From: Spartobacteria bacterium LR76
GTDB taxonomy: Bacteria > Verrucomicrobiota > Verrucomicrobiia > Chthoniobacterales > Terrimicrobiaceae
Direction of reading: 5' to 3'
Assembly (NCBI GenBank): GCA_003054655.1
Contig: QAYZ01000016.1
Coordinates: 1,240,001 to 1,304,000 of the forward strand
Length of the DNA: 64,000 nt
Shown here: positions 1 to 64,000 of the stretch, one piece after another
Numbering within the stretch: position 1 is the first letter of the stretch
Layout: the number at the start of each line of letters is the position of its first letter
Made by a program: the position numbers and the translations under genes
Notes under the pieces: model-generated
Seen by the model: the letters and a program-made list of their open reading frames with translations, nothing else
The model's database searches: none
What the model was told of the DNA's origin: nothing

Positions 1-518
1 ATCCCCACCCGCGCGCCGCGAAGCCTTCGCGTCTTCAGATGCCGCATCATTTGCAGCATGTCACGCGGCTCCCGCATCATCGCCGGCCACCCCTGGATGC
101 CCCGCAGCGAGGCGAGAATCAACAACAAGGCATGCTCGGCCACGGTGTGACTGATCAGGCTTCCCCAGTTGCTCACCAGCAGCCCCTGCTCAATGAAGGC
201 GCGAGGCACCCGCGGTTTGACTGATCCCGTGATGCTGCACAGGTAGCGCAACGAACTCTCCCCCCACCATTCCAAAGGAAGCGTCGGGCAGCTCCACGCC
301 GTCACCAGGACGGTCGGGTTCATTTCCCGGAGCATATCCAGCCATCCCTGGCGCGACGACTGCGACACATCCACATGGCTTACTCTCGCAGAGCCCTCCT
401 GGCCCGGCTTCCATCCAGGCAGGAAGAGATCTCGTTCATACGGCGTCAATACAACGACCACGTGATCGATGGAGGATTTCGCCGCCCGCCATGTTTCTGA
501 AAGCTCAAGCGTATTCAT
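1..518 (-). CDS. D-isomer-specific 2-hydroxyacid dehydrogenase, N-terminal part (cut by window edge)
   Basis: An open frame starts at an ATG at 518 and runs without a stop through base 1, giving about 172 residues of the amino-terminal part; the rest lies left of the window. The translation begins MNTLELSETW and contains the stretch SNWGSLISHTVAEHALLLIL, which matches the segment of 2-hydroxyacid dehydrogenases just before the NAD-binding Rossmann fold, where a TVAEH-type helix packs at the domain hinge. Such enzymes interconvert 2-oxo and D-2-hydroxy acids with NAD(H). The NAD-binding and catalytic Arg/Glu/His residues are outside the window, so substrate cannot be judged. The gene is divergent from the secreted protein at 733, with about 210 bases between them. 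Family assignment is fairly safe; the precise role is unknown. Confidence 0.75.
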   Translation of the reverse strand, partial: MNTLELSETWRAAKSSIDHVVVVLTPYERDLFLPGWKPGQEGSARVSHVDVSQSSRQGWLDMLREMNPTVLVTAWSCPTLPLEWWGESSLRYLCSITGSVKPRVPRAFIEQGLLVSNWGSLISHTVAEHALLLILASLRGIQGWPAMMREPRDMLQMMRHLKTRRLRGARVG

Positions 519-732
519 GCAGGACCGCTCCGAGCCTAGTTCAAGCCGGGATGGGCGTAAACGAATCGCCTCGACGCGTTTGTTCTTACTGTCGAATCTT
601 CCGGCTTGCACCATCAAGCCCGAGCCGCCCGACGGCTCCGCTCGCCCGCCTTCGTTCTACAAAACGAATTTCGCCAGGATTGCCCGGAGCTGCATGGCGG
701 GCTAGATTGCGGGCAGCCCCCTGTCTCCCAAG

Positions 733-1236
733 ATGAATACGCCCATCACCCTCGCGGCAGCAGCCCTGCTGGCATCGACCACGCTCCATGCGAATCAACT
801 GACGAATCCGGGATTCGAATCCGAGTTCCACGAGTGGAAGGTGCAGGAGAAGCAACCTGTATCCTCTGTCACGCAGGAGGCCGCTCGCTCGGGCAGTTCA
901 GGACTGCACCTCTCCGGCCCCGGAGCGCGCATCGAATCTGAGCGACTGGAGATCCTGCCCGGGCAGAAAGCGACGCTGGAGTTTTGGGCCCGGGCCACAG
1001 CCAATGGCCTCGGCGTCGTCATGCTCGTGCCTTATGGAGGAAACAAGCGTCCGATCCTGAATGAAAAGGCGAACCCGCCAGTAATCGTCGTGGTGAAAAA
1101 ATCCGCGGAATGGGTTCCCTACAAAGTGGAATTTCCCTCTCCCGAGGAAGCCACCTCGATCGGCATATGGATTCGATCCTGGAGCCGTTCCAAAGGCGAG
1201 GCCGACCTCGATGACTTCAGCCTCAAGATCGAATAA
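733..1236 (+). CDS. Small secreted carbohydrate-binding-like protein
   Basis: This 167-residue protein has a clear signal peptide (MNTPITLAAAALLASTTLHA) followed by one domain. The domain starts QLTNPGFESEFHEWKV and ends with GEADLDDFSLKIE. The opening 'NPGFES...W' and the closing 'DDFSL' strand are typical of CBM4/9/22-like galactose-binding jelly rolls, so I infer a periplasmic or exported sugar-binding module with no catalytic domain attached. It lies 31 bases upstream of the RhaT-type symporter on the same strand and may be cotranscribed with it, which would fit capture of a plant-type sugar. No enzyme motif was found. Confidence 0.7.
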   Translation: MNTPITLAAAALLASTTLHANQLTNPGFESEFHEWKVQEKQPVSSVTQEAARSGSSGLHLSGPGARIESERLEILPGQKATLEFWARATANGLGVVMLVPYGGNKRPILNEKANPPVIVVVKKSAEWVPYKVEFPSPEEATSIGIWIRSWSRSKGEADLDDFSLKIE

Positions 1237-1267
1237 GCCCCCACCCCTGCATTTCTGATCAGCTCCA

Positions 1268-2449
1268 ATGAGCAATCCGATTCTGGGCGTTTTTTATCAC
1301 TGGCTGGGAGGCCTCGCCTCCGCCAGCTTCTACATCCCCTATCGCGGCGTGCAGCGCTGGTCGTGGGAGACTTACTGGCTCGTGGGAGGCGTGTTTAGCT
1401 GGATCATCGCTCCCTGGACCTTTGCGATCCTTTTGATACCCCGCCTCTGGCACGTCATCTCGTCCGCGCCTCCGGGGGCGCTGCTGCTGGCTTATGCTTT
1501 TGGCGTCCTCTGGGGCGTGGGAGGCCTCACGTTCGGCCTGACCATGCGATATCTCGGGATCGCCCTCGGGATGGCGGTGGCTCTGGGCTTTTGCGCTGCG
1601 TTCGGCACATTGATTCCCCCGCTGTTTGAGGGCAGGATGGGAAATATCATCGGCACTCCATCGGGGCAGATGGTCATTCTCGGAGTGCTCGCGTGCCTGG
1701 TCGGCATCGGCATTAGCGGCATGGCCGGCATGTCCAAGGAGCGCGAACTGTCTCCCGAGGAAAAGGCCGCAACCGTGAAGGAGTTTCACTTCACCAAGGG
1801 TATGCTCGTTGCAACCTTCTCCGGTATCATGAGTTCCTGTTTTGCCTTCGGACTCGCGGCGGGAAAACCCATCGGCGATCTCGCCAAAGCCTCGCTCCTC
1901 GAGCATGGAGGAAGCGATCTCTGGCAGAATCTCCCCATCCTCGTCGTCGTGCTTCTGGGCGGGTTTACCACCAACTTTCTCTGGTGCCTTGTCCTGAACT
2001 TCAAAAACCGCTCCGGCCACGAATACCTCAACCTCCGCCGCGAGGCCGTGGGCGAGGTGAGCGCGGCCGAGGGCGTGATGCTCTCGACTGCGGCAGAAGA
2101 GGAATCCGTCACCTCGCCAGCGCCATCCCACGCTGCCGCCGTCCAGCCGGAACCTGCGCCGCTCCTCCGGAATTACCTTCTTTCCGCGACGGCGGGCATC
2201 ACGTGGTATCTGCAGTTCTTCTTCTACAGCATGGGACAAACGAAAATGGGGCAGTACGAGTTCTCGAGTTGGACGCTCCACATGGCCAGCATCATCATTT
2301 TCAGCACGCTGTGGGGCATCGTCCTCCACGAGTGGCGAGGCACCAGCCGCCGCACGCATGCCTTGATCGCGCTCGGACTCCTGCTCCTCATCGGATCGAC
2401 TGTGATTGTCGGATACGGAAACCTCCTCGGCGCTGAGTCCTCCCACTAG
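1268..2449 (+). CDS. rhaT: L-rhamnose/proton symporter (RhaT family)
   Basis: The 393-residue product is an inner-membrane protein with about ten hydrophobic segments. Its amino end (MSNPILGVFYHWLGGLASA, then a WSWETYW motif followed by a VGGVFSWIIAPW helix) closely resembles RhaT of enterobacteria, which imports L-rhamnose with a proton. A hydrophilic insert around residues 265-300, rich in Ala, Glu and Pro, is longer than I expect for enterobacterial RhaT. The gene follows a small secreted sugar-binding-like protein by 31 bases. No rhamnose isomerase, kinase or aldolase is in the window, so the substrate rests on family membership only; related 6-deoxy sugars are possible. Confidence 0.85.
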   Translation: MSNPILGVFYHWLGGLASASFYIPYRGVQRWSWETYWLVGGVFSWIIAPWTFAILLIPRLWHVISSAPPGALLLAYAFGVLWGVGGLTFGLTMRYLGIALGMAVALGFCAAFGTLIPPLFEGRMGNIIGTPSGQMVILGVLACLVGIGISGMAGMSKERELSPEEKAATVKEFHFTKGMLVATFSGIMSSCFAFGLAAGKPIGDLAKASLLEHGGSDLWQNLPILVVVLLGGFTTNFLWCLVLNFKNRSGHEYLNLRREAVGEVSAAEGVMLSTAAEEESVTSPAPSHAAAVQPEPAPLLRNYLLSATAGITWYLQFFFYSMGQTKMGQYEFSSWTLHMASIIIFSTLWGIVLHEWRGTSRRTHALIALGLLLLIGSTVIVGYGNLLGAESSH

Positions 2450-2592
2450 CGTCCCTCGACCGCCTTTCGCGACAGTCCGTCCCGCGCTCCGTTTTCCTTA
2501 TTCGAATGCCGCCGAGGACGGTCCTAAAGACTTTTCTCCCGGCGAATCGCAGTCATAGTAGCCCCGCCAGACGAGGTATCGTCAGACGAAAC

Positions 2593-3699
2593 ATGACGAG
2601 CGAGCAAACTGATATTCTGCCACCGGTGAACTGCAACACCCCGCCACGCCCGCTGCTTGCCATCATCGGCCTGAGTCTCGCGATGGCGGCGGGAATCCCG
2701 CGTTTACCCGCGGCGGATCCAGGCATGGCCGCCCTGCCTGGAGGGGAATTCACGATGGGCTCGGATGCGCCTTATGCACAGGCCAATGAGAAACCGGCGC
2801 ATCGCGTCAAAGTCTCTCCGTTCCTGATCGACATCTATCCCGTCACCAATGCCGACTATGCGAGGTTTGTCGAGGCCACCGGCTACAAGACTGTCGCTGA
2901 GCGGCCGGTGGATTGGGAGGAGCTCAGGAAGCAGGTGCCACCCGGCACGCCCAAGCCGCCGGACGCCATGCTCCAGCCAGGCTCCCTCGTCTTTCAACCC
3001 ACCTCCGGCCCGGTGCCGCTGACCAACATGGCAAACTGGTGGGTGTGGATTCCCGGAGCAAACTGGCAGCATCCCGAGGGTCCGGACAGCACGATCAAAG
3101 GCCGAGCCAGCCATCCCGTGGTCCACATCGCCTGGGAGGATGCCGAGGCTTACGCCAGATGGGCGGGCAAGCGCCTGCCTACCGAAGCCGAGTGGGAATA
3201 CGCCGCCCGGGGCGGGCTGGATGGCAGGCGTTATGCGTGGGGCGACGAGGAGATCGTCGATGGGAAATATCGCGCCAACCGCTGGACCGGAGACTTTCCC
3301 TATCACAATACAGCCGCCGATGGCTTCATAGGCACCTCACCCGTGGGCAGCTTCCCTGCCAATGGATACGGACTCTATGATATGGGCGGCAATGTCTGGA
3401 ACTGGTGCTCCGATATTTATCATGGAGCCGCATTCGCGGAGCGATGCAACAGCAAGACCATGGTGTGCTGCGATCCACGAGGTCCCCTCACCGGAGAACC
3501 CGAGCGAGTCCTGCCCGGTGATCCATCGCCTGCCGACGTGCCCGGCGCTCTGCGACGGGTCATCAAGGGCGGCAGCTATCTCTGCTCCCCCAGCTATTGT
3601 GAAAGCTATCGCCCGGCAGCCCGGCGCGGCTCGACCCCCGATACCGGCACGAGCCACATCGGCTTTCGCTGCGCCAAATCCCTGCCGGATACCCCTTAA
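2593..3699 (+). CDS. Secreted formylglycine-generating enzyme (sulfatase-modifying factor family)
   Basis: The product is about 368 residues from the chosen ATG at 2593; an in-frame ATG at 2506 would add a poorly supported extension. A hydrophobic stretch near residues 20-40 (LLAIIGLSLAMAAG) looks like a signal peptide with a long n-region. The body carries FGE-sulfatase hallmarks: LPGGEFTMGSD near the start, LPTEAEWEYAARGG, GNVWNWCSD and a terminal GFRCA. The segment GGSYLCSPSYCESYRPAARR retains both cysteines (C-x4-C) that form the copper-binding catalytic pair of true FGE, which oxidises a sulfatase cysteine to formylglycine. Many relatives in this family lack these cysteines. No sulfatase is encoded in the window, so its client must be elsewhere. 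Confidence 0.85.
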   Translation: MTSEQTDILPPVNCNTPPRPLLAIIGLSLAMAAGIPRLPAADPGMAALPGGEFTMGSDAPYAQANEKPAHRVKVSPFLIDIYPVTNADYARFVEATGYKTVAERPVDWEELRKQVPPGTPKPPDAMLQPGSLVFQPTSGPVPLTNMANWWVWIPGANWQHPEGPDSTIKGRASHPVVHIAWEDAEAYARWAGKRLPTEAEWEYAARGGLDGRRYAWGDEEIVDGKYRANRWTGDFPYHNTAADGFIGTSPVGSFPANGYGLYDMGGNVWNWCSDIYHGAAFAERCNSKTMVCCDPRGPLTGEPERVLPGDPSPADVPGALRRVIKGGSYLCSPSYCESYRPAARRGSTPDTGTSHIGFRCAKSLPDTP

Positions 3700-3826
3700 G
3701 CCGAGCGGACTCTCAACACGACACTCCCTCACCGTGCGCCAAAACAAAATGCCGGCGCACAGATGCGCACACGGCATTCCGTGTTTGCTCGAAAGCAGAA
3801 AGACCTGACGCCTTGCGGGCTTCCAG

Positions 3827-5512
3827 TCAGACCGCGGCCGGAGTCACCCAGCCGCTTCGGACCGCGAAATCCCCGAAATGCTCGCCAGGATTGCGGTTCT
3901 TGGCAAAGCCCTCGAAGAGTTCGTCCAGAGTCGAAACGATGCCCGACTCATCCAGATTCTCACGATAGACCTGGTTGAGGCGCGTCCCCACATGGTCTCC
4001 GCCGATGCAAAGATTGTAGTGACCCGGTCCCGTACCGACAAAGCCGATCTCGGACAGGCGGGAACGCCCGCACCCGTTCGGGCACCCGGTCATGCGCGTG
4101 ATGATGTTCTCATTCTGCAATCCATGGCGCTCCATCAGGATGTCGATCTTGTCGATGAGCGCAGGCATGTACCGCTGGGCTTCCGCCAGGGCGAGCGGGC
4201 AGGTCGGCAGCGCCACGCAGGCGATGCTGTTCCGGCGAAGCACCGAACTGCGCTCCAGGAACGCGACCACGCCATGCTTTTCCAGAATCTCGTGGACCTT
4301 CTTTTTGTTCTTCGCTGTAACGGCGGCAACGATCACACCCTGGTTGGCGGTGAACTGGATGTTGCACAGCTTGGCCTCCGTGAGCTCCAGCAACGCTGCC
4401 TTCAGCGACTGCTGGGAGTCGTCGAGGATGCGACCATTCTCGGCAAAGGCGGTGAAATTCCACAGTCCGCGATGGTCTTTGAGCCATCCGTAGCGATCCT
4501 CACGAGACGTGAAGGTGAAGGGGCGTGCCGGCTCGAGAGCAAACCCGCAGCGGCGGGTAAGCTCGGCCTTGAACTCTTCCACACCCATGCGATCGAGCGT
4601 GTACTTCAGACGTGCGAGCTTGCGGTCGCTGCGGTTTCCAAAATCACGCTGGATCGTCACGATCTCATAGAGCGCGGACAAGAGCTTCGCGTCGCCCTCG
4701 CGGATATCGACATAGCCGATGACCGACGCGGCTCTGGGATAGGTCTCGGGATTGCCATGTGTCGCGGAAAGCCCGCCTCCCACGACAATGTTGAAGCCCA
4801 CCAGTTCGTCATTCTCCAGGATCGCAATCAAGCCCGCATCATTGGCGAAGACGTCGGGGTCATTGTTGGGCGGGACACCGATGCCGATCTTGAATTTCCG
4901 GGGCAGATACCGGTCCTGATAGAGCGGATCTTCCTCGTCCTGCGGATTCAGGTGCTCCTCATCCAACCAGATCTCATGATAGGCACGAGTCTTGGGCAGG
5001 AGGTGCTCGCTGATGAGCTTGGCATACCCGTAGAGACGCTCATGCAAGGGAGTCTCCGCCGGATTGCCCGAGACGATCACATTGCGATTCACGTCACCGC
5101 AGGCCGCGATGGAGTCGAGTCCCACCAGGCTGAAATCCTTCAGCGTCGGCTTCACGTCCTTTTTCAGGATGCCGTGCAACTGAATCGTCTGGCGCGTCGT
5201 GATCTTGATCACCCCTGTGGAATACAGCCCCGCCACATGATGAACGGCCACCCACTGCTCGGGGGTGAGGAAACCTCCGGGAATGCGGAGTCGGACCATG
5301 AAAGAATAGAGACGATCCAGCTTCTTGGCTGCCCGGATGTCGCGACGGTCGCGGTCGTCCTGGAGATACATGCCATGGAACTTGACCAGGGCTTGATCAG
5401 GATCCCGCACGGCACCGGTATAGGCATCGTTCAAGCTCTCCTTGATCGTGCCGCGCAGGCCGTGGCTTTCCTTTTTGATCTTCTCGATCGGAGATGGCTG
5501 GTTGTTGGACAT
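3827..5512 (-). CDS. cysI: Assimilatory sulfite reductase, siroheme/iron-sulfur subunit
   Basis: The 561-residue protein reduces sulfite to sulfide with six electrons from the partner flavoprotein in cytoplasmic sulfur assimilation. The siroheme-[4Fe-4S] ligands are visible: CVALPTC (C-x5-C) and later GCPNGCGR (C-x3-C), spaced as in CysI. Two nitrite/sulfite-reductase ferredoxin-like halves are recognisable; the first contains TGVIKITTRQTIQLHG. Length matches the family. It starts nine bases after the end of cysJ, so the pair forms one operon transcribed on the minus strand. The gene ends convergently with the FGE gene. Confidence 0.95.
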   Translation of the reverse strand: MSNNQPSPIEKIKKESHGLRGTIKESLNDAYTGAVRDPDQALVKFHGMYLQDDRDRRDIRAAKKLDRLYSFMVRLRIPGGFLTPEQWVAVHHVAGLYSTGVIKITTRQTIQLHGILKKDVKPTLKDFSLVGLDSIAACGDVNRNVIVSGNPAETPLHERLYGYAKLISEHLLPKTRAYHEIWLDEEHLNPQDEEDPLYQDRYLPRKFKIGIGVPPNNDPDVFANDAGLIAILENDELVGFNIVVGGGLSATHGNPETYPRAASVIGYVDIREGDAKLLSALYEIVTIQRDFGNRSDRKLARLKYTLDRMGVEEFKAELTRRCGFALEPARPFTFTSREDRYGWLKDHRGLWNFTAFAENGRILDDSQQSLKAALLELTEAKLCNIQFTANQGVIVAAVTAKNKKKVHEILEKHGVVAFLERSSVLRRNSIACVALPTCPLALAEAQRYMPALIDKIDILMERHGLQNENIITRMTGCPNGCGRSRLSEIGFVGTGPGHYNLCIGGDHVGTRLNQVYRENLDESGIVSTLDELFEGFAKNRNPGEHFGDFAVRSGWVTPAAV

Positions 5513-5521
5513 ATTCGCGAT

Positions 5522-7222
5522 TTAGTAGACGTCTTTGAGGTAGCGTCCCTGCTCGACGAGTCGAGCGAGGTAGCCTTGAGCAGCCCCGGTATCGAGGCCG
5601 CCATGGTTCTGAATGATCTGCAGGAGCGCCTTTTCTACATCGACGCTCATCGGGTCCCTGGTTCCGCATACATAGACGGAGGCTCCCCCCTCGATCCATT
5701 CGTACACCGCCGCCCCGTTCTCCATGAGGCGATGCTGCACATAGACCTTCTCCGCCTGATCTCGCGAAAACGCGACATCGAGACGATTGAGCACGCCTGT
5801 TTTCAGGAAGTCCTGCAACTCGGTCTGGTAAAGGAAATCCGTGACGAAATGCTGGTCGCCAAAGAACAGCCAGTTGCGACCGGAGGCACCTGCTGCGTCC
5901 CGCTCGAAAAGGAACGAACGGAAGGGCGCAATACCCGTACCGGGTCCGATCATGATGACATCCTTCTCCGGGGCCGGGAGCTTGAACGCGCCGTTCTTGT
6001 GAATGTAGAACTCGATCTCCGTTTCCTCAGCCAGACGGCTTAGGTATCCGGAGCAAAGCCCCTCGCCTTTTGCACCGGTCTCCGAGGTGAATATGGCGCG
6101 CGCCACCGTGAGATGAAGCTCGCCCGGATGCGCCAGCGGCGACGACGAGATCGAGTACAGCCGTGGTGCGATCGGCTCCATGATCTCCAGCAGCGCGCTG
6201 ATTTCCACCGCTCCCGGAGGATGTGCGGTGAGAAGCTCGTCGAAATTCACCCTCCCGCTCTCGACCGGTCGGGCGAGCAGCGCGGCATACTTTTCGATGA
6301 CCCGCTTGGGTAGATAGGTGAGATTCACCTTCCTGGAGAGGATTTCCTGCAAGGAGGCCGTTTCGCCGCGGAAAGTCACGCTCTCCTCGCCGCTCTTTTC
6401 CAGCGCCGTGAGAACGCGCTCCACCAGGTCGGCCGGATTGAGCGGATGGAATCCCGCCGCATCGCCCGGGGCATAGTCAATATCCCCCTCGCAGCGGATC
6501 TCGATGTGATGCGTCTCCTTCGCAGAGGGTTCGTCATTGAGATTGATGTTGGTAAGGATCTCCCCTTTGTAAAGGGCCTTGCCAGGACGTGCCGGAGCTG
6601 CGGCTGCCGTGCTCGCTGGAGCGGATGCCCCGGAAAGCGCTGCCACGATATCGGTCAGCCACTGTTTTCCCTCCTCATCAAAAGCCACGTCGCATTTCAC
6701 GAGCGGCAGGAGGCGTTTGCCTCCCCGGTCAGCGAGGTACTTGTCCGCATCAATGCCCGCCTGGCAAAACTGCGGATAAGCGCTATCGCCCAATCCGAGA
6801 ACGGCAAAATTCATGGCATCGAGCTTCAGATCTCCCTGCTTGATATAGTCAAAGAAGGCGTTCGCCGCGGCTGGCGGCTCCCCGTCTCCCTGGGTGCTGA
6901 CGATCAAAAAGAAGTACGACTCCTTCGCGAGATCCTTGAGTCGATATTGGTCCAGCGCCACCAGCTTGACCTGAAACCCTCGCTCCTTGGCAGCCTTTGC
7001 CAGATCGGTCGCGAGGCGCTTGGAGTTTCCCGTCTCCGTGCCATAGGCCAGCGTGAAGCGCGTGACCTTGGGCGCTGCGGTTTCACTGCTTTGAGAAGCA
7101 GCTCCACCCCAGGAGGTGCCAAGCGTGGCGCTCAGGTAACCGTGCATCCAGACAAGCTCCTCCTGCGAGGAGGCCTTGAGCAGATTGATAAAGGAAGTGA
7201 CTCTTGGATTATTGTCCAGCAT
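5522..7222 (-). CDS. cysJ: Sulfite reductase NADPH flavoprotein subunit
   Basis: The start is placed at the ATG at 7222 (MLDNNPRVTSF), preceded by GGAG about 14 bases upstream; the longer frame begins in non-conserved sequence. The 566-residue product has a flavodoxin domain (AYGTETGNSKRLA, then STQGDGEPP), an FAD domain with RLYSISSSP, and an NADPH-binding domain with GPGTGIAPFRSFL and YVCGTRDPMS. It ends in the family's characteristic DVY tail. It passes electrons from NADPH through FAD and FMN to CysI. It is the first gene of the cysJI pair. Confidence 0.95.
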   Translation of the reverse strand: MLDNNPRVTSFINLLKASSQEELVWMHGYLSATLGTSWGGAASQSSETAAPKVTRFTLAYGTETGNSKRLATDLAKAAKERGFQVKLVALDQYRLKDLAKESYFFLIVSTQGDGEPPAAANAFFDYIKQGDLKLDAMNFAVLGLGDSAYPQFCQAGIDADKYLADRGGKRLLPLVKCDVAFDEEGKQWLTDIVAALSGASAPASTAAAAPARPGKALYKGEILTNINLNDEPSAKETHHIEIRCEGDIDYAPGDAAGFHPLNPADLVERVLTALEKSGEESVTFRGETASLQEILSRKVNLTYLPKRVIEKYAALLARPVESGRVNFDELLTAHPPGAVEISALLEIMEPIAPRLYSISSSPLAHPGELHLTVARAIFTSETGAKGEGLCSGYLSRLAEETEIEFYIHKNGAFKLPAPEKDVIMIGPGTGIAPFRSFLFERDAAGASGRNWLFFGDQHFVTDFLYQTELQDFLKTGVLNRLDVAFSRDQAEKVYVQHRLMENGAAVYEWIEGGASVYVCGTRDPMSVDVEKALLQIIQNHGGLDTGAAQGYLARLVEQGRYLKDVY

Positions 7223-7663
7223 GGGCGAGGCAGAAACTCCGTTTAGGAGTGGATCGGGATGATTGAGACGCCTGTAAACGCGTCCGGGCGATCGGACCCC
7301 GCTCGGTCGGAACACGAGGACACCTCCATCGAAAAACCACGATGCCCGGCAGGCGATCGTCGGTCAGGCCGATGGGATAAATGGCTTTGCCATGAGGTGA
7401 ATGTTCTCTTCACGAAGTCGATCTTTTACAGCGATTTAGGCGCCTCGGGCAGACACAGAAACCCAGGTTTTCCACCTTCACAGCTTGAGCGAAAGTGCCG
7501 CCAGATTCCGATGTCAACGCCGACGAAAGCGCCTCTCCTACCATGGCACAGAGAACCCATCCTGCGAGAAAAATGATCGAAAAAATGACCCATTCAGTCG
7601 CCATTCAATTAACGACCTGATGATCAAAACCTTACAATAACTAATTCACCCGCAGCAGAGCCG
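7223..7663. other. Gap between cysJ and the guanylate-kinase-like gene
   Basis: About 440 bases separate the cysJ start from the end of the next minus-strand gene, and the cysJI promoter should lie here. The segment is more AT-rich towards 7560-7640. A short inverted repeat ATGGC-TTT-GCCAT occurs at 7381-7393. A weak small reading frame (7410-7604, minus) is listed separately. I looked for a known sulfur riboswitch core and could not recognise one by eye. Confidence 0.4.
7410..7604 (-). CDS. Possible small single-span membrane protein
   Basis: A 64-codon frame starting at ATG 7604 encodes MATEWVIFSIIFLAGWVLC, a plausible transmembrane helix, followed by a polar tail with several Cys and Arg residues. 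An AGG about ten bases before the ATG is a weak ribosome-binding site. It lies in the long gap upstream of cysJ on the same strand. No family is recognised and the frame could be chance; only its hydrophobic beginning and intergenic position argue for it. Confidence 0.25.
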   Translation of the reverse strand: MATEWVIFSIIFLAGWVLCAMVGEALSSALTSESGGTFAQAVKVENLGFCVCPRRLNRCKRSTS

Positions 7664-8419
7664 CTAATCCCGTCCTGGAAACAGTCTGCGAGGCCATTTT
7701 TCCACTTGGGAAAGCTTCCTTCCCCGCAGCAGCCCCGCGACGGCGAGAAAGGTTCGCCGAGCATCGCCAATGGGATGATAGAAGGCGTTCCAGTTTTCAC
7801 TGTCCTCGCCATCGTGGTTAGGCACCACGTATTGAAATCGAGGAGCCATCGCGATTTCCCGGGGAGCGCTGCCCGCGCGCCGCTCGATTTCCTCCAGGTC
7901 TTTCAGGGACAGCTCGCCCTTTTGCTTGCGAGTGCGGCGCAGCAGCTTTCGCCGCATCACATCGACGATCAAAGCGTCGAGAGCCACGCCGGGCTGGGAC
8001 ATGAGAAACTTCACCTCGTCCAGACTCAACGGTGAGATAAACACACTCAGCTTGGCGACCGCCCGGAGCTTTTCGTGAACGAGCAGGGTTTCCCCGATAA
8101 ACGGATTCCCCTCAAAGAGCATATCCGACTTCGCAAGATTGCGGGTGAGTTCCTCCACGTCGAGGGCCTGAAGATCTCCCCTCACGTCGATCACGACAAA
8201 CCGGTCATTTTCCCGCAGCCTCTCGATCTCCGCCCGGGAGCGGAAGTGATAGTCCTTTCCATCGGATTCTCCGGGCCGCGGAGAGCGGGAGTTATACAAA
8301 ACCAGCGGGCGGACCCTGGCCAGGAGATCGGGTTCGAACTGCGCGAGTGCCTTGAAGAGCGGACTCTTGCCCACGCAGGAAGGACCGCTCAGAACGATCA
8401 GCCGTCCGCCCGCTTTCAC
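7664..8419 (-). CDS. Guanylate-kinase-like P-loop protein
   Basis: The start is taken as GTG 8419, which overlaps the stop of the CHAD gene in a GTGA quartet and has AGGAGC just upstream; this gives 251 residues. The Walker A loop is GPSCVGKS, and SRSPRPGESDGKDYHF corresponds to the GMP-binding segment of guanylate kinase. The remainder diverges: it continues VVIDVRGDLQALDVEEL and has an added carboxy-terminal part ending in LFPGRD. Family membership suggests phosphoryl transfer from ATP to a nucleotide or similar substrate, but the coupling to a CHAD protein argues against a plain housekeeping Gmk. Its true substrate is unknown. Confidence 0.75.
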   Translation of the reverse strand: MKAGGRLIVLSGPSCVGKSPLFKALAQFEPDLLARVRPLVLYNSRSPRPGESDGKDYHFRSRAEIERLRENDRFVVIDVRGDLQALDVEELTRNLAKSDMLFEGNPFIGETLLVHEKLRAVAKLSVFISPLSLDEVKFLMSQPGVALDALIVDVMRRKLLRRTRKQKGELSLKDLEEIERRAGSAPREIAMAPRFQYVVPNHDGEDSENWNAFYHPIGDARRTFLAVAGLLRGRKLSQVEKWPRRLFPGRD

Positions 8420-9303
8420 TGACGCTCCTCCTCCAGAGCTTCCCAATAGGCATGGACGCGACGCATGAAGAGCTCCGATCTCTCGGCGAAGAGCCGTGCC
8501 CCCAGCAAATGCGCCTGTCGGCGGAAGCCATCTAACTGACGGTCGACTTCATCCGCAAACAACTCCAGCACCTCGGAACCAAAGGCCTCTCCCTCCGCCA
8601 GGACGATGGACCGCACGACGGAGAGATCGTGATCATCACCAAGGATATCGCCCAGGTCGTCGAACTCCTTGCGCAGGCCTCCAAAGATTTCAGGCCAGAG
8701 CGGAGCGAGAAACTGGGTCTGATTCGTCAGGTCTTTCACGCGCTTGCGCCATTCATGAAACGTCTCCGGATGGGGATCGTCGTAGGCCGCCCGCATGGCC
8801 GCCCTCGCCTTTTTATAGGTGATCAACAACCCATCTCCGAAAAGGGAAAACTGGTTTTTGCCGAGATCGAGTGTCTCGTATCGCCGCGCCGCCTCACGCG
8901 CCTGCCGGGCGGACTCGGCGACGCGCTCCGCAAGCAGCTCCGGGGTCAAAGCCGGGTCATCCTTGTGCAGAATGACCTCCAGTTGCTCCAAAACCTTGCC
9001 GCACTCTCCTGCGGTCGCTACGAAGCGGCGAAAAGCCGCCCGTGTCGCATCCACATCGCGGAAGGCGGACAATTTCCGCCCGATCTCGCGAAACAGCGCA
9101 TTGCCCTCGCGCGACAGGTCGGGATGCGCTGGTCGCAAAAGACGGAAAACCGCCCTCAGCCGCTTGCAGCGTTTGCGCGCCTTATGAATCGCCTCGCCTC
9201 CCTCGTCGCCTTCCACATCAGCCGCCAGCCGTTCCGACTGCTCCACCAGACATCGCCGCAATGCCGCTCCCAGGGATTCATCAATGCGAAGCTCAAAGGA
9301 CAT
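8416..9303 (-). CDS. CHAD domain protein
   Basis: The 295-residue protein is a CHAD (conserved histidine alpha-helical) domain. Two repeats each carry the basic signature: HKARKRCKRLRAVFRLLR near residue 40 and FHEWRKRVKDL near residue 185. Such histidine/lysine/arginine helices bind polyphosphate in characterised members. No CYTH triphosphatase domain is fused, unlike many relatives. Its stop overlaps the start of the guanylate-kinase-like gene by four bases, so the two are probably made together. A PPK2 polyphosphate kinase occurs elsewhere in the window (about 31 kb), consistent with a polyphosphate-using cell. Confidence 0.85.
   Translation of the reverse strand: MSFELRIDESLGAALRRCLVEQSERLAADVEGDEGGEAIHKARKRCKRLRAVFRLLRPAHPDLSREGNALFREIGRKLSAFRDVDATRAAFRRFVATAGECGKVLEQLEVILHKDDPALTPELLAERVAESARQAREAARRYETLDLGKNQFSLFGDGLLITYKKARAAMRAAYDDPHPETFHEWRKRVKDLTNQTQFLAPLWPEIFGGLRKEFDDLGDILGDDHDLSVVRSIVLAEGEAFGSEVLELFADEVDRQLDGFRRQAHLLGARLFAERSELFMRRVHAYWEALEEERQ
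8424..8429 (-). promoter_or_regulatory. Ribosome-binding site for the GTG start at 8419
   Basis: On the minus strand AGGAGC lies four bases before the GTG at 8419, inside the last codons of the CHAD gene. Together with the GTGA stop/start overlap it favours this GTG over the upstream TTG at 8446 and suggests translational coupling. Confidence 0.6.
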
Positions 9304-9335
9304 AGGCTGGATGCAGGACAGGCAGTTGTCGGATA

Positions 9336-9833
9336 TTATCCGGTTCCGATCTCGTGGGTGGCCGCCTTCAGGCGTAAAAGGTCGAGCTTTTCGATCGGCA
9401 GCGCGACAAAGAGCTGAATGCGGCGGTGAATCTCCTCGGCCACTTCAAAAAAAGCATGTCGCACGTCTGCCGCATCCCCGGCTGTCTCGGCAGGATTGCG
9501 CGAGCTCCAGTGGGCAATGATCGGCTGCCCCGGCCAGTCGGGAGTCTGCTCCCTGGCCGCGTCGCAGAGGGTGATCACAAAATCAAACTCCTCTCCTTGA
9601 AACTCCTCCCACGATTTGCTGCGCGCATCGGAGGCATCCACGTGGTAGTCGTTTCTCAGGATCTCGACCGCCAGAGGATGGACCGTTCCCGACGGCGCCG
9701 TGCCTCCGCTGTAAACCTCAAACCGATCTCCGCCCTCCTTCCTGAGCAGATATTCGGCGAGGATGCTGCGTTCAGCGTTCGCGGTGCAAAGGAAGAGCGT
9801 CTTGAATTTTCGCTGGGGAACTTCGGTGGCCAT
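9336..9833 (-). CDS. ArsC-type arsenate reductase / low-molecular-weight phosphatase fold protein
   Basis: The 165-residue protein has the C-x5-R phosphate loop of the low-molecular-weight phosphatase fold (LCTANAERS), and further along VITLCDAA and HWSSRNPAE, which match the thioredoxin-linked ArsC group. The first two catalytic cysteines of that group are present, but the position of the third (C89 in the plasmid pI258 enzyme) is not Cys here (AAREQTPDWP). Either the resolving thiol is different or the protein acts as a phosphatase. No arsR, arsB or acr3 gene is adjacent. It is divergent from the ABC transporter genes. Confidence 0.75.
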   Translation of the reverse strand: MATEVPQRKFKTLFLCTANAERSILAEYLLRKEGGDRFEVYSGGTAPSGTVHPLAVEILRNDYHVDASDARSKSWEEFQGEEFDFVITLCDAAREQTPDWPGQPIIAHWSSRNPAETAGDAADVRHAFFEVAEEIHRRIQLFVALPIEKLDLLRLKAATHEIGTG

Positions 9834-9975
9834 ATGCTTATAGAGGTTCGGTCGTCGTGTGAGGACTTTCCGAATGCGAGACCAACCGAAAAGGTACGAA
9901 ATGTGACGAATTTGTCACACTCCAATCTTGCCCTGGTATTGCGAGTTGCTTCAAAAGATGTATCCCACTACGCGC

Positions 9976-10749
9976 ATGGAGAACTCCAGCGAACCGCTTC
10001 TCTCGGTTCACGGTTTACATAAGAGTTTCGACGACAATCCCATTCTCAAGGGAGTCAGCCTTGATGTCGAAAAAGGCGACCTTGTTTCCATCATCGGCCC
10101 GTCCGGCTGCGGCAAGAGCACGTTTTTGCGCTGTATGAACTTTCTGGAGATTCCCGACGCGGGAAAAATCTCCATCGCCGGGGTGGAGATCGACTGCCAG
10201 GGGCTGGAGGACGCCCCTCCCCGGGATCTCAAGGAAAAAGCCCACAAGCTCCGCCAGCACGTCGGCATGGTCTTTCAGCAGTTCAATCTCTTCCCGCACA
10301 AGACCATCCTCGAGAACATCATGCTCGCTCCGATGGTCGTTCGCGGCATCCCGCGTGAGGATGCCGAAAAAAATGGCCTCCGCCTGCTGGAAAAGGTCGG
10401 TCTCGGAGCACTCGCCGACCGCTATCCCGCGCAGATGTCCGGCGGCCAGCAGCAGCGCGCCGGCATCGCCCGCGCCCTCGCGATGAATCCCCAGGTGATG
10501 CTCTACGACGAGCCAACCAGCGCCCTCGACCCGGAGCTGGTCGACGAGGTGCTCAAGGTCATGAAGGACCTCGACAACGAGGGCATGACCCAGATCGTCG
10601 TGACGCACGAAATGCGCTTCGCCCGCGACGCCAGCGACTACATCGTCTTCATGGAAAAAGGCCACATCGTCGAAATCTCCGACGAGGACGAAATCTTCCA
10701 AAACCCGAAGGACGAGCGGACTCGTCAATTCCTTAAGAGGTTCATCTGA
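9976..10749 (+). CDS. Polar amino-acid ABC transporter, ATP-binding subunit
   Basis: From the ATG at 9976 the product is 257 residues; in-frame ATGs at 9958 and a start at 9928 are possible and no start has a convincing ribosome-binding site. It has Walker A GPSGCGKST, the Q-loop region VFQQFNLFPH, signature MSGGQQQR, Walker B VMLYDEPTSALDPE and the switch histidine in VVTHEMRFA. These and the length match the GlnQ/HisP group that powers uptake of polar amino acids. Its stop overlaps the start of the fused binding-protein/permease gene by one base (TGATG), so the two genes form an operon. Confidence 0.9.
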   Translation: MENSSEPLLSVHGLHKSFDDNPILKGVSLDVEKGDLVSIIGPSGCGKSTFLRCMNFLEIPDAGKISIAGVEIDCQGLEDAPPRDLKEKAHKLRQHVGMVFQQFNLFPHKTILENIMLAPMVVRGIPREDAEKNGLRLLEKVGLGALADRYPAQMSGGQQQRAGIARALAMNPQVMLYDEPTSALDPELVDEVLKVMKDLDNEGMTQIVVTHEMRFARDASDYIVFMEKGHIVEISDEDEIFQNPKDERTRQFLKRFI

Positions 10750-12302
10750 TGCTTCGCCACCTCGCCTCCATCCTGCTCTGCACCGCGACCCTCGCCGTCG
10801 CCCAGGAAACCGCTCCGCAGCCCGTCCTGCGCTGGGCGGCTGATCCCGACAGCAACGCGCCATACACTTTTTACGGCTCGGATAACAAACTGACCGGCTT
10901 TGAGTACGAGATTATCAATGCCATCGCAAGGCACATGGGGCGCAAAGCCGAGTTTGTCCAAAATGATTGGGATGGCCTTATCCCGGGCCTCGGGCGCGGC
11001 ATGTACGACGTGGTGATCTGCGGCATCGAGATCACGCCGGACAAGGCGGGTGAAGTGCTCTTCAGCAACCCGTACTACGTCACCTTTGAGCAGTTGGTTG
11101 TCCGCAAGGGTACAGCTCCCATCACCTCGCTCGATCAACTTTCCGGAAAACAGATCGGCACACTCGACCAGACGGCAGCCCTCTCCATGCTGGAAAAGAC
11201 TCCCGGCGTGGAGGCAAAGACCTACGACGAAGAGATCAACGCCTATCAGGATGTCGCGAACGGTCGGCTCTTCGGCGTACTACTGGATTATCCGATCGCG
11301 AAGTATTACGCGGCACCAAACCCGAACCTGCAATTCAGCGGGCCGCCTTTTGGGCAGATCGTCTACGGCATCGCAATCAAAAAGGGAAACACCGAGCTGC
11401 AACAGGACATCAACAAAGCCCTCCAGGAGGTGATCGCGAGCGGCGAAATGCGCGACATTCTCTCGCGCTGGGGACTTTGGACTCCCACAGTGGCAGGCGC
11501 GTTTGGACAACCTGAAGACCCTTCTCAGGCAGACACATCCTACAAGGCCTTCGTGGCGTCTCATAGTGAGGAAGCAAGTTTCACAACGCGCCTTCAGCGC
11601 TACTGGAGCTACTGGCCGCTCCTGCTCAATGCCACCATCCTGACCGTTGAGATTTCGCTGGTCGGCATGATGCTAGCCATCGCGGTTGGCTTCACGCTCG
11701 CCATCATGCGTGTTTTCGGGCCATGGCCACTTCGTTGGATTGCGACTCTCTATATCGAAATTATCCGGGGCACCCCATTGCTCATTCAGTTGCTTATTCT
11801 CTTTTATGGCTTGCCAAACATCGGCATTAAACTCGCGCCCTTCGTGGCGGGCGTCCTGGGGCTCGGGTTGAACTATGCCGCGTACGAAGCGGAGAACTAC
11901 CGTGCGGGTCTGCTGGCTATTCCAAAGGGCCAGATGGAAGCCGCCCGGGCGCTCGGCATGACGCACTTCCAAGGCCTGCGGTTCGTCGTGATTCCTCAGT
12001 CCTTCCGGCTGGTACTGCCTCCAGTGACCAATGATTTTATTTCCCTGCTCAAAGACTCGTCGCTCGTCTCGATGGTCACACTGGTCGATCTGACCGGCGC
12101 TTATAACCGCATTGCGACACAGAGCTTCGACTTCTTTGGCACCGGTCTACTCGTGGCGGCGATCTACCTGCTGATCGGCCTGCCCTTCGTACGACTTGCC
12201 CGCTACACCGAGCAAACCCTCGCCGTCGACCAGCGTCGCCCAAATCAAAAGCCCGGGATGATTCCCGGGCTTAATATGATCAACAAACTCACCAACCGTT
12301 AA
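10749..12302 (+). CDS. Fused substrate-binding protein and permease of a polar amino-acid ABC transporter
   Basis: The 517-residue product joins two parts normally made separately. Residues 1-20 are a signal peptide; residues about 25-240 form a family-3 periplasmic binding domain (GFEYEIINAIARHMG, VICGIEITPDKAGEVLFSNPYY). After a linker, residues about 285-495 form a HisM/GlnP-type permease with TIYIEI/RGTPLLIQL-like segments and an EAA loop (GQMEAARALGMTHF). Tethering the receptor to the channel is known in some amino-acid importers. With the ATPase encoded just upstream this makes a complete importer. The substrate is unknown; glutamine-like or arginine-like amino acids are likely. Confidence 0.9.
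   Translation: MLRHLASILLCTATLAVAQETAPQPVLRWAADPDSNAPYTFYGSDNKLTGFEYEIINAIARHMGRKAEFVQNDWDGLIPGLGRGMYDVVICGIEITPDKAGEVLFSNPYYVTFEQLVVRKGTAPITSLDQLSGKQIGTLDQTAALSMLEKTPGVEAKTYDEEINAYQDVANGRLFGVLLDYPIAKYYAAPNPNLQFSGPPFGQIVYGIAIKKGNTELQQDINKALQEVIASGEMRDILSRWGLWTPTVAGAFGQPEDPSQADTSYKAFVASHSEEASFTTRLQRYWSYWPLLLNATILTVEISLVGMMLAIAVGFTLAIMRVFGPWPLRWIATLYIEIIRGTPLLIQLLILFYGLPNIGIKLAPFVAGVLGLGLNYAAYEAENYRAGLLAIPKGQMEAARALGMTHFQGLRFVVIPQSFRLVLPPVTNDFISLLKDSSLVSMVTLVDLTGAYNRIATQSFDFFGTGLLVAAIYLLIGLPFVRLARYTEQTLAVDQRRPNQKPGMIPGLNMINKLTNR
12249..12272. repeat. Perfect inverted repeat inside the end of the permease gene
   Basis: AAGCCCGGG and CCCGGGCTT, nine-base perfect arms around a six-base loop, lie within the last codons of the fused transporter gene (encoding KPGMIPGL). 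A hairpin could form in the mRNA about 30 bases before the stop codon. No T-run follows, so it may be an mRNA-stabilising element rather than a terminator. Confidence 0.5.
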
Positions 12303-12315
12303 TCGGGAGTGAGCA

Positions 12316-12347
12316 TCTCGCCGGGTCTGAATTCAGCCCCGGCGAGA
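12316..12347. terminator. Hairpin between convergent transporter and fabV genes
   Basis: TCTCGCCGGG and CCCGGCGAGA are ten-base perfect arms separated by twelve bases, in the 55-base space between two convergent genes. Position and stem strength suggest a bidirectional terminator, although neither side has a good T-run. Confidence 0.6.
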
Positions 12348-12357
12348 AGATGAGAAT

Positions 12358-13545
12358 TTACCCGAGGCTCGGGATCTTGCGGATCGGATCGACTTCCGCG
12401 GAGTAATCCACACCCTCAAGGCCGAAGCCGAACAGGCGGTAAAACTCCTTCTGGTATCCGGCGAAATCCGTCGCGGCGTCGATTGTCTCCGTCGAGACGT
12501 CTTTCCAGGCGTCGCGGACCTCAGCCTGCACGTCGTCGCGCATTTCCCAGTCGTCGATGCGGATGCGGCCCGCGTCGTCGAGCTTGGGCCCTTCCGGGGC
12601 GCAATAGTGATCGGCAAAGAGACGTTCGATCTGCTCGATACAGCCCTCGTGAAGCCCCTTGGCCTTCATCACCTTGTAGAGGATGGAGATATAGAGCGGC
12701 ACGACCGGAATGGCCGAGCTGGCCTGCGTGACGAGCGCCTTATTCACGGAAACGAGCGCGGTTCCGGAACCGAACTTCCCGTTGATGTCGCGGGCAGTCT
12801 TCTCGAGGGCGAGCTTGGCGCGGCCGATGGTGCCGTCGGTATAGATCGCCCAGGTCAGTGCGGGCCCGATGTACGAGTAGGCGACGGTCTTGAAGCCCTC
12901 GGCGAGCACCCCGGCATTTTCCATGGCGTCAATCCAGAGCTGCCAGTCCTCGCCACCCATCACCTTCACCGTGTGGGCGATCTCCTCCTCGGAGGCGGGG
13001 TCGATGGAGACCGTCTCGATCTCCTTCTTGTCGGTGTTGAGATTCTTGTTGGTGAAGGTCTCGCCTGTCGGCTTGAGCACAGACTTGAAGACCTCGCCAG
13101 TGACCGGATCGGTACGGCGCGGGGAGGCGAGGCTGTAGACGATCATGTCGATCTGGCCGAGGTCGGTCTTGATCGTCTCGATCACCTTTTGCTTCATCTC
13201 GTTGGAGAAAGCGTCGCCATTGAAGCTCTTGGCGTAGAGGCCTTCCTTGAGGGCGGCTTCTTCAAACGCAGCGGAGTTGTACCAGCCAGCCGAGGCGGTC
13301 TTTTTCTCCACGGGTTCCTTTTCAAAAAACACGCCGACCGTCGAGGCTCCGCCACCGAAGGCGGCCACGATGCGGGAGGCCAGGCCGTACCCGGTCGAGG
13401 AACCGACCACGAGCACGCGCTTGGGGGCGTTGGGCAGAGAGGGTTTGCTCTTTACGTACGCGATTTGCTCCTGGACATGAGCCGCACAGCCGTCCGGGTG
13501 AGCCGTCGTACAGATAAAACCGCGAATCTTGGGAGTGATAATCAT
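12358..13545 (-). CDS. fabV: NADH-dependent trans-2-enoyl-ACP/CoA reductase
   Basis: The 395-residue product begins MIITPKIRGFICTTAHPDGC, the typical FabV amino end, from an ATG with AAAGGGG five bases before it; the longer upstream frame is not conserved-looking. The NAD-binding site is VLVVGSSTGYGLASRI. The SDR-type catalytic pair with eight residues between Tyr and Lys is seen as YSYIGPALTW and IGRAKLALE further on. The enzyme carries out the last reduction of each fatty-acid elongation cycle and is resistant to triclosan in characterised cases. It stands alone, with a hairpin after its stop. Confidence 0.93.
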   Translation of the reverse strand: MIITPKIRGFICTTAHPDGCAAHVQEQIAYVKSKPSLPNAPKRVLVVGSSTGYGLASRIVAAFGGGASTVGVFFEKEPVEKKTASAGWYNSAAFEEAALKEGLYAKSFNGDAFSNEMKQKVIETIKTDLGQIDMIVYSLASPRRTDPVTGEVFKSVLKPTGETFTNKNLNTDKKEIETVSIDPASEEEIAHTVKVMGGEDWQLWIDAMENAGVLAEGFKTVAYSYIGPALTWAIYTDGTIGRAKLALEKTARDINGKFGSGTALVSVNKALVTQASSAIPVVPLYISILYKVMKAKGLHEGCIEQIERLFADHYCAPEGPKLDDAGRIRIDDWEMRDDVQAEVRDAWKDVSTETIDAATDFAGYQKEFYRLFGFGLEGVDYSAEVDPIRKIPSLG

Positions 13546-13550
13546 GGGTA

Positions 13551-13557
13551 CCCCTTT
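13551..13557 (-). promoter_or_regulatory. Ribosome-binding site deciding the fabV start
   Basis: On the minus strand AAAGGGG ends five bases before the ATG at 13545, which supports that start over any upstream one. Confidence 0.6.
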
Positions 13558-13664
13558 GCTTGTGGCTCCTTTCCGGCTGGGTGGCAAGCCTCGGAAGCAC
13601 CCCGCTTTTCCCGAAATATGGGCGGAAAAAGCAGAAAATCCGGCCGCCTTCCGGGATTTCCTCC

Positions 13665-15623
13665 CTAGCGAGGGAGAGAGTACGGTCGACGCCACAGCCG
13701 CCGAAGTTGCTGCCTCAGGGCCTTGAGCCGGGTAAAAACCGCATCATCGGCCCGGCTCTCGCGATAGGCTCCTTCCTCATATGCGGCAGAGAATTGGCGG
13801 AGCACGTCTTTTTCCTCCTCCGCGATCGCAGCAGACTCCAGCCTCCCCAGCCAGGCGAGGGGCGTTTCCGCAGGATGTCGATTGCGACCAGCCCGTGCCG
13901 CGATGTCTTCGAGTTCCACCAAAAGGCGCTGGACGCGATTTTCGGACCGCGCCGTCCGCCTGGCCCGGAGATTGCGCAGGAGCCACACAAAAGCGATGCC
14001 CACCAGCGCAAAAAAGATCATCACGTCCACGTGCTCCCAGGCTTCAGAGGAGGTGAGCTGGTTCCAGGTCGTCTCGACTCTCTCGATCGACGTGGTGACC
14101 GCCGCAGCCATGTAACTGATTCCCGTGCGATACCACGGCCACATTGACGAGTCCATTTCCCGAGCGATTCCGACGGCGAGTTGAGGCGCCACGAAATCCG
14201 TGGGATCAAACCTCAGCCACTCGCCGCGTCTGGCATCCCAGGCCTCGACCCAGGCGTGTGCATCGCTATCGCGCACCGTGATCGTTCGCATCCAGGGGTT
14301 CCATGTTCCTCCGCGATACCCGGTGACGACGCGGGCAGGTACTCCGCCGAGCCGCAGGAGGGTGGCTCCGGCAGCGGCATAGTGCTCGCAAAAGCCACGC
14401 TTTTGCTCGGTGAGAAATCTCCCCAGGTCGTCAGTACGTCCCGGTCGCTGGGTATAGCGAAACCCCGCTTTTCGGAAGAACCTCGCCACCGCCTGCATCC
14501 TCGCCTGCGTGTCCATGGAGGAGTGAAAAATCTCCTTCACGATTTTTTGCATGCGCGGATCGCTCCGCACGTTTTTCGGAACCGCCAGAGCCCCCTCTGC
14601 GAGTGCCGCCACCGGGGCATCGGGCATCGAGCTGGTGGCAGAAACGACATCCATATCCAATTGCCCGCCGCCGACAGCCTGCAGTACCGAGGCGCCGAGA
14701 TCCATCACGACGACGTCCTGGTCGTCCCGGCGCGCGTTGACGTAGAGGGCGTGATCGAGCACAGCGACGATACCGGAGCGATTCGAGGCAAGTTCCTGAT
14801 GGTATCGAATGATGCCGGGGCGGGGCGCTGGTGCGGCAGCTCCCAGTTGGCGCTTGCGATCGATTTCCCGGGAGTATCTCGCCCACGTCATTCCCCCGCT
14901 CACCTCGAGCACCTGGCCCCGCCAGTAAAGGTCGGCGGGCCTTGGCATTTCCTGATCCGGGGCAAAGCGCGCGACGAGGGCGACCCGGCGCGACTGGGCC
15001 ACCTCGGCGATATTTCCGGGATTCAGCACCCCGCTACCGGAGAAACCCGACCACACCTTGGGTGAATAGTCCGAAAGATTCGGAAAGGCCCAGAAGATGG
15101 CCGTCACCACGATCCCCACTGGCACGACCACCCGCAATGACCTCGTAACAGCAACCCACAGGCTCACTGTCGCCTCAGCGGGTCGGTGAATCTGCTCGGC
15201 CAGCAGCAGAAAGACGATGACATCGACGACGACAAAAGTCGCCCCGACCGGCGGGTATGGCTTCAAGATCGCGCTGGCCAGCAGCACCAGCATGCAGAGC
15301 AAGACTCTTATTCCACGCTGGGGCGTCACAGGCCGCAAGAGGAGCAGCGCCCCGACGATCGCGCCGAGGTCTCCCAGCGTGCTGGCGAGACGGAAGTAAT
15401 CCTGATCGATGAACACCCCGATCGCCCCCAGAACCAAAGCCACCCGCACCAGCCACGCTGGCAGATGCGTTTGCCGCTGGCGCAGGATAGCCCCGGTGAG
15501 CAAAGCCGCCAGGGCTGCAAGCATCACCGGCCCCCGGGGGACGAGGATGATCAGGTGAATCGCCATCGCTCCGGCCAGCACCCAGCCCAGGTGGCGCTCG
15601 CGACGCTCCAGCACCTCGTTCAT
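13665..15623 (-). CDS. Membrane-anchored transglutaminase-like protein (TgpA type)
   Basis: The start is ATG 15623 (MNEVLERRERHLGW), overlapping the upstream DUF58 stop in an ATGA quartet; the product is 652 residues. About five or six amino-terminal membrane helices are followed by a periplasmic transglutaminase core with the catalytic Cys in KRGFCEHYAAAGATLL, His in DSDAHAWVEAW and Asp in RFDPTDFV. A further membrane helix (IFFALVGIAFVWLL) and a cytoplasmic DUF4129-like tail close the protein. It is the last gene of the MoxR-DUF58-transglutaminase set, which recurs in many bacteria; its substrate is not known. Confidence 0.88.
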   Translation of the reverse strand: MNEVLERRERHLGWVLAGAMAIHLIILVPRGPVMLAALAALLTGAILRQRQTHLPAWLVRVALVLGAIGVFIDQDYFRLASTLGDLGAIVGALLLLRPVTPQRGIRVLLCMLVLLASAILKPYPPVGATFVVVDVIVFLLLAEQIHRPAEATVSLWVAVTRSLRVVVPVGIVVTAIFWAFPNLSDYSPKVWSGFSGSGVLNPGNIAEVAQSRRVALVARFAPDQEMPRPADLYWRGQVLEVSGGMTWARYSREIDRKRQLGAAAPAPRPGIIRYHQELASNRSGIVAVLDHALYVNARRDDQDVVVMDLGASVLQAVGGGQLDMDVVSATSSMPDAPVAALAEGALAVPKNVRSDPRMQKIVKEIFHSSMDTQARMQAVARFFRKAGFRYTQRPGRTDDLGRFLTEQKRGFCEHYAAAGATLLRLGGVPARVVTGYRGGTWNPWMRTITVRDSDAHAWVEAWDARRGEWLRFDPTDFVAPQLAVGIAREMDSSMWPWYRTGISYMAAAVTTSIERVETTWNQLTSSEAWEHVDVMIFFALVGIAFVWLLRNLRARRTARSENRVQRLLVELEDIAARAGRNRHPAETPLAWLGRLESAAIAEEEKDVLRQFSAAYEEGAYRESRADDAVFTRLKALRQQLRRLWRRPYSLPR

Positions 15624-16543
15624 GCTGCGCCTCCCGGGAAGGTGGCGAGCGCCTCCTGGCAGCTCGCGAGGTTGCGTCCAGCGATCTCGCCGCGATGTGG
15701 GGATAAATCGAGGAGGAAGGGCCGTCCCTCGCGAACGCACTGCGTCATCCAGCCGCTTAGCTGCTCCAGCCTCGCTTCGGGATCATCAAGGAATGCCGTA
15801 TCCCGCCAGCGCAAAACGACGTCACCACTCCCGCCCTCATCGAGGGTCCGCACGACCATCTTGCCCGTACGGGCGAAAACCCGCCAATCCATACGCGAAA
15901 GCGGATCACCCGCCTCATAGGGCCGATGACCGCTCACGTCGTCACCACCTGCGCCAGCCCCCTGGAGATCGCCATCGCTGCCGAGATTTCGCTCTTCCAA
16001 CGACACGCCTCTCGGCTTGGGATAGACGAAGTAACTCCCCTCCAGACCGAAATCCTTCCAGGCAAAGCACAAGCCAAACGGCATCACACTACACACCCAC
16101 AGGCGGGGAATGGCATAGACCCCTCGCGTCACGGCGTCCAAAGGAAGACGCGCGACCAGGGTCTGTCCGGGCTCCAGCATCGGCAACCATGCTCCGGCCG
16201 GCTGCAACCGCCATGCCTTGCGCCATGGGATGGCCCGACGCACATGCAGGCCGATGCGCTCTCGAACGGCAGAGTTTCGTACCGAGACCTCCAGTACAGG
16301 CACCTCGCCAGCGGGAGTCGGCACCGCCCGGCAGCCAATGATCTCGAGGCCGCGGACATTGTCGTTGCTCTGGATCAGGGCAACGAGTCCCGCCACCACC
16401 AGAGAGATGCCAAGGATATGCGTCAGTTCGCGGCTGCCAACAAAGGCGAAGCCAATGGCGAAAATCAGCAGGACGACAAAGGCAAACCCGATGCCCGGCC
16501 AGCGCGGAACGATGTAGATGCGTTCGCGAGTGCGCTTTGCCAT
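15620..16543 (-). CDS. DUF58 domain protein
   Basis: The 307-residue product has two amino-terminal membrane helices (IGFAFVVLLIFAIGFAFV and ILGISLVVAGLVAL), then a beta-rich region and the diagnostic DUF58 motif YEAGDPLSRMDWRVFART, normally near the start of a von Willebrand A-like fold. DUF58 proteins are partners of MoxR ATPases. The gene begins 11 bases after moxR and overlaps the transglutaminase gene by four bases, so the three are cotranscribed. Confidence 0.88.
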   Translation of the reverse strand: MAKRTRERIYIVPRWPGIGFAFVVLLIFAIGFAFVGSRELTHILGISLVVAGLVALIQSNDNVRGLEIIGCRAVPTPAGEVPVLEVSVRNSAVRERIGLHVRRAIPWRKAWRLQPAGAWLPMLEPGQTLVARLPLDAVTRGVYAIPRLWVCSVMPFGLCFAWKDFGLEGSYFVYPKPRGVSLEERNLGSDGDLQGAGAGGDDVSGHRPYEAGDPLSRMDWRVFARTGKMVVRTLDEGGSGDVVLRWRDTAFLDDPEARLEQLSGWMTQCVREGRPFLLDLSPHRGEIAGRNLASCQEALATFPGGAA

Positions 16544-16554
16544 CGCCGACTCCT

Positions 16555-17484
16555 TTACCGCGAGCGGGTTTGGTCCAGCAGCGAACGGGCCATCGTCGCC
16601 GCCTCGCGCGGATCGCCGGGCACCCGGGAAAACTGGGCCAGGCGATGCGTCGTGACCGAGAGGAAGACCTCCTGAACGTCGTCGGGCAACACGTATTCCC
16701 GGCCATTAAGAAACGCCCTGGCCTGCCCGGCCCGCTGCAAACCGAGACCAGCCCGGGGGGAGAGCGACCACCCGCGGGTCCGTGCGCCCTCGAACAGGTC
16801 GAGGATGTATTCCGAGACGGCCTCGGACACGTGAACCGCGGCCGCTTTTCGCTGCCATTCACAAAGCTGCTCCGGCGTCGCCAGAACGCGAAGGCTGTGA
16901 AAATCAAAGGTGGTGCCGCCCGTCATATTACGATGGCGCTCGAGGAGCTTGCGCTGGGTCGCCCGCTCCGGGGAACCCAGCGCGATACGCATGAGAAACC
17001 GGTCCACCTGCGACTCCGGCAGCAACGCCGTACCGATCTGCTCATGCGGGTTCTGCGTTCCCACGAAGAAGAACGGCTCGGGCAAAGCGTAGGTTTGCCC
17101 CTCGATGGTCACCTCATGCTCATCCATGGCCTGCAGCACGGCACTCTGGGTACGGGGCGAGGCCCGGTTGAGTTCATCCCCGAGAACGAGCTGGGCAAAA
17201 ATCGGCCCGCGGTGAAACGAGAAGCTCTGGCGGCTGGCGTCGAAGACCTGGCTGCCCAGAATGTCGGCGGGCAGGAGATCGTTGGTGAACTGCACCCGCT
17301 TGAAATCCAGCCCGAGCAGCCTCGCCATCACCTTCACCAGAGTGGTCTTGCCCACTCCCGGAGTGTCCTCGATGAGCAGATTGCCCCCGGAGACAAAACA
17401 GCAGAGCGCCAGCTCCACCTCCCTTTCCCGATCAATCAAGGCCCGGCCGGCCTCCGCCTGAAATTCTCGCAGAAAAGACTCCAT
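16555..17484 (-). CDS. MoxR-family AAA+ ATPase
   Basis: Starting at ATG 17484 (MESFLREFQAEAG) the product is about 309 residues, a normal MoxR length; the 27-codon upstream extension would read through a terminator. Walker A is EDTPGVGKTTL, Walker B region LVLGDELNRASP, and sensor region FFVGTQNPHEQIGT. MoxR ATPases act as chaperone-like remodelers for DUF58/VWA partners. It heads the three-gene operon with DUF58 and the transglutaminase. Confidence 0.92.
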   Translation of the reverse strand: MESFLREFQAEAGRALIDREREVELALCCFVSGGNLLIEDTPGVGKTTLVKVMARLLGLDFKRVQFTNDLLPADILGSQVFDASRQSFSFHRGPIFAQLVLGDELNRASPRTQSAVLQAMDEHEVTIEGQTYALPEPFFFVGTQNPHEQIGTALLPESQVDRFLMRIALGSPERATQRKLLERHRNMTGGTTFDFHSLRVLATPEQLCEWQRKAAAVHVSEAVSEYILDLFEGARTRGWSLSPRAGLGLQRAGQARAFLNGREYVLPDDVQEVFLSVTTHRLAQFSRVPGDPREAATMARSLLDQTRSR

Positions 17485-17542
17485 TCGCTTCGGAAAGATA
17501 CGCTGAAGGAGCCAAATTTCCCACCAATCGTTTCCCAAAAGC

Positions 17543-17579
17543 AAAAAGGCGCCGGAATCCCCCACCCCGGCGCCTTTTT
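17543..17579 (-). terminator. Rho-independent terminator of the PEP-CTERM gene
   Basis: A perfect thirteen-base stem, AAAAAGGCGCCGG paired with CCGGCGCCTTTTT, with an eleven-base loop lies just after the stop of the minus-strand gene at 17603. On the minus strand it ends in a run of five T. It also separates that gene from moxR, which begins 60 bases further on. Confidence 0.9.
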
Positions 17580-17602
17580 GAACTAAACTGCTTTGTTTGC
17601 CT

Positions 17603-19960
17603 TTATGCCACCATACGTCGGCGGCGATGAACCATCAGCCAAGCCACTCCGGCCAGCCCGAGCAGCGCCCAGGTGCCGGGTTCGGGAACGACGGAAAGAG
17701 CCCCGGTCGCCTCGGAGAAAACATAGGAGGTATTCGCGTCGATCGTCTTCGACCAGGTGTTATCGAGATTATCAGTAAATCCATTGACGATAAAGTTCGC
17801 ACCATAAGACTCGTTAAGCCCCGTATCGACGATGCTCCACGAACTCCCCACTGCAGTGGCCGCTGATGTCAAATCGAAGACTATTGCACCATTCAAGCTG
17901 AGTGCTCCGGCACCAGTGATGTGATTATTCACGCCGCTTGCACCAATGGAGAACTTCATCTGAGAACCAGCCGCGAGCAACAGTGAACCGGCGTTGACCG
18001 TCGTGTTGCCTGTGTAGGTATTCGTTCCGGCGAACTCCTGAATCCCTGCGCCGTTTTTGATCACACTCCCGGTACCAGTGATCGCGCCATAATAGCTCTG
18101 CTGCGCTCCGTTGGTTCCGGCAATCGTCAACGTCCCTGAACCAAGCTCAAGCGTGCTTTGCACAAAGGATCCGGTCATCGCGCCATTCCCATCGGCGTAT
18201 CCTGAGACCGGTGCAAGAGTGAAAGTCGGCGTCGCAGTAATCCCGCTGCCGTAATTCAAAATGGTGAAAGACGAAATCTGGCCGGATGCGTTTGTCGAGA
18301 ATGTTCCGTAAATTCCACCTGTACCCGAGAAAGTCCCCGCAACCTCCGAGTTGGTTCGATAGCCGGAACCCACGTTGGAGACCGTTATCGCACTCGTCGA
18401 ATTGGAAAGATATCCAACAGTCTGATTGGTTCCTTCGGTGGCAAGAGTAGTGCCTCCGGCAATACTCACACCTCCAGAGAAAGAGTTCACTCCGGAAAGA
18501 CCAACCTTGCCCCCGCCAGCGACCGTCACCAGCCCGCCGGAACCTCCAGAGGTATCGCTAATTTTTCCGGTAAATCTGGTCGTGCCCCCTGTGGAAGCAA
18601 GAAATGTCGCTCCTTTCGCCGTGGAGTTTGAGCCGAGCACGATGTCGCCCGAGAAAGTCGAGATACCACTCGTGTTTGTCCCGCCGATGCGGGTAACACC
18701 CGTCGAGTTAAGACTATTCACGTTAATATTTCGGCCCAGGGTGACCCCGGCTGTGTCAATGAAGAGGCCCAGCATCGTGCCACTCGAGGTGCCGTTAAAG
18801 CTCGAACCGGAGCCGCTCCCGGCACCACCGAGCTCGATAGCAGATGTTCCACTACCCAGAGCATTTCCGGCACCGACCGTCACCGATCCCTGGTAAATGC
18901 TAATCCCACCGGTGATACTGTTATTGTTATTCGAAAGCACCAGGTTTCCTCGGCCGGTCTTGGTCAGATCCTGCAAATTAGCGGTTGCACCGGTTAGTTG
19001 CAGGAACAGCGAACTCGTGACTGCAGCTCCCCCGGTCGTTGATCCATTTGCAAGGGAGTCCACCGTGATAATTCGCGATCCGCTTCCGAAATCAACGCCC
19101 GAAGAGAGAATCAGGTTTCCCTTCCCGTACTGTAGGTTATTGAGAAACTGAACATTCCCGTTGATTGTGAAGGCATTAGAAAATGTCGTGGTCGGAAAAC
19201 TCCCTCCCACCGGACCGGAGAAGGTCGTCCCTCCAGCCATGGTCACCGCCGAGGTCCCCAAGGATCCGGCATTGATTGCAGATAGCACACCACTATTGAG
19301 AGCAATTCCACCGACGATCGTGTTAGCCCGGCCAAGAGACAGCGTACCTCCATTTATCGTAATCCCCCCACTGGTGATATTCAATGTACCGCCCACACTT
19401 ACGGTATCTGCTCCGGTTTTCACCAGTCCTGCGCTTCCGGAGATTGAAGCCACGGGACTACCCGAACTATTCCCCAGCGTGAGAGTTCCGCCGGTTCCGC
19501 CAACGGTAAGGCCATTCGAAAACGTGATGTTATGAGTTATGGTGTAGCTCAACGAGTTGTTTTGATTAGCCACAATCGCGTTTCCCGACGCCCCGTTGAA
19601 GTTCAGCGTACTTCCACCGCCCGCGGTGGCAGGACCAATCGTAATCGTCTTGGCTGCACTAACGGTGCCATTCAGAATGAGCTTATTCAGGTCAAGGGGT
19701 GAAGTAATATCCTCTGTCGCGGTAAAATTATTAGCCACGGTGTTGGTAGCTCCAGAGGTTCCCGCAAAAAACTGAACAACATTGGAAGAACCAGAAACAG
19801 GAGATCCATTCGCATCCCAATTGCCCGGGGTGGACCAGAGATTGGAGGTTCCGGACGCATTATTATTCGTCCAAGTGTACGTGGTCTGGGCAAAACTCAC
19901 GGACATGGACGCAACGATTGCGAGGGACATTGCGGAGAAAGCGCGACGCGGGGAGTTCAC
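17603..19960 (-). CDS. Secreted autotransporter-repeat protein with PEP-CTERM sorting tail
   Basis: The 785-residue protein starts at GTG 19960, with an in-frame stop two codons upstream, and has a signal peptide ending near SMSVSFAQ. The body is Gly/Ser/Thr/Asn-rich with many beta-strand repeats of the autotransporter-associated type, such as GSAGLVKTGADTVSVGGTL, DLTKTGRGNLVLSNNNNSI and NGAGIQEFAGTNTYTGNT. The carboxy end is VVPEPGTWALLGLAGVAWL plus Arg residues, a PEP-CTERM signal for exosortase processing. It is likely a surface or matrix protein. Codon use looks more AT-rich than the neighbours. No exosortase gene is in the window. Confidence 0.92.
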   Translation of the reverse strand: MNSPRRAFSAMSLAIVASMSVSFAQTTYTWTNNNASGTSNLWSTPGNWDANGSPVSGSSNVVQFFAGTSGATNTVANNFTATEDITSPLDLNKLILNGTVSAAKTITIGPATAGGGSTLNFNGASGNAIVANQNNSLSYTITHNITFSNGLTVGGTGGTLTLGNSSGSPVASISGSAGLVKTGADTVSVGGTLNITSGGITINGGTLSLGRANTIVGGIALNSGVLSAINAGSLGTSAVTMAGGTTFSGPVGGSFPTTTFSNAFTINGNVQFLNNLQYGKGNLILSSGVDFGSGSRIITVDSLANGSTTGGAAVTSSLFLQLTGATANLQDLTKTGRGNLVLSNNNNSITGGISIYQGSVTVGAGNALGSGTSAIELGGAGSGSGSSFNGTSSGTMLGLFIDTAGVTLGRNINVNSLNSTGVTRIGGTNTSGISTFSGDIVLGSNSTAKGATFLASTGGTTRFTGKISDTSGGSGGLVTVAGGGKVGLSGVNSFSGGVSIAGGTTLATEGTNQTVGYLSNSTSAITVSNVGSGYRTNSEVAGTFSGTGGIYGTFSTNASGQISSFTILNYGSGITATPTFTLAPVSGYADGNGAMTGSFVQSTLELGSGTLTIAGTNGAQQSYYGAITGTGSVIKNGAGIQEFAGTNTYTGNTTVNAGSLLLAAGSQMKFSIGASGVNNHITGAGALSLNGAIVFDLTSAATAVGSSWSIVDTGLNESYGANFIVNGFTDNLDNTWSKTIDANTSYVFSEATGALSVVPEPGTWALLGLAGVAWLMVHRRRRMVA

Positions 19961-20329
19961 TTTTCAAGCTTGTTCCCGTTCGGAGTAACTCGCAATTGGT
20001 TCAACGTTCTAACGTTTGACTGGCGAGATATTTGCACTCGGTTCTTTCGAAAGCTTCCGGTTCCCCCATTTTCGCACACATTTTGGAAATCTTGTTTTGG
20101 CGATAAATAATTGCCCCCGCAGTGGGGACGGGCGGATGGCCTTGTTTTCACTCCAAAAACCGATGTCGGTCCTGCCGTGGGAATCGCTTCGAGCGACCAG
20201 TTCAGGGGGTCAGACCGGAATGGCTTTGATATGGCTGTCATTTTGTCAAGAGGGCACGGCAAAAAAGATGACCTAGAAGGCCAAGTAATCGGGGAAGGCT
20301 CGCCCAAGAACAGGCAGAGAGCGTCAGCT
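19961..20329. other. Upstream region of the PEP-CTERM gene
   Basis: About 370 bases without a convincing gene. The segment near 19975-20110 is AT-richer than its surroundings and should hold the promoter and a leader for the minus-strand gene at 19960. An 86-codon plus-strand frame (20016-20276) has no recognisable features. No hairpin or riboswitch was recognised. Confidence 0.4.
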
Positions 20330-21133
20330 TTACGAACCGGCCGCCGGGGTCACCCAGACTTTCATGGACACCGTCTGCATGGGGCCAAACTCGGTGATCT
20401 GCGCCACGTCAGCGGCATCTCGCCCATAGGCGATCACGATGCGGTTTCCCTTGGCGACCTTCTGGGTGGCGTCAAATGTGTACCACCGTCCGCCGACAAA
20501 CGCCTCAAACCAGGCATGCAGGTCCATGGGATCGAGCGTGTGAAGATATCCCACCACCATGCGGGCGGGTATGCGCAGCGCACGGCAGAGAGCGATGCCC
20601 AGATGCGTAAAGTCCCGGCAGACCCCTTCGCGTTTTTTCGCGGTGTCCCGGGCGGAGGTGGTTGGACCGCTCGCGCCATATTTGTATTTCAGCTTTCGGA
20701 AGATCCAGTCCCGAATTGCCTCCGCTTGTTGATAGCCCGGCTCGATCTTGTTGAAAAATCCCGACTTCACCACCCTGTGAGCTTTCTTCACGAGCAAGTC
20801 CGATTCCACGAAGCGGCTCGGCAGTAGATACTGGAGGACGTCGTCGGGCAGATCCTGGGCGAGGGTAAACCCGGCCTGGGGATTGACATCGATTTCGTCC
20901 TGTACTTCCGCCATGCACGTTGCCCGTAGCGTGCTGCGTCCCGCCGGGAAGACCAAGCGACGGCAAATATTTCCGAATGCATCCTGGTAGTCATGATGCG
21001 GCGCGCCGGGAGTGACCTCAATTTCGCTCCGCAGAACCGTTTGCGCCTTCCCGGTCTGCGGCATCAACATTACGACCGCCGCTACTTCCGACTTCGTTTC
21101 CAGTACCATTTCACACCCCGCGTCGAGCTTCAT
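20330..21133 (-). CDS. Cytoplasmic transglutaminase-like cysteine protease family protein
   Basis: The 267-residue protein starts at ATG 21133 with GGAG five bases upstream. An amino-terminal beta-rich half (residues 1-120, transglutaminase N-terminal type) leads to a catalytic core with Cys in REGVCRDFTHLGIALCRAL, His in DLHAWFEAFVGGRWYTF and Asp in FDATQ. This is the arrangement of bacterial transglutaminase-like proteins often linked to proteolysis or cross-linking. No signal peptide is apparent. It stands alone between tRNA-Glu and the PEP-CTERM gene. Confidence 0.85.
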   Translation of the reverse strand: MKLDAGCEMVLETKSEVAAVVMLMPQTGKAQTVLRSEIEVTPGAPHHDYQDAFGNICRRLVFPAGRSTLRATCMAEVQDEIDVNPQAGFTLAQDLPDDVLQYLLPSRFVESDLLVKKAHRVVKSGFFNKIEPGYQQAEAIRDWIFRKLKYKYGASGPTTSARDTAKKREGVCRDFTHLGIALCRALRIPARMVVGYLHTLDPMDLHAWFEAFVGGRWYTFDATQKVAKGNRIVIAYGRDAADVAQITEFGPMQTVSMKVWVTPAAGS

Positions 21134-21240
21134 TAAAGCTCCATCGCATTTCGCAGGGTCCCTGGATGAGAAAAACGCAAGATTCGGAGACGCAGCTTTG
21201 AAAACCTTCTGAGGCCATTTCCCAAAAACCAGACGGTTTT

Positions 21241-21316
21241 TGGCAGCGCATACGGGATTCGAACCCGTGTACCGGCCTTGAGAGGGCCGTGTCCTAGGCC
21301 TCTAGACGAATGCGCC
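21241..21316 (-). tRNA. tRNA-Glu (anticodon CTC)
   Basis: A full cloverleaf reads on the minus strand: acceptor GGCGCAT pairs with ATGCGCT, the anticodon arm CGGCC-CTCTCAA-GGCCG gives anticodon CTC, and the T-arm contains GGTTCGAATCC. Discriminator G is followed by an encoded CCA. The anticodon reads GAG codons. Length is 76 bases including CCA. Confidence 0.96.
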
Positions 21317-21389
21317 TTCGAGAGTCGGACAAAGTATCGGAGAATTTTTGTGCTGACAAGTGCGAATGCACAGCGATCTTTGCCTGCCG

Positions 21390-21632
21390 ATGAAATTGTA
21401 TATCAAGCCGTGGTGTCCATGGTGTGTCGAGGCCGTCTCGTGGCTGAAGGCACGCGGCTATTCGTTTGAGTCGATCGACGTGCTTTCCAGCGAGGCAGCC
21501 TACGCCCATATGCGCAAAATCTCCGGCCAGTCGCTCACTCCCACCCTGGAGATGCCCGATGGCAAGGTTTTGCCTGATTTTGACGTGAGGCAGCTTGAGA
21601 AGTTCCTCCAGACGAACAATATTCACCCGTAA
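21390..21632 (+). CDS. Glutaredoxin
   Basis: From ATG 21390 the product is 80 residues, beginning MKLYIKPWCPWCVEAVSWL with a CPWC redox pair, followed by the TPTLEMPDG cis-proline turn that binds glutathione. The size and single domain fit a monothiol/dithiol glutaredoxin that uses glutathione to reduce disulfides. A start ten codons earlier is possible. Its TAA stop overlaps the ATG of the downstream membrane protein by one base (TAATG). Confidence 0.88.
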   Translation: MKLYIKPWCPWCVEAVSWLKARGYSFESIDVLSSEAAYAHMRKISGQSLTPTLEMPDGKVLPDFDVRQLEKFLQTNNIHP

Positions 21633-22450
21633 TGATTTCCAATCTCCTGCTGGTGGCCGGTGTGGGAGTCGCGAGCGTGGCCTTGCGCTCGTTCCAGCAC
21701 CCCATTTTTACCCGGCTGGGTACTCTGGGCATCTTTGTCACCTCGTTCCTTGCCGGTTGGCTGCTGGGCGGCAGCGTCGCCATGGGAGTCGCACTCGCCC
21801 TGAGCTGGCTGTTTCTGCCTTGGCTGGAGATCCTCACCCGCATCCGCCGCCTGAGATTGCCGGTGGATCGCGTCATCGAGTCCCGCCGACCGCCGACGCG
21901 CACCGAATTCCCCAACCTCTCCGAGGTTTCCCAGGAGATCGAGGAGAGCGGATTTGAATACATCGACGACCTGGGCTGGGATCACGATGCAACGAAAAAC
22001 TACTATCGCGTCTTTGAGCACCCGGAAAAGCGCCTCCAGGCTGCCATCTGCCTGTCCGAGCAGGAGGATCTGGCGTTCTTTTACATCACCGTCACAGCAC
22101 GGACGCCGGATGGGCGCACATTTTCCACCTGGAACTACCCATTTTCCTACGGCCTGAAGCTGGAACCGAAGACCAAGATCCAGCGCTTTCCGTCGCCGGG
22201 GCCCTTTCGAAGCATTCTTGCCACCCACGAGCAGTTTCTCAACCGCGAGGGCTGCCGACGAGAGGATTTAGCTCTCGTTCCCCAGGAGACGCTCATCGCA
22301 ACCCTCCAGGGCGACATGCTGGGCCAGATATCCCACAATGTTGACGCTGGCCTCCTGCGCCGTGTGGAGGACAACCGCGTGCGCTACACCCCGAAAGGGA
22401 TGTTCTTTCTCTGGTTTCAATTCCTGCGCGACCTGCTGAGGCTCTCTTGA
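21632..22450 (+). CDS. Membrane-anchored protein of unknown function
   Basis: The 272-residue protein has two amino-terminal hydrophobic segments (LLLVAGVGVASVAL and LGIFVTSFLAGWLLGGSVAMGVALALSWLF), then a cytoplasmic or periplasmic region of about 200 residues that starts with a basic stretch (RIRRLRLPVDRVIESRRPP). No catalytic motif is recognised. It is translationally coupled to the glutaredoxin, which hints at a redox or envelope role, but this is only context. Confidence 0.65.
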   Translation: MISNLLLVAGVGVASVALRSFQHPIFTRLGTLGIFVTSFLAGWLLGGSVAMGVALALSWLFLPWLEILTRIRRLRLPVDRVIESRRPPTRTEFPNLSEVSQEIEESGFEYIDDLGWDHDATKNYYRVFEHPEKRLQAAICLSEQEDLAFFYITVTARTPDGRTFSTWNYPFSYGLKLEPKTKIQRFPSPGPFRSILATHEQFLNREGCRREDLALVPQETLIATLQGDMLGQISHNVDAGLLRRVEDNRVRYTPKGMFFLWFQFLRDLLRLS

Positions 22451-22453
22451 GAA

Positions 22454-24220
22454 TCAGGCGGTTTCGTTGTCCTGAAAAAGTTCGTCCTCCTGGTAGGGCT
22501 TCCACCTTGGTCGGCCGATGAAATGGCCTTGCACGCAGGAGATGCCGATCGTGCGGAGCAGTTCCATCTCCTCCTCGGTTTCTACAAACTCGGCCACGGT
22601 CGAGATGTCGAGATTCCTGGCGATGATCTGAAGCGCCTGCAATACCGCCTGGTTGAACGGCTGCCTCGGGAGGTCGCGAACGAAGGCTCCATCGATCTTC
22701 ATGAAGTCGATGGGCAGGGTCTTGAGATAGGTGAGTGAGGAAAAACCGGAACCAAAATCATCGAGGCCAAACTGACACCCGACCTTTTGCAGGCGGGTGA
22801 TGGCACCCGAGGCGTGCTGGAGATTGGGGATGAGCTCGTTTTCGGTGATCTCGAAGAGCACGCGCTCGGGAGCGATGCCCGAGTTGGCCAGCATGCTTTC
22901 GACAAACTCACAGTAGGTCTCGTCACCGAAGAGCGAGCCCGAGATATTGATGGATACGGAGAGTCCCGGAGTCGTCGCCAGAGCCTCAAAGGCCTTGGTA
23001 ATGACAAAGCGATCGAGCTTGGTGGTCTGTCCCGACCGGCGGACCGCAGACAAAAACACCGCCGGATTGACCGGTTCCTCATGCCGCGGGTCCACATACC
23101 GGAGCAGCACCTCGTGAAAGAGTATCCTCCTGCCCTCGACGGAATACACCGGCTGAAACCAGAGCTGGAGAGAGCCATCGCGCATGGCGGTCTTGATGCG
23201 TGACGACCAATCGGTATCCGCAATGAGCTGGCTGATCTCATTGGTCTCGGGACGGTGCACCTCGACACGATTGCGCCCGCGAGCCTTGGCGGCGTAACAG
23301 GCTGCATCGGCATTGGCCATCACCTCCGGCGGAGCGAGCCGACCGTCGATCACAGCCACCCCGACCGAAGCCCCCACGCGGAAGGAACGGTCGCCCGATG
23401 TATAGACGATCTCCTCGACCCGATCGACGATGGATTCGGCGATCTCGCAGGCCTTGGGCAGGTCGCAGGCGGGCAGGATCAGGACAAACTCATCGCCACC
23501 AAAGCGCACGAGGACATCCGAGCGGCGGGTGAGGCTTTTCAAGACCTGGGCGACCTGGAGCAGGAGCTTGTCGCCGGCATCATGACCGAGCGTGTCATTG
23601 ATGATCTTGAAGTTGTCGAGATCAAGATAGAGCACGGCTCCGGGTTCTCCCGTCTTGGCCTTATCGATGGCCAGGGCAAGCGCCGGATCGAGCTGGCTGC
23701 GATTGCTCAACCGGGTGAGCGGATCGTGCTGGGCGAGGAACTTGAGCTGATCCTCAAGCTGCTTCCTGCGGGCGATCTCCTTCACCGCCGCCTCGGCCAC
23801 GGTCAGGCGCACGTCGAGCAGGCCAGGATTGTAGGGCTTGCCGATATAGTCATCCGCGCCGGCATCCAGAATCTCCCGCAAGTCCTCGGGGCGGCTATTG
23901 CCTGTTCCCACAAGGATATAAATATAAGCGCCCTGTGACTGTGATCGCAGCTTGCGGCACAACTCCAGCCCGCTCATGCCGGGCAGTTGAATATCGAGCG
24001 TAATGAGGGGAAAGTCCTCCTTCTCCAGCCGCTCCAAGGCGACCTCGGCGGATTCACAGCCAACCACCTCATGTCCCCGCGAGTGGATGATGCGCTCCAA
24101 AAGCATCCGCGTGGGACGATCATCTTCGACGACGAGAACTTTACAGGCTTGCTGGGAAGAAGAGGGATCCACGCGTACGTCTGTTTGGGGGAGTCTTTCC
24201 CACGCGGCACGCTCAGGCAA
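22454..24220 (-). CDS. Response regulator with GGDEF and EAL domains (c-di-GMP turnover)
   Basis: Start chosen is TTG 24220, 25 bases after the tsaD stop; an ATG at 24340 would overlap tsaD by 95 bases and a GTG at 24172 is also possible. The product (about 588 residues) has a receiver domain with phospho-Asp in TLDIQLPGMSG and Lys in YIGKPYNP, then a GGDEF domain with intact RFGGDEF and an upstream inhibitory RRSD site, then an EAL-type domain. The latter reads EVL instead of EAL but keeps NISG, EITENE, DDFGSGFS, MKID and VQGHFIGRP. Both cyclase and phosphodiesterase residues are present, so it may act in either direction under phosphorylation control. It is last in a long operon. Confidence 0.88.
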   Translation of the reverse strand: MPERAAWERLPQTDVRVDPSSSQQACKVLVVEDDRPTRMLLERIIHSRGHEVVGCESAEVALERLEKEDFPLITLDIQLPGMSGLELCRKLRSQSQGAYIYILVGTGNSRPEDLREILDAGADDYIGKPYNPGLLDVRLTVAEAAVKEIARRKQLEDQLKFLAQHDPLTRLSNRSQLDPALALAIDKAKTGEPGAVLYLDLDNFKIINDTLGHDAGDKLLLQVAQVLKSLTRRSDVLVRFGGDEFVLILPACDLPKACEIAESIVDRVEEIVYTSGDRSFRVGASVGVAVIDGRLAPPEVMANADAACYAAKARGRNRVEVHRPETNEISQLIADTDWSSRIKTAMRDGSLQLWFQPVYSVEGRRILFHEVLLRYVDPRHEEPVNPAVFLSAVRRSGQTTKLDRFVITKAFEALATTPGLSVSINISGSLFGDETYCEFVESMLANSGIAPERVLFEITENELIPNLQHASGAITRLQKVGCQFGLDDFGSGFSSLTYLKTLPIDFMKIDGAFVRDLPRQPFNQAVLQALQIIARNLDISTVAEFVETEEEMELLRTIGISCVQGHFIGRPRWKPYQEDELFQDNETA

Positions 24221-24245
24221 GCACTCACTGCCCCGGCGCGGAGAT

Positions 24246-25247
24246 TTAGGCGGCAGCGAGGCGGGCGTAGTCGAAATTGGGCAGGATGTCGGCAGCGAGA
24301 TCGGTGACGCCTCCCTGCCGATGCGAGGCGGCATATGCAATCATCAGCGCATTGTCTGTCCGCAAAGCCGGAGGAGCCATGCGCCACTCGATGCCAGCAG
24401 AGCGGCAGGCGAGGTCGAGCTTGGCCTGGAGTCGGGAGTTGCTGCTCACGCCTCCGCTCACCGCCAGGAGCGAGCGTCCCTGACGACGTGCCGCAGCCAG
24501 CGCCTTGTGCACCAGCACATCCACCACCGCCTCCTGAAACGAGGCGCAGATGTCCGGCAGATCGGTCGGCTCAAATCCCCGGTCGAGAAAGTATCGCACC
24601 GACGTCTTCAACCCGCTGAAACTGAAGGCAAAATCTCCTGATCCCAGCATGCTCCGCGGAAACTCAAAGCGATCCGGGTTGCCCTCGCGAGCCATCCGGT
24701 CGATCTGCACTCCGCCCGGATATGGCAGGCCAAGGAGCTTTGCCACCTTGTCAAACGCCTCGCCGGCGGCATCATCGAGCGTGCGCCCCAGCAGCCGATA
24801 GTCCCCGTAGCCCGCGACATCGAGCAACATGGTATGCCCGCCGCTTACGACCAGACCGACGTGCGGAGGGATGGTGGACAGGCCAAAAAATGGCGACAGC
24901 ATGTGCCCCTCGATATGATTGACGGCTAGGAAGGGCTTATCGACGCCCATCGCCAGCCCTTTTGCCGCCGAGACTCCCACCAGCAGGGCGGCAGCAAGTC
25001 CCGGCCCGTTCGTGGCGGCAAAGGCGTCGATCTGCTCAAGAGACATTCGGGCCTCGGCCAGGGCTTTTTCCACGAGGCCGGGGAGCAGCGAGAGGTGGTT
25101 GCGCGAGGCGACCTCGGGCACCACGCCGCCATAGGCCGCATGGATGTCCGCCTGGCTGGCGATCTCATGACTCAGGACATCTCCATGACCGCGCAGGATG
25201 GCGACGGCGGTTTCGTCGCAGGAGGTTTCGATGGCGAGAACGATCAC
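24246..25247 (-). CDS. tsaD: tRNA N6-threonylcarbamoyladenosine transferase
   Basis: The start is GTG 25247 (translated VIVLAIETSCDETAV), with AAAGGA two bases upstream and overlapping the protease stop in a GTGA quartet; this gives 333 residues, the family length. The ETSCDETA start, the NHIEGH metal-binding histidines, and VSGGHTMLL and SGGVSSN of the ASKHA fold identify TsaD/Gcp. It transfers the threonylcarbamoyl group to A37 of tRNAs reading ANN codons. Confidence 0.95.
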   Translation of the reverse strand: MIVLAIETSCDETAVAILRGHGDVLSHEIASQADIHAAYGGVVPEVASRNHLSLLPGLVEKALAEARMSLEQIDAFAATNGPGLAAALLVGVSAAKGLAMGVDKPFLAVNHIEGHMLSPFFGLSTIPPHVGLVVSGGHTMLLDVAGYGDYRLLGRTLDDAAGEAFDKVAKLLGLPYPGGVQIDRMAREGNPDRFEFPRSMLGSGDFAFSFSGLKTSVRYFLDRGFEPTDLPDICASFQEAVVDVLVHKALAAARRQGRSLLAVSGGVSSNSRLQAKLDLACRSAGIEWRMAPPALRTDNALMIAYAASHRQGGVTDLAADILPNFDYARLAAA

Positions 25248-26518
25248 AATCCTTTGGCAGGCTGGCTGGTTTTCTTCCGCTCCGCAAAAATCACGGAGCC
25301 TTGCAGCATGTCGACAGCGCGGGACAACTGCGCATCCTTTGCCAGCGAGAGCGTCGGTTCCCCGGTAACACTCTCCCGGCGCATTTTCCAAAGATCATAC
25401 TCCTGCTCGGGAGTCAGCGTCACCTTGATGGTCGGCACCACCCCGACCTCATGGATCACCGTGCCGCTCGGCGTGAAGTACCGGGCCGTCGTCAGCCGGA
25501 GGGCGGACCCATCGGGCAGCGAAACCACGCTCTGCACGGAGCCTTTGCCAAAGGTGGTCTCCCCGATCACGACCGCGCGATTCAGGTCGCGCAAGGCCCC
25601 GGCCACGATCTCGGAACCGCTCGCACTGGCGTAGTTTGTGAGGATGGCGAGCGGGTACTTCCGCTGCGGCCCGAGAGCGGCGGATGTGCGGTACTCCCGC
25701 CCGGGAGACCGTCCCTCCGTGTAAACCACCTTCGTATCGGGCGGCACGAACAACCCGCAGACATCCACCGCGCTGTTGAGCAATCCGCCGGGATTGTACC
25801 GCAGGTCGAGGACCAGCGCCTCCATGCCCTGCTTCTCGAGTTCGTCGAGAGCCTTGGCGAGTTCCGTGGCGGTGGGTTCGGCAAACTTGGTAATCCTCAC
25901 GTACCCGATCTTGCGCCCGCCAGTCTGATCGAGCGGGAGGATCTGGGCGTTCTTCACGCTGCGCATCTTGATCGACACGCGGGTGAGTTCGTAATCCTTG
26001 ATCTCCTTGGTGTTGGGGCGCTGGATCGTAAGGGTGATCTTCTCACCGATGTCGCCCTTGAGCTTGTCGATGGCCTGGGAGATCGTGAGCTTGTCCGTGG
26101 CCTCGCCATTGATCCGCAGGATGCGGTCACCCGGCAGGAGACCGGCGCTGAACGCTGGAGAGTCTTCCATCGGGTTCACGATGGTGAGAGCGCCGTCATC
26201 GATCGTGATCACGACTCCGAGACCGCCAAACTCGCTCTTCGTATCCTCCTGCATCCCCTTGAAATCTTCGGGATCCATGAACTCGCTGTGCGGATCGAGC
26301 CGCGACAGCATCCCCTTGAGCGCTCCATAGGTGAGGTCCTTGTAGGAGATTTTGCCGTCATTCACATAGTCCTGGCGGATGAGCTGCATGGCTCGCGCCA
26401 GCACCTGCACGCTCTCGTAGGGCGAATCTTCATCAGCCGCCGGAGTCGGGCTCGCCTTCTGGGCAAAGGCCGATCCCGCGAGAACGACGAGAGATACGGC
26501 GCAAAGCAAACGATGCAT
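25244..26518 (-). CDS. Carboxy-terminal processing protease (S41 family)
   Basis: From ATG 26518 the product is 424 residues with a signal peptide (MHRLLCAVSLVVLAGSAFAQ). A PDZ domain (GGLGVVITIDDGALTIVNP to LPGDRILRINGE) is followed by the S41 core: GYVRITKFAE, LRYNPGGLL, catalytic Ser in NYASASGSEIVAGAL and Lys in GETTFGKGSVQ. It is a periplasmic serine protease of the CtpA/Prc group, processing or quality-controlling envelope proteins. It overlaps tsaD by four bases and follows birA by 13 bases. Confidence 0.93.
   Translation of the reverse strand: MHRLLCAVSLVVLAGSAFAQKASPTPAADEDSPYESVQVLARAMQLIRQDYVNDGKISYKDLTYGALKGMLSRLDPHSEFMDPEDFKGMQEDTKSEFGGLGVVITIDDGALTIVNPMEDSPAFSAGLLPGDRILRINGEATDKLTISQAIDKLKGDIGEKITLTIQRPNTKEIKDYELTRVSIKMRSVKNAQILPLDQTGGRKIGYVRITKFAEPTATELAKALDELEKQGMEALVLDLRYNPGGLLNSAVDVCGLFVPPDTKVVYTEGRSPGREYRTSAALGPQRKYPLAILTNYASASGSEIVAGALRDLNRAVVIGETTFGKGSVQSVVSLPDGSALRLTTARYFTPSGTVIHEVGVVPTIKVTLTPEQEYDLWKMRRESVTGEPTLSLAKDAQLSRAVDMLQGSVIFAERKKTSQPAKGL
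25250..25255 (-). promoter_or_regulatory. Ribosome-binding site for tsaD GTG start
   Basis: AAAGGA on the minus strand lies two bases before the GTG at 25247, within the last codons of the upstream protease gene. It selects this GTG rather than any longer frame. Confidence 0.6.
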
Positions 26519-26531
26519 GTAGGTCAAGGTA

Positions 26532-27209
26532 TCACACTTCCGGACTTTGCAAAGGGGGGTGCGAGGCGTGCCATTCCCGGGTTCGCCGATCGTAGACCTT
26601 CAAAAAATCCGCCTGCGGGCTGCCCAGCTCGGGCAGATGACGATTTACCGCGCCCAGCACAGCTCCTGCAACTTTTTCCCGGTCGAGCGCGCGGTTCAAT
26701 TCCACCCGGAGAGAACTCGCGTAACCATGCAACTCCGGCGGGAAGTCCTCCAGAGAGTGGTTCACATTCAACCCGATGCCGACCACGGCAAACGGGCGCG
26801 GACCGGAGCGAGCCTCGATCAGGATGCCAGCCACCTTGCCAGAGTCGCCGTAGATGTCGTTGGGCGGCTTGATCCGCCACCTCGTGTCACCTGTGGCCTC
26901 CCGCAAACCGTCACTCACGGCCACGGCGATCATCGGCGTCAAATCCGTCACGGCAGGACTCATTGCCTCACGAACGAGAAAGGAAAACCACAGGCCCAGC
27001 CCCGCCGCAGAGTGCCAGGGACGCTTGAACCGTCCCCTCCCCGCCGTCTGGGATTCCGCAAAAACCACCGTTCCCTCGGGTTCGCCGCTCTCTCCCATGC
27101 GAAGCAGCAGTTCGTTTGTCGATGCGGTCTCGCGGAATACGAGCACCCGCTTGCCCACAGTCCCTCCTCCGGCAGCCGCCTGGATCAGATCGGGATCAAG
27201 CAGGATCAT
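26532..27209 (-). CDS. birA: Biotin--[acetyl-CoA-carboxylase] ligase
   Basis: The 225-residue protein has the ligase core without the amino-terminal DNA-binding domain of E. coli BirA. The biotinyl-AMP loop is AGRGRFKRPW (the usual second GR is KR here), and KPPNDIY replaces the more common KWPND. A short carboxy-terminal part follows. It attaches biotin to acetyl-CoA carboxylase. The ATG at 27209 overlaps the nadC end by 14 bases. Because the regulatory domain is missing, biotin-dependent repression by this protein is not expected. Confidence 0.85.
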   Translation of the reverse strand: MILLDPDLIQAAAGGGTVGKRVLVFRETASTNELLLRMGESGEPEGTVVFAESQTAGRGRFKRPWHSAAGLGLWFSFLVREAMSPAVTDLTPMIAVAVSDGLREATGDTRWRIKPPNDIYGDSGKVAGILIEARSGPRPFAVVGIGLNVNHSLEDFPPELHGYASSLRVELNRALDREKVAGAVLGAVNRHLPELGSPQADFLKVYDRRTREWHASHPPLQSPEV

Positions 27210-28038
27210 CGATGATCTCCATCGACAGGTCCACCGCCTTGGCAGAATGCGTCAGCGCACCCACGGAAATGTAATCCACTCCGGTGCCGGCGATCTCTGG
27301 CAATCGCTCGATCGTGATGCCGCCGCTGGCTTCAAACTCCAAACCGTCCCGCCGCAACGCAACCGCCTCGCGCATCTGCCCGGTGGTCATGTTGTCGAGC
27401 AGGATGACATCGACCCCCTCCATGGCGGCAAAGGCCCGCACCTGGTCCAGCGTATCCGCCTCGAGTTCCACCCGGATGTCGGGATGAGCCTCCTTGAATC
27501 GACGCACCGAAAGGGCGAGTTCGTCGAGAGAGGCGCAGGCGGCGAGATGATTGTCCTTCACCATCACCATGTCGTAAAGGCCGATGCGATGATTCGTTCC
27601 TCCTCCGGCAGCGACCGCCGCTTTTTCCAGCAAGCGCCAGCCTGGAGTGGTCTTGCGGGTATCGAGGATGCGCGTCTCGGTTCCCTGCACCGCCTGCACA
27701 TAGCGATAGGTGATCGTGGCCACACCGGAAAGCCGCTGGAGGAAATTCAGGACCGTGCGCTCCGCCGTCAAAAGGGATGCCGCCCTGCCTCGAATCTCAA
27801 GAGCCGCGACACCCTTTTCCAGGACCATTCCATCAGGAAAAAGATGGACGATCTCCAGCTCCGGGTCCACACGGTGAAAGACCTCCCGGGCCACCGCACC
27901 GCCAGCGAGGACACACTGCTCACGGGCGACGATGCGAGCCGTGGCCAGACGGGCCGGATCTGTGAAGTACCGGGTCGTCAGATCGCCGGTGCCGATATCC
28001 TCGCGGAGCGCGGTGTCGATGAGGTCAAACTCCGGCAT
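27196..28038 (-). CDS. nadC: Nicotinate-nucleotide pyrophosphorylase (carboxylating)
   Basis: The start is ATG 28038 (MPEFDLIDTALREDIGTGDLT); the TTG at 28068 is less likely. The product is 280 residues, usual for NadC. ALREDIGTGDLT, ERTVLNFLQRLSG, RKTTPGWRLLEK, AAGGGTNHRIGL and ISVGALTHS are the conserved quinolinate and PRPP site elements. The enzyme converts quinolinate and PRPP to nicotinate mononucleotide in NAD synthesis. nadA and nadB are not adjacent. It overlaps neighbours on both sides by 14 bases. Confidence 0.93.
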   Translation of the reverse strand: MPEFDLIDTALREDIGTGDLTTRYFTDPARLATARIVAREQCVLAGGAVAREVFHRVDPELEIVHLFPDGMVLEKGVAALEIRGRAASLLTAERTVLNFLQRLSGVATITYRYVQAVQGTETRILDTRKTTPGWRLLEKAAVAAGGGTNHRIGLYDMVMVKDNHLAACASLDELALSVRRFKEAHPDIRVELEADTLDQVRAFAAMEGVDVILLDNMTTGQMREAVALRRDGLEFEASGGITIERLPEIAGTGVDYISVGALTHSAKAVDLSMEIIDDPA

Positions 28039-29101
28039 GAACGGGAGGCTGGTGCGGTTCAAGCCCAAGCAGACGACGCTGCCAGTTCATCAATGCCGGG
28101 GTATTCAAATCGAGCGATGCGGCTTCCAGTGCGCCACGAGGCGCGATGATGGAAGGCTCCAGCCCGATCTCAACCGCCACCTTGTCACGGGCGCGGCGAA
28201 GGGATTCAAACCGGTCCGTCTGCTCGCGAGTCGGGCGACGACGGCGGGTTTTGGGAGGCACAGGCCACTCGTCCTCCGGGATATGGAGCGCGAGCGCCAG
28301 GACCACCTCGAAACTTTTCCTCCGACGGCTGCTCATGCGAGGCGTGGAGAAAGGCTCACCCATTACCGCCTTTTCGGCAATGCGGACGAGGTCATCGTTG
28401 CTCATCACATGGAAAGGCGGCCGGTCCCAGGATTTTGCCTCGCCATCGCGCCAATACCAGAGCACGCGCAGCACGGACTGGGCCTGCGGGCTCAGGGTCG
28501 CGCTGCCCGATATGCGCCAGGCGGAGTTCTCATCGCGCTCGCGAGGCTCGCGGGCGGCAGCCATCATGCGGTCGCGGGATTCCACGAACCAATCCCAGCG
28601 CTCCAGGCGGCGGAGTTCCGCCTCGAGGATCTGCGCAAGGGTCAGGAGATACTTGGTATCGTTGACTGCGTACTCCAGCATCTGCTTGGACAGCGGTCGG
28701 ATCGCCCAGTTGGCCTTTTGCGAGGCCTTGGAAAGCTTGACGTCGAAATGCTTTGCCACCAGCGCGGCAAGTCCCAGCTCGCGATACCCGCAAAGCCGCG
28801 ACGCGATCATGGTGTCAAAGACATCCGTCGCGCCAAACTGCCCGTAGCGATGCAGGAGGCGCATGTCATAATCCGCCCCGTGAAATACCAAACGCTTCGG
28901 AGCCAGCGCATCATAGAGAGGCTGGAGCGAGAATCCCGCCAGCGGATCGACGAGAAAATCCTCGTTGTCCGCGCTGATCTGAATCAGACACAGCTTCTCA
29001 AAATAGCTGTGCAGACTGTCCGCCTCGGTATCGACGGCGATCTGCGGGAGCGGCGCAAGGCGATCGATCAGCGCCTGAAGTCCCGATGGATCAGCGATCA
29101 A
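28025..29101 (-). CDS. rnd: Ribonuclease D
   Basis: The 358-residue product starts at TTG 29101, overlapping the nuoC stop in a TTGA quartet. The DEDDy exonuclease motifs are VDTEADSL, HGADYDMRLL and YAVNDTKYLL. An HRDC domain follows (RDGEAKSWDRPPFHVMSND, then a basic helical region). It trims RNA 3' ends, classically in tRNA maturation. The non-ATG start and overlap suggest translation depends on nuoC. Confidence 0.92.
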   Translation of the reverse strand: MIADPSGLQALIDRLAPLPQIAVDTEADSLHSYFEKLCLIQISADNEDFLVDPLAGFSLQPLYDALAPKRLVFHGADYDMRLLHRYGQFGATDVFDTMIASRLCGYRELGLAALVAKHFDVKLSKASQKANWAIRPLSKQMLEYAVNDTKYLLTLAQILEAELRRLERWDWFVESRDRMMAAAREPRERDENSAWRISGSATLSPQAQSVLRVLWYWRDGEAKSWDRPPFHVMSNDDLVRIAEKAVMGEPFSTPRMSSRRRKSFEVVLALALHIPEDEWPVPPKTRRRRPTREQTDRFESLRRARDKVAVEIGLEPSIIAPRGALEAASLDLNTPALMNWQRRLLGLEPHQPPVHAGV

Positions 29102-29709
29102 GGCTCGGCGATGAATTTCTCGTGAACCGGCTCGTCGCCTGCGCGGCGGGCGCGGGGCTCGCGAACCTGGGTGTTGCCCGATGTCGGTACAGTCACGAAT
29201 GGTCCACCAGCCAGCGGCGCCACGTGGGTGAACGCCACCTCTTCAGTTTCACTGGGTTTGCCTTGAAGGGGGAAATCCTTGCGCAGCGGATGGTACGGAT
29301 ACCCTTCCCACATGAGAATACGGGTCAGGTTGGGATGCCCATCAAACTTGATCCCCATCATGTCATAGACCTCGCGCTCGTGCCAGTCGGCGGTCGGCCA
29401 GAGGTCGACGACGGTGGGGGCGACCGGATCCTCATCGTCGGCGATGGTCGCCTTCAATCGGATATGGATGCCTTTGCCGAGATTGCACAGTTCGTAAACC
29501 ATCTCGAAGCGAGGCGAGTCGCCAAAGTGGTCGAGGCTGGATACGTCGATGAGGTAATCAAACCCCTGCGTGTCTTTCAAATATCTGGCGGCGTCACGAA
29601 GCGACTCGATCTTGATCGAAAAAGTCTTCTCACCCCGGAAATCTGCTTCCGAGAGGATGGAGTCTGCGAACTTGGCGCGGAAGTCGTTGGCGGGATCCTG
29701 CGAGCTCAT
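29098..29709 (-). CDS. nuoC: NADH-quinone oxidoreductase subunit C
   Basis: From ATG 29709, which overlaps the nuoB stop by four bases, the product is 203 residues. The 30 kDa subunit signature appears as [20 protein letters not shown] followed by [19 protein letters not shown]. It forms part of the hydrophilic arm of complex I, next to NuoB and NuoD. The tail after QGKPSETEE is longer than usual and Arg/Glu-rich. nuoD and later subunits do not follow; the next gene is rnd. Confidence 0.93.
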
Positions 29710-30227
29710 ACGGTCTCCAGCAGAGCGCGTTTCTGATCCTTGATTGCCGTTTCTGTCATAATCTTCTTCTGGAGCTTCATCAGGCCGTCCAGCAAGGCCT
29801 CGGGCCGGGGCGGACAGCCGGAAATGTAGACGTCGACCGGGATGAGGTTGTCGATGCCCTGGAGGACAGCGTAGCTGCGATACATGCCGCCGCTGGAGGC
29901 GCAGGCACCCATGGCGATACACCACTTCGGCTCCGGCATCTGCTCCCAAATGCGCTGAACGGCGAGGGCCATCTTGTAGGTCACCGTGCCGGCAACGATC
30001 ATCACGTCACTCTGGCGGGGCGAAAAACGCATCACTTCCGCGCCAAAGCGGGAAATATCAAAGCGCGAGGACGAGGCTGCCATCAGCTCGATGGCGCAAC
30101 AGGCGAGTCCCATGGGCATCGGCCAGAGCGAGTTGCCGCGCATCCAGTTGATGGCGGCGTCCAATTTTGTGAAAATCACGTTGCCCTCGATCTTCGAGTC
30201 GTAGGCGACGGGGTTGTTCTGGCTCAT
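29706..30227 (-). CDS. nuoB: NADH-quinone oxidoreductase subunit B
   Basis: The 173-residue protein has the ligands of the terminal [4Fe-4S] cluster N2: the adjacent pair in [10 protein letters not shown], then GACASSGG and [13 protein letters not shown]. It docks at the base of the peripheral arm, where electrons reach quinone. It is the first gene of a long minus-strand run; nuoA, which usually precedes it, is missing and a divergent lipoprotein gene lies upstream. Confidence 0.95.
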
Positions 30228-30310
30228 GCCTGAAAGCTATTTTTAACAGCGCGAGCGGCAAGCGCAAAGTTGCGATTGTCCCTGCCCTCGCTTGTTTTTT
30301 CTGCGGTTTC

Positions 30311-30928
30311 ATGTCACGCATGCTGGAAATGAGAGTCGGGTTTGAGGCCGGTTGGAAAATATCGGTTCTATTGTGCGCGGTATCCGCGGTTTTTACGGGA
30401 TGTTCCACCAAGACTCCCCCGCCTCCTTCCACACCAGGCGCTGCCGCCGCGATCCACATGCATCCCGCGTCTCTGGCGAGCGCCACGACGACGAATGAGG
30501 GAGCGCGAAACTCCGGGACCAGCGACCCGCTGGCCGTTGTCCCGCCGGTCAATCCGAAAGGTCCGGCCTACGTATCGACTCCCCGGGATTCCCGCCAGGA
30601 CCAGATCATTTCGCTCGTTCGCAATGGAGAACTGGCAGAGTCCAACCGCGGAGTGCTGGTGTTTGCCAGGCCGGGCAAAGGAAAGAAGGAGCCAAGCGCA
30701 TCGCTCTTTGAGGAAGCGATCGTCCTGAACCAGCTCCGATCCAGGCTAAAGACCATCCCAAACCTTCCGGAGTCGGTCTGCGCCGGTGCAACCGTGCGCG
30801 ATTCCGGAGCCTATCTGCGGCTGAGTCCCAGCATGAACGCCTCGACCGTGGCGACGATCATCGACACGGCCCTGACCACAGGAGGCATTCGCTACGTCCA
30901 GGTCGATCTCTCTCGGATCGACGCGTAA
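30311..30928 (+). CDS. Predicted lipoprotein of unknown function
   Basis: The 205-residue protein has a hydrophobic segment KISVLLCAVSAVFTGC with a lipobox-like FTGC, followed by a Pro/Ala-rich linker. The last ~80 residues (RSRLKTIPNLPESVC to YVQVDLSRIDA) look folded and distantly recall the periplasmic domain of ExbD/TolR proteins, with 'AYLRLSPSMNASTVATII' like their helix; this resemblance is weak. It is divergent from nuoB. Confidence 0.55.
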   Translation: MSRMLEMRVGFEAGWKISVLLCAVSAVFTGCSTKTPPPPSTPGAAAAIHMHPASLASATTTNEGARNSGTSDPLAVVPPVNPKGPAYVSTPRDSRQDQIISLVRNGELAESNRGVLVFARPGKGKKEPSASLFEEAIVLNQLRSRLKTIPNLPESVCAGATVRDSGAYLRLSPSMNASTVATIIDTALTTGGIRYVQVDLSRIDA

Positions 30929-30949
30929 GCCGCCGCCCAAGCCAGCCAG

Positions 30950-31678
30950 CTACAGCTTGAGCGAGGCCTTCAGGGTCTCGGCCACGCTCTTGACGACTTT
31001 CACCCGCGCATACCACTTGTAGTTTGCCGGGATCACGATCCATGGGGCGTTGGACGGGGACGTCTTTTCAAACATATCCTCCGCCGCCGCATTGTGGTCG
31101 CTCCAGTGTCGGCGATTGCGCCAGTCCTCGTCGCTGATCTTCCAGTGTTTGTAGGGGTCGGCCTCGCGGCGTTTGAAGCGGTCGAGCTGCTCGTCCTTGC
31201 TGATGTGGAGATAAAACTTGATGATGATCGAACCGTCGTCCGTGAGTTGGCGCTCGAACTCATTGATCTCGCCATAAGCCCGTTTCCACTCCGCATCGGA
31301 GCAGAACTTCTCAACCCGCTCGACCAGGACGCGCCCATACCAGGAACGATCAAAGATGGCGATCTGTCCGTAGGGAGGGAGTTTGTTCCAGAAGCGCCAC
31401 ATGTAATGGTGCTGGTACTCCTCCGGCGTCGGTTTGACGACCGAGTAGACCCGACAAAGGCGGGGATCGAGGCGCTCGACGACGCGCTTGATCGCGCCTC
31501 CCTTGCCTGCCGCATCCGGCCCCTCCATGACGATGATGACGTTTTTCTTCTGCTCACGCAGGAGCAACTGCGTATTGAGCAGCTCAAGCTGGTACTTCTT
31601 GAGCTGCTTTTTGTAGTCATCCTGCTCGAGGGAGCTGGACTGGTCGAGATCGTCGAGTTTGATGCGCTCTTTCGCCAT
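30950..31678 (-). CDS. ppk2: Polyphosphate kinase 2 family protein
   Basis: The 242-residue single-domain protein has Walker A GPDAAGKGG, Walker B FDRSWYGRVLVERV and the lid region RREADPYKHWKISDEDWRNR. These define PPK2, which moves phosphate between polyphosphate and nucleoside mono- or diphosphates. The class cannot be set by eye. It lies 56 bases downstream of the potassium-transporter gene on the same strand and ends convergently with the lipoprotein gene. Confidence 0.93.
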   Translation of the reverse strand: MAKERIKLDDLDQSSSLEQDDYKKQLKKYQLELLNTQLLLREQKKNVIIVMEGPDAAGKGGAIKRVVERLDPRLCRVYSVVKPTPEEYQHHYMWRFWNKLPPYGQIAIFDRSWYGRVLVERVEKFCSDAEWKRAYGEINEFERQLTDDGSIIIKFYLHISKDEQLDRFKRREADPYKHWKISDEDWRNRRHWSDHNAAAEDMFEKTSPSNAPWIVIPANYKWYARVKVVKSVAETLKASLKL

Positions 31679-31734
31679 GGCTGTGGTGCTCCGGGGGAAT
31701 TACCCGTTGAGAGTAAAAAAGGAAAGCCCCCTCT

Positions 31735-33624
31735 TCAGGCTCGCATCATCCAGGTGAACTCCACGATCTGCTCGTGCGGGATGTGGAAGTAGTCGGGAGC
31801 ATAGCTTACGTTGCGGCTAAGGAAGCCAAAAAGCGCCCTCCTCCAACGCGCCAGACGATTCCCGACGTACTCAACGATCAACTCCCGCCCCAGGACATAG
31901 AACGTGTCGGTCCCCACCCTGTCGATCCCGCCATTGCTCAGTTCGTGAGCCCGCGCCATGATCTCGAGGGCGTGCGGCTCCTGCATGTATCCGTGCATGG
32001 CGACGACATGCCAGAGCTTGTCGCTGATGCGGTTCACCTCCACACATCGCGGCATGTCGACATCGCTCTCCATCGCGTTGACGAGACTCAGGAGGATCAC
32101 CTGCCCGCGCAGCGTGCCGCCACGCCGCAGCATCTCAAACGCCCGGGCTGCCGCGTAGCGCGGCTGGCGGTTTGACGTGATAAAGACTATCTGCCCATGG
32201 CTGCCCGGCTCGGCTTCGATCACGCTGGCGAGTTCCAGGATCGATCCCCGGCTGGAGCGCATATGATTGAGGATGATCGCCCGGCCGCGATGCCAGGTCA
32301 GCATGACGGTCAGCAGCAGGCAGGCCACAACAACGGGGAAATACCCGCCATTGGGAAATTTTGTCAGGCACGAAAGCAGGAATGGCACCTCAATCGCCAG
32401 CAGCACGACCGTAATCGCGAGCGCTCGCGTCAGGGGCCACTGCCAGCACCGCCGCATCACCAGGAAGAGAGACAGGGTGGTGATGACCATCGTGCCCACC
32501 ACAGCGAGCCCGTAGGCCGCAGCGAGGTTGTCACTGGACCGGAAGGTGAGCACGAGCAGGATGCAGGTCAGCCCGAGCAGCCAGTTTGTCGAGGGCACAT
32601 AAACCTGCCCGCGCTCCTGGCGGCTCGTGTGCATGATGAGAAACTTGGGGATGAAGCCCAGCTCCTGAGCCTGCGCCGTGAGAGAAAACACCCCGGAGAT
32701 CAAGGCCTGCGATGCCACGACCGTGGCCACGGTCGCGAGCGCCACCAGCACCGCCGTCGGCCAGCCCTGAGCCACCATGAGAAAGAACGGATTGTTCGTC
32801 TGGAAATACTCCGGCCGTTCCATCGCGAGCGAGGCCTGCCCGAGATAATTGAGCAGCAGGCCCGGCAGGGCCACTCCATGCCAGGCTAGCGAAATCGCCT
32901 TGCGGCTGAAATGCCCCATGTCCGCGTACAGAGCCTCCACCCCGGTCACGGCGAGGACGACAGCGCCCATGAGGGTGAGCGTCTGCCACCCCGCCTCGCG
33001 GACCACGCCGAGAGCATACAGCGGGTTCAGCGCCACCAAGACCTCGGGATTGCGTACGATCCAGTAAAATCCAATCGATCCGATCGTTACAAACCACGCC
33101 AGCATGACCCATCCGAAGACAAATCCGAGCCTTCCCGTGCCGAGCCGCTGCACCGAGAAGAGCAGGAGCAGGATGGCCACCGTGACCGGCACGACCAGTG
33201 TCTTGAAATCCGGATTCACCGCCTCCAGCCCTTCCAGAGCGCTCAGCACCGAAATCGCCGGGGTGATCGTGCCATCACCGAAAAGCAGGGCCGCGCCAAA
33301 AAGCAGCAGCAGGATGTAGAATGGCAGCTTCAGTGTGTCGCTGCGACTGTCCTTGGACCTGAGCAAAGCCAGTAGCGCAAACACCCCGCCCTCCTTGTGA
33401 TAGTCCGCCCGCATGACGAGAAAGACGTACTTCAACGTGACGATGAGCAGCAGGCTCCAGACGATGAGGGAGGCCACCCCGAGGACCTCTGCCCTGCTGA
33501 TCGGAGAGACCGCATCGAGCGCAGTTTCAAAGGTATACAAAGGACTCGTCCCGATGTCTCCGAAGACGACACCGAGCGCGGCGAGCGCCAAGGGCAGCTT
33601 TCTTTGTGCGGGATCGGCAGGCAC
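31735..33624 (-). CDS. kup: Kup-type potassium uptake protein
   Basis: The 629-residue product starts at GTG 33624. Family hallmarks are LGVVFGDIGTSPLYTFE at the start, GDGTITPAISVLSALEG, and about twelve membrane helices up to residue 440, followed by a cytoplasmic domain ending in EFTWMMRA. Kup proteins import K+ with protons. Length matches the family. It may be cotranscribed with ppk2. Confidence 0.95.
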   Translation of the reverse strand: MPADPAQRKLPLALAALGVVFGDIGTSPLYTFETALDAVSPISRAEVLGVASLIVWSLLLIVTLKYVFLVMRADYHKEGGVFALLALLRSKDSRSDTLKLPFYILLLLFGAALLFGDGTITPAISVLSALEGLEAVNPDFKTLVVPVTVAILLLLFSVQRLGTGRLGFVFGWVMLAWFVTIGSIGFYWIVRNPEVLVALNPLYALGVVREAGWQTLTLMGAVVLAVTGVEALYADMGHFSRKAISLAWHGVALPGLLLNYLGQASLAMERPEYFQTNNPFFLMVAQGWPTAVLVALATVATVVASQALISGVFSLTAQAQELGFIPKFLIMHTSRQERGQVYVPSTNWLLGLTCILLVLTFRSSDNLAAAYGLAVVGTMVITTLSLFLVMRRCWQWPLTRALAITVVLLAIEVPFLLSCLTKFPNGGYFPVVVACLLLTVMLTWHRGRAIILNHMRSSRGSILELASVIEAEPGSHGQIVFITSNRQPRYAAARAFEMLRRGGTLRGQVILLSLVNAMESDVDMPRCVEVNRISDKLWHVVAMHGYMQEPHALEIMARAHELSNGGIDRVGTDTFYVLGRELIVEYVGNRLARWRRALFGFLSRNVSYAPDYFHIPHEQIVEFTWMMRA

Positions 33625-33680
33625 GCCGCCGCTTTAACCGTTTGTGAGCCGACTATGAAGATTTTTTACAGCAGGACACA

Positions 33681-33715
33681 AAAAAAGCGGACGCAGAGAA
33701 CCTGCGTCCGCTTTT
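33681..33715 (-). terminator. Rho-independent terminator after the SWIB gene
   Basis: Fourteen-base perfect arms AAAAGCGGACGCAG and CTGCGTCCGCTTTT enclose a five-base loop, 24 bases past the SWIB gene stop on the minus strand, with T-rich sequence following. It isolates the SWIB gene from kup. Confidence 0.9.
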
Positions 33716-33738
33716 AGAAGATAATGGAGGGGGTATTT

Positions 33739-34011
33739 TTAGCTGACGTGAGCGTTGACCAGCTTGGTCATCTCAAACATCGTCACCTGCTTCTTGCCGC
33801 CAAACACCGCCTTGAGGGCGTCGTCAGCGTTGATGAGGGTCTTCTTCTTCTCGTCCTGCAGACCGTTTTTCTTGATGTAGTCCCAGATCTTTTTGGTGAG
33901 CTCCGTACGGGGAAGGGGCGTCGAGCCAACGACCTTAGCGAGGAGTTCATCCGGCTGAACGGGTTTTGCAAGGGCGGAATTTGCTTTCGTGGGTTTCTTG
34001 GTGGTTGCCAT
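33739..34011 (-). CDS. SWIB/MDM2 domain protein
   Basis: The true start is ATG 34011 (MATTKKPTKANSALAK); the longer frame upstream is not plausible. The 90-residue product is a basic tail of about 17 residues plus one SWIB domain: VQPDELLAKVVGSTPLPRTE, KKIWDYIKKNGLQDE, and ADDALKAVFGGKKQVTMFEM. SWIB domains are found in eukaryotic chromatin remodelers and, among bacteria, notably in Chlamydiae and related groups. A DNA- or protein-binding role is likely. It has its own terminator and is divergent from the SRPBCC pseudogene. Confidence 0.92.
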   Translation of the reverse strand: MATTKKPTKANSALAKPVQPDELLAKVVGSTPLPRTELTKKIWDYIKKNGLQDEKKKTLINADDALKAVFGGKKQVTMFEMTKLVNAHVS

Positions 34012-34124
34012 ACGTCCGGTGGATTCTCTCAGTGTTTCCCTCGACAGGCAAATCAGAATTACAGGTCGTTTTTTTGAGGCAAAATCGCGTCCCGGGACGG
34101 TCGGGCGGCGTAAGAAATTCCAAC

Positions 34125-34551
34125 GTGGCAACTCGCACACATCTCCTGGACCGCACCACCCGTGTACCCCGGCCGCTGGAAGAGGTCTTTCCCTTCTTCG
34201 CCAACGCTCGCAATCTGGAGCGCATCACCCCGCCCGGGATGGGGTTTCGGATCACCAGTTCTCACCCTCTCGAGATGAGACGCAACCTGATGATCGACTA
34301 TCAGTTACGCATTTCCGGCCTTCCCTTTCGCTGGCGCAGTCAGATAACCGAGTGGAATCCTCCACACAGTTTCGTGGGTCCACCGACATGAGTTCCTCGC
34401 CGAGGGTGGCCACACGCTCATGCGCGACGTCGTGCGCTACCGGCTCCCGTTTGGAGTCCTGGGGAATCTCGCTCTTCCCTTGGTAAAAAGACAGCTTCGG
34501 GCTATCTTCGCCTATCGCGAGTCCGCGATCCGATGCCTCTTCAGCCAGTAA
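34125..34551 (+). pseudogene. SRPBCC (START-like) family protein, frameshifted
   Basis: From a GTG at 34125 the frame encodes ATRTHLLDRTTRVPRPLEEV and on to WNPPHSFV, the first part of a START/SRPBCC ligand-binding domain, then stops at TGA 34389. The rest continues in another frame from about 34375 (WVHRHEFLAEGGHTLMRDVV, then RYRLPFGVLGNLALPL) to TAA 34549. The junction lies near 34374. Family relatives carry about ten residues between these parts, so a deletion of about 31-32 bases likely broke the frame. A sequencing or assembly error is possible. The last codons overlap the downstream flavoprotein gene. Confidence 0.75.
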
Positions 34552-35582
34552 ACTCTCTCTCGATAGCCAAGGAGGTCGATGTGGCCATCCTGGGCGCGGG
34601 TCTGGCAGCGGGAGCGGCCATTGCTCCCTTGCTGGCAGCAGGCCTCAGCCTCGCGGTGCTGGACAAAAGTCGTGGCGTCGGCGGACGCGCCGCGACCCGC
34701 CGGATCGACGGCATCCCCGTCGATCATGGCGCGCAGTTTTTCACGGTACGCTCCGCGGAGTTTGAAGAAACCGTTCGCCGCTGGATCTCAACGGGCACGT
34801 GTTTTGAGTGGTGCTCCGGCCTTCACCACTATCAGGACGGCAAAGTCATGTCTCCGCGAGAGGACGAGATTCACTCGCGCTACGCCTGTCCGGAGGGCAT
34901 GACCGCGCTGGCCAAAAACTGCTTCCGTCCGGTCGATGTGATGAAAGAGCACCAGATCCTCTCGATCAGGAAAGACGGCAGCCATTTCCTCGCGGAATGC
35001 ACCAACGGCCAGACCATCCGGTCAAAGGCTGTGCTTTCGACCCTCCCCTTTCCCCAGGGACAAAAGCTCCTCAGCAGCTTCTTCGACGCACCCAACCGTT
35101 TCGCTCTGGAGTTCATACGCGTCGACCCCTGTCTCGCTGCCATCGTGGAGCTGAAGGGCGCTTCTCCGGAATGGAAAGGCATCCAGGCTCCCCAAGACGA
35201 CATCCTTTCATGGCTCGGGGCGGATTTCAGCAAACGAACTCCGGCTCCCCTCCGCCGATTCGTCGTTCTTCATGGTTCTCCGGTTTTTAGCCAGGAACAT
35301 CTGGATGGCGACCTCACTACCGCCGGCCGGCTCATGCTGGAACATGCCGGGAAAATCTGCCCAACCCTCAAGGATGCCGATCTGATACAGGTCCACCGGT
35401 GGCGTTACGCCAAGGTCTCCCAATCGCTCGCAGATATCCTCTACTGGAGATTCCTTAACTCTGCACCGCTCTATATGGCAGGCGATGCCTTCGGTCGGGG
35501 AAACGTGGAATCGGCCTGGCTATCCGGAGCCACGGCGGGCAGTCAGTTGGCCCGCGAGCTTCAATCCGCCCTCGTGGCCTGA
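34533..35582 (+). CDS. FAD-dependent renalase/amine-oxidase-like protein
   Basis: The 349-residue protein begins with a Rossmann dinucleotide fold (VDVAILGAGLAAGAAIAPLL), followed by LDKSRGVGGRAATRRIDG and DHGAQFFTVRS, typical of NAD(P)-binding renalase-like flavoproteins. The carboxy end has MAGDAFGRGNVESAWLSG, where FAD contacts the family GD motif. The usual GxGxxG is GAGLAAG. It follows and overlaps the SRPBCC pseudogene; the two families commonly neighbour each other near photolyase or lipid genes. Substrate unknown. Confidence 0.82.
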   Translation: MPLQPVNSLSIAKEVDVAILGAGLAAGAAIAPLLAAGLSLAVLDKSRGVGGRAATRRIDGIPVDHGAQFFTVRSAEFEETVRRWISTGTCFEWCSGLHHYQDGKVMSPREDEIHSRYACPEGMTALAKNCFRPVDVMKEHQILSIRKDGSHFLAECTNGQTIRSKAVLSTLPFPQGQKLLSSFFDAPNRFALEFIRVDPCLAAIVELKGASPEWKGIQAPQDDILSWLGADFSKRTPAPLRRFVVLHGSPVFSQEHLDGDLTTAGRLMLEHAGKICPTLKDADLIQVHRWRYAKVSQSLADILYWRFLNSAPLYMAGDAFGRGNVESAWLSGATAGSQLARELQSALVA

Positions 35583-35687
35583 CTCCGCGATGACCGCTCT
35601 CAGGTCCGATCCCAAACCTCCGCCGGTTTCCGGCCTCCAGGCATTACCTCCTCCGTGCAGGCCGGAAGCTGTTCGAATGATGACGAT

Positions 35688-36755
35688 CTAGAGCACGGGA
35701 GCTACAGGCACCGCCGGACTCACGCGACGCGGGAGAGTCGGCCCATCGACCCATGTGCCCTCCACCAGCACGCGATAGGGCACTGCCGGGACTCCCCGCT
35801 CGTTGCGATTGTACATGTCCACGATGTAGTCAACCGCTGCACGGCCCACGAGCTTGTCATTCTGACAGATCCCCGCCACACCCGATTCGGCGCTATCCAG
35901 GTGGAGCGATGCGTAGGCGCATTTTGACGGCTCGATTTCCAATATCTTCAGGGCATTGGCCACTTCATGATCCAGCGAAATGATGGCATCCGGCTTGCAG
36001 GTGCGTAGCCACTTCGCAAAATCTCGGAGGAACGTCCGCCGAACCGACTTTTGCGCATCATCAAACTCAAAAATCGGCAGCGGCTCGCGGCGTCCCAGCC
36101 GGTGTTCCGCCAGGTACCCGGAGGAGAAATTCTGGTCGGTGCGCAGTTCGATGACTCGGAGGGTGGTGAACCCAATGCGCCGATACCCGTAGGATCGGAT
36201 GGTACGCACCGCCTGGCGGGCCGACCGGTACTGGGCGTTGGTCACGAGATGGAGACGGGGAAAGGCGAGACTGAAGCCGAAGGAGAGCGCGCAAAAGTTC
36301 TCCCAGTCAAACTTGATGTGCGAGAGATGCCGAGGCTGCGGAGGCAGCAGGATGCAGGAGATGCCGCGTGCTTTCAGGATCTTCGATATCCGGGAAAGCG
36401 ACATCTCGTCTGTCGAAAATTCCTCGATCTGGTATCCCAGTTCCGAGCAACGCTCGACAGCGCCGTCCCAATAATCGCGATATCTTGCCTTTGCCGGCGG
36501 TTGAGAATCCCCCTTGAGATTATCGAGCCAGGCCAGCGTACCCTGAAAATAGGGCTGGTGAACCTTGCGGCGATAAATCGTGAGAGCAGAGAGCATCGGA
36601 TCGGGCTGGTAGCCCAGCTCGCGAGCGATGCGCTGGATCTTTTCGCGGGTCTCAATCGGAAGACGCGGGCTGTTCTTCAGCGCGAGCGAAACCGTGGTCA
36701 CATGGACGCCTGCCGCATCGGCCACGTTCTTCTGGGAAACTCGACGAACCGCCAT
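35688..36755 (-). CDS. LacI-family transcriptional regulator
   Basis: The 355-residue protein has a LacI helix-turn-helix (KNVADAAGVHVTTVSLALKN) and hinge (RIARELGYQPDPM), then a periplasmic-binding-protein-like effector domain. It is 120 bases downstream of the gene at 36875 on the same strand and may control the adjacent polysaccharide-degradation run; a palindrome at 40917 is one possible operator. Effector unknown. Confidence 0.9.
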   Translation of the reverse strand: MAVRRVSQKNVADAAGVHVTTVSLALKNSPRLPIETREKIQRIARELGYQPDPMLSALTIYRRKVHQPYFQGTLAWLDNLKGDSQPPAKARYRDYWDGAVERCSELGYQIEEFSTDEMSLSRISKILKARGISCILLPPQPRHLSHIKFDWENFCALSFGFSLAFPRLHLVTNAQYRSARQAVRTIRSYGYRRIGFTTLRVIELRTDQNFSSGYLAEHRLGRREPLPIFEFDDAQKSVRRTFLRDFAKWLRTCKPDAIISLDHEVANALKILEIEPSKCAYASLHLDSAESGVAGICQNDKLVGRAAVDYIVDMYNRNERGVPAVPYRVLVEGTWVDGPTLPRRVSPAVPVAPVL

Positions 36756-36874
36756 GCCCTTAGCTATGCACGTTCAAAGCGGGAAAGACACCTTTTATCT
36801 TGGCCCGCCCCGGGCGGTCAGTCCTTGCCCGCGAAGTTCTGGGGAAGGACACGCCCACTGCTCTGGCGGGTTCG

Positions 36875-37618
36875 CTAATTCGATCCCTTTGTGAGCTCCA
36901 GCTTCACATCGTCCACGTACGTCTTGGCACCCGGGCGATCCGCGACTCGCAAACCAATGAGATTAAAAGTGGTAACCCGCGCCTCCATATCGGTGCGAAT
37001 GAACTCCTCTCCGCCGTCGATCTGAACGCGAATCTCCACCTTCGCCTCCGTCGGACGCGAAAACTTCATTACGACAGTATGCGGCTGATTCCAGACCAGG
37101 TCCTTCTTGAGAGGGTCCCCGAGACCCGCCCCATCATTGCCTCCACCGATAAGGGAATCGGCATTTGTCTCGCAGGAAACCGAGCCACCCTGAGTGCCAA
37201 GCATAAGCCAGTAGCCAATCGTGTCGCCCTTTTCCGGGGAATCATCCCGGCTCTGCGCCAAGCCGAGCCGAAAGGGACCGCCGAACTCGGGACTCGGGTC
37301 GGTGGCCCGGAATCGCAAGGAAAGAGTCAGGCTGCTGCCTACCTCAAGAGCCACATCGGGGATACGTGCAAACGCGAGGTTATTGCCGATGAAAAGCGCG
37401 TTCCCCGTCCTGAGTCCGTCGGCATCGGCCATCACGCCCAATGCCTGCCGGTTCATGGCCGACTCCCAGGCGAGCTTGGACTCCACCAGATGGGTGTTCT
37501 CAAACTCGCCGACGTCTTCAAAGCGGTCTTCAACCACGACCTCGGCGGCCAGAGCGAAGGACCCCGCTGCCAGCAAAGCCAGCAAGCTGAGTGAAAGGGA
37601 GGAAGCTTGAGCGTTCAT
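36875..37618 (-). CDS. Secreted LamG/concanavalin-like protein
   Basis: The 247-residue protein has a signal peptide (SLSLSLLALLAAGSFALA) and one beta-rich domain ending RPGAKTYVDDVKLELTK. The 'YVDDVKLE' closing strand is like that of secreted jelly-roll modules, and the domain may bind a polysaccharide. No catalytic residues are recognised. The start lies six bases after the esterase stop, so it belongs to the same operon. Confidence 0.65.
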   Translation of the reverse strand: MNAQASSLSLSLLALLAAGSFALAAEVVVEDRFEDVGEFENTHLVESKLAWESAMNRQALGVMADADGLRTGNALFIGNNLAFARIPDVALEVGSSLTLSLRFRATDPSPEFGGPFRLGLAQSRDDSPEKGDTIGYWLMLGTQGGSVSCETNADSLIGGGNDGAGLGDPLKKDLVWNQPHTVVMKFSRPTEAKVEIRVQIDGGEEFIRTDMEARVTTFNLIGLRVADRPGAKTYVDDVKLELTKGSN

Positions 37619-37624
37619 GAGCGG

Positions 37625-38965
37625 TCAGGGGGTGGCGTTTTCCTTCTGCTGCTGAGCAGCCATATCATAGATCAGGTTATTGATCATTGGCCAGAAGTTC
37701 GGGGCATCTCCGCCGTGCCCATACTCCGGCGCGGTGATGAGAGTCTTGGGAGCAGTGATGGCGTTGTAGGCGGCATATTGCCCGGTGGGCGGAGTGACCA
37801 CGTCATTGAATCCCAGCCAGAACTTTGTCTCCGCCTTGATGCGGGGAGCGAAGTTCACACAGTCAAAATACCGCATATTATTAAGTATCACCGGATCAGG
37901 TTTGCCCTCAGCATCCTTAGGCACCGGCTTTGGCCAGCCGCCGATCCGGCCGGCCGCCATGCCCGTGAGATCACACAGAGCGGGAATCATCACCACGATG
38001 CCGGAGACGCGAGGTTCCAGCCCCGCACCAGCCAGCGCCTGGCCTCCACCCTGGCTTCCTCCGTTAATGATGAGCACCTTGCCATCCCACTCCGGCTGGG
38101 CCATGAGGAAGTCCAGAGCACGCTTCACGCGAAGATACATGCCCAGGAAGTAATAGGTATCGCGAGACTCGCGCCCATCCGTGCGGTAGCCCTTGAGTTC
38201 GCCATCGCCGAGGGCGGCATAGAACGTGCCGGGCTGCCCGTTCGGAATGCCATGAGCATTAATGGCCATGCCCAGGAACCCCTTGGTTGCAGGACGAATG
38301 GCCCAGAGCTTGTCGGTACTGCGCACTCCCGCGCCATCGACGAGGAGCAGAGCCGGGCAGGAGCCGGGCTTCGCTCCAATCGGTCGCGAGTAGAAGCCCG
38401 ATACAGGCTTGCCGAGACAATCGAGCTGCACATCAAAGGTCTCGACTCCCGGGCGATCCGGCGGAGTTTCGACCGGCGTGAGACGGGGGTTGATCGGGAT
38501 CTTCGCGAGTTCGGCCTTCTTGCCATCCCAGAAGGCATCGAAGTCGTCCGGAGTGGGCATGCTCGGCTTGATCTCCGTAGGATCGATGGCCGCGGAAGCG
38601 CTCGTCTGGAGGTTCTGCTTTCCATCGTTGAAGGAAACCTCGCAGAGCAAAAATCCGGGTTCATCCAGGGATGCCGGGATGACCGCCTTGCCATACTTCA
38701 GTCTGGTTTTGCCCTGCTGGATCGGCGGCACGCCGTCCTTGCTGACCTTCCACGAGACTTCGGCGTCATCGGTCGGATTCTTTCCCAGCAGGAGTACCTG
38801 AAACTCGACTTTGTCACCCTTCTTGTAGATGGCGTCCTCCCGATCAGGATAGACGGAAAGGGTGTAGTCCGAAACGATCTTGGGATTCGATGCCGTGCTG
38901 GCGGCCTGACCGGATACGAGGGACAGCAGCGCGATGGCTGTGGCGAGGGGCAGGAAACGATTCAT
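37625..38965 (-). CDS. Secreted acetyl-xylan-esterase-like alpha/beta hydrolase
   Basis: The 446-residue protein has a signal peptide and an amino-terminal beta-sandwich of about 120 residues (PDREDAIYKKGDKVEFQVLL), then an AXE1/CE7-like domain. The nucleophile motif is NGGSQGGGQAL and the likely catalytic His is in APEYGHGGDAP. Such enzymes remove acetyl groups from plant polysaccharides. It sits between a heparinase-fold gene and a LamG-like gene, with six-base gaps, so all three are likely cotranscribed. Confidence 0.85.
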   Translation of the reverse strand: MNRFLPLATAIALLSLVSGQAASTASNPKIVSDYTLSVYPDREDAIYKKGDKVEFQVLLLGKNPTDDAEVSWKVSKDGVPPIQQGKTRLKYGKAVIPASLDEPGFLLCEVSFNDGKQNLQTSASAAIDPTEIKPSMPTPDDFDAFWDGKKAELAKIPINPRLTPVETPPDRPGVETFDVQLDCLGKPVSGFYSRPIGAKPGSCPALLLVDGAGVRSTDKLWAIRPATKGFLGMAINAHGIPNGQPGTFYAALGDGELKGYRTDGRESRDTYYFLGMYLRVKRALDFLMAQPEWDGKVLIINGGSQGGGQALAGAGLEPRVSGIVVMIPALCDLTGMAAGRIGGWPKPVPKDAEGKPDPVILNNMRYFDCVNFAPRIKAETKFWLGFNDVVTPPTGQYAAYNAITAPKTLITAPEYGHGGDAPNFWPMINNLIYDMAAQQQKENATP

Positions 38966-38971
38966 CGTCGA

Positions 38972-40870
38972 TTAAGAAGCTGGGGTGATGACTGTCGTGA
39001 TGGTGGCATCGGCGGAGGGTTCCGTAAGTTCGATGCCGAGCCGCCTGACCTGCCCGAAGCGGGACTTGTCCTTGAGCTGCTCAAATTTGACAGAGAACGG
39101 AGCTCCACCCGCGCTGATGGTGACGCGCAGCGTCTGACCGTCCCGGGTGACAAGCCATACCCCGGGCGCCTCCTCCTTTGCCTCTCCGTACGTGGACAAC
39201 CCGGTTCCAAAGGCGATCGGCTTGTCGGCCGTCATGTGATCGGTGACGGTGATCCGTCCGGCTTCGCGGTCGAGTTCGAGGCGACGGGTGAGTTCGTTGA
39301 TGGCGAAAAGATTGTACCCTCCCCGCAGGTTGAGCGTCACGCTGTCCAGCTTGTCCGAAAAACTCTTGTCGACCACTTGAGCGCCGAATGCCGGGCCGTT
39401 GCCCTGCAGCTTCCCGCCGACGACGGGAACAGAATGCCCGTAGGAATTATTGATCGCGCTGTCGTAGCGGTTGGGGCCGTAGATCTGTCCGCCAACATCC
39501 ATCATGCCGGGATCGGTCAATATCAGTTTGCCGTTTAGTGCGACCACGAACTGGCCGAGATCGTTGTGAGAATGAGCGATTCCGTTGTTACCGCCCTTCA
39601 TCGCCACCCCGAGGGACGGGGTGGCTCCCGGTGCCGTGCGAGCCACCAGCACCTGATTGTTCTCAAACCAGTCCCGGAGCGGGCGCGGTTCGGGCTGGGA
39701 AGCTGCACTCTCGGCTGTAAAGCCAAGATTCACACCCCAGGCGTAGAGGAAGTTGTAAAACGTGCCATCCAGAACCAGGGATCTTTTGGTGCGCAGTCCG
39801 ATGCCGAAGCGAGAGCTCAGGATGTTATAGATCCAGGTGGGCTGCTGCTCATAGAGCTGGCAGTCGCCGAAGGCCGGATAGATGCCCTCCGCCACGTCAA
39901 AGCGAAGCGGAAACTCCGCGAGCTTGCGGGCGACGGGGTCCTTCAGCAGGTCGATCCTGCCATTCGTGGCGGAGTACACCGTCTCGGCCATGAGGATGAA
40001 ATGGCCAAAGCCATACTTCCAGTACCCCATGCCCTCATGGGAGTAGCCATCCGCAGCGAAGCCCCCGAGGTAGAACGGCGTCTCGGAAATGGCAACGGCC
40101 AGAACCTCCGCACGTTCTGCGCGGGAGTCCACCGTGGTCAGCGCAGAACCAACGATGCCGGCATGCACGACGGCGTTCCAGTTGTTCTCATTCGTACGCC
40201 ACCAGTCTTTTTTCAGCGAAGCATCGCGGGACTGATCGAGAAAGGGAGTGATGACCCGCCGGGAGATATTTTCCTGAACCGTCTGCCTCAGGCTATCGGG
40301 CATGCGGTCGCCCAGCATCCCGATGGCGGTGGCAAGACTCCACGAGGTCATGGCCGACCCGAGGTCGTTGCTGCCGGTGAAGGACTGGTGGGCGGGAAAA
40401 ACCCAACTACGCTCTCCGCAGATCGTTTCGATCTCCTTGAGGATCGCCGGGACGTATTTCCCCTGGTTCTGCATGCCCTCGGAGAGCATGAGAACCGCGA
40501 GTCGGTTGCGCCGCAGATCGAGCACCTTCTCAACCTTGCGGTCCTTCGTGCGGATCGCCTCATCCCACTGGGCATCGGTCACCTCGGGAATCGGCTGCGT
40601 CAGCATGTAGTCAGCACGCTTGATCGTGGCATCGCGAAACTCGGTATCGGCCGCAAGCTTGTCCCAGGGAGCGCGATTATCGAAGGGCGGGGCAAAGGTC
40701 TGAGGCTTCTCCGGCAGCATCGCCTGGATCTCTGCGATGCGCGGCGCAAGCGAGGCGCTCAGGGAAACCTGGGGAGCAGCGGAAGGGGCCTGCTGGCCGC
40801 GTACAAAATCCGCTACAAGCAGTGAGGCCGCAGCCAAGGGGAATATCAACAGCGTCGGGGGACGTCTCAT
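38972..40870 (-). CDS. Secreted heparinase II/III-fold polysaccharide lyase
   Basis: The 632-residue protein has a signal peptide, an alpha-toroid half (residues about 60-380) and a beta-sandwich half beginning at HSHNDLGQFVVALNGKLILT, the family hallmark with the His-Asn-Asp loop and the DPG turn. Relatives include uronate-containing polysaccharide lyases such as PL12, PL15 and PL17 (oligoalginate). The substrate cannot be read from sequence; the Alg8-like synthase 6 kb away makes an alginate-like substrate an interesting guess. Confidence 0.8.
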   Translation of the reverse strand: MRRPPTLLIFPLAAASLLVADFVRGQQAPSAAPQVSLSASLAPRIAEIQAMLPEKPQTFAPPFDNRAPWDKLAADTEFRDATIKRADYMLTQPIPEVTDAQWDEAIRTKDRKVEKVLDLRRNRLAVLMLSEGMQNQGKYVPAILKEIETICGERSWVFPAHQSFTGSNDLGSAMTSWSLATAIGMLGDRMPDSLRQTVQENISRRVITPFLDQSRDASLKKDWWRTNENNWNAVVHAGIVGSALTTVDSRAERAEVLAVAISETPFYLGGFAADGYSHEGMGYWKYGFGHFILMAETVYSATNGRIDLLKDPVARKLAEFPLRFDVAEGIYPAFGDCQLYEQQPTWIYNILSSRFGIGLRTKRSLVLDGTFYNFLYAWGVNLGFTAESAASQPEPRPLRDWFENNQVLVARTAPGATPSLGVAMKGGNNGIAHSHNDLGQFVVALNGKLILTDPGMMDVGGQIYGPNRYDSAINNSYGHSVPVVGGKLQGNGPAFGAQVVDKSFSDKLDSVTLNLRGGYNLFAINELTRRLELDREAGRITVTDHMTADKPIAFGTGLSTYGEAKEEAPGVWLVTRDGQTLRVTISAGGAPFSVKFEQLKDKSRFGQVRRLGIELTEPSADATITTVITPAS

Positions 40871-40916
40871 TTGTCCAGCACCCTCTCTCTCCCTTACCCT
40901 GTGAGCAAAAGGATAA

Positions 40917-40936
40917 GCATTCTAATTATCGAATGC
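40917..40936. promoter_or_regulatory. Palindrome upstream of the lyase gene (possible operator)
   Basis: GCATTC-N8-GAATGC lies about 47 bases upstream of the lyase ATG, in the 100-base gap after the beta-helix gene. Spacing and symmetry would suit a LacI-type operator or a weak terminator. No matching copy was found near the LacI gene itself. Confidence 0.3.
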
Positions 40937-40970
40937 CCTCATGTACCCGTCAACCTCCGGGGTTCGGGCC

Positions 40971-42443
40971 TCATTGGCCGAGACGGTCGTGCAACTGCGC
41001 CCGGTAGAGGCTGGTAGGCGTCGCATGGATTCCCCGGAGATCCCAGTTGGCATTCCCCGAAACGGCTCCCACACAGCCGATCGCCCAGTTCTGCGCTGTC
41101 GGGGGATTTTCGCAAACAAACCGGTCGGCGGAACAATTCCAGAGAACGCTGTTGGCACCGGTCCATCCCTGTCCGGTGCCGAGGTTTCCGCGATTGCGAA
41201 TGTTCAGTTCATTGCCTCGGACCGTGACATTGTCGAAGAGCATTCCGCAGGACCAAAGCAGATGCGGCCCGCTGTCGGCCTGCGCCCGCTCGGCCGTGCA
41301 ATCGAGGAACACATTTGGCCCCGGGGTGAGTCCGCCAAAGACAAAGTCGTGCCGCCCATCCGCGCTGTAGCAGTCCCGCACCAGACAAAGCTGACCGCTG
41401 ACGGCAAAGGCATAGCGGCGTCCACCCTGGATGAGGGAAACCGGCTCCAGCGATTTTGCGCGTTCCACCGTGATGGCCCGGGCAAATTTGCCCAACTGCA
41501 CACAGGCGTAACCAAAGTGGGTGGCCGAGACATCCCGCACCCAGCCATCGGCCACATTGTTGAAGGCGATGAACGTCCAGCCATGCCGCTCGTCCGTCGG
41601 ACCATCATAGAGGCTGTCGCCACGCAGGTTCTCGACGCCCACCTCGCGAATTCGCTCCAGATCATGGCGAAAGATCACGCCTCCACCAAACGCGGCATCC
41701 AGAGAATTGCAGATAGGGGCGTCGACGGTGATCTGGTTGCCGGTGATGGCGGTAATCACCCGATCAAAATGGAGATTTCTATGCCCTGGCTCCCACTGAA
41801 CCACCTCGCCTCCATCGGACCTGGGCGGAATCGAGTCCATGCCGATGGCATGAATCCACTCCGCCGTACTGGGGCGCTGGATCACAACGGAATCGCCAAC
41901 CTGGTATCGGGATGCGTCCTTCACGGAAACTATGGTCGCGCCCACCGGCACGTAGGCATCGAGAATTTTCTGCCATGTGCCGGAAACGGGTTTCCAGGTC
42001 GTCGGCAGGTTATCCGTGCCGATCTCGATCAGGGAATACTGGCTCCTGGCGGTGGCGAGAAGTACGGTGCCATCCGCCTCGCTCCCCTCGCCCCGCAGCA
42101 CGATGCCGCTCGCCGAAATACGCAGCGTGCGGCTGAGTCGATACTCGCCCTTGCGCAGGAGCAGCGCCCCACGGAAACCGGAGGCGTCCGGCGCTCGCGC
42201 GGCGATCACATCGATGGCGGCCTGCACGCGATCCGAAGCATCGCCGGGAGCAGGTGCCAGCGTGGCCACCACGGGCACAGTGGGAATCTCCACCTCTCCC
42301 CGGCGGTAACCGCACATGGAGAAATCGGGGATGCGATTGCCTCGGTCGTCCGCCGCATATTGCAGCCGCCCATCCGGCCCCGGCCAGACATACCGGCTGG
42401 TTTCGGCTCCGCAGGCGGCTCCCACTGCGACCCCAACTGCCAT
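40971..42443 (-). CDS. Secreted right-handed beta-helix protein (pectate-lyase-like)
   Basis: From ATG 42443 the product is 490 residues with a short signal peptide (MAVGVAVGAACGAETS). An alternative ATG at 42596 gives a longer, basic n-region (VNFRRAAVLMAVGV) but overlaps the divergent outer-membrane gene. A Pectate_lyase_3-like start (ASDRVQAAIDVIAARAPDA, GALLLRKGEYRLSRTLRI) leads to repeated turns of a beta-helix (NNVADGWVRDVSATHFGYA, LVRDCYSADGRHDF). The catalytic triplet of AlgG epimerase (DPHDRS) is absent. Likely a polysaccharide lyase or hydrolase; substrate unknown. Confidence 0.7.
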   Translation of the reverse strand: MAVGVAVGAACGAETSRYVWPGPDGRLQYAADDRGNRIPDFSMCGYRRGEVEIPTVPVVATLAPAPGDASDRVQAAIDVIAARAPDASGFRGALLLRKGEYRLSRTLRISASGIVLRGEGSEADGTVLLATARSQYSLIEIGTDNLPTTWKPVSGTWQKILDAYVPVGATIVSVKDASRYQVGDSVVIQRPSTAEWIHAIGMDSIPPRSDGGEVVQWEPGHRNLHFDRVITAITGNQITVDAPICNSLDAAFGGGVIFRHDLERIREVGVENLRGDSLYDGPTDERHGWTFIAFNNVADGWVRDVSATHFGYACVQLGKFARAITVERAKSLEPVSLIQGGRRYAFAVSGQLCLVRDCYSADGRHDFVFGGLTPGPNVFLDCTAERAQADSGPHLLWSCGMLFDNVTVRGNELNIRNRGNLGTGQGWTGANSVLWNCSADRFVCENPPTAQNWAIGCVGAVSGNANWDLRGIHATPTSLYRAQLHDRLGQ

Positions 42444-42540
42444 CAGGACCGCTGCGCGACGAAAATTGACTCGCCAAGCAGGCCGCCCGGGGATACATCG
42501 CCGAAATCCCGTCTCGCGCGGCGCTGAACCGTTGCACTCC

Positions 42541-44127
42541 GTGAAAGCACTCCGTTTCCTGCATCCATACCGCCTCGCTATCGCAACCAGTCTCATGTTG
42601 ACCTCCTGCATGGTGGGTCCCAACTTTTCTACGCCTGAGGCGCGGATTCAAGGAAAGTGGAAGAAATACGACGGGGTATCCGACAGGCCGCCGGTTGACA
42701 TCGACCGGTCGTGGTGGAAGCAATTCCACGATTCCCGGCTGGACAGCCTCGTTGACACAGCCTACCGGAACAACCCCAGCCTGCAGGCCGCCGGCACGCG
42801 CATCCTCGGCGCCCGGGCGGAGCTCAACCAGAGCGTGGGCAACCTCTTTCCGCAGAAGCAGGATCTCATCATCCAGGGCCGGGGCAACATCGCCTCCGAC
42901 CCGAACAACATCTGGACTCCCTCCGGTCTCAACGAGGACTACCTCTCGACCCAGGCACTGGTGTCGGTCTCTTGGGAAATCGACTTCTGGGGCAAATATC
43001 GCCGCCAGATTCAAAGTGATCGTGCCGGATATCTGGCGACCATCGCAGCCTATGATTCCATCCTCGTGACGCTCGTCGCGGACGTCGCCTCGACCTACGT
43101 CAACATCCGCACTCTCCAGGCTCGTCTGGCGGTCAACCGCGCCAATATCGCCCAGCAGAAAAAGAGCGTGGAGGTCGCCATGGCCCGGCGTACGGCAGGT
43201 CGCGTGGGCGATCTCGACGTCGAGCAGGCCAAGGCTCAACTCGCCACGACCGAAGCCGATGGACCGTCCATCCAGACCGCCTTGCAGCGGGCGATCGACG
43301 GTCTGGCCGTGCTCCTCGGCGAGACGCCAGCCGAAGCCGAGCGCCGGGTCGGTAATTCCGGATCGATCCCCACCCCGCCGTCGAATCTCGCTGCCGGGGT
43401 GCCAGCCGACCTCCTCCGCCGCCGCCCCGATGTTCGTCAGGCCGGTCTGGAGGCCGCCTCCCGCTCTGCCCGCATCGGCGTGGAGTTTGCCAAGATCCTG
43501 CCCTCGTTTTCGCTCAACGGCACTTTCGGCTACACCGGGGGGAGCGAGAGCGTTTCCTTATCCAATTTCTTCAACTGGCAGCAGGCCGCGGCGAACTCTG
43601 CCGGTTCCCTCGTGGTCCCCATCTTTAATTACGGGCGCCTCGTCAATCAGGTACGAGTCACGGACGCCTCGTTCCAGGAGGGATTGTTCAACTACCAGCA
43701 TGCCGTGCTGAATGCCCAACGCGAGGTCCAGGATGCGCTGGCCGATTATGTGAACAGCTCCCGCCGGGTCGCCCAGCTACAAGCCGCCGTCAAAGCCGCG
43801 TCCAGCGCCGTTCAAATCGCGAACCTCCAGTATGAGCTCGGCACAGCCGACTATGCCCGAGTCCTCACCGCCCAGAGCCAGCGCCTCGCTGCGGAGGACG
43901 CACTGGCCCAGGCCAAAGGGCAGTATGCCAACAGCCTCATCGCCGCCTACCGGGCCATGGGCGGTGGCTGGGAGTTGCGCAACGAGGCTGGCGTAATCTC
44001 CCCAGCGACCCGCGCCCAGATGGCCAGCCGCACAAACTGGGGTAACTTGCTGGAAATCAACCAGCATCTCCCGCCGAATGCGGAGTCTGCCCCCACTCCG
44101 GGCGCAGCATCTCAGCCTGCTCGATAA
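42541..44127 (+). CDS. NodT-type outer-membrane efflux lipoprotein
   Basis: The start is GTG 42541 (VKALRFLHPYRLAIATSLML), giving 528 residues. The lipobox is LTSCMVGPNF, the hallmark of OMF proteins in the RND NodT group. Two OEP domains with long helices follow (GARAELNQSVGNLFPQKQ; RRPDVRQAGLEAASRSARIG). It would form a trimeric outer-membrane channel. No membrane-fusion or RND pump gene is next to it. The coiled-coil gene follows 70 bases downstream. Confidence 0.9.
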   Translation: MKALRFLHPYRLAIATSLMLTSCMVGPNFSTPEARIQGKWKKYDGVSDRPPVDIDRSWWKQFHDSRLDSLVDTAYRNNPSLQAAGTRILGARAELNQSVGNLFPQKQDLIIQGRGNIASDPNNIWTPSGLNEDYLSTQALVSVSWEIDFWGKYRRQIQSDRAGYLATIAAYDSILVTLVADVASTYVNIRTLQARLAVNRANIAQQKKSVEVAMARRTAGRVGDLDVEQAKAQLATTEADGPSIQTALQRAIDGLAVLLGETPAEAERRVGNSGSIPTPPSNLAAGVPADLLRRRPDVRQAGLEAASRSARIGVEFAKILPSFSLNGTFGYTGGSESVSLSNFFNWQQAAANSAGSLVVPIFNYGRLVNQVRVTDASFQEGLFNYQHAVLNAQREVQDALADYVNSSRRVAQLQAAVKAASSAVQIANLQYELGTADYARVLTAQSQRLAAEDALAQAKGQYANSLIAAYRAMGGGWELRNEAGVISPATRAQMASRTNWGNLLEINQHLPPNAESAPTPGAASQPAR

Positions 44128-44196
44128 AACTCTTGGCGAAAGCAGCGGATTTGCGCTACAAATCCCCTTACGCAACCGGATGCAGAACGCTTCACC

Positions 44197-45987
44197 ATGT
44201 CGATGAACTCAGCCCAGCAGGTCGTCAACACCCCTCCGCCCGTCGCCGTCGACGAGCACGAAGCCTTTCAGCGTGCCAGCGAGGAGATCTCGGGGTACTT
44301 CCAAAACCAGCAGGTTTCCTTCGCCGACTACATGGCGGTCATCAGCGACCTCCGCCGCTCCGGACGGCGCCCGGATACCATCGCCATCAGCCAGGGATTG
44401 AGGGAACTCGCATCGACCGAGGGTCGGGAATCCCGCCGCAAGCGCAATGAGAATCGCGAGAGCAAGATCGTCCATCTCACCGCGCACGAGACCCCGGATG
44501 GCGAAAACCTCGCCCGCCGCGTTCACCAGTACGAGTCGGATCTCGAGGAGGCGACCCGGCAGGTCGAGGCGTCCAATACCCTTCGCGCCGAGATCGAGGA
44601 ACTGCGCAGCGAACTGGCCGCAGCTTCCCGCCGCGAAAGTGAACTCACTGCCGCCCTGCGCGCCGCCGAGGCCAAGTCCGGACAGGAAGCCTTTCTCCAG
44701 CAGGAGCTGAACCGGCTCAAGACCCTCATCACCAACCGCGATGCCCGGACGGATTTTGAGTTTGTCCGTGGTCGTTCGACATCGGTATCGCTCCCCATGG
44801 AAACCGAGGCGCTGCATCGCGAGATCACGCGCCTCCGCGAAGCCCTCGACGAGGTGCTCGCGATGGAGGAGTTTTTCCGTCAGAAGTGGGAGCAGGTTTC
44901 CGGCGACGTGGAATGCATGTCCGTCCTGGAAGCCGAGATTTCCTCCCTCTCCGGCATGCTGGAGGAGGCCCGTCTCCGCGAGCAGGAGCTGACTGCCCGC
45001 CTGGAGGAGTCCCAAGGCACGTCGCACTCTCTGGAGGAACTCACCTCGCGCCTGAGCGAGAACGAAGCCCTGATCGCCCAGCTCCGCAATCGCGAAGCCG
45101 CCTGGGTGGAGGAACGCGAGCAGGAAGCTGCCCGCACTCAGAAGACTCTCGAATCACTGCGCCATGACCTCGAACAGGCCCAACTGGCCGTGGCCGACGC
45201 CGAGCAGCGTGAGGCCGATCTCCAGAACCGGCTGGCCGAGTTGCACGCAGTACCCCCGGCTGTCTCGCCCGATGGAGAGTCGGAACGTCTGGCCGGTGAG
45301 CTGACTGCCGTGCGCCAGGATCTCGCGGAGAAAGACGCACGCTGCCTCGCCCTTGAGTCGCGTATTGACGAACTCCTCCCAACGGTTTCCGCCTACGATG
45401 AGCTCTATCAGCGGCACGCCCAGTTGTCCTCGCGGCTGGAGCGGCTCCCGGCCCTGCATCAATCGGCCCAAGCCGTCCGCTCCACGCTTTCCCGCATCGC
45501 TCCGATGAGCCAGGCGCAGACGGTGGAGTCCCCGCTGGATGCCGTGGAATCTCTCGCCGTCACCCTGGAGACAGTCCAGGCTGCCGCGGCGCAATGCGAA
45601 TCCGAGTTTGCCGCGCTGCGCGACGCGCTGGCCGCCTCCCAGCAGGCCCCGGTCGTCAGCGAGACACCCTCCCCGGCGGTTTCCACCGAGGCAAAGGCTC
45701 CGAGCCTTCCGCCCGCCGCCCAATCCGCAGATCTCAAGCGCATTCTCGTCGAAGTGGTCGAGGTCGAGCTGGAAAAGCAGCGCAAGGCCAATGCCTCACT
45801 GGCCAGCCGCGAAATCGCCCTCCGCTCCCGCCTGGAAACAGCCAAGCCCCGCTCGATCGAGGCTCGCACGGCTGAGGAGGAACTCCACGGCCAGGCGACC
45901 TTCCGCAACGACATGAAGCAGCGCGCAGATACGCTCTCGGAGTTGCTGCGCACGCTGGTGGCCAGCCTGCGCGACGCCTCGGTTTAG
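44197..45987 (+). CDS. Long coiled-coil protein of unknown function
   Basis: The 596-residue protein has no signal peptide or membrane helix. A short folded amino-terminal part (residues 20-95, ISGYFQNQQVSFADYMAVIS) is followed by extended heptad-rich coiled coil rich in Glu, Leu, Ala and Arg from about residue 105 to 345 and again near 520-590. No known motif was recognised. It may be a cytoplasmic filament or scaffold. It is downstream of the outer-membrane protein and ends convergently with the Alg8-like gene. Confidence 0.75.
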   Translation: MSMNSAQQVVNTPPPVAVDEHEAFQRASEEISGYFQNQQVSFADYMAVISDLRRSGRRPDTIAISQGLRELASTEGRESRRKRNENRESKIVHLTAHETPDGENLARRVHQYESDLEEATRQVEASNTLRAEIEELRSELAAASRRESELTAALRAAEAKSGQEAFLQQELNRLKTLITNRDARTDFEFVRGRSTSVSLPMETEALHREITRLREALDEVLAMEEFFRQKWEQVSGDVECMSVLEAEISSLSGMLEEARLREQELTARLEESQGTSHSLEELTSRLSENEALIAQLRNREAAWVEEREQEAARTQKTLESLRHDLEQAQLAVADAEQREADLQNRLAELHAVPPAVSPDGESERLAGELTAVRQDLAEKDARCLALESRIDELLPTVSAYDELYQRHAQLSSRLERLPALHQSAQAVRSTLSRIAPMSQAQTVESPLDAVESLAVTLETVQAAAAQCESEFAALRDALAASQQAPVVSETPSPAVSTEAKAPSLPPAAQSADLKRILVEVVEVELEKQRKANASLASREIALRSRLETAKPRSIEARTAEEELHGQATFRNDMKQRADTLSELLRTLVASLRDASV

Positions 45988-46001
45988 CCCGGGGTTTGCT
46001 G

Positions 46002-47486
46002 CTAGCTCAGTACGAGCAGGGCAACGATCAAGCCGAATATCCCAAACCAAAGCGTCGTCTGGAGCGCCCCAAATCGATCCTGCATATTGCGGGCATCGCC
46101 GCGGGCAGCGCCCCATTTTTGACGCCGCAGATCGCTGAAGGTCTGGATCTTGATGAATGACCCGACCCACTGCTGGTAAAGCAGGAGCGGCAGATCCCAG
46201 TTGCTCATACGATGTCCCTCGACGACGAGAGCGCATAGGTAAATCAACCGCGTATAGAGCACCCAAAGGGCGAAGTAGACGACCACAAATGGCGACTCGG
46301 TAAAAATGAGGATGAGCACGCCCGTGGGCAGCACGAGACTCGTCCACATGGAGATGCGCTGATCGAGCAGCGAGAACCAGGCAAACAAACCGACTTTGTT
46401 CCACCCGAGAGCCAGGGCGCGGCCGTTGTTTCGCAGCATGTTGCCGAACCACCGACGCATCTTGCCCACGCTCTCGCGGAAGGGTTTGTCCCCGGCGTTC
46501 TCCAGGCAGTAAATGTAGGTATCGGGGAGATAGAGCATCTCCCAGCCGTTTTTCAGCAGCGTGAACCACGTGCTCTTGTCGTCGCCGGTCTTGAATTCGA
46601 TGCGGCCATAGACCCAGTCATCGATCGAGTCTTTCTCCACGCGCTCGATGAATTCATCCGAGAGCGCGATCTCGGACCGGATGAACGAAAACCGCCCGGT
46701 GAGCGTGAGCACCTTGCCCGACAGGCTGGTCGAGCACATATAGCGGTTGCGCAGGGAGAAGCGGAGCGTATACCAGTCGCGATACCATTGCGGGCCGTTG
46801 GTCACGGCAATGTTATTGGTGGTTATGCCGCCCACCTTGGGGCGGAGGGCGAAGAATGGGAGAGACTTGCGCAGAATGCCGCTGCCGAGCAGCGTATCGC
46901 CATCCATGAGGATGACCACGCTGCTGGGTTCGCCGAGATTCGTCCGGGCTGCCGCCCTTAAGGCAAAAGCCATGCCGTAGCGCTTGCCCGCCTGCCGCAT
47001 CATGTAGACGGAAAGGCGGGGGTTCGGCGGACATTTCGCCAGGACGTCGCGCACGATCACGTCCTCGTCCGGGCCGCCCGTGGTGATGTAAAGCCTCACC
47101 AGTGAGGGAATCGACGCCGCCTCTCTCGTGACCGAAATAAGCATTTCCTTTGTCACCCACGGCTTTTCCTTGAAGGTCGGGATGATGAAATGAACCTGCT
47201 CGGGATAGGGTTGCTGGATCGCATCAGCAGCCCGCCTCATGCGCGGAAAGGCGACGAACCGATACATGTACGAGCGCACGAGGTTCACCGTCAGCCAGCC
47301 GTAACGAAACAATCCGAGGGCACCGAGTGCAAGGATGCCGCCCCGGCTTCCCTTTTGGTGCTCGACCTGCTGAAAAAGGAACCAGAGGACGACGATGAAG
47401 AAGCCGTAGATGAGCAGCGGCATCAAGACCGTCCGCCAAGGCACGCGCTCGGCTCCCGGCTCGGGCAGAACGATCTCGCTCCGCAT
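46002..47486 (-). CDS. Alg8-like processive glycosyltransferase (family 2)
   Basis: The 494-residue membrane protein resembles Alg8, the mannuronan synthase of Pseudomonas, over its length. Shared landmarks include KRYGMAFALRAAAR, LMDGDTLLGSGIL, GGITTNNIAV, DWYTLRFSLRNRYMCS with VLTLTGRFSFIRS, TGDDKSTWF and MRRWFGNMLRNNGRALALG. The DGD, GDDK and RRW elements form the GT2 polymerase active site; terminal membrane helices form the translocation path. It lies three bases after the PilZ/Alg44-like gene. The polymer is unknown but an alginate-like one is the closest precedent. Confidence 0.82.
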   Translation of the reverse strand: MRSEIVLPEPGAERVPWRTVLMPLLIYGFFIVVLWFLFQQVEHQKGSRGGILALGALGLFRYGWLTVNLVRSYMYRFVAFPRMRRAADAIQQPYPEQVHFIIPTFKEKPWVTKEMLISVTREAASIPSLVRLYITTGGPDEDVIVRDVLAKCPPNPRLSVYMMRQAGKRYGMAFALRAAARTNLGEPSSVVILMDGDTLLGSGILRKSLPFFALRPKVGGITTNNIAVTNGPQWYRDWYTLRFSLRNRYMCSTSLSGKVLTLTGRFSFIRSEIALSDEFIERVEKDSIDDWVYGRIEFKTGDDKSTWFTLLKNGWEMLYLPDTYIYCLENAGDKPFRESVGKMRRWFGNMLRNNGRALALGWNKVGLFAWFSLLDQRISMWTSLVLPTGVLILIFTESPFVVVYFALWVLYTRLIYLCALVVEGHRMSNWDLPLLLYQQWVGSFIKIQTFSDLRRQKWGAARGDARNMQDRFGALQTTLWFGIFGLIVALLVLS

Positions 47487-47489
47487 TTG

Positions 47490-48761
47490 TCAGTCGAGCA
47501 ACGTGCTCTCCGGCGTCGTACCGAGGGAGCGCGTCGGCTCCGCGTCGAAACGCTGAAGCAGCTTGGACTCGTAAATCAGATTGCCGCTTTTCACCGCGTT
47601 CACGTTATCGTTGAGAAGCTTCAGAGTCTCGGTCAAACGATCCTCCTCCAGCTTCATGAGGGCGACGTCGCGGCGCATGAGGTCGATCTGGTTTTGCGGG
47701 AAACCTGCCCTGGGGCCGGCCTCGTCGACTCGCTTGAGCATCTTTTCCAGCGTCTCGCGCCGGACACGGGTGGATTCCAGCGAGGACTCGGCCTGCTTTA
47801 CCCGAGCCTCCGCGATGATGAGGTACTTGTCGAGTTCCGCAGGCTTCTCCTTGCCCATCTGGTCGATGAACCCGAGGTCCTGAAGCATCTTCGTCAGGAA
47901 TGGAGCGGGATCGGGACGTTCCAGCCAGTTGGGATTCGTGAACGCCTTGGGCAGGAAAAACCGGCTGGCAGAGGCATTCTCGATTTCGCTCTCCATGAAA
48001 GCGACGCGCTTTTGCACGACATCGCGCTCCTGCTCGAGACGCTTGAGACCTCCCTGCAGGAGTTTCACCTGCTGGTTGGCCAGCTTCGCGCCATCGCGCA
48101 TGCCGCTGCCGAGCACCTCGTTGACATTGTGAATTCGCTCCTCCAGCTCAGAGAGAGCCGCTTTCTCCGCCAAAAGACGGGTACGGGCCTCCAGAACAAA
48201 GTCCGCACGGGAAAGCGCGCGCGCCTTCAGCCCTTCAAAAAGACCGGGCATCCAGATCAACAGCACCGCCAGCATCGCGACCAGCAACCCGGCCACGACC
48301 AGACCCCGCCGCATCCAGGGAGTCAGCCGGAAGCGCTTCTTCTCCGGCTCAGCGGGTTCCAGGATGGACTCCGGCGGCGGATCGGTGGCGAGAGTGATCT
48401 TGCCCGCTTTTTCGAGATCGTCGACAGAGGCAGGCTCTCCTCTCATCACGGTATCGGCAAAAAAATGAAGGATGCCCCGCTCTCTCGGCGGCATGTCGAC
48501 AAACTGGCACCCGCAATCCCTGCCCTGCCAGCGCACAGGCTGGATCTGCACCGGCAGCATGTAGATGCCATCCGTGCAGGGGACCAGAAGCTCGCCCGCC
48601 TCGATCACATCGCGGCGCAGGATATCCGGATCGGCCTCCACCAGCATGCCGCCAGGCGACCAGTTCTTCACGGGCAGGACCTTTCCACCAATGCTCACCG
48701 TCATCGGCGAGGTCAATCGCCGGTACTTGCGCGCACAGTTGGGTTCCGCCTGAATGTTCAT
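47490..48761 (-). CDS. Alg44-like PilZ-domain membrane protein
   Basis: From ATG 48761 the product is 423 residues. The amino-terminal PilZ domain keeps the c-di-GMP-binding motifs: R-x3-R in CARKYRRLTS and N-x-S-x2-G in KNWSPGGMLVE. A single membrane helix (GLVVAGLLVAMLAVLLIWM, about residue 165) leads to a periplasmic coiled-coil region. This is the layout of Alg44, which activates Alg8 when c-di-GMP binds. The periplasmic part here is coiled coil and lacks a clear HlyD-like barrel. Adjacent to the Alg8-like gene. Confidence 0.82.
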   Translation of the reverse strand: MNIQAEPNCARKYRRLTSPMTVSIGGKVLPVKNWSPGGMLVEADPDILRRDVIEAGELLVPCTDGIYMLPVQIQPVRWQGRDCGCQFVDMPPRERGILHFFADTVMRGEPASVDDLEKAGKITLATDPPPESILEPAEPEKKRFRLTPWMRRGLVVAGLLVAMLAVLLIWMPGLFEGLKARALSRADFVLEARTRLLAEKAALSELEERIHNVNEVLGSGMRDGAKLANQQVKLLQGGLKRLEQERDVVQKRVAFMESEIENASASRFFLPKAFTNPNWLERPDPAPFLTKMLQDLGFIDQMGKEKPAELDKYLIIAEARVKQAESSLESTRVRRETLEKMLKRVDEAGPRAGFPQNQIDLMRRDVALMKLEEDRLTETLKLLNDNVNAVKSGNLIYESKLLQRFDAEPTRSLGTTPESTLLD

Positions 48762-49027
48762 GATCGCATCGCCACGGCAATAAGGCACATCGCACCCTTT
48801 TTCGCCTCAGGCAACCGATAGCATAAACGGTCGTTTCCGAGAGTCAAATCCCGATATCTCGAGCGCGGGATCAACGCTGCCATGCCACGGCCAGGATCTT
48901 CGTCATGCGCGGGAATGCGAAAAATGAAAGAAGGCGGGGTTCCCGAAGATGCGCCCGAAAGAAAACCGAAAATGCGCTGGCGGAAGCGTGCGAAAACGGC
49001 GAAAAGAACCGCCCGTTTTTTTGCCGT

Positions 49028-49738
49028 ATGAAAAAAGTGAAAAGCATGTCTGAGAAGGAGTTTTTGTCCCTGCTGCTGAAGGTGCTTCCGCAGGAGACGA
49101 AAGACTCAAAACTGGCGGATGCGATCTACAACCGCATCTCGCGGGAGGTCCAGTTGCGCAATCACGTCCAGTCGTTTGAGAATTTCTGCGAGGAAGGATC
49201 GATTCCCGATACGGAGCCGGCGACGGTCGAGGAGCTCAAGAACCAACTCGCCACAAACTTCACCGAGGCCAATATCGAAATCGTCCCCGAGGAGGACGGG
49301 AAGGCCGTGGCGGTGGAAATCCAGTTACCCGAGAAGGTGCTGAGCAACAAGGTGCGCATCATCCCCGCCGACCAGGTCGAGGAGGAGGAAGCAAAAGTTC
49401 CGATGGTCCCTTTTCCCGTCTCCCTGCCGGAAGACCCCGAGAACGTGTGGTTCCTCGCCCGCCGGGAAGACTTTGCCGCTCAGGAAGCGGCACGCTCGCT
49501 TTCCTCGATCGAGGAGGAATTCTGGGCCACCAAGGCCGGTTACAAGGTGCTCAAAGATGCCGGCGAGCGAACCTTCGCCGATTTCATCGCCAATGTCCCG
49601 GCCGCAGCACTCGCCGAGAGCGGAATGAAGCGCGTTTACAAGACTCCCGAGACTGTCACGGTTCTCCGCCTGATCCCTGCCGCTGCCATGGAACAGAACG
49701 CCAAGGTCAACGACCTGGGCGAGGTGGCGGAAGACTGA
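49028..49738 (+). CDS. Acidic protein of unknown function
   Basis: From ATG 49028 the product is 236 residues; ATG 49046 (MSEKEFLSLLL) is an equally likely start, and the upstream extension to 48905 looks non-coding. It is acidic, with an EEEEAK stretch near the middle and no membrane segment. No family recognised. It is divergent from the Alg44-like gene. Confidence 0.6.
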   Translation: MKKVKSMSEKEFLSLLLKVLPQETKDSKLADAIYNRISREVQLRNHVQSFENFCEEGSIPDTEPATVEELKNQLATNFTEANIEIVPEEDGKAVAVEIQLPEKVLSNKVRIIPADQVEEEEAKVPMVPFPVSLPEDPENVWFLARREDFAAQEAARSLSSIEEEFWATKAGYKVLKDAGERTFADFIANVPAAALAESGMKRVYKTPETVTVLRLIPAAAMEQNAKVNDLGEVAED

Positions 49739-49867
49739 ATCTGTCAGGAAGATCGACTGATCTTCATGGTTCCGACCGGGGCGGCGAAGCCCCATCATGC
49801 GCTGGCGTCGTCTTAGCGCTGTTAGCTTGACGCACAGCGCCCGCCAGCCGGCTCCACGAATCTTGAC

Positions 49868-49888
49868 CGTCGCGGGCATTCCGCGACG
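49868..49888. terminator. GC-rich hairpin downstream of the acidic protein gene
   Basis: CGTCGCGG and CCGCGACG form an eight-base perfect stem with a five-base loop, 130 bases after the stop at 49738. No T-run follows; terminator role is uncertain. Confidence 0.4.
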
Positions 49889-49939
49889 AGAGCTTCCTCC
49901 GGTTGCCGATAACGTCGCCCGAGGTCCAGCAGCAGGAAC

Positions 49940-49954
49940 GATTTTTAAAAAATC
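49940..49954. promoter_or_regulatory. AT-rich near-palindrome upstream of the SGNH hydrolase
   Basis: GATTTTTAAAAAATC is a near-perfect palindrome followed by CATGTG. Similar AT blocks occur at 53867 (also followed by CATGTG) and at 53695, all around genes of the same glycan locus, so it may be a shared operator or promoter element. Confidence 0.35.
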
Positions 49955-49971
49955 ATGTGAATAGTTTTCCC

Positions 49972-49994
49972 CAGGATACGAAAGGGTTATCCTG
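49972..49994. repeat. Inverted repeat before the SGNH hydrolase gene
   Basis: CAGGATA and TATCCTG, seven-base perfect arms with a nine-base loop, followed by AGTTTT. It could be an operator or a weak terminator, 75 bases before the ATG. Confidence 0.4.
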
Positions 49995-50068
49995 AGTTTT
50001 GGCATTCGCGCTAAGTCATGGCCGTGAAGGCGTCTCACCTGTGATACGCAGACGCTTTCGAGACTGCC

Positions 50069-50854
50069 ATGACATTGCCTCATCCCGCCCCTCTCCTAAA
50101 AATCCTGATCACTCTGCTGGGAATGTTCGCCGGAACGCTCCCCCTCCTGGCGGAAACGCCCGCACCGGATAACACCGTGATGACCTCGGGTCCGGCTCCG
50201 GCGGGCAAACCGTGGGAGCCCGCCTGGGGATTCTGGCCGGACTATCCGGCGGACTGGCAGCGCACTCACTGGGGATTTGTGGAGAAGACCAAGGCAGGCG
50301 GCTGGGATGTACTGTTCCTCGGCGACTCGATCACGAAGAACTGGATGCAGCAGGGCCGCCCCGTGTGGGATGCCCATTATGAGCCGCTGCGCGCTCTGGA
50401 CATCGGCATCGGCGGCGACACCACGCGCCAGACGCTCTGGCGGATCCAGCATGGGGCGCTCGATGGAGTGCAGCCCAAGGTGGTCGTGCTCATGATCGGG
50501 GTCAACAATGTCAATGCCCGCGCCGCCACGGCCGAGGAGATCGCCAAGGGCATCGCGGAAATCCTCGCCCAGATCGAGGCAAAGCTCCCGCAATCAAAAA
50601 TCCTGCTCCTGAGCGTGCTGCCGGTCGGCAATCCCTCGCTGAATCCGGAAGTCCAGAAGGTGAATGCCCTGCTCCCCAAGCTGGAAGGCGGCAAGGTGCG
50701 CTTTCTCGACCTGACCTCCCTTTTCGCCACGCCCGACGGGAAGCTGATCCTCGAGAACTACAAACCCGATCAACTCCATCTCCTGGAGCCAGGCTATGCG
50801 GCCATCGACAAGGCGCTTTATCCCGTGCTGCTGGAGATGCTGAAAAATTCCTGA
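50069..50854 (+). CDS. Secreted SGNH/GDSL-family hydrolase
   Basis: The 261-residue protein has a signal peptide (LLKILITLLGMFAGTLPLLA). SGNH blocks are seen: LFLGDSITKNW (Ser), GIGGDTTRQTLWR (Gly), MIGVNNVNARA (Asn) and PDQLHLLEPGY (Asp/His). It resembles the PAF-acetylhydrolase-like group that deacetylates sugars or lipids. The lyase gene starts five bases after its stop, so they are cotranscribed and it may remove acetyl groups from a glycan. Confidence 0.88.
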   Translation: MTLPHPAPLLKILITLLGMFAGTLPLLAETPAPDNTVMTSGPAPAGKPWEPAWGFWPDYPADWQRTHWGFVEKTKAGGWDVLFLGDSITKNWMQQGRPVWDAHYEPLRALDIGIGGDTTRQTLWRIQHGALDGVQPKVVVLMIGVNNVNARAATAEEIAKGIAEILAQIEAKLPQSKILLLSVLPVGNPSLNPEVQKVNALLPKLEGGKVRFLDLTSLFATPDGKLILENYKPDQLHLLEPGYAAIDKALYPVLLEMLKNS

Positions 50855-50859
50855 ACATC

Positions 50860-51822
50860 ATGGCACTCCCGCATTTCCAAGGCATCTTCCCTCCCCTCGT
50901 CACCCCGCTCTCCGCACCGGACAAGCTCGATGTTGCGGGCCTGGAGCGCTTGATCGAACACGTCCTCTCCGGCGGCGTGCATGGGCTCTTCATCCTCGGG
51001 ACGACCGGCGAGGCTCCCAGCCTGGACCATAATCTCCGCAAGGAGCTGATCCAGCGCACCTGCCGTCAGGTGCGGGACCGCGTGCCGGTATTGGTCGGCA
51101 TCACCGATACGGCGATCGTCGAGGCCAAGGAAATGTCACGCCTCGCGGCGAACTACGGAGCCTCCGCCGTGGTGCTCGCCCCTCCCTACTACTTTCCGAA
51201 CAGCCAGACCGAACTCGTCGAGTACATCGAGCGTCTCGCTCCGGCGCTGCCGCTGCCTCTGGTGCTCTACAACATGCCGACGCACACGAAGACGATGTTC
51301 GAGCTCGACAGCCTGCAGCGGCTGATGGAGGTGGATAACATCATCGGCTTCAAGGACAGCTCGGGAAACATGGTGTATTACCACCAGGTGCTCTCCTCCC
51401 TATCCATCCGCCCGGACTGGTCGGTGCTGATGGGACCCGAGGAGCTGCTGGGCGAGGCGGTGCTCTTTGGCGGGCATGGCGGCGTCTGCGGCGGCGCAAA
51501 TCTCTGCCCGCAGCTCTACGTCGACCTGTACGAGGCGGCGCGATGGCGCAATATCGAGCGCGTCCTCGATCTGCACCATCGCGTGATGCGTATTTCCTCA
51601 ACCATCTATCGCGTGGGCAAGTACGGCTCGTCCTTCATCAAGGGGCTGAAGTGCAGCCTGAGCCTTCTCGGCATCTGTGATGATTTCATGTCGGAGCCAT
51701 TTCATCGCTTTTACGACGTCGACCGCGCGAGGCTGCATGAACTGCTCGAGGAGCTGGGCGTGACGGTTTCCAATCCCTATCCCGCCTCCGACGAGGCCAT
51801 TGTGACGGGCCTGATGCGCTAG
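50860..51822 (+). CDS. Dihydrodipicolinate synthase / N-acetylneuraminate lyase family protein
   Basis: The 320-residue TIM-barrel protein keeps family residues: the carboxylate-binding loop ILGTTGEAPSL, catalytic Tyr in VLYNMPTHTK and Schiff-base Lys in IGFKDSSGN. Members include DapA, sialic-acid aldolase (NanA) and keto-deoxy-sugar aldolases. In a locus with sialidase-fold proteins and a sialate esterase, an aldolase for a nonulosonate or sugar-acid substrate seems more likely than lysine synthesis. That is inference from context. Confidence 0.85.
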   Translation: MALPHFQGIFPPLVTPLSAPDKLDVAGLERLIEHVLSGGVHGLFILGTTGEAPSLDHNLRKELIQRTCRQVRDRVPVLVGITDTAIVEAKEMSRLAANYGASAVVLAPPYYFPNSQTELVEYIERLAPALPLPLVLYNMPTHTKTMFELDSLQRLMEVDNIIGFKDSSGNMVYYHQVLSSLSIRPDWSVLMGPEELLGEAVLFGGHGGVCGGANLCPQLYVDLYEAARWRNIERVLDLHHRVMRISSTIYRVGKYGSSFIKGLKCSLSLLGICDDFMSEPFHRFYDVDRARLHELLEELGVTVSNPYPASDEAIVTGLMR

Positions 51823-51826
51823 AGCC

Positions 51827-53692
51827 TCAGGGCTTGAGCAGCGAAACGCCCAGGATGCCAAGCGTGGTGGACTGCGCCGCGTCGGCTGTCACCTCGATAT
51901 GGGTGATCGCGCCATCCGGCGAGGGGTTGATCCACTCGAGAGTATAGAGAAAGACATGGCGGCGGATCGCGTCGGCCGAGCCATCCTCCAGCATCGGGGC
52001 AAAGCGGGAGTGCTGAAAGTCGAAATGCGGGTAGTCCGACCACCAGTCCTGAATATTGGCCGTCTGCAGCGCCTGCTTCATCTCGCCCGGCGTGATCTCC
52101 GGCGGCGGCTTCCCGAGTGAAATGATCGGCACCTCGCCCAGTTTCTTCCTGCCGTTGTAAAATGTGTAGACCGCGAAGCGGTTCAGAAACTTTGAGTAGC
52201 CGCAGGCGTGCAGGATATAGATGGCGCGGGCGGGCTGGTCGATGCGGCAGGCCACCTTGCTCGGCAGCTTGCGGGCCTTCCCCACGGAGTTGACCAGCGA
52301 TTGGAGAACGATCACGCCGCAATCCTTCCGGTTGTTCCCGCCCTTGACCTGAAAGGGGATGCCGTGAATGGTGTGCCGGCCCGGTTTCAGGTTTCGCAGC
52401 GGCAAATCGCCAAACCACCCGCGCCGGAAGTTGATGGGGCGGTTGACAAAATCGCTGATATCGATGGTGGAGAACCGGCTCTCCGGCACATGCGCGCAAC
52501 TGTCGTACGGACGCAGCCATGCCATCTCCACGTCCGCCTCCAGGCCGGGGTCGAATCCCCGCGTGTCGCCCGAGCGCGCGGCAAGGGCGTTCTTGGAGAG
52601 CGTCGCCCGCGAGCCGGGTGCGAAAGTGGTGGACTCCCTCAGTACCAGCTCCTGCTCGAGCCGCATCACCGAGGGGCGAGGCAATACACCGGTCTGCGCC
52701 TTGAGCGCCTGGGCGCGGCGCAGCAGGAAATACACCGTTTCGTGCAGGAGAGTGACATCGATGGCGGTGGAACTGACCGAGGGCGAAGAGACGTGCAGCG
52801 CGTTGAAGTCCCCGAGGAAAACCACCGAGAGCCGCGACGGGACCTTCACGCCGTTGCGGGAGAGTTCGTCGAGGAAGTGCTGGATGGAGTATTCCTTGTC
52901 GGTGTAGACGACGAGGGCCGTGCAGTCCTTCCAGTCGCCCTTGAGCTGGCGGGCGAGCTTCTGGATCTCCTCGGGCATGAGTTTCATGCCGGAACCGGGA
53001 ATGAAACGATCCTCGGAGGAGGTGAAGCGGTACTTGCGGCACAGCCAGCGCCACTGGGAAAGAACGCCCATGGAGGCCGAGGTGCGCGGCGACAGGGCCA
53101 TGAGTGCCATGTCGGTGTGCCCGAGATCGGTCATCTGACGAAAGATCACCTCGAGGGCTTGATCGTCGTCGCCGATGACGGAGGAGATATTGCGCACGCG
53201 GTGGCCCACGCACACGACGGGGATGTCCTGGTCGGCGAGCTTCGACGCGACTGTCTCCCACGCGGCGGAGTACGCCTCGGAGGGAGGAGCAAAGACCACA
53301 CCGGGAGAGCGCTCATGCAGCAGACGCTTGAGGATGGCGACGAGCTCCTCGGTGGAATCCCACGGGTAGATCGTGGCCTGAATGCCCATCTCCTTGGCCA
53401 CCTTGCGATAGCTCGGCAGATAGATGGACCGGCGCGCGACCACGACATCACACGGATAGAGACTTTTCTCCGGTGCTCGTTTTCCCGCGATGAAGAGCTT
53501 GTATCCCTGCCGGTCGACCATGCCCTGGAGGGCGAGATTGGTCATCGCGCGATTCAGCGCATAGTAGCGGATGCCGAGCTGACCGCTCAGGATGCGAACC
53601 GAAGGAAGACGGGATCCCGTGGGCAGGCCGCACGCTCCCAGCCACTCGCGGAGACGATCCTCCGCCTCTTTGACATCGTGCCCGCAACTCAT
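51827..53692 (-). CDS. GntR/LacI-type regulator with extra C-terminal jelly-roll-like domain
   Basis: The 621-residue protein starts with a GntR winged helix (LPTGSRLPSVRILSGQLGIR, then NLALQGMVDRQG), followed by a LacI-type effector domain (residues about 75-375). An unusual ~215-residue carboxy part begins near IDISDFVNRPINF and includes RGWFGDLPLRNLKPGRHTI and HGIPFQVKGGNN. This pattern is like beta-sandwich sugar-binding modules in secreted PVC-group glycosidases. It is convergent with the lyase gene and divergent from the PEP-CTERM gene. It probably senses a glycan product; the extra domain may be a second sensor. Confidence 0.8.
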   Translation of the reverse strand: MSCGHDVKEAEDRLREWLGACGLPTGSRLPSVRILSGQLGIRYYALNRAMTNLALQGMVDRQGYKLFIAGKRAPEKSLYPCDVVVARRSIYLPSYRKVAKEMGIQATIYPWDSTEELVAILKRLLHERSPGVVFAPPSEAYSAAWETVASKLADQDIPVVCVGHRVRNISSVIGDDDQALEVIFRQMTDLGHTDMALMALSPRTSASMGVLSQWRWLCRKYRFTSSEDRFIPGSGMKLMPEEIQKLARQLKGDWKDCTALVVYTDKEYSIQHFLDELSRNGVKVPSRLSVVFLGDFNALHVSSPSVSSTAIDVTLLHETVYFLLRRAQALKAQTGVLPRPSVMRLEQELVLRESTTFAPGSRATLSKNALAARSGDTRGFDPGLEADVEMAWLRPYDSCAHVPESRFSTIDISDFVNRPINFRRGWFGDLPLRNLKPGRHTIHGIPFQVKGGNNRKDCGVIVLQSLVNSVGKARKLPSKVACRIDQPARAIYILHACGYSKFLNRFAVYTFYNGRKKLGEVPIISLGKPPPEITPGEMKQALQTANIQDWWSDYPHFDFQHSRFAPMLEDGSADAIRRHVFLYTLEWINPSPDGAITHIEVTADAAQSTTLGILGVSLLKP

Positions 53693-53694
53693 CC

Positions 53695-53708
53695 CGATTT
53701 TTTAAATA
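53695..53708. promoter_or_regulatory. AT-rich block at the regulator start
   Basis: CGATTTTTTAAATATT lies immediately upstream of the regulator ATG (53692) and resembles the blocks at 49940 and 53867. It may be an autoregulatory site or simply a -10-like region. Confidence 0.3.
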
Positions 53709-53815
53709 TTATGATGAGCATTTGCAAGACACGAGATCGTGAGGGCTGGCGTGGTTAATAATGCAGGCTGCCCGGCGGCTCCTGAGGGCATCGATCTTCG
53801 GCTTCAGCCCGCAAA

Positions 53816-53849
53816 GGACTTCGCGCAGTGAGGGCGCAGGGTGAAGTCC
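53816..53849. repeat. Inverted repeat in the regulator/PEP-CTERM divergent gap
   Basis: GGACTTC and GAAGTCC are perfect seven-base arms about 20 bases apart, midway in a 284-base divergent promoter region. It could be an operator or a hairpin. Confidence 0.35.
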
Positions 53850-53866
53850 GCGCGAGGGGTGGTCTG

Positions 53867-53890
53867 AAATTTTTAAAAAACCGGCATGTG
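53867..53890. promoter_or_regulatory. AT-rich block upstream of the PEP-CTERM gene
   Basis: AAATTTTTAAAAAACC followed by CATGTG at 53885 resembles the block at 49940. It lies about 90 bases before the start of the plus-strand gene and may be a shared regulator site. Confidence 0.35.
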
Positions 53891-53976
53891 TTTTGCCAGA
53901 GCTCCCGGGATTGCCGTTCCGAGACGAAGGGGAAGGAATTATTCAGGCTTCAACCACCTCCACCCCCGAAATCATC

Positions 53977-55470
53977 ATGAATCACATCGCGACTCTTATT
54001 ACGAATAGTGCCGCCACCTGGACCCTGAGGAAGGGAATGACGGCCCTCCTGCTCGCAGGCGTTTGCGGCAGCGCCCTCACGACCGCTCGCGCCGCCAGCT
54101 ATACCTTCGATGCCAACACCTCGACCACAGGACCCCAGGACGGGTCGGGTACATGGAACACGACGCTCGCGAATTTCTGGAATGGCACGAGCGATGTTCA
54201 GTGGCCTAATCAGAACACCGATGTGGCGGTCTTCGGCGCAGGCGCAGGCGGAGGCATCATGACCATTACGACGGGCAATGTGACGACCAATGGGATCACA
54301 TTTGCGACAATATCGACCACGACCGGCACCTACTATCAGACCCTGGGCGGCACGATCACGCTGGCAGGGACGGATCCGACGATCACCGTAAACGCAACAA
54401 ATGGCGGCACCATCAGATCGGCTCTCGTCGGCACCTCGGGCTTCATCAAGACGGGAAGCGCGGGCCTCTCGATCGGAGCAGATGCTGATCTTAGCGGCCT
54501 CTCGGGAACAGTCCGAGTTGACGCCGGGGCGGTGTTCCTGAGCGCCAACAGCGCCGCGGCAACGTGGCAGATCAATTCCAACACGGCTACTCTGGCGCTG
54601 TCCTCCAATACGACCGTCAGCATAGGCGCGCTCTCCGGGGTGGCCGGAGCAACTCTTCGCACGGCGGGCAGCACTTTGCCGACAGCGTCGATCGGGGCCC
54701 TGAACACGGACTCCACCTACGCTGGAAAGATCACCGGCACCATCGCGATCACCAAGGTGGGCACGGGAACCCTGACACTCAGCGGCAGCGGCAATAACTA
54801 CACCGGAGCTACAACAGTCTCCCAAGGAACGCTCCTGCTCTCCGGTTCCGCTGTTCTCACCTATAGCACGAGCGTTGAGGTGCAGAGCGGAGCCACGCTC
54901 GATGTCTCCGGAGTCACGGGAGGAGTCTATACCTTCGGCGCCGCCCAGTTCCCCGCCCAGCTCCTCAAGGGTGCGGGAACGATCAAAGGCAACTCCATCG
55001 TGAACGGCTCGCTGCAGCCGGGCAGCTCGCCGGGCATCCTGAGCTTTGCCAACAATCTGACCCTGGCCAATACCACCCAGACGACGATCGACCTGGCCTC
55101 GGGCACACGCGGAACGAACTTCGACGGCATCAATGTCGGGGGAGCGCTGGGTTACGACGGCACTCTGACGTTTTCCATCGGAGCGGCTCTGCTGAACGGC
55201 ACGTATAACATTTTCGACTTCGCCAGCACGTCGGGTGCTCTCGACCTCGTGGCCTTCAGCGGCGGTGTGTATGCGGGGACGTTTGTCTACGACGGCACCG
55301 CCCTCTGGACGGCTTCCGACACGAATGGCAGCGGCCAGACCTTTACGTTCGACCAGGCCAGCGGCGACCTGACGGTGGTGCCGGAGCCAAACTCCTGGAC
55401 GCTGGCGCTGTGCGGAGCGATCTTTGGGTTGCTCCTGATGCGCCGCCGCAAGGATGCGGCGAGAGATTGA
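53977..55470 (+). CDS. Secreted autotransporter-repeat protein with PEP-CTERM tail
   Basis: The start is ATG 53977 (MNHIATLITNSAATWTLRKG), giving 497 residues with a long signal peptide ending near TTARAAS. Repeats of the autotransporter type include KTGSAGLSIGADADLSG and KVGTGTLTLSGSGNNYTG. The tail VVPEPNSWTLALCGAIFGL followed by LLMRRRK is a PEP-CTERM signal. It is divergent from the regulator and precedes a sialidase-fold gene, so it may help bind the glycan at the surface. Smaller than the protein at 17.6 kb. Confidence 0.9.
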   Translation: MNHIATLITNSAATWTLRKGMTALLLAGVCGSALTTARAASYTFDANTSTTGPQDGSGTWNTTLANFWNGTSDVQWPNQNTDVAVFGAGAGGGIMTITTGNVTTNGITFATISTTTGTYYQTLGGTITLAGTDPTITVNATNGGTIRSALVGTSGFIKTGSAGLSIGADADLSGLSGTVRVDAGAVFLSANSAAATWQINSNTATLALSSNTTVSIGALSGVAGATLRTAGSTLPTASIGALNTDSTYAGKITGTIAITKVGTGTLTLSGSGNNYTGATTVSQGTLLLSGSAVLTYSTSVEVQSGATLDVSGVTGGVYTFGAAQFPAQLLKGAGTIKGNSIVNGSLQPGSSPGILSFANNLTLANTTQTTIDLASGTRGTNFDGINVGGALGYDGTLTFSIGAALLNGTYNIFDFASTSGALDLVAFSGGVYAGTFVYDGTALWTASDTNGSGQTFTFDQASGDLTVVPEPNSWTLALCGAIFGLLLMRRRKDAARD

Positions 55471-55503
55471 ATTGAACCGCGATAAGCCAACGAGCCATCC
55501 TGC

Positions 55504-56688
55504 ATGCAGCAGTCCTTCCAAAAGCCTCCGGGAACAATCATTCGGCACCAGCCTGCCGTCTCCGGCCTCTTCCTTGGTTCTCCGAGCATCGCGATCCTGG
55601 AGGATGGCACGTATGTCGCATCGCATGATTTCTTTGGCCCGGGGTCCCGGGAGCACGAGCGCGGCGGCACGGTAATCTATCGCAGTGAAGATCGCGGCCT
55701 CACCTGGGGGCAGGCGGCGGCGATTGAGGGGGCCTTCTGGTCGGGGCTGTTCGCGCACAAGGGCGCTCTCTACCTGATGGGGCTGACCTGCCATCACGGT
55801 CTGCTGGTGATCCGGCGGAGCGATGACGGCGGGCGCAGTTGGACGTCGCCGGTCGATGAGCGATCGGGGCTTTTGACGCCGGAGGGGCTGTATCACACCG
55901 CGCCGATGCCGGTGATCATCCACTCCGGCAGGATCTGGCGGGCCATCGAGGACGCGGGGAGTGGCACGGCCTGGGGACAGCGTTATAATCCGATGCTGAT
56001 CTCCGCACCCGTCGGAGCCGATCTGCTGAACCGTGCAAGCTGGACGTTTTCCTCCATGCCGGTGCAGTCCCCAGACTGGCTTCAGGGAGCATTCGGAGGC
56101 TGGCTCGAGGGAAATGCCGTCACGCTGGACGACGGTCGCATGGCCAACCTCCTGCGCGTCCATCATCCGCGGGGGGAGAAGGCTGCGCTCGCCATCCTGG
56201 CCCCGGATGGTCACACGCTGACCTTTCGCCCCGAACGCGACATGGTCGAACTGCCGGGAGCCGCGACGAAATTTGCCGTGCGCAAAGATCCCGTATCCGG
56301 CGCATGGTGGACGCTGGCCAATGCCGTGCCGCCCAGGCACGCGCAGGACAAGGACCATCACACGCAGATCCGCAATACGCTCGCCCTGCTGCGCTCGACG
56401 GATCTCCGTCATTGGGAAATGCGGCACATTCCGCTGTATCACCCCGACTCCGCGCGCCATGGGTTTCAATATGTCGACTGGCTCATTGAAGGTCGCGACA
56501 TCGTCTTCGTCTGCCGCACGGCGTGGGAGGATGCCTACGGCGGCGCGCGCAATGAGCACGACGCCAACTACCTGACATTTCACCGCATCCGCGACTTCCG
56601 CGATGTCGGTTTGAAAGATTCTCCCTTTGACCCGTTCCAGCCGGAATCGGCTGCGCCCGCCCCTCAGCTTGAGCCGCAGGCGGCCTGA
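55504..56688 (+). CDS. Sialidase-fold protein (BNR/Asp-box)
   Basis: The 394-residue beta-propeller protein has Asp-box motifs YRSEDRGLTWGQ and RRSDDGGRSWTSP and an early FLGSPSIAILEDGTYVAS, as in the exo-alpha-sialidase superfamily. No signal peptide is visible (start MQQSFQKPPGTIIRHQ), implying a cytoplasmic protein. True sialidase activity needs an arginine triad that cannot be confirmed by eye. It is 33 bases after the PEP-CTERM gene. Confidence 0.8.
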   Translation: MQQSFQKPPGTIIRHQPAVSGLFLGSPSIAILEDGTYVASHDFFGPGSREHERGGTVIYRSEDRGLTWGQAAAIEGAFWSGLFAHKGALYLMGLTCHHGLLVIRRSDDGGRSWTSPVDERSGLLTPEGLYHTAPMPVIIHSGRIWRAIEDAGSGTAWGQRYNPMLISAPVGADLLNRASWTFSSMPVQSPDWLQGAFGGWLEGNAVTLDDGRMANLLRVHHPRGEKAALAILAPDGHTLTFRPERDMVELPGAATKFAVRKDPVSGAWWTLANAVPPRHAQDKDHHTQIRNTLALLRSTDLRHWEMRHIPLYHPDSARHGFQYVDWLIEGRDIVFVCRTAWEDAYGGARNEHDANYLTFHRIRDFRDVGLKDSPFDPFQPESAAPAPQLEPQAA

Positions 56689-56696
56689 AGCAGGCC
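56682..56696. terminator. Compact hairpin between convergent genes
   Basis: GGCCTG-AAG-CAGGCC overlaps the end of the sialidase-fold gene and lies in the 11-base gap to the convergent gene at 56700. It may act as a bidirectional stop; no T-run. Confidence 0.35.
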
Positions 56697-56699
56697 TCG

Positions 56700-57647
56700 C
56701 TAATTGGCGGCCTGCGGACGGAGCAGCACTTCGGTGGAAGCCAAACCGCCTTTGGCGTAGGGCGAAAGCTGCTCGATCTCGATAAAGGGATTGAGCCGAT
56801 CCCCGAGGAAGACCTGGGTGAGCAGCCCCATGTCGGGCCACGACGAGGAGAAGCCGGACTGCTCGCCGCGCTGCATCTGCAAGCTGTATTTCCCAATCCT
56901 TGCAAAAATTGTCTGCGGAAAGAATGCGACTTTCTCGCTCCGATTGGCATGCCACAAGGTGACAGAGTCGCCTTTGGTACGACTCAGCGCGCGCGCCAGC
57001 GGGATATCTGTAAGGGTATCGGGTCGGCGGTAGATCGGGACGAGCGCGTAGCCCAGGGGAAGCGCGTGCGTCACCGCCCGGCGCACGGTCACGACCGCAC
57101 CGCGAGGCAGTTGCACGATATGAATACCGTAGTTTCTCCCGCCCCGCCAGGAAAGACGGCAGTGCAGGACATCGCCGCGCCATTCGTAGCTCCGGGTGAG
57201 AGCGGGATATTGCGGGTCGGCGTGCGGATGAGTCAACGTGAGCAGAGCGCCGGCGGCTTTCACCCGCGCTGCGGCGCTGGATTCCCAATCGCGCGGCGGG
57301 GGCCAGGCAGGCTGCCAGGCCGATTGCGGCCCGAGCCAGCCGCGATGGCCGCCCCACGAGATGCCATCGCGGGAGGATTCGTAAAGGAGGTTGCGCCGAT
57401 CACCTGCTCGCGTGATGGACACCAACCGGGAACGCTCTTCCGAGACGGTGGCGACCCAGCCCTGCGAGGTCGACTGCCACGCCTTCTCCCCGCGCCAGAG
57501 GACCGGCGTCCATTCCGCCGCAGACAAGCTGGAGATGAGGCACAGCGCAAGGACCAGCAAAGCGAGAGCGGATTTTGCCGTGCGGTCTCCGCTCCGGTTT
57601 CTGCGGAAAAACGCACGTTCTTTCGGAGGCTGGCAGTTCGTGATCAT
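56700..57647 (-). CDS. Secreted protein of unknown function
   Basis: The start is ATG 57647 (MITNCQPPKERAFF) with AAAGGA seven bases upstream; the product is 315 residues with a signal-peptide-like segment SALALLVLALCLISSLSAAE. The rest is beta-rich with many Trp and Arg (SRDGISWGGHRGWLGPQSAW, EWRGDVLHCRLSWRGG). It resembles the aldose-epimerase/beta-sandwich type of uncharacterised secreted proteins, but no family is recognised. It is divergent from the second sialidase-fold gene. Confidence 0.6.
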   Translation of the reverse strand: MITNCQPPKERAFFRRNRSGDRTAKSALALLVLALCLISSLSAAEWTPVLWRGEKAWQSTSQGWVATVSEERSRLVSITRAGDRRNLLYESSRDGISWGGHRGWLGPQSAWQPAWPPPRDWESSAAARVKAAGALLTLTHPHADPQYPALTRSYEWRGDVLHCRLSWRGGRNYGIHIVQLPRGAVVTVRRAVTHALPLGYALVPIYRRPDTLTDIPLARALSRTKGDSVTLWHANRSEKVAFFPQTIFARIGKYSLQMQRGEQSGFSSSWPDMGLLTQVFLGDRLNPFIEIEQLSPYAKGGLASTEVLLRPQAAN

Positions 57648-57654
57648 GGGGGAT

Positions 57655-57660
57655 TCCTTT
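57655..57660 (-). promoter_or_regulatory. Ribosome-binding site deciding the 57647 start
   Basis: AAAGGA on the minus strand lies seven bases before the ATG at 57647, favouring this start over the 81-codon upstream extension, which crosses the divergent gene. Confidence 0.6.
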
Positions 57661-57861
57661 TTCTGCTCCTGCACTGATGAAAGAAACAGACTTTTCCACA
57701 AACCAAATCCTCGGCGGGAGGAAAAGACTATGTGAAATTGTGCAAACAAATCTCCGTGAATGATTCGGCCAGATAACAAACCCCTCGCTCTCCCCGGCGC
57801 GGAGAGCTGATATTTTCCGCAGCCGAAAGTCTCCGGAGACGCGGTTTCCCCAACCATAGGA

Positions 57862-59082
57862 ATGAGCGAGCACCCGACCTCGCACCGCACATCCAGCCCA
57901 ATACATTACGCACCCCGTCCCAGCATGCCTCCCGTCATTTCCAATCGCTACGGCTCTGCCCGCATCACCCGACTCTCCGGACGCACCTCGATCGTTCACC
58001 GGGCCAATTCCTGGGATGCCGCCTACAGTCACCATCCGCAGGTGGCCGCGATCGGCGGCCGCCTTTGGGCGACATGGTCGCTGGGACATCTCCACGAGGA
58101 TGCGCCGGGACAGATCATGGTCCATGCGACCTCGGACGATCTCGGCCAGACCTGGACGGCAGCGCAAACGCTCGTACCGTCTGTGCAGGGGGAGCACAGC
58201 CCGACCTGCATTACCTCAGGCGGGCTGCATGTCGGGCAAAATACTATAGCGGCGTATGCATCCAGTTATGAAATCACCCCGGAGGCGATGGCGCTCTTCA
58301 TGGAATCCGGCCTCAACCACTGGCATCAACCGGGACTCAAGACCCTGCAGGATGTCTATACGGGCGTCCATGTCTCGCACGACGGCGGCGCGACCTGGAC
58401 CGCGACGGGTTCCCGGCTGCCAGGCTTCATTCCCAACCTAAGCCCGGTGCGACTATCGTCCGGCAGACTGATCCTGACAGGACATCTCCTGCATGCTTAT
58501 ACGGACGATCCTGCGGGGTTGTCGGGATGGCAGATTGCCGCTCTACCCGGCCTCCCGGAGGGATACTACGAATGGGCGCGCGGTTTCTGCCCTGCCACCG
58601 GACAACTCGCGGAACTCGGCATTTGCGAGGGTTCTGTCTATGAGATTCCGGGGCAGCCACTCCGGATGATGCTGCGTTCCAATCGCGCCCGCCTGGCTGT
58701 GGCCGAGAGCCGCGATGATGGCGAGACCTGGAGCGAGCCGCAACTGACGGACTTCACCGATTGCGGCAGCAAGATGCAGTTTGGCCGCCTGCCCGACGGG
58801 AGATATTTCGCCCTGAGCTGCCCGGACCCGAATGTCCCCATGTCCTGCCTGCGCCGCACGCCGCTGGTGCTGGCGGTGAGCCGCGATGGCAATGTCTTTG
58901 ACCGGCATTTCCTCCTGGGTGACGAACCCGACGCGCCGCTCCGCTATCCCGGCGCATACAAGCATGGTCGCTACGGCTACCCGTACTGCCAGGTCATGAA
59001 TGATCACCTCGTGGTCATCAACTCGGTCGGAAAGGAAGACATCGAGTGCCATGTCTTCGACCTCCACGATCTCGGGGACTAG
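57862..59082 (+). CDS. Sialidase-fold protein (exo-alpha-sialidase superfamily)
   Basis: The 406-residue propeller protein has three Asp boxes: ATSDDLGQTWTAA, VSHDGGATWTAT and AESRDDGETWSEP. The amino end is polar and basic with no signal peptide, so a cytoplasmic site is likely. An ATG at 57925 is an alternative start. It is only loosely similar to the sialidase-fold protein at 55504. It heads a plus-strand run with the large glycoside hydrolase and the sialate esterase. Confidence 0.82.
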   Translation: MSEHPTSHRTSSPIHYAPRPSMPPVISNRYGSARITRLSGRTSIVHRANSWDAAYSHHPQVAAIGGRLWATWSLGHLHEDAPGQIMVHATSDDLGQTWTAAQTLVPSVQGEHSPTCITSGGLHVGQNTIAAYASSYEITPEAMALFMESGLNHWHQPGLKTLQDVYTGVHVSHDGGATWTATGSRLPGFIPNLSPVRLSSGRLILTGHLLHAYTDDPAGLSGWQIAALPGLPEGYYEWARGFCPATGQLAELGICEGSVYEIPGQPLRMMLRSNRARLAVAESRDDGETWSEPQLTDFTDCGSKMQFGRLPDGRYFALSCPDPNVPMSCLRRTPLVLAVSRDGNVFDRHFLLGDEPDAPLRYPGAYKHGRYGYPYCQVMNDHLVVINSVGKEDIECHVFDLHDLGD

Positions 59083-59137
59083 GTCCTCCCGATCGGCAGA
59101 ACCGCATCTTTCTCTCTTCACGGAAGAACCATCCCTC

Positions 59138-62100
59138 ATGACAAAGCTCCCTCATTTTCTCGTCACCGCTGCATGCGGCCTGATGCCGCTGGTCCTCCAC
59201 GCCGAGGAAAGCATCCCCCGCTCCAAACCCGCCGAGGCGCTGCCCGATGCCGCCGATCTCGTCGTCTGGCCCCTCAGCCCGTATCCCGTGATCGCCCGCG
59301 ATTCCGCGGCGAATGCTGCTGCGTGGCTCTTTGACGCCCCGGCCGGGAAGCACGGCTTTGTCCATACACGGCCCGACGGACAACTGGAGTTTCAGGACGG
59401 CACGCCCGTGCGGTTCTGGGGTACGACGACGGTCTTTGGCATGACCCTGCCCGACACGGCTGAGGATATCGGCAAGCTCGCCGACTCCATCGCCTCCGCC
59501 GGGTACAACATGGTGCGCTTTCACCACAACGACATCCCCCGCCGGGGGCTGGGCTATCTCCAGCAAGACCCGAAGAGCAATTCCCTGCTCCAGCCCAATG
59601 AAATGGACAAGCTGGATCGCTTCGCCGCCGAACTCTACAAGCGCGGCGTCTACGTGTACCTCGACTTTGCGGATTTCCGCCCGTTCCTGCCCGAGGATGG
59701 CATGGAGGATGGAGAGGCCATGAACCAACTGGATAACAAGGGATGGAAAGGCGTATTTCCTCACCCAAAGATCGTGGAGGCGTGGGAGCGTGCGGTGACG
59801 GAATTCCTCAACCACGTCAACCCGTACACCGGTCGGAAATGGGGCGAGGAGCCGGGCGTCGGTACGGTCGAGATCATCAATGAAAACGGGCTGTTCTGGG
59901 ACTGGAACTTCAAGGTCACCGACGGCATTCGTGCCTGGCACCAGCAGGAGTGGAACAACTGGCTGCTCGCCCGATACGGGAATCGCGAGACGCTGGATGC
60001 GCAGTGGACGGATGCGGCGGGAACGAAAGGCCTCTTTGCCGATGAAGATCCAGCGAAGGGAAATGTCTTCGCCCCCAAGCTGGGCCGATACCTCGAGTGG
60101 GATCGGCCATATCGCTCCAAGACCAAGGGAAGCTCGCGGGTGAATGACTGGTACGCCTTTCTCGCCGACCAGGCGACGGGCTTTTATCGCGAGGCGGCGA
60201 AACACATCCGCAGCCTCGGCTTTCAAGGCGTGATCGTGGGTTCCCACGAGCTCCAGGGGCCGATCAATCAATACGCCGAGGTGCAGGGCACGGGCACGAT
60301 CGCCGCCCACCTCTACGCGCATGGCGGGCTGCTGGCCTGGGATGCCAGACCGGGAGTGCGGGGCGTGGTGATGGATGGAGTCGATGTGAGCACCAGCAAC
60401 TGGTTCTCCAACCTGCCCCGCATCAAGGTGCGCGGCGCGCCGGGCATCAATGGCGAGTGGACGGGCCGGAGCCTCACCATGAGCGCGGATTGCAACCTGG
60501 CCATCGCCGCGATCACCGCGCAGCAAAAGGTGACGCAAAGCCTGCACTTCAGCTTCGGGCATCGCTGGGTGGGCGAGCCGGTGCCGGATTACGACTTCTC
60601 CTACAAGTGGCAGGAATACAAAAAGGCCATCACCTTCAACTACTCCTCCATGCACGACGTGCCGTGGATGGCGGTCAACCGTATCTGCGCCGCGCTCTTC
60701 ATCCGGCGCGATTTCCAGAAGAACAAGGCCAAGACGGCTATTGCCTTTTCCGCCGCCGACCTCCGTGAGCAGAATCTCCATGCGCTGGGCTTGAGCGGTG
60801 GTGGCGGCACCATCGGCGATGCGGCGTTGTTTCTCCCGATCCTCCACGAGGTGGAGTGCGTATTCTTTGATGAAGTGTACGAAGGCGATGCCGACGTGGT
60901 CTTCATGACGGGCCGCAGTGCCAGCGGGGACTACCGCAAGGCGAAGCACGCCGTGCTCGTGGGGGATAACCCCTATACCGATCCGCATCACAAGTCGCGG
61001 GACCTCGGCCTGCCCGCTCGTACGGTGCGTCCCGAGACAAGGATCGTGAATCTCACGAAGCCTGCGACCTTCACGGTTTCCTGGCCGTGGCCGGAGAGCA
61101 GGCAACTGACCTTTGACGCGCTGGAGGGCGCTGTCGAGGCGGCATCCATTCCCGAGGGCGCGAAGCCCATCGGCCTGAGCGCAGATGGGAAATACACTCT
61201 CGGCTGGCTGGATGATCGCTACCTCGTGTTGCCCAACGGACGCGCCTTCCAGGAGCAGATCGCGGACGTCCAGTGGCTCTACCGTCTTTATCTCGCCGCC
61301 TGCCAGCGGTGGAAGATCGACACGGCGGACAATGCGCCCGGAAAGAGCTTCATCCAATCCGACACGCGAGAGCTGACGATTGACTGGGGTCACGGCACGA
61401 CGATCATCGACACGGGGCGCACGCAGGGATTCTCGGGCCTCATGGGATGGCGCGAGAAAAACGCGACCAGGAATCTTGAGGCGTCGATCGACCTCCCCTA
61501 CGGCAACGTCCTCGCCACCAGCACAGATGGCAAGGCGCTGGGCGACTCGCGACGCATCCTCCTCGTGGCTGCGGCGCGAATGCAGAACACCGGGCAGGTG
61601 CTCGGGCTGGATGCCAAAGGATTTCCAAACTACACCAGCACAGGCAAGGCTCCGGCTTTGATCGAGGCCTTGCGCGGTCGCGTCAGTCTCACCTCCAGCC
61701 TGGTATCGGATCTTAAAGTCTACGCCCTCGATGTGGAGGGTCGTCGCCAGGGATCGGTGCCTGCGACTGTGAAGGCTGGCAAGCTGACCTTTGACCTGTC
61801 GCCAAAGTGGGGTACGCTCTGGTTTGAAATCGCCACCGCGGAGGTCAAAGGCCCCTCGGCACCGGAGAAGACTGTCTGGCCGCTGGCGGAAAAACCCCGC
61901 GCTGCATCGCCGAAGCCCGAGATGATCGCGCTCGCCGATTACTATCGATTGGTGAATCGCTCGCTGGACCGCGACAAGCCGACCGAGACCACGGCGGCGC
62001 AGCCATTTGCCAGCACGCTGGACCGCGACGCCTTCCGGGCGCTGCCGCAGACCGGTACTCCCGCCTCCAACCAGATTCGCATCCCGTTCGTCGCGGGAGC

Positions 62101-62686
62101 CGTAGTCAAGGCGGATGGCAGCCCTGGTGAAACGGTTTGGAAAGAAGCCCTCAACATCGACATGAACGAGGACAAAATCCCCGAGTGGCATTTCTTTGGC
62201 ACGCACATCGTCGAGGGCAAGCGCCTCCACGGCGAGGGCGGTCGGTTCTGGTTTGTCGCGACCGATGAGGGCCTCGCCATCACCGCCTACATCCGCAAGG
62301 GCGAGCCGGGCGTGGTGATGGAAAAGCCGGACTGGTTTCAAAATGACTGCCTGGAGATCCTGATCGACGCCGATGGCAAGGGCGGGAAACCCGATAAGCA
62401 AATCTTCCTCGCCTATCGTACGCCGAAGACCGACCAGGCCTCCGCCAGCGATCCTTCCATCCAGATTGGTCGGGCGGCGGATGAGCAGGGCTACCTGCTC
62501 GAGGCGCTCATTCCGTGGAAGGCCCTGGGGTTTGCCGAACGGCCAGCCGGTGAATTCGGGCTGGAGATGCAGATCGACTTCGCCCGCCGGGGCCTCGGCC
62601 GCGCCCTGCAAATGGTCTACGGCACGGGGACCAACGAGGCATTCATCCAATCCGAGAACTACCTCAAAGCCCGCATCGCTCCCTGA
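59138..62686 (+). CDS. Large secreted glycoside hydrolase with C-terminal CBM9-like domain
   Basis: From ATG 59138 the protein is 1182 residues with a signal peptide (MTKLPHFLVTAACGLMPLVL). A TIM-barrel hydrolase domain (residues about 65-500) has NMVRFHHNDIPRRGLGYL and the likely acid/base Glu in VEIINENGLFWDWNF, as in clan GH-A. A middle beta-rich region follows, and residues about 980-1180 form a CBM9-like module (GGRFWFVATDEGLAITAYIR, DCLEILIDADGKGG). Related PVC-group proteins are only annotated as beta-galactosidase- or GH5-like. Substrate unknown; the locus suggests a mucin- or sialoglycan-type polymer. Confidence 0.82.
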   Translation: MTKLPHFLVTAACGLMPLVLHAEESIPRSKPAEALPDAADLVVWPLSPYPVIARDSAANAAAWLFDAPAGKHGFVHTRPDGQLEFQDGTPVRFWGTTTVFGMTLPDTAEDIGKLADSIASAGYNMVRFHHNDIPRRGLGYLQQDPKSNSLLQPNEMDKLDRFAAELYKRGVYVYLDFADFRPFLPEDGMEDGEAMNQLDNKGWKGVFPHPKIVEAWERAVTEFLNHVNPYTGRKWGEEPGVGTVEIINENGLFWDWNFKVTDGIRAWHQQEWNNWLLARYGNRETLDAQWTDAAGTKGLFADEDPAKGNVFAPKLGRYLEWDRPYRSKTKGSSRVNDWYAFLADQATGFYREAAKHIRSLGFQGVIVGSHELQGPINQYAEVQGTGTIAAHLYAHGGLLAWDARPGVRGVVMDGVDVSTSNWFSNLPRIKVRGAPGINGEWTGRSLTMSADCNLAIAAITAQQKVTQSLHFSFGHRWVGEPVPDYDFSYKWQEYKKAITFNYSSMHDVPWMAVNRICAALFIRRDFQKNKAKTAIAFSAADLREQNLHALGLSGGGGTIGDAALFLPILHEVECVFFDEVYEGDADVVFMTGRSASGDYRKAKHAVLVGDNPYTDPHHKSRDLGLPARTVRPETRIVNLTKPATFTVSWPWPESRQLTFDALEGAVEAASIPEGAKPIGLSADGKYTLGWLDDRYLVLPNGRAFQEQIADVQWLYRLYLAACQRWKIDTADNAPGKSFIQSDTRELTIDWGHGTTIIDTGRTQGFSGLMGWREKNATRNLEASIDLPYGNVLATSTDGKALGDSRRILLVAAARMQNTGQVLGLDAKGFPNYTSTGKAPALIEALRGRVSLTSSLVSDLKVYALDVEGRRQGSVPATVKAGKLTFDLSPKWGTLWFEIATAEVKGPSAPEKTVWPLAEKPRAASPKPEMIALADYYRLVNRSLDRDKPTETTAAQPFASTLDRDAFRALPQTGTPASNQIRIPFVAGAVVKADGSPGETVWKEALNIDMNEDKIPEWHFFGTHIVEGKRLHGEGGRFWFVATDEGLAITAYIRKGEPGVVMEKPDWFQNDCLEILIDADGKGGKPDKQIFLAYRTPKTDQASASDPSIQIGRAADEQGYLLEALIPWKALGFAERPAGEFGLEMQIDFARRGLGRALQMVYGTGTNEAFIQSENYLKARIAP

Positions 62687-62725
62687 GTCGCGCCTCCATC
62701 GCTTTCCCTTAGCCAATACGACATC

Positions 62726-64000
62726 ATGACGCTCCGCCTCGCCTCTCTGTTTCAAGATCACGCCATCCTGCAACGCGACCAGCCGCTGCCTGTCTGGGGG
62801 TGGGCCGAGCCGGGAGCCGTGCTGCGCATCACCCTCGGCGGTCATGTGGCCGTGACGCAGGCCGGGGCGGGCGGCGACTTTCTCGTGCGCCTGCCTGAGC
62901 TCCCGGCGGGCGGTCCGCATGCGTTATCGGTGACGATCCCGGCTACGGGAGAAGCGATCGAAATCCGCGACATCCTGATCGGCGAAGTGTGGCTCGCCTC
63001 CGGCCAGTCGAACATGGAGATGACTCTCGAGGGCTGTCTGCCCGTGAGTGAGAATGATCTGGCGTCGGCTGATTTTCCCGAGATCCGGTTTTTCAACGTG
63101 CCGAGGCGCGCGCATCTCGGCCCGGAGCGAACCGTGGAGGGAAATTGGCGGGCGGTGAATCCAGGCGTGGCACGGGAATGCTCGGCCGTTGGCTTCAGTT
63201 TTGCGCGACGGCTGCATCGCGCTCTGGGCGTTCCGGTCGGCGTGATTTCGTCCTCCTGGGGCGGGTCGGATATCAAGAGCTGGCTCAGCCGTTCCGCCCT
63301 GGCGCACAATCCCGATACCGCACAATGGCTCGCCGATTTTGAGAAAGTCGCGTGGACGGAAACTCGCTGGGAGGCCATGAGCAATCCCGATCCCGACGGG
63401 CGCGTGAGCAATCTTCCCAGGGACCCAGGCAATACCGGTATCGAGCGCGGCTGGCATTTGCCGGGCTACGTGGATTCCGGCTGGCAGAGCATCGACCTGC
63501 CTGCGACCTGGCAGTCGGCCGGGCATCCGAATACCGGCGTCTTCTGGTTCCGGCGCACGATCGAGATCCCGGCATCCTGGCGCGGGCGCGAGCTCGTGCT
63601 CAACCTCGGAGCAGCCGACAAGCAGGACATCACCTATGTGAACGGCACAGAGGTTGGCCGCATGGGGAAGGATCGCGAGGACGCATATTGGAATGTGCCG
63701 CGCGTCTACCCGGTGCCGGACCACCTCGTGGACGGCCCCGCGCTGACCGTCGCCGTGCGGGTCTATTCCTTTGTCTATGATGGCGGGCTGAGCGGCCCGG
63801 CGGCTGCGATGAATATCCACCCTGCCGGAAGTCCGGCGGAATGCCTGCACCTGTCCGGCGAGTGGCGATGCCATCGCGAGCACGATCTGGGCCTCGTCCT
63901 GGAGACGCATCTGATGGGGCAGGGCGAGCGCAATACCCCGCACATCCTCTTTGATAACATGATCCAGCCCCTCATCCCCTACGCCCTTCGCGGTGCGATC
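62726..64000 (+). CDS. Sialate O-acetylesterase-like protein (cut by window edge)
   Basis: An ATG at 62726 opens a frame with no stop to the window end, giving 425 residues. The SGNH-like nucleophile motif is LASGQSNMEM, preceded by GEVW, as in sialate-9-O-acetylesterase (SIAE) proteins. A beta-galactosidase-like jelly roll is inserted after it (WFRRTIEIPASWRGREL, then LNLGAADKQDITYVNG). The catalytic Asp-His lie beyond the window. No signal peptide is seen, so it is probably cytoplasmic. It starts 39 bases after the large hydrolase gene. Confidence 0.88.
   Translation, partial: MTLRLASLFQDHAILQRDQPLPVWGWAEPGAVLRITLGGHVAVTQAGAGGDFLVRLPELPAGGPHALSVTIPATGEAIEIRDILIGEVWLASGQSNMEMTLEGCLPVSENDLASADFPEIRFFNVPRRAHLGPERTVEGNWRAVNPGVARECSAVGFSFARRLHRALGVPVGVISSSWGGSDIKSWLSRSALAHNPDTAQWLADFEKVAWTETRWEAMSNPDPDGRVSNLPRDPGNTGIERGWHLPGYVDSGWQSIDLPATWQSAGHPNTGVFWFRRTIEIPASWRGRELVLNLGAADKQDITYVNGTEVGRMGKDREDAYWNVPRVYPVPDHLVDGPALTVAVRVYSFVYDGGLSGPAAAMNIHPAGSPAECLHLSGEWRCHREHDLGLVLETHLMGQGERNTPHILFDNMIQPLIPYALRGAI

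Follow-up and report, generated by a model that had tools for sequence, protein, structure and literature searches.

The genome of Spartobacteria bacterium LR76 contains two adjacent genes that resemble an alginate polymerase in a non-Pseudomonas background, which raises the question of what polymer such a pair would make and by which route it would leave the cell. Both genes are located in the 64,000-nucleotide stretch analysed here, referred to as the window. The Pseudomonas counterparts, Alg8 and Alg44, are described as a c-di-GMP-regulated inner-membrane complex (PMC8461298).

The gene at 46002..47486 (minus strand) encodes a GT2 polysaccharide synthase of 494 residues, and the open reading frame and motifs reported in an initial annotation of the window were confirmed: DxD as D195-G-D197, GDDK as G301-D-D-K304 and RRW as R344-R-W346. 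In Pfam the protein matches general GT2 models alone, the best being Glyco_tranf_2_3 (6.7e-29). As a reference for Alg8 and Alg44 we used L080, a nine-gene alg stretch of Pseudomonas agarici whose genes we take, from their order, to be AlgD, Alg8, Alg44, AlgK, AlgE, AlgG, AlgX, AlgL and AlgI. The window GT2 is 37% identical to the Alg8 of this operon over 428 residues (278 bits). The initial annotation had allowed for a likeness limited to general GT2 motifs; this fails because the match spans 428 residues and extends past the catalytic domain. By sequence, the window GT2 is a member of the Alg8 superfamily. Its predicted structure (pLDDT 90.8) is closest to the solved folds of hyaluronan synthases, with those of cellulose and chitin synthases next, and PDB sequence searches using the GT2 alone, a 4-row profile or a 38-row profile gave no match at the cut-offs applied.

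Counting the source genome each time, 4 of 58 relatives and 3 of 387 genomes sampled across the phylum carry the synthase. Three members of the genus have an intact frame, 97-99% identical to the window GT2, and the next closest relative is the synthase of genome G033, at 60%. Related loci were collected by a scan of public genomes, with the best 80 of at least 577 retained, and 95 GT2s were placed in a tree with a BcsA-like outgroup using a quick LG+G4 search. The window group and a planctomycete group together form a 14-row clade (SH-aLRT 99), separate from a 51-row clade that holds Pseudomonas Alg8 and the Halomonadaceae; the root of the tree is unsure because the outgroup branch is very long. 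Three cyanobacterial members of the family (L010, L014 and L023) carry a C-terminal extension that, by eye, resembles a beta-helix.

The stop codon of the partner gene (47490..48761, minus strand, ATG at 48761) lies 3 bp ahead of the GT2 start. This gene encodes an Alg44-like co-polymerase with a PilZ domain, one transmembrane helix and a periplasmic coiled coil. The alg44-like gene thus precedes the alg8-like gene, the reverse of the Pseudomonas order, and of the alginate-polymerase layout first proposed it is the combination of an Alg8-family synthase with an Alg44-like PilZ subunit that stands, not the gene order. PilZ was not called in a Pfam scan of the window partner, nor was the partner listed in a genome-wide PilZ search, where the sole protein was another one, in a BcsA-like synthase gene. 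The solved Alg44 PilZ domain is matched at 1.8e-28 by a profile built from 18 partners, among them the window protein and Alg44s of Pseudomonas. Using hhalign, a window-group profile (four sequences) was matched to an Alg44-type profile (six sequences) at 96.9% (E 1.4e-10), in an alignment that covers the PilZ domain, linker and membrane helix only. Alg44 PilZ chains are also the best PDB matches of the partner fold model (TM 0.85 by target length), although this is not independent because the model's alignment contained Alg44 sequences; block pLDDT is mostly 88-96 for PilZ, and the periplasmic part is modelled with low confidence. The partner is, as judged from its sequence, homologous to Alg44 over the PilZ domain and transmembrane helix.

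The PilZ motifs noted in the initial annotation, R-x3-R (RKYRR) and N-x-S-x2-G (NWSPGG), are kept in 3/3 genus members; the G033 partner has K in place of the first R of R-x3-R. R-x3-R and [DN]WS also occur in the L063 clade (4/4) and in L090. This combination was not found at the expected position in the planctomycete partners, and c-di-GMP gating may therefore be lost in that clade. The partners of the window group continue beyond the membrane helix as a conserved coiled coil. In agreement with the earlier reading of a coiled-coil protein without an obvious HlyD barrel, no HlyD or lipoyl domain was recognised by Pfam-type scan in the window partner or in L089, while HlyD_3 was found in eight other scanned partners (L007, L008, L009, L010, L012, L063, L090 of genome G415, and P. 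agarici Alg44, which also matches PilZ). A regular expression for the two lipoyl halves was dropped, both being present in just 7/88 partners. Other domain arrangements were seen in the family: a cyanobacterial Alg44-like partner (L010:7655-9781) has an EAL domain before the HlyD part, replacing PilZ; an Acidobacteriales partner (L012:7113-9863) has PilZ (slightly under the Pfam cut-off), HlyD and an alginate-lyase domain (PF05426) in a single polypeptide; and L034, L043, L057 and L083 have two consecutive Alg44-like genes ahead of the synthase.

Profiles for the other alginate genes (AlgK, AlgE, AlgX, AlgG, AlgL and AlgI) gave no match in window positions 34001-60000, as expected from the earlier remark that AlgE, AlgK, AlgX and AlgG are not adjacent to the pair. 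ALGX was not found above cut-off in the window genome or in 10 other genomes, with a match below cut-off in G001; the P. agarici control was positive, with ALGX copies downstream of AlgD. The UDPG/GMD dehydrogenase family has one match in the window genome, 28% identical to AlgD over 382 residues. Running the AlgD query on 12 further genomes, with P. agarici as the control, gave nothing above 37% save P. agarici's own AlgD: two other genus members reached 30%, the other eight relatives 26-37%, and G033 gave nothing at E 1e-10. The matches in G437, G438 and G1030 (36-37%, the level of P. agarici's second copy) were left unassigned because dehydrogenases encoded beside Alg8-like genes can score about as low, at 37-38% for the weakest. 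Since the sole dehydrogenase is so distant from AlgD and ALGX was not found, alginate is an unlikely product in the window genome. The case against any uronate is less strong: as G033 gave no AlgD match, a hexose or hexosamine polymer fits better, with UDP-Glc, UDP-GlcNAc or GDP-Man a likelier donor than a uronate precursor. The initial proposal of a new uronate or hexosamine polymer thus holds as regards a non-alginate product, with the uronate the less supported half. Cellulose is not favoured either, as the genome has a separate locus that, from sequence reading, we take to be BcsA-BcsB-cellulase-like, although this is not proof. The residue aligned with window position 225 was considered as a marker of the donor. 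Among chosen loci it is E in 15/15 whose dehydrogenase is AlgD-like and N in 15/15 whose dehydrogenase is Halomonas-type; it is N in the window group (4/4) and planctomycete clade (10/10) and E in the L063 clade (4/4). It was not relied on, the rows being hand-picked and the clades non-independent.

A possible exit channel, absent from the initial annotation, is encoded close to the pair. The gene at approximately 42541..44127 (plus strand) specifies a NodT/TolC-type outer-membrane factor (OMF; TIGR01845, 4.5e-90) with a lipoprotein-like N-terminus (LTSC), position 42541 being the likeliest of several start codons. It lies on the strand opposite to the pair and about 1.9 kb from the GT2 gene, with one gene between. 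This intervening gene (44197..45987, plus strand) encodes a 596-residue coiled-coil protein which, among the loci compared, occurs only in the three genus members. Among the OMF neighbours that were scanned with Pfam there is no RND, ABC or HlyD-type gene. On its other side, the minus-strand genes at 35688-42527 encode a LacI-like regulator (named by sequence reading), an AXE1 esterase, a weak heparinase II/III match and one protein without a Pfam match, a set that looks like polysaccharide breakdown. Elsewhere in the window, 50860-59082 holds a DHDPS-family gene and two BNR-repeat (sialidase-like) proteins, one below the Pfam cut-off, and 53893-55470 a repeat-rich protein that appears by eye to end in a PEP-CTERM-like anchor. 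The only GGDEF match in the assembly is a REC-GGDEF-EAL protein (22454..24340, minus strand) about 22 kb from the pair, a candidate source of c-di-GMP for it.

We compared the surroundings of 95 Alg8-family loci, partly drawn from the best 80 of at least 577, using an OMF profile. An OMF is found near the pair in 17 of the 95: 3/3 loci of the window genus, 10/10 of the neighbouring planctomycete clade (L007-L009 and L110-L116, L007 being from a Rubripirellula strain) and 4/4 of the clade around L063, which comes from a metagenome-derived genome labelled Cyanobacteria. The 78 other loci, mainly from the same best 80, gave none (0/78); in 55 of them the sequence covers 6 kb or more to each side of the GT2, and the 78 include planctomycete L035 and L058 as well as the same-phylum relatives L089 and L090. 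The profile recovers 26 of 30 loci with a Pfam-found OEP, some of which count one gene twice, and 4 of the 26 had been used to build the profile. For the two clades outside the genus, searches with the clade's own synthase show that 9 of 241 genomes (E 1e-90) and 4 of 382 (E 1e-60) carry it, and an OMF is present in 13/13. The gene is placed differently in each group: it adjoins the partner divergently in the planctomycete loci, stands ahead of the partner in the same orientation in the L063 clade, and lies past the synthase in the window genus. The pair also occurs in G033, the closest relative beyond the genus, there with no OMF within 19.9 kb, and no OMF was found in the 13-kb contig of G415. 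On the GT2 tree the OMF label requires three changes, the simplest account being two gains with one loss. No match to AlgD, AlgE, AlgK, AlgX or AlgL was found in the stretches of the 17 OMF-linked loci (0/17), and an AlgD/Ugd-type match is present in 55/78 loci without an OMF; among the linked loci, L112 has an AlgG-like match beside the GT2 and L111 an AlgI-like match about 3 kb from the pair. The recurring linkage of an OMF gene with an Alg8/Alg44-like pair in three clades is new here. Searches of an open-licence library found no report of it, the matching titles being on chitin synthases and on a food Pseudomonas.

With six OMF genes in 4.75 Mb (a grouping of 11 matches), chance proximity in the window amounts to approximately 0.5-1%, by arithmetic made after the fact; the three genus members represent a single event. 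In an OMF tree of 30 rows, excluding the fragment L143, the window OMFs join those planctomycete OMFs that are unlinked (84/92) rather than the linked planctomycete ones. The tree lends no support to a close shared origin of the linked OMFs as a whole, and the placement therefore points to separate OMF recruitment or to coincidence in the window. As a trait, OMF linkage is well supported in two related clades, while the case for the window is weak to moderate.

The partners were also inspected for signs of contact with an OMF. An RxxxLxxxxxxS/T-like motif is described for the hairpin tip of TolC-binding adaptors (PMC3391258), and on this model we devised, after viewing the sequences, a hairpin-tip pattern, with rows that are related and expected values obtained by shuffling. 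The pattern occurs in 7/17 OMF-linked partners (1.3 expected) and in 0/34 from loci with an AlgK or AlgE match (2.2 expected; 0/24 with AlgK, 2.0 expected, and 0/10 with AlgE, 0.2 expected). It was also found in 4/18 dehydrogenase-only loci (1.6 expected) and in 7/19 other loci (1.1 expected), five of these seven being cyanobacterial. RxxxLxxxxxxS alone was rejected as a class marker, since it separates poorly (OMF-linked 5/17, 2.0 expected; others 6/19, 2.1; dehydrogenase-only 4/18, 2.3; with AlgK 2/34, 3.7) where the longer pattern did separate. The longer pattern was not found in the window partner, whose one RxxxLxxxxxxS match directly follows the membrane helix and is not conserved in L088.

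From these comparisons we infer a route that runs from c-di-GMP binding and polymerase activity through the product to use of the OMF. The pair would constitute an inner-membrane, c-di-GMP-gated synthase of the Alg8/Alg44 type. Binding of c-di-GMP by the partner PilZ domain would switch the synthase on, and the GT2 would polymerise a cytoplasmic nucleotide sugar into a non-alginate chain and thread it across the membrane through a channel of its own. The chain would then exit by the nearby NodT/TolC-type OMF, reached by the partner's periplasmic part and acting in place of AlgK/AlgE. We regard this account of a gated synthase, a non-alginate polymer and a TolC-type exit as evenly balanced between right and wrong. 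Somewhat more tentatively, this could be a previously unrecognised branch of the Alg8/Alg44 family that forms a synthase-adaptor-OMF machine in which sensor, adaptor and co-polymerase are one protein and a TolC/NodT channel exports; it would probably have arisen at least twice, with a bare coiled coil in the window genus.

The most serious competing explanation keeps the gated synthase and assigns the NodT-type OMF to an unrelated efflux system that is near by chance, the polymer exiting otherwise or staying cell-bound. We consider this a real possibility, though a lesser one. The 1.9-kb gap with a gene between, the opposite strand, the OMF-free stretches of G033 and G415, the separate placement of the window and linked planctomycete OMFs in the OMF tree and a partner without recognised adaptor domains all speak for it. 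Against it, the linkage recurs in two separate GT2 clades and in none of the 78 other loci (mainly from the best 80 of at least 577), and the Pfam-scanned neighbours of the OMF include no RND, ABC or HlyD-type gene.

It is unlikely that the pair is a true alginate or other polyuronate synthase whose precursor and export genes are elsewhere in the genome. Kinship to Alg8 would fit such a role, as would the PL14 lyase gene adjoining the GT2 of the cyanobacterial relative L014, the AlgG-like match beside the L112 GT2, and a UDP-glucose-dehydrogenase-like gene that adjoins a UDP-glucuronate-decarboxylase-like gene in the window genome (names by sequence reading). However, the distant sole dehydrogenase, the low or missing AlgD-query matches in the genus, G033 and the eight other relatives, and the absence of ALGX from the window genome, with a positive control genome, argue otherwise. 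A degenerate or inactive remnant is very improbable: while the patchy distribution and the missing lipoyl/HlyD part might be seen as decay, the GT2 frame is open in all three genus genomes, and the catalytic and PilZ motifs are kept. We retain the c-di-GMP-gated synthase with a proposed OMF exit as the best reading.

Compared with Pseudomonas Alg8-Alg44, the window pair has a GT2 of the same superfamily and a partner homologous over PilZ and the membrane helix, but differs in its gene order, in the lack of a detected AlgD-like gene, in a partner without lipoyl/HlyD domains and in the NodT-type OMF nearby. BcsA likewise is PilZ-regulated and its GT2 fold is among the best matches; however, its PilZ domain is in the same chain as the synthase, whereas that of the window is on a separate partner. 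The BgsA/BgsB system, likened here by description only, reportedly makes a linear mixed-linkage beta-glucan and is activated by c-di-GMP; BgsB is membrane-fusion-like. The closest precedent is the XcsA-XcsB-TolC model for cyanobacterial cellulose, in which a GT2 synthase, an HlyD-like adaptor and TolC are proposed to act together (PMC12430437). By its description that model lacks experimental validation and its genes are scattered and not in one operon (PMC12430437). XcsA is a named cellulose synthase carrying its own PilZ domain, in contrast to the PilZ-bearing partner of the window and the physically linked OMF of its relatives. A cyanobacterial genome paper also describes alg8 homologues and alg44-like genes lacking PilZ, but did not find a clear pathway for a synthase (PMC4971617).

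The TolC route is one way in which polymers made by a synthase could cross the outer membrane in the absence of a porin such as AlgE or BcsC, and loci that encode an OMF together with an Alg8-like synthase and its PilZ-adaptor offer a compact test of it. If the model is correct, a TolC/NodT-type channel would export a long polysaccharide in place of a dedicated beta-barrel and TPR scaffold, and the adaptor of the window genus would have shed its lipoyl and barrel domains. Such loci point to c-di-GMP-controlled polymers outside the Proteobacteria.
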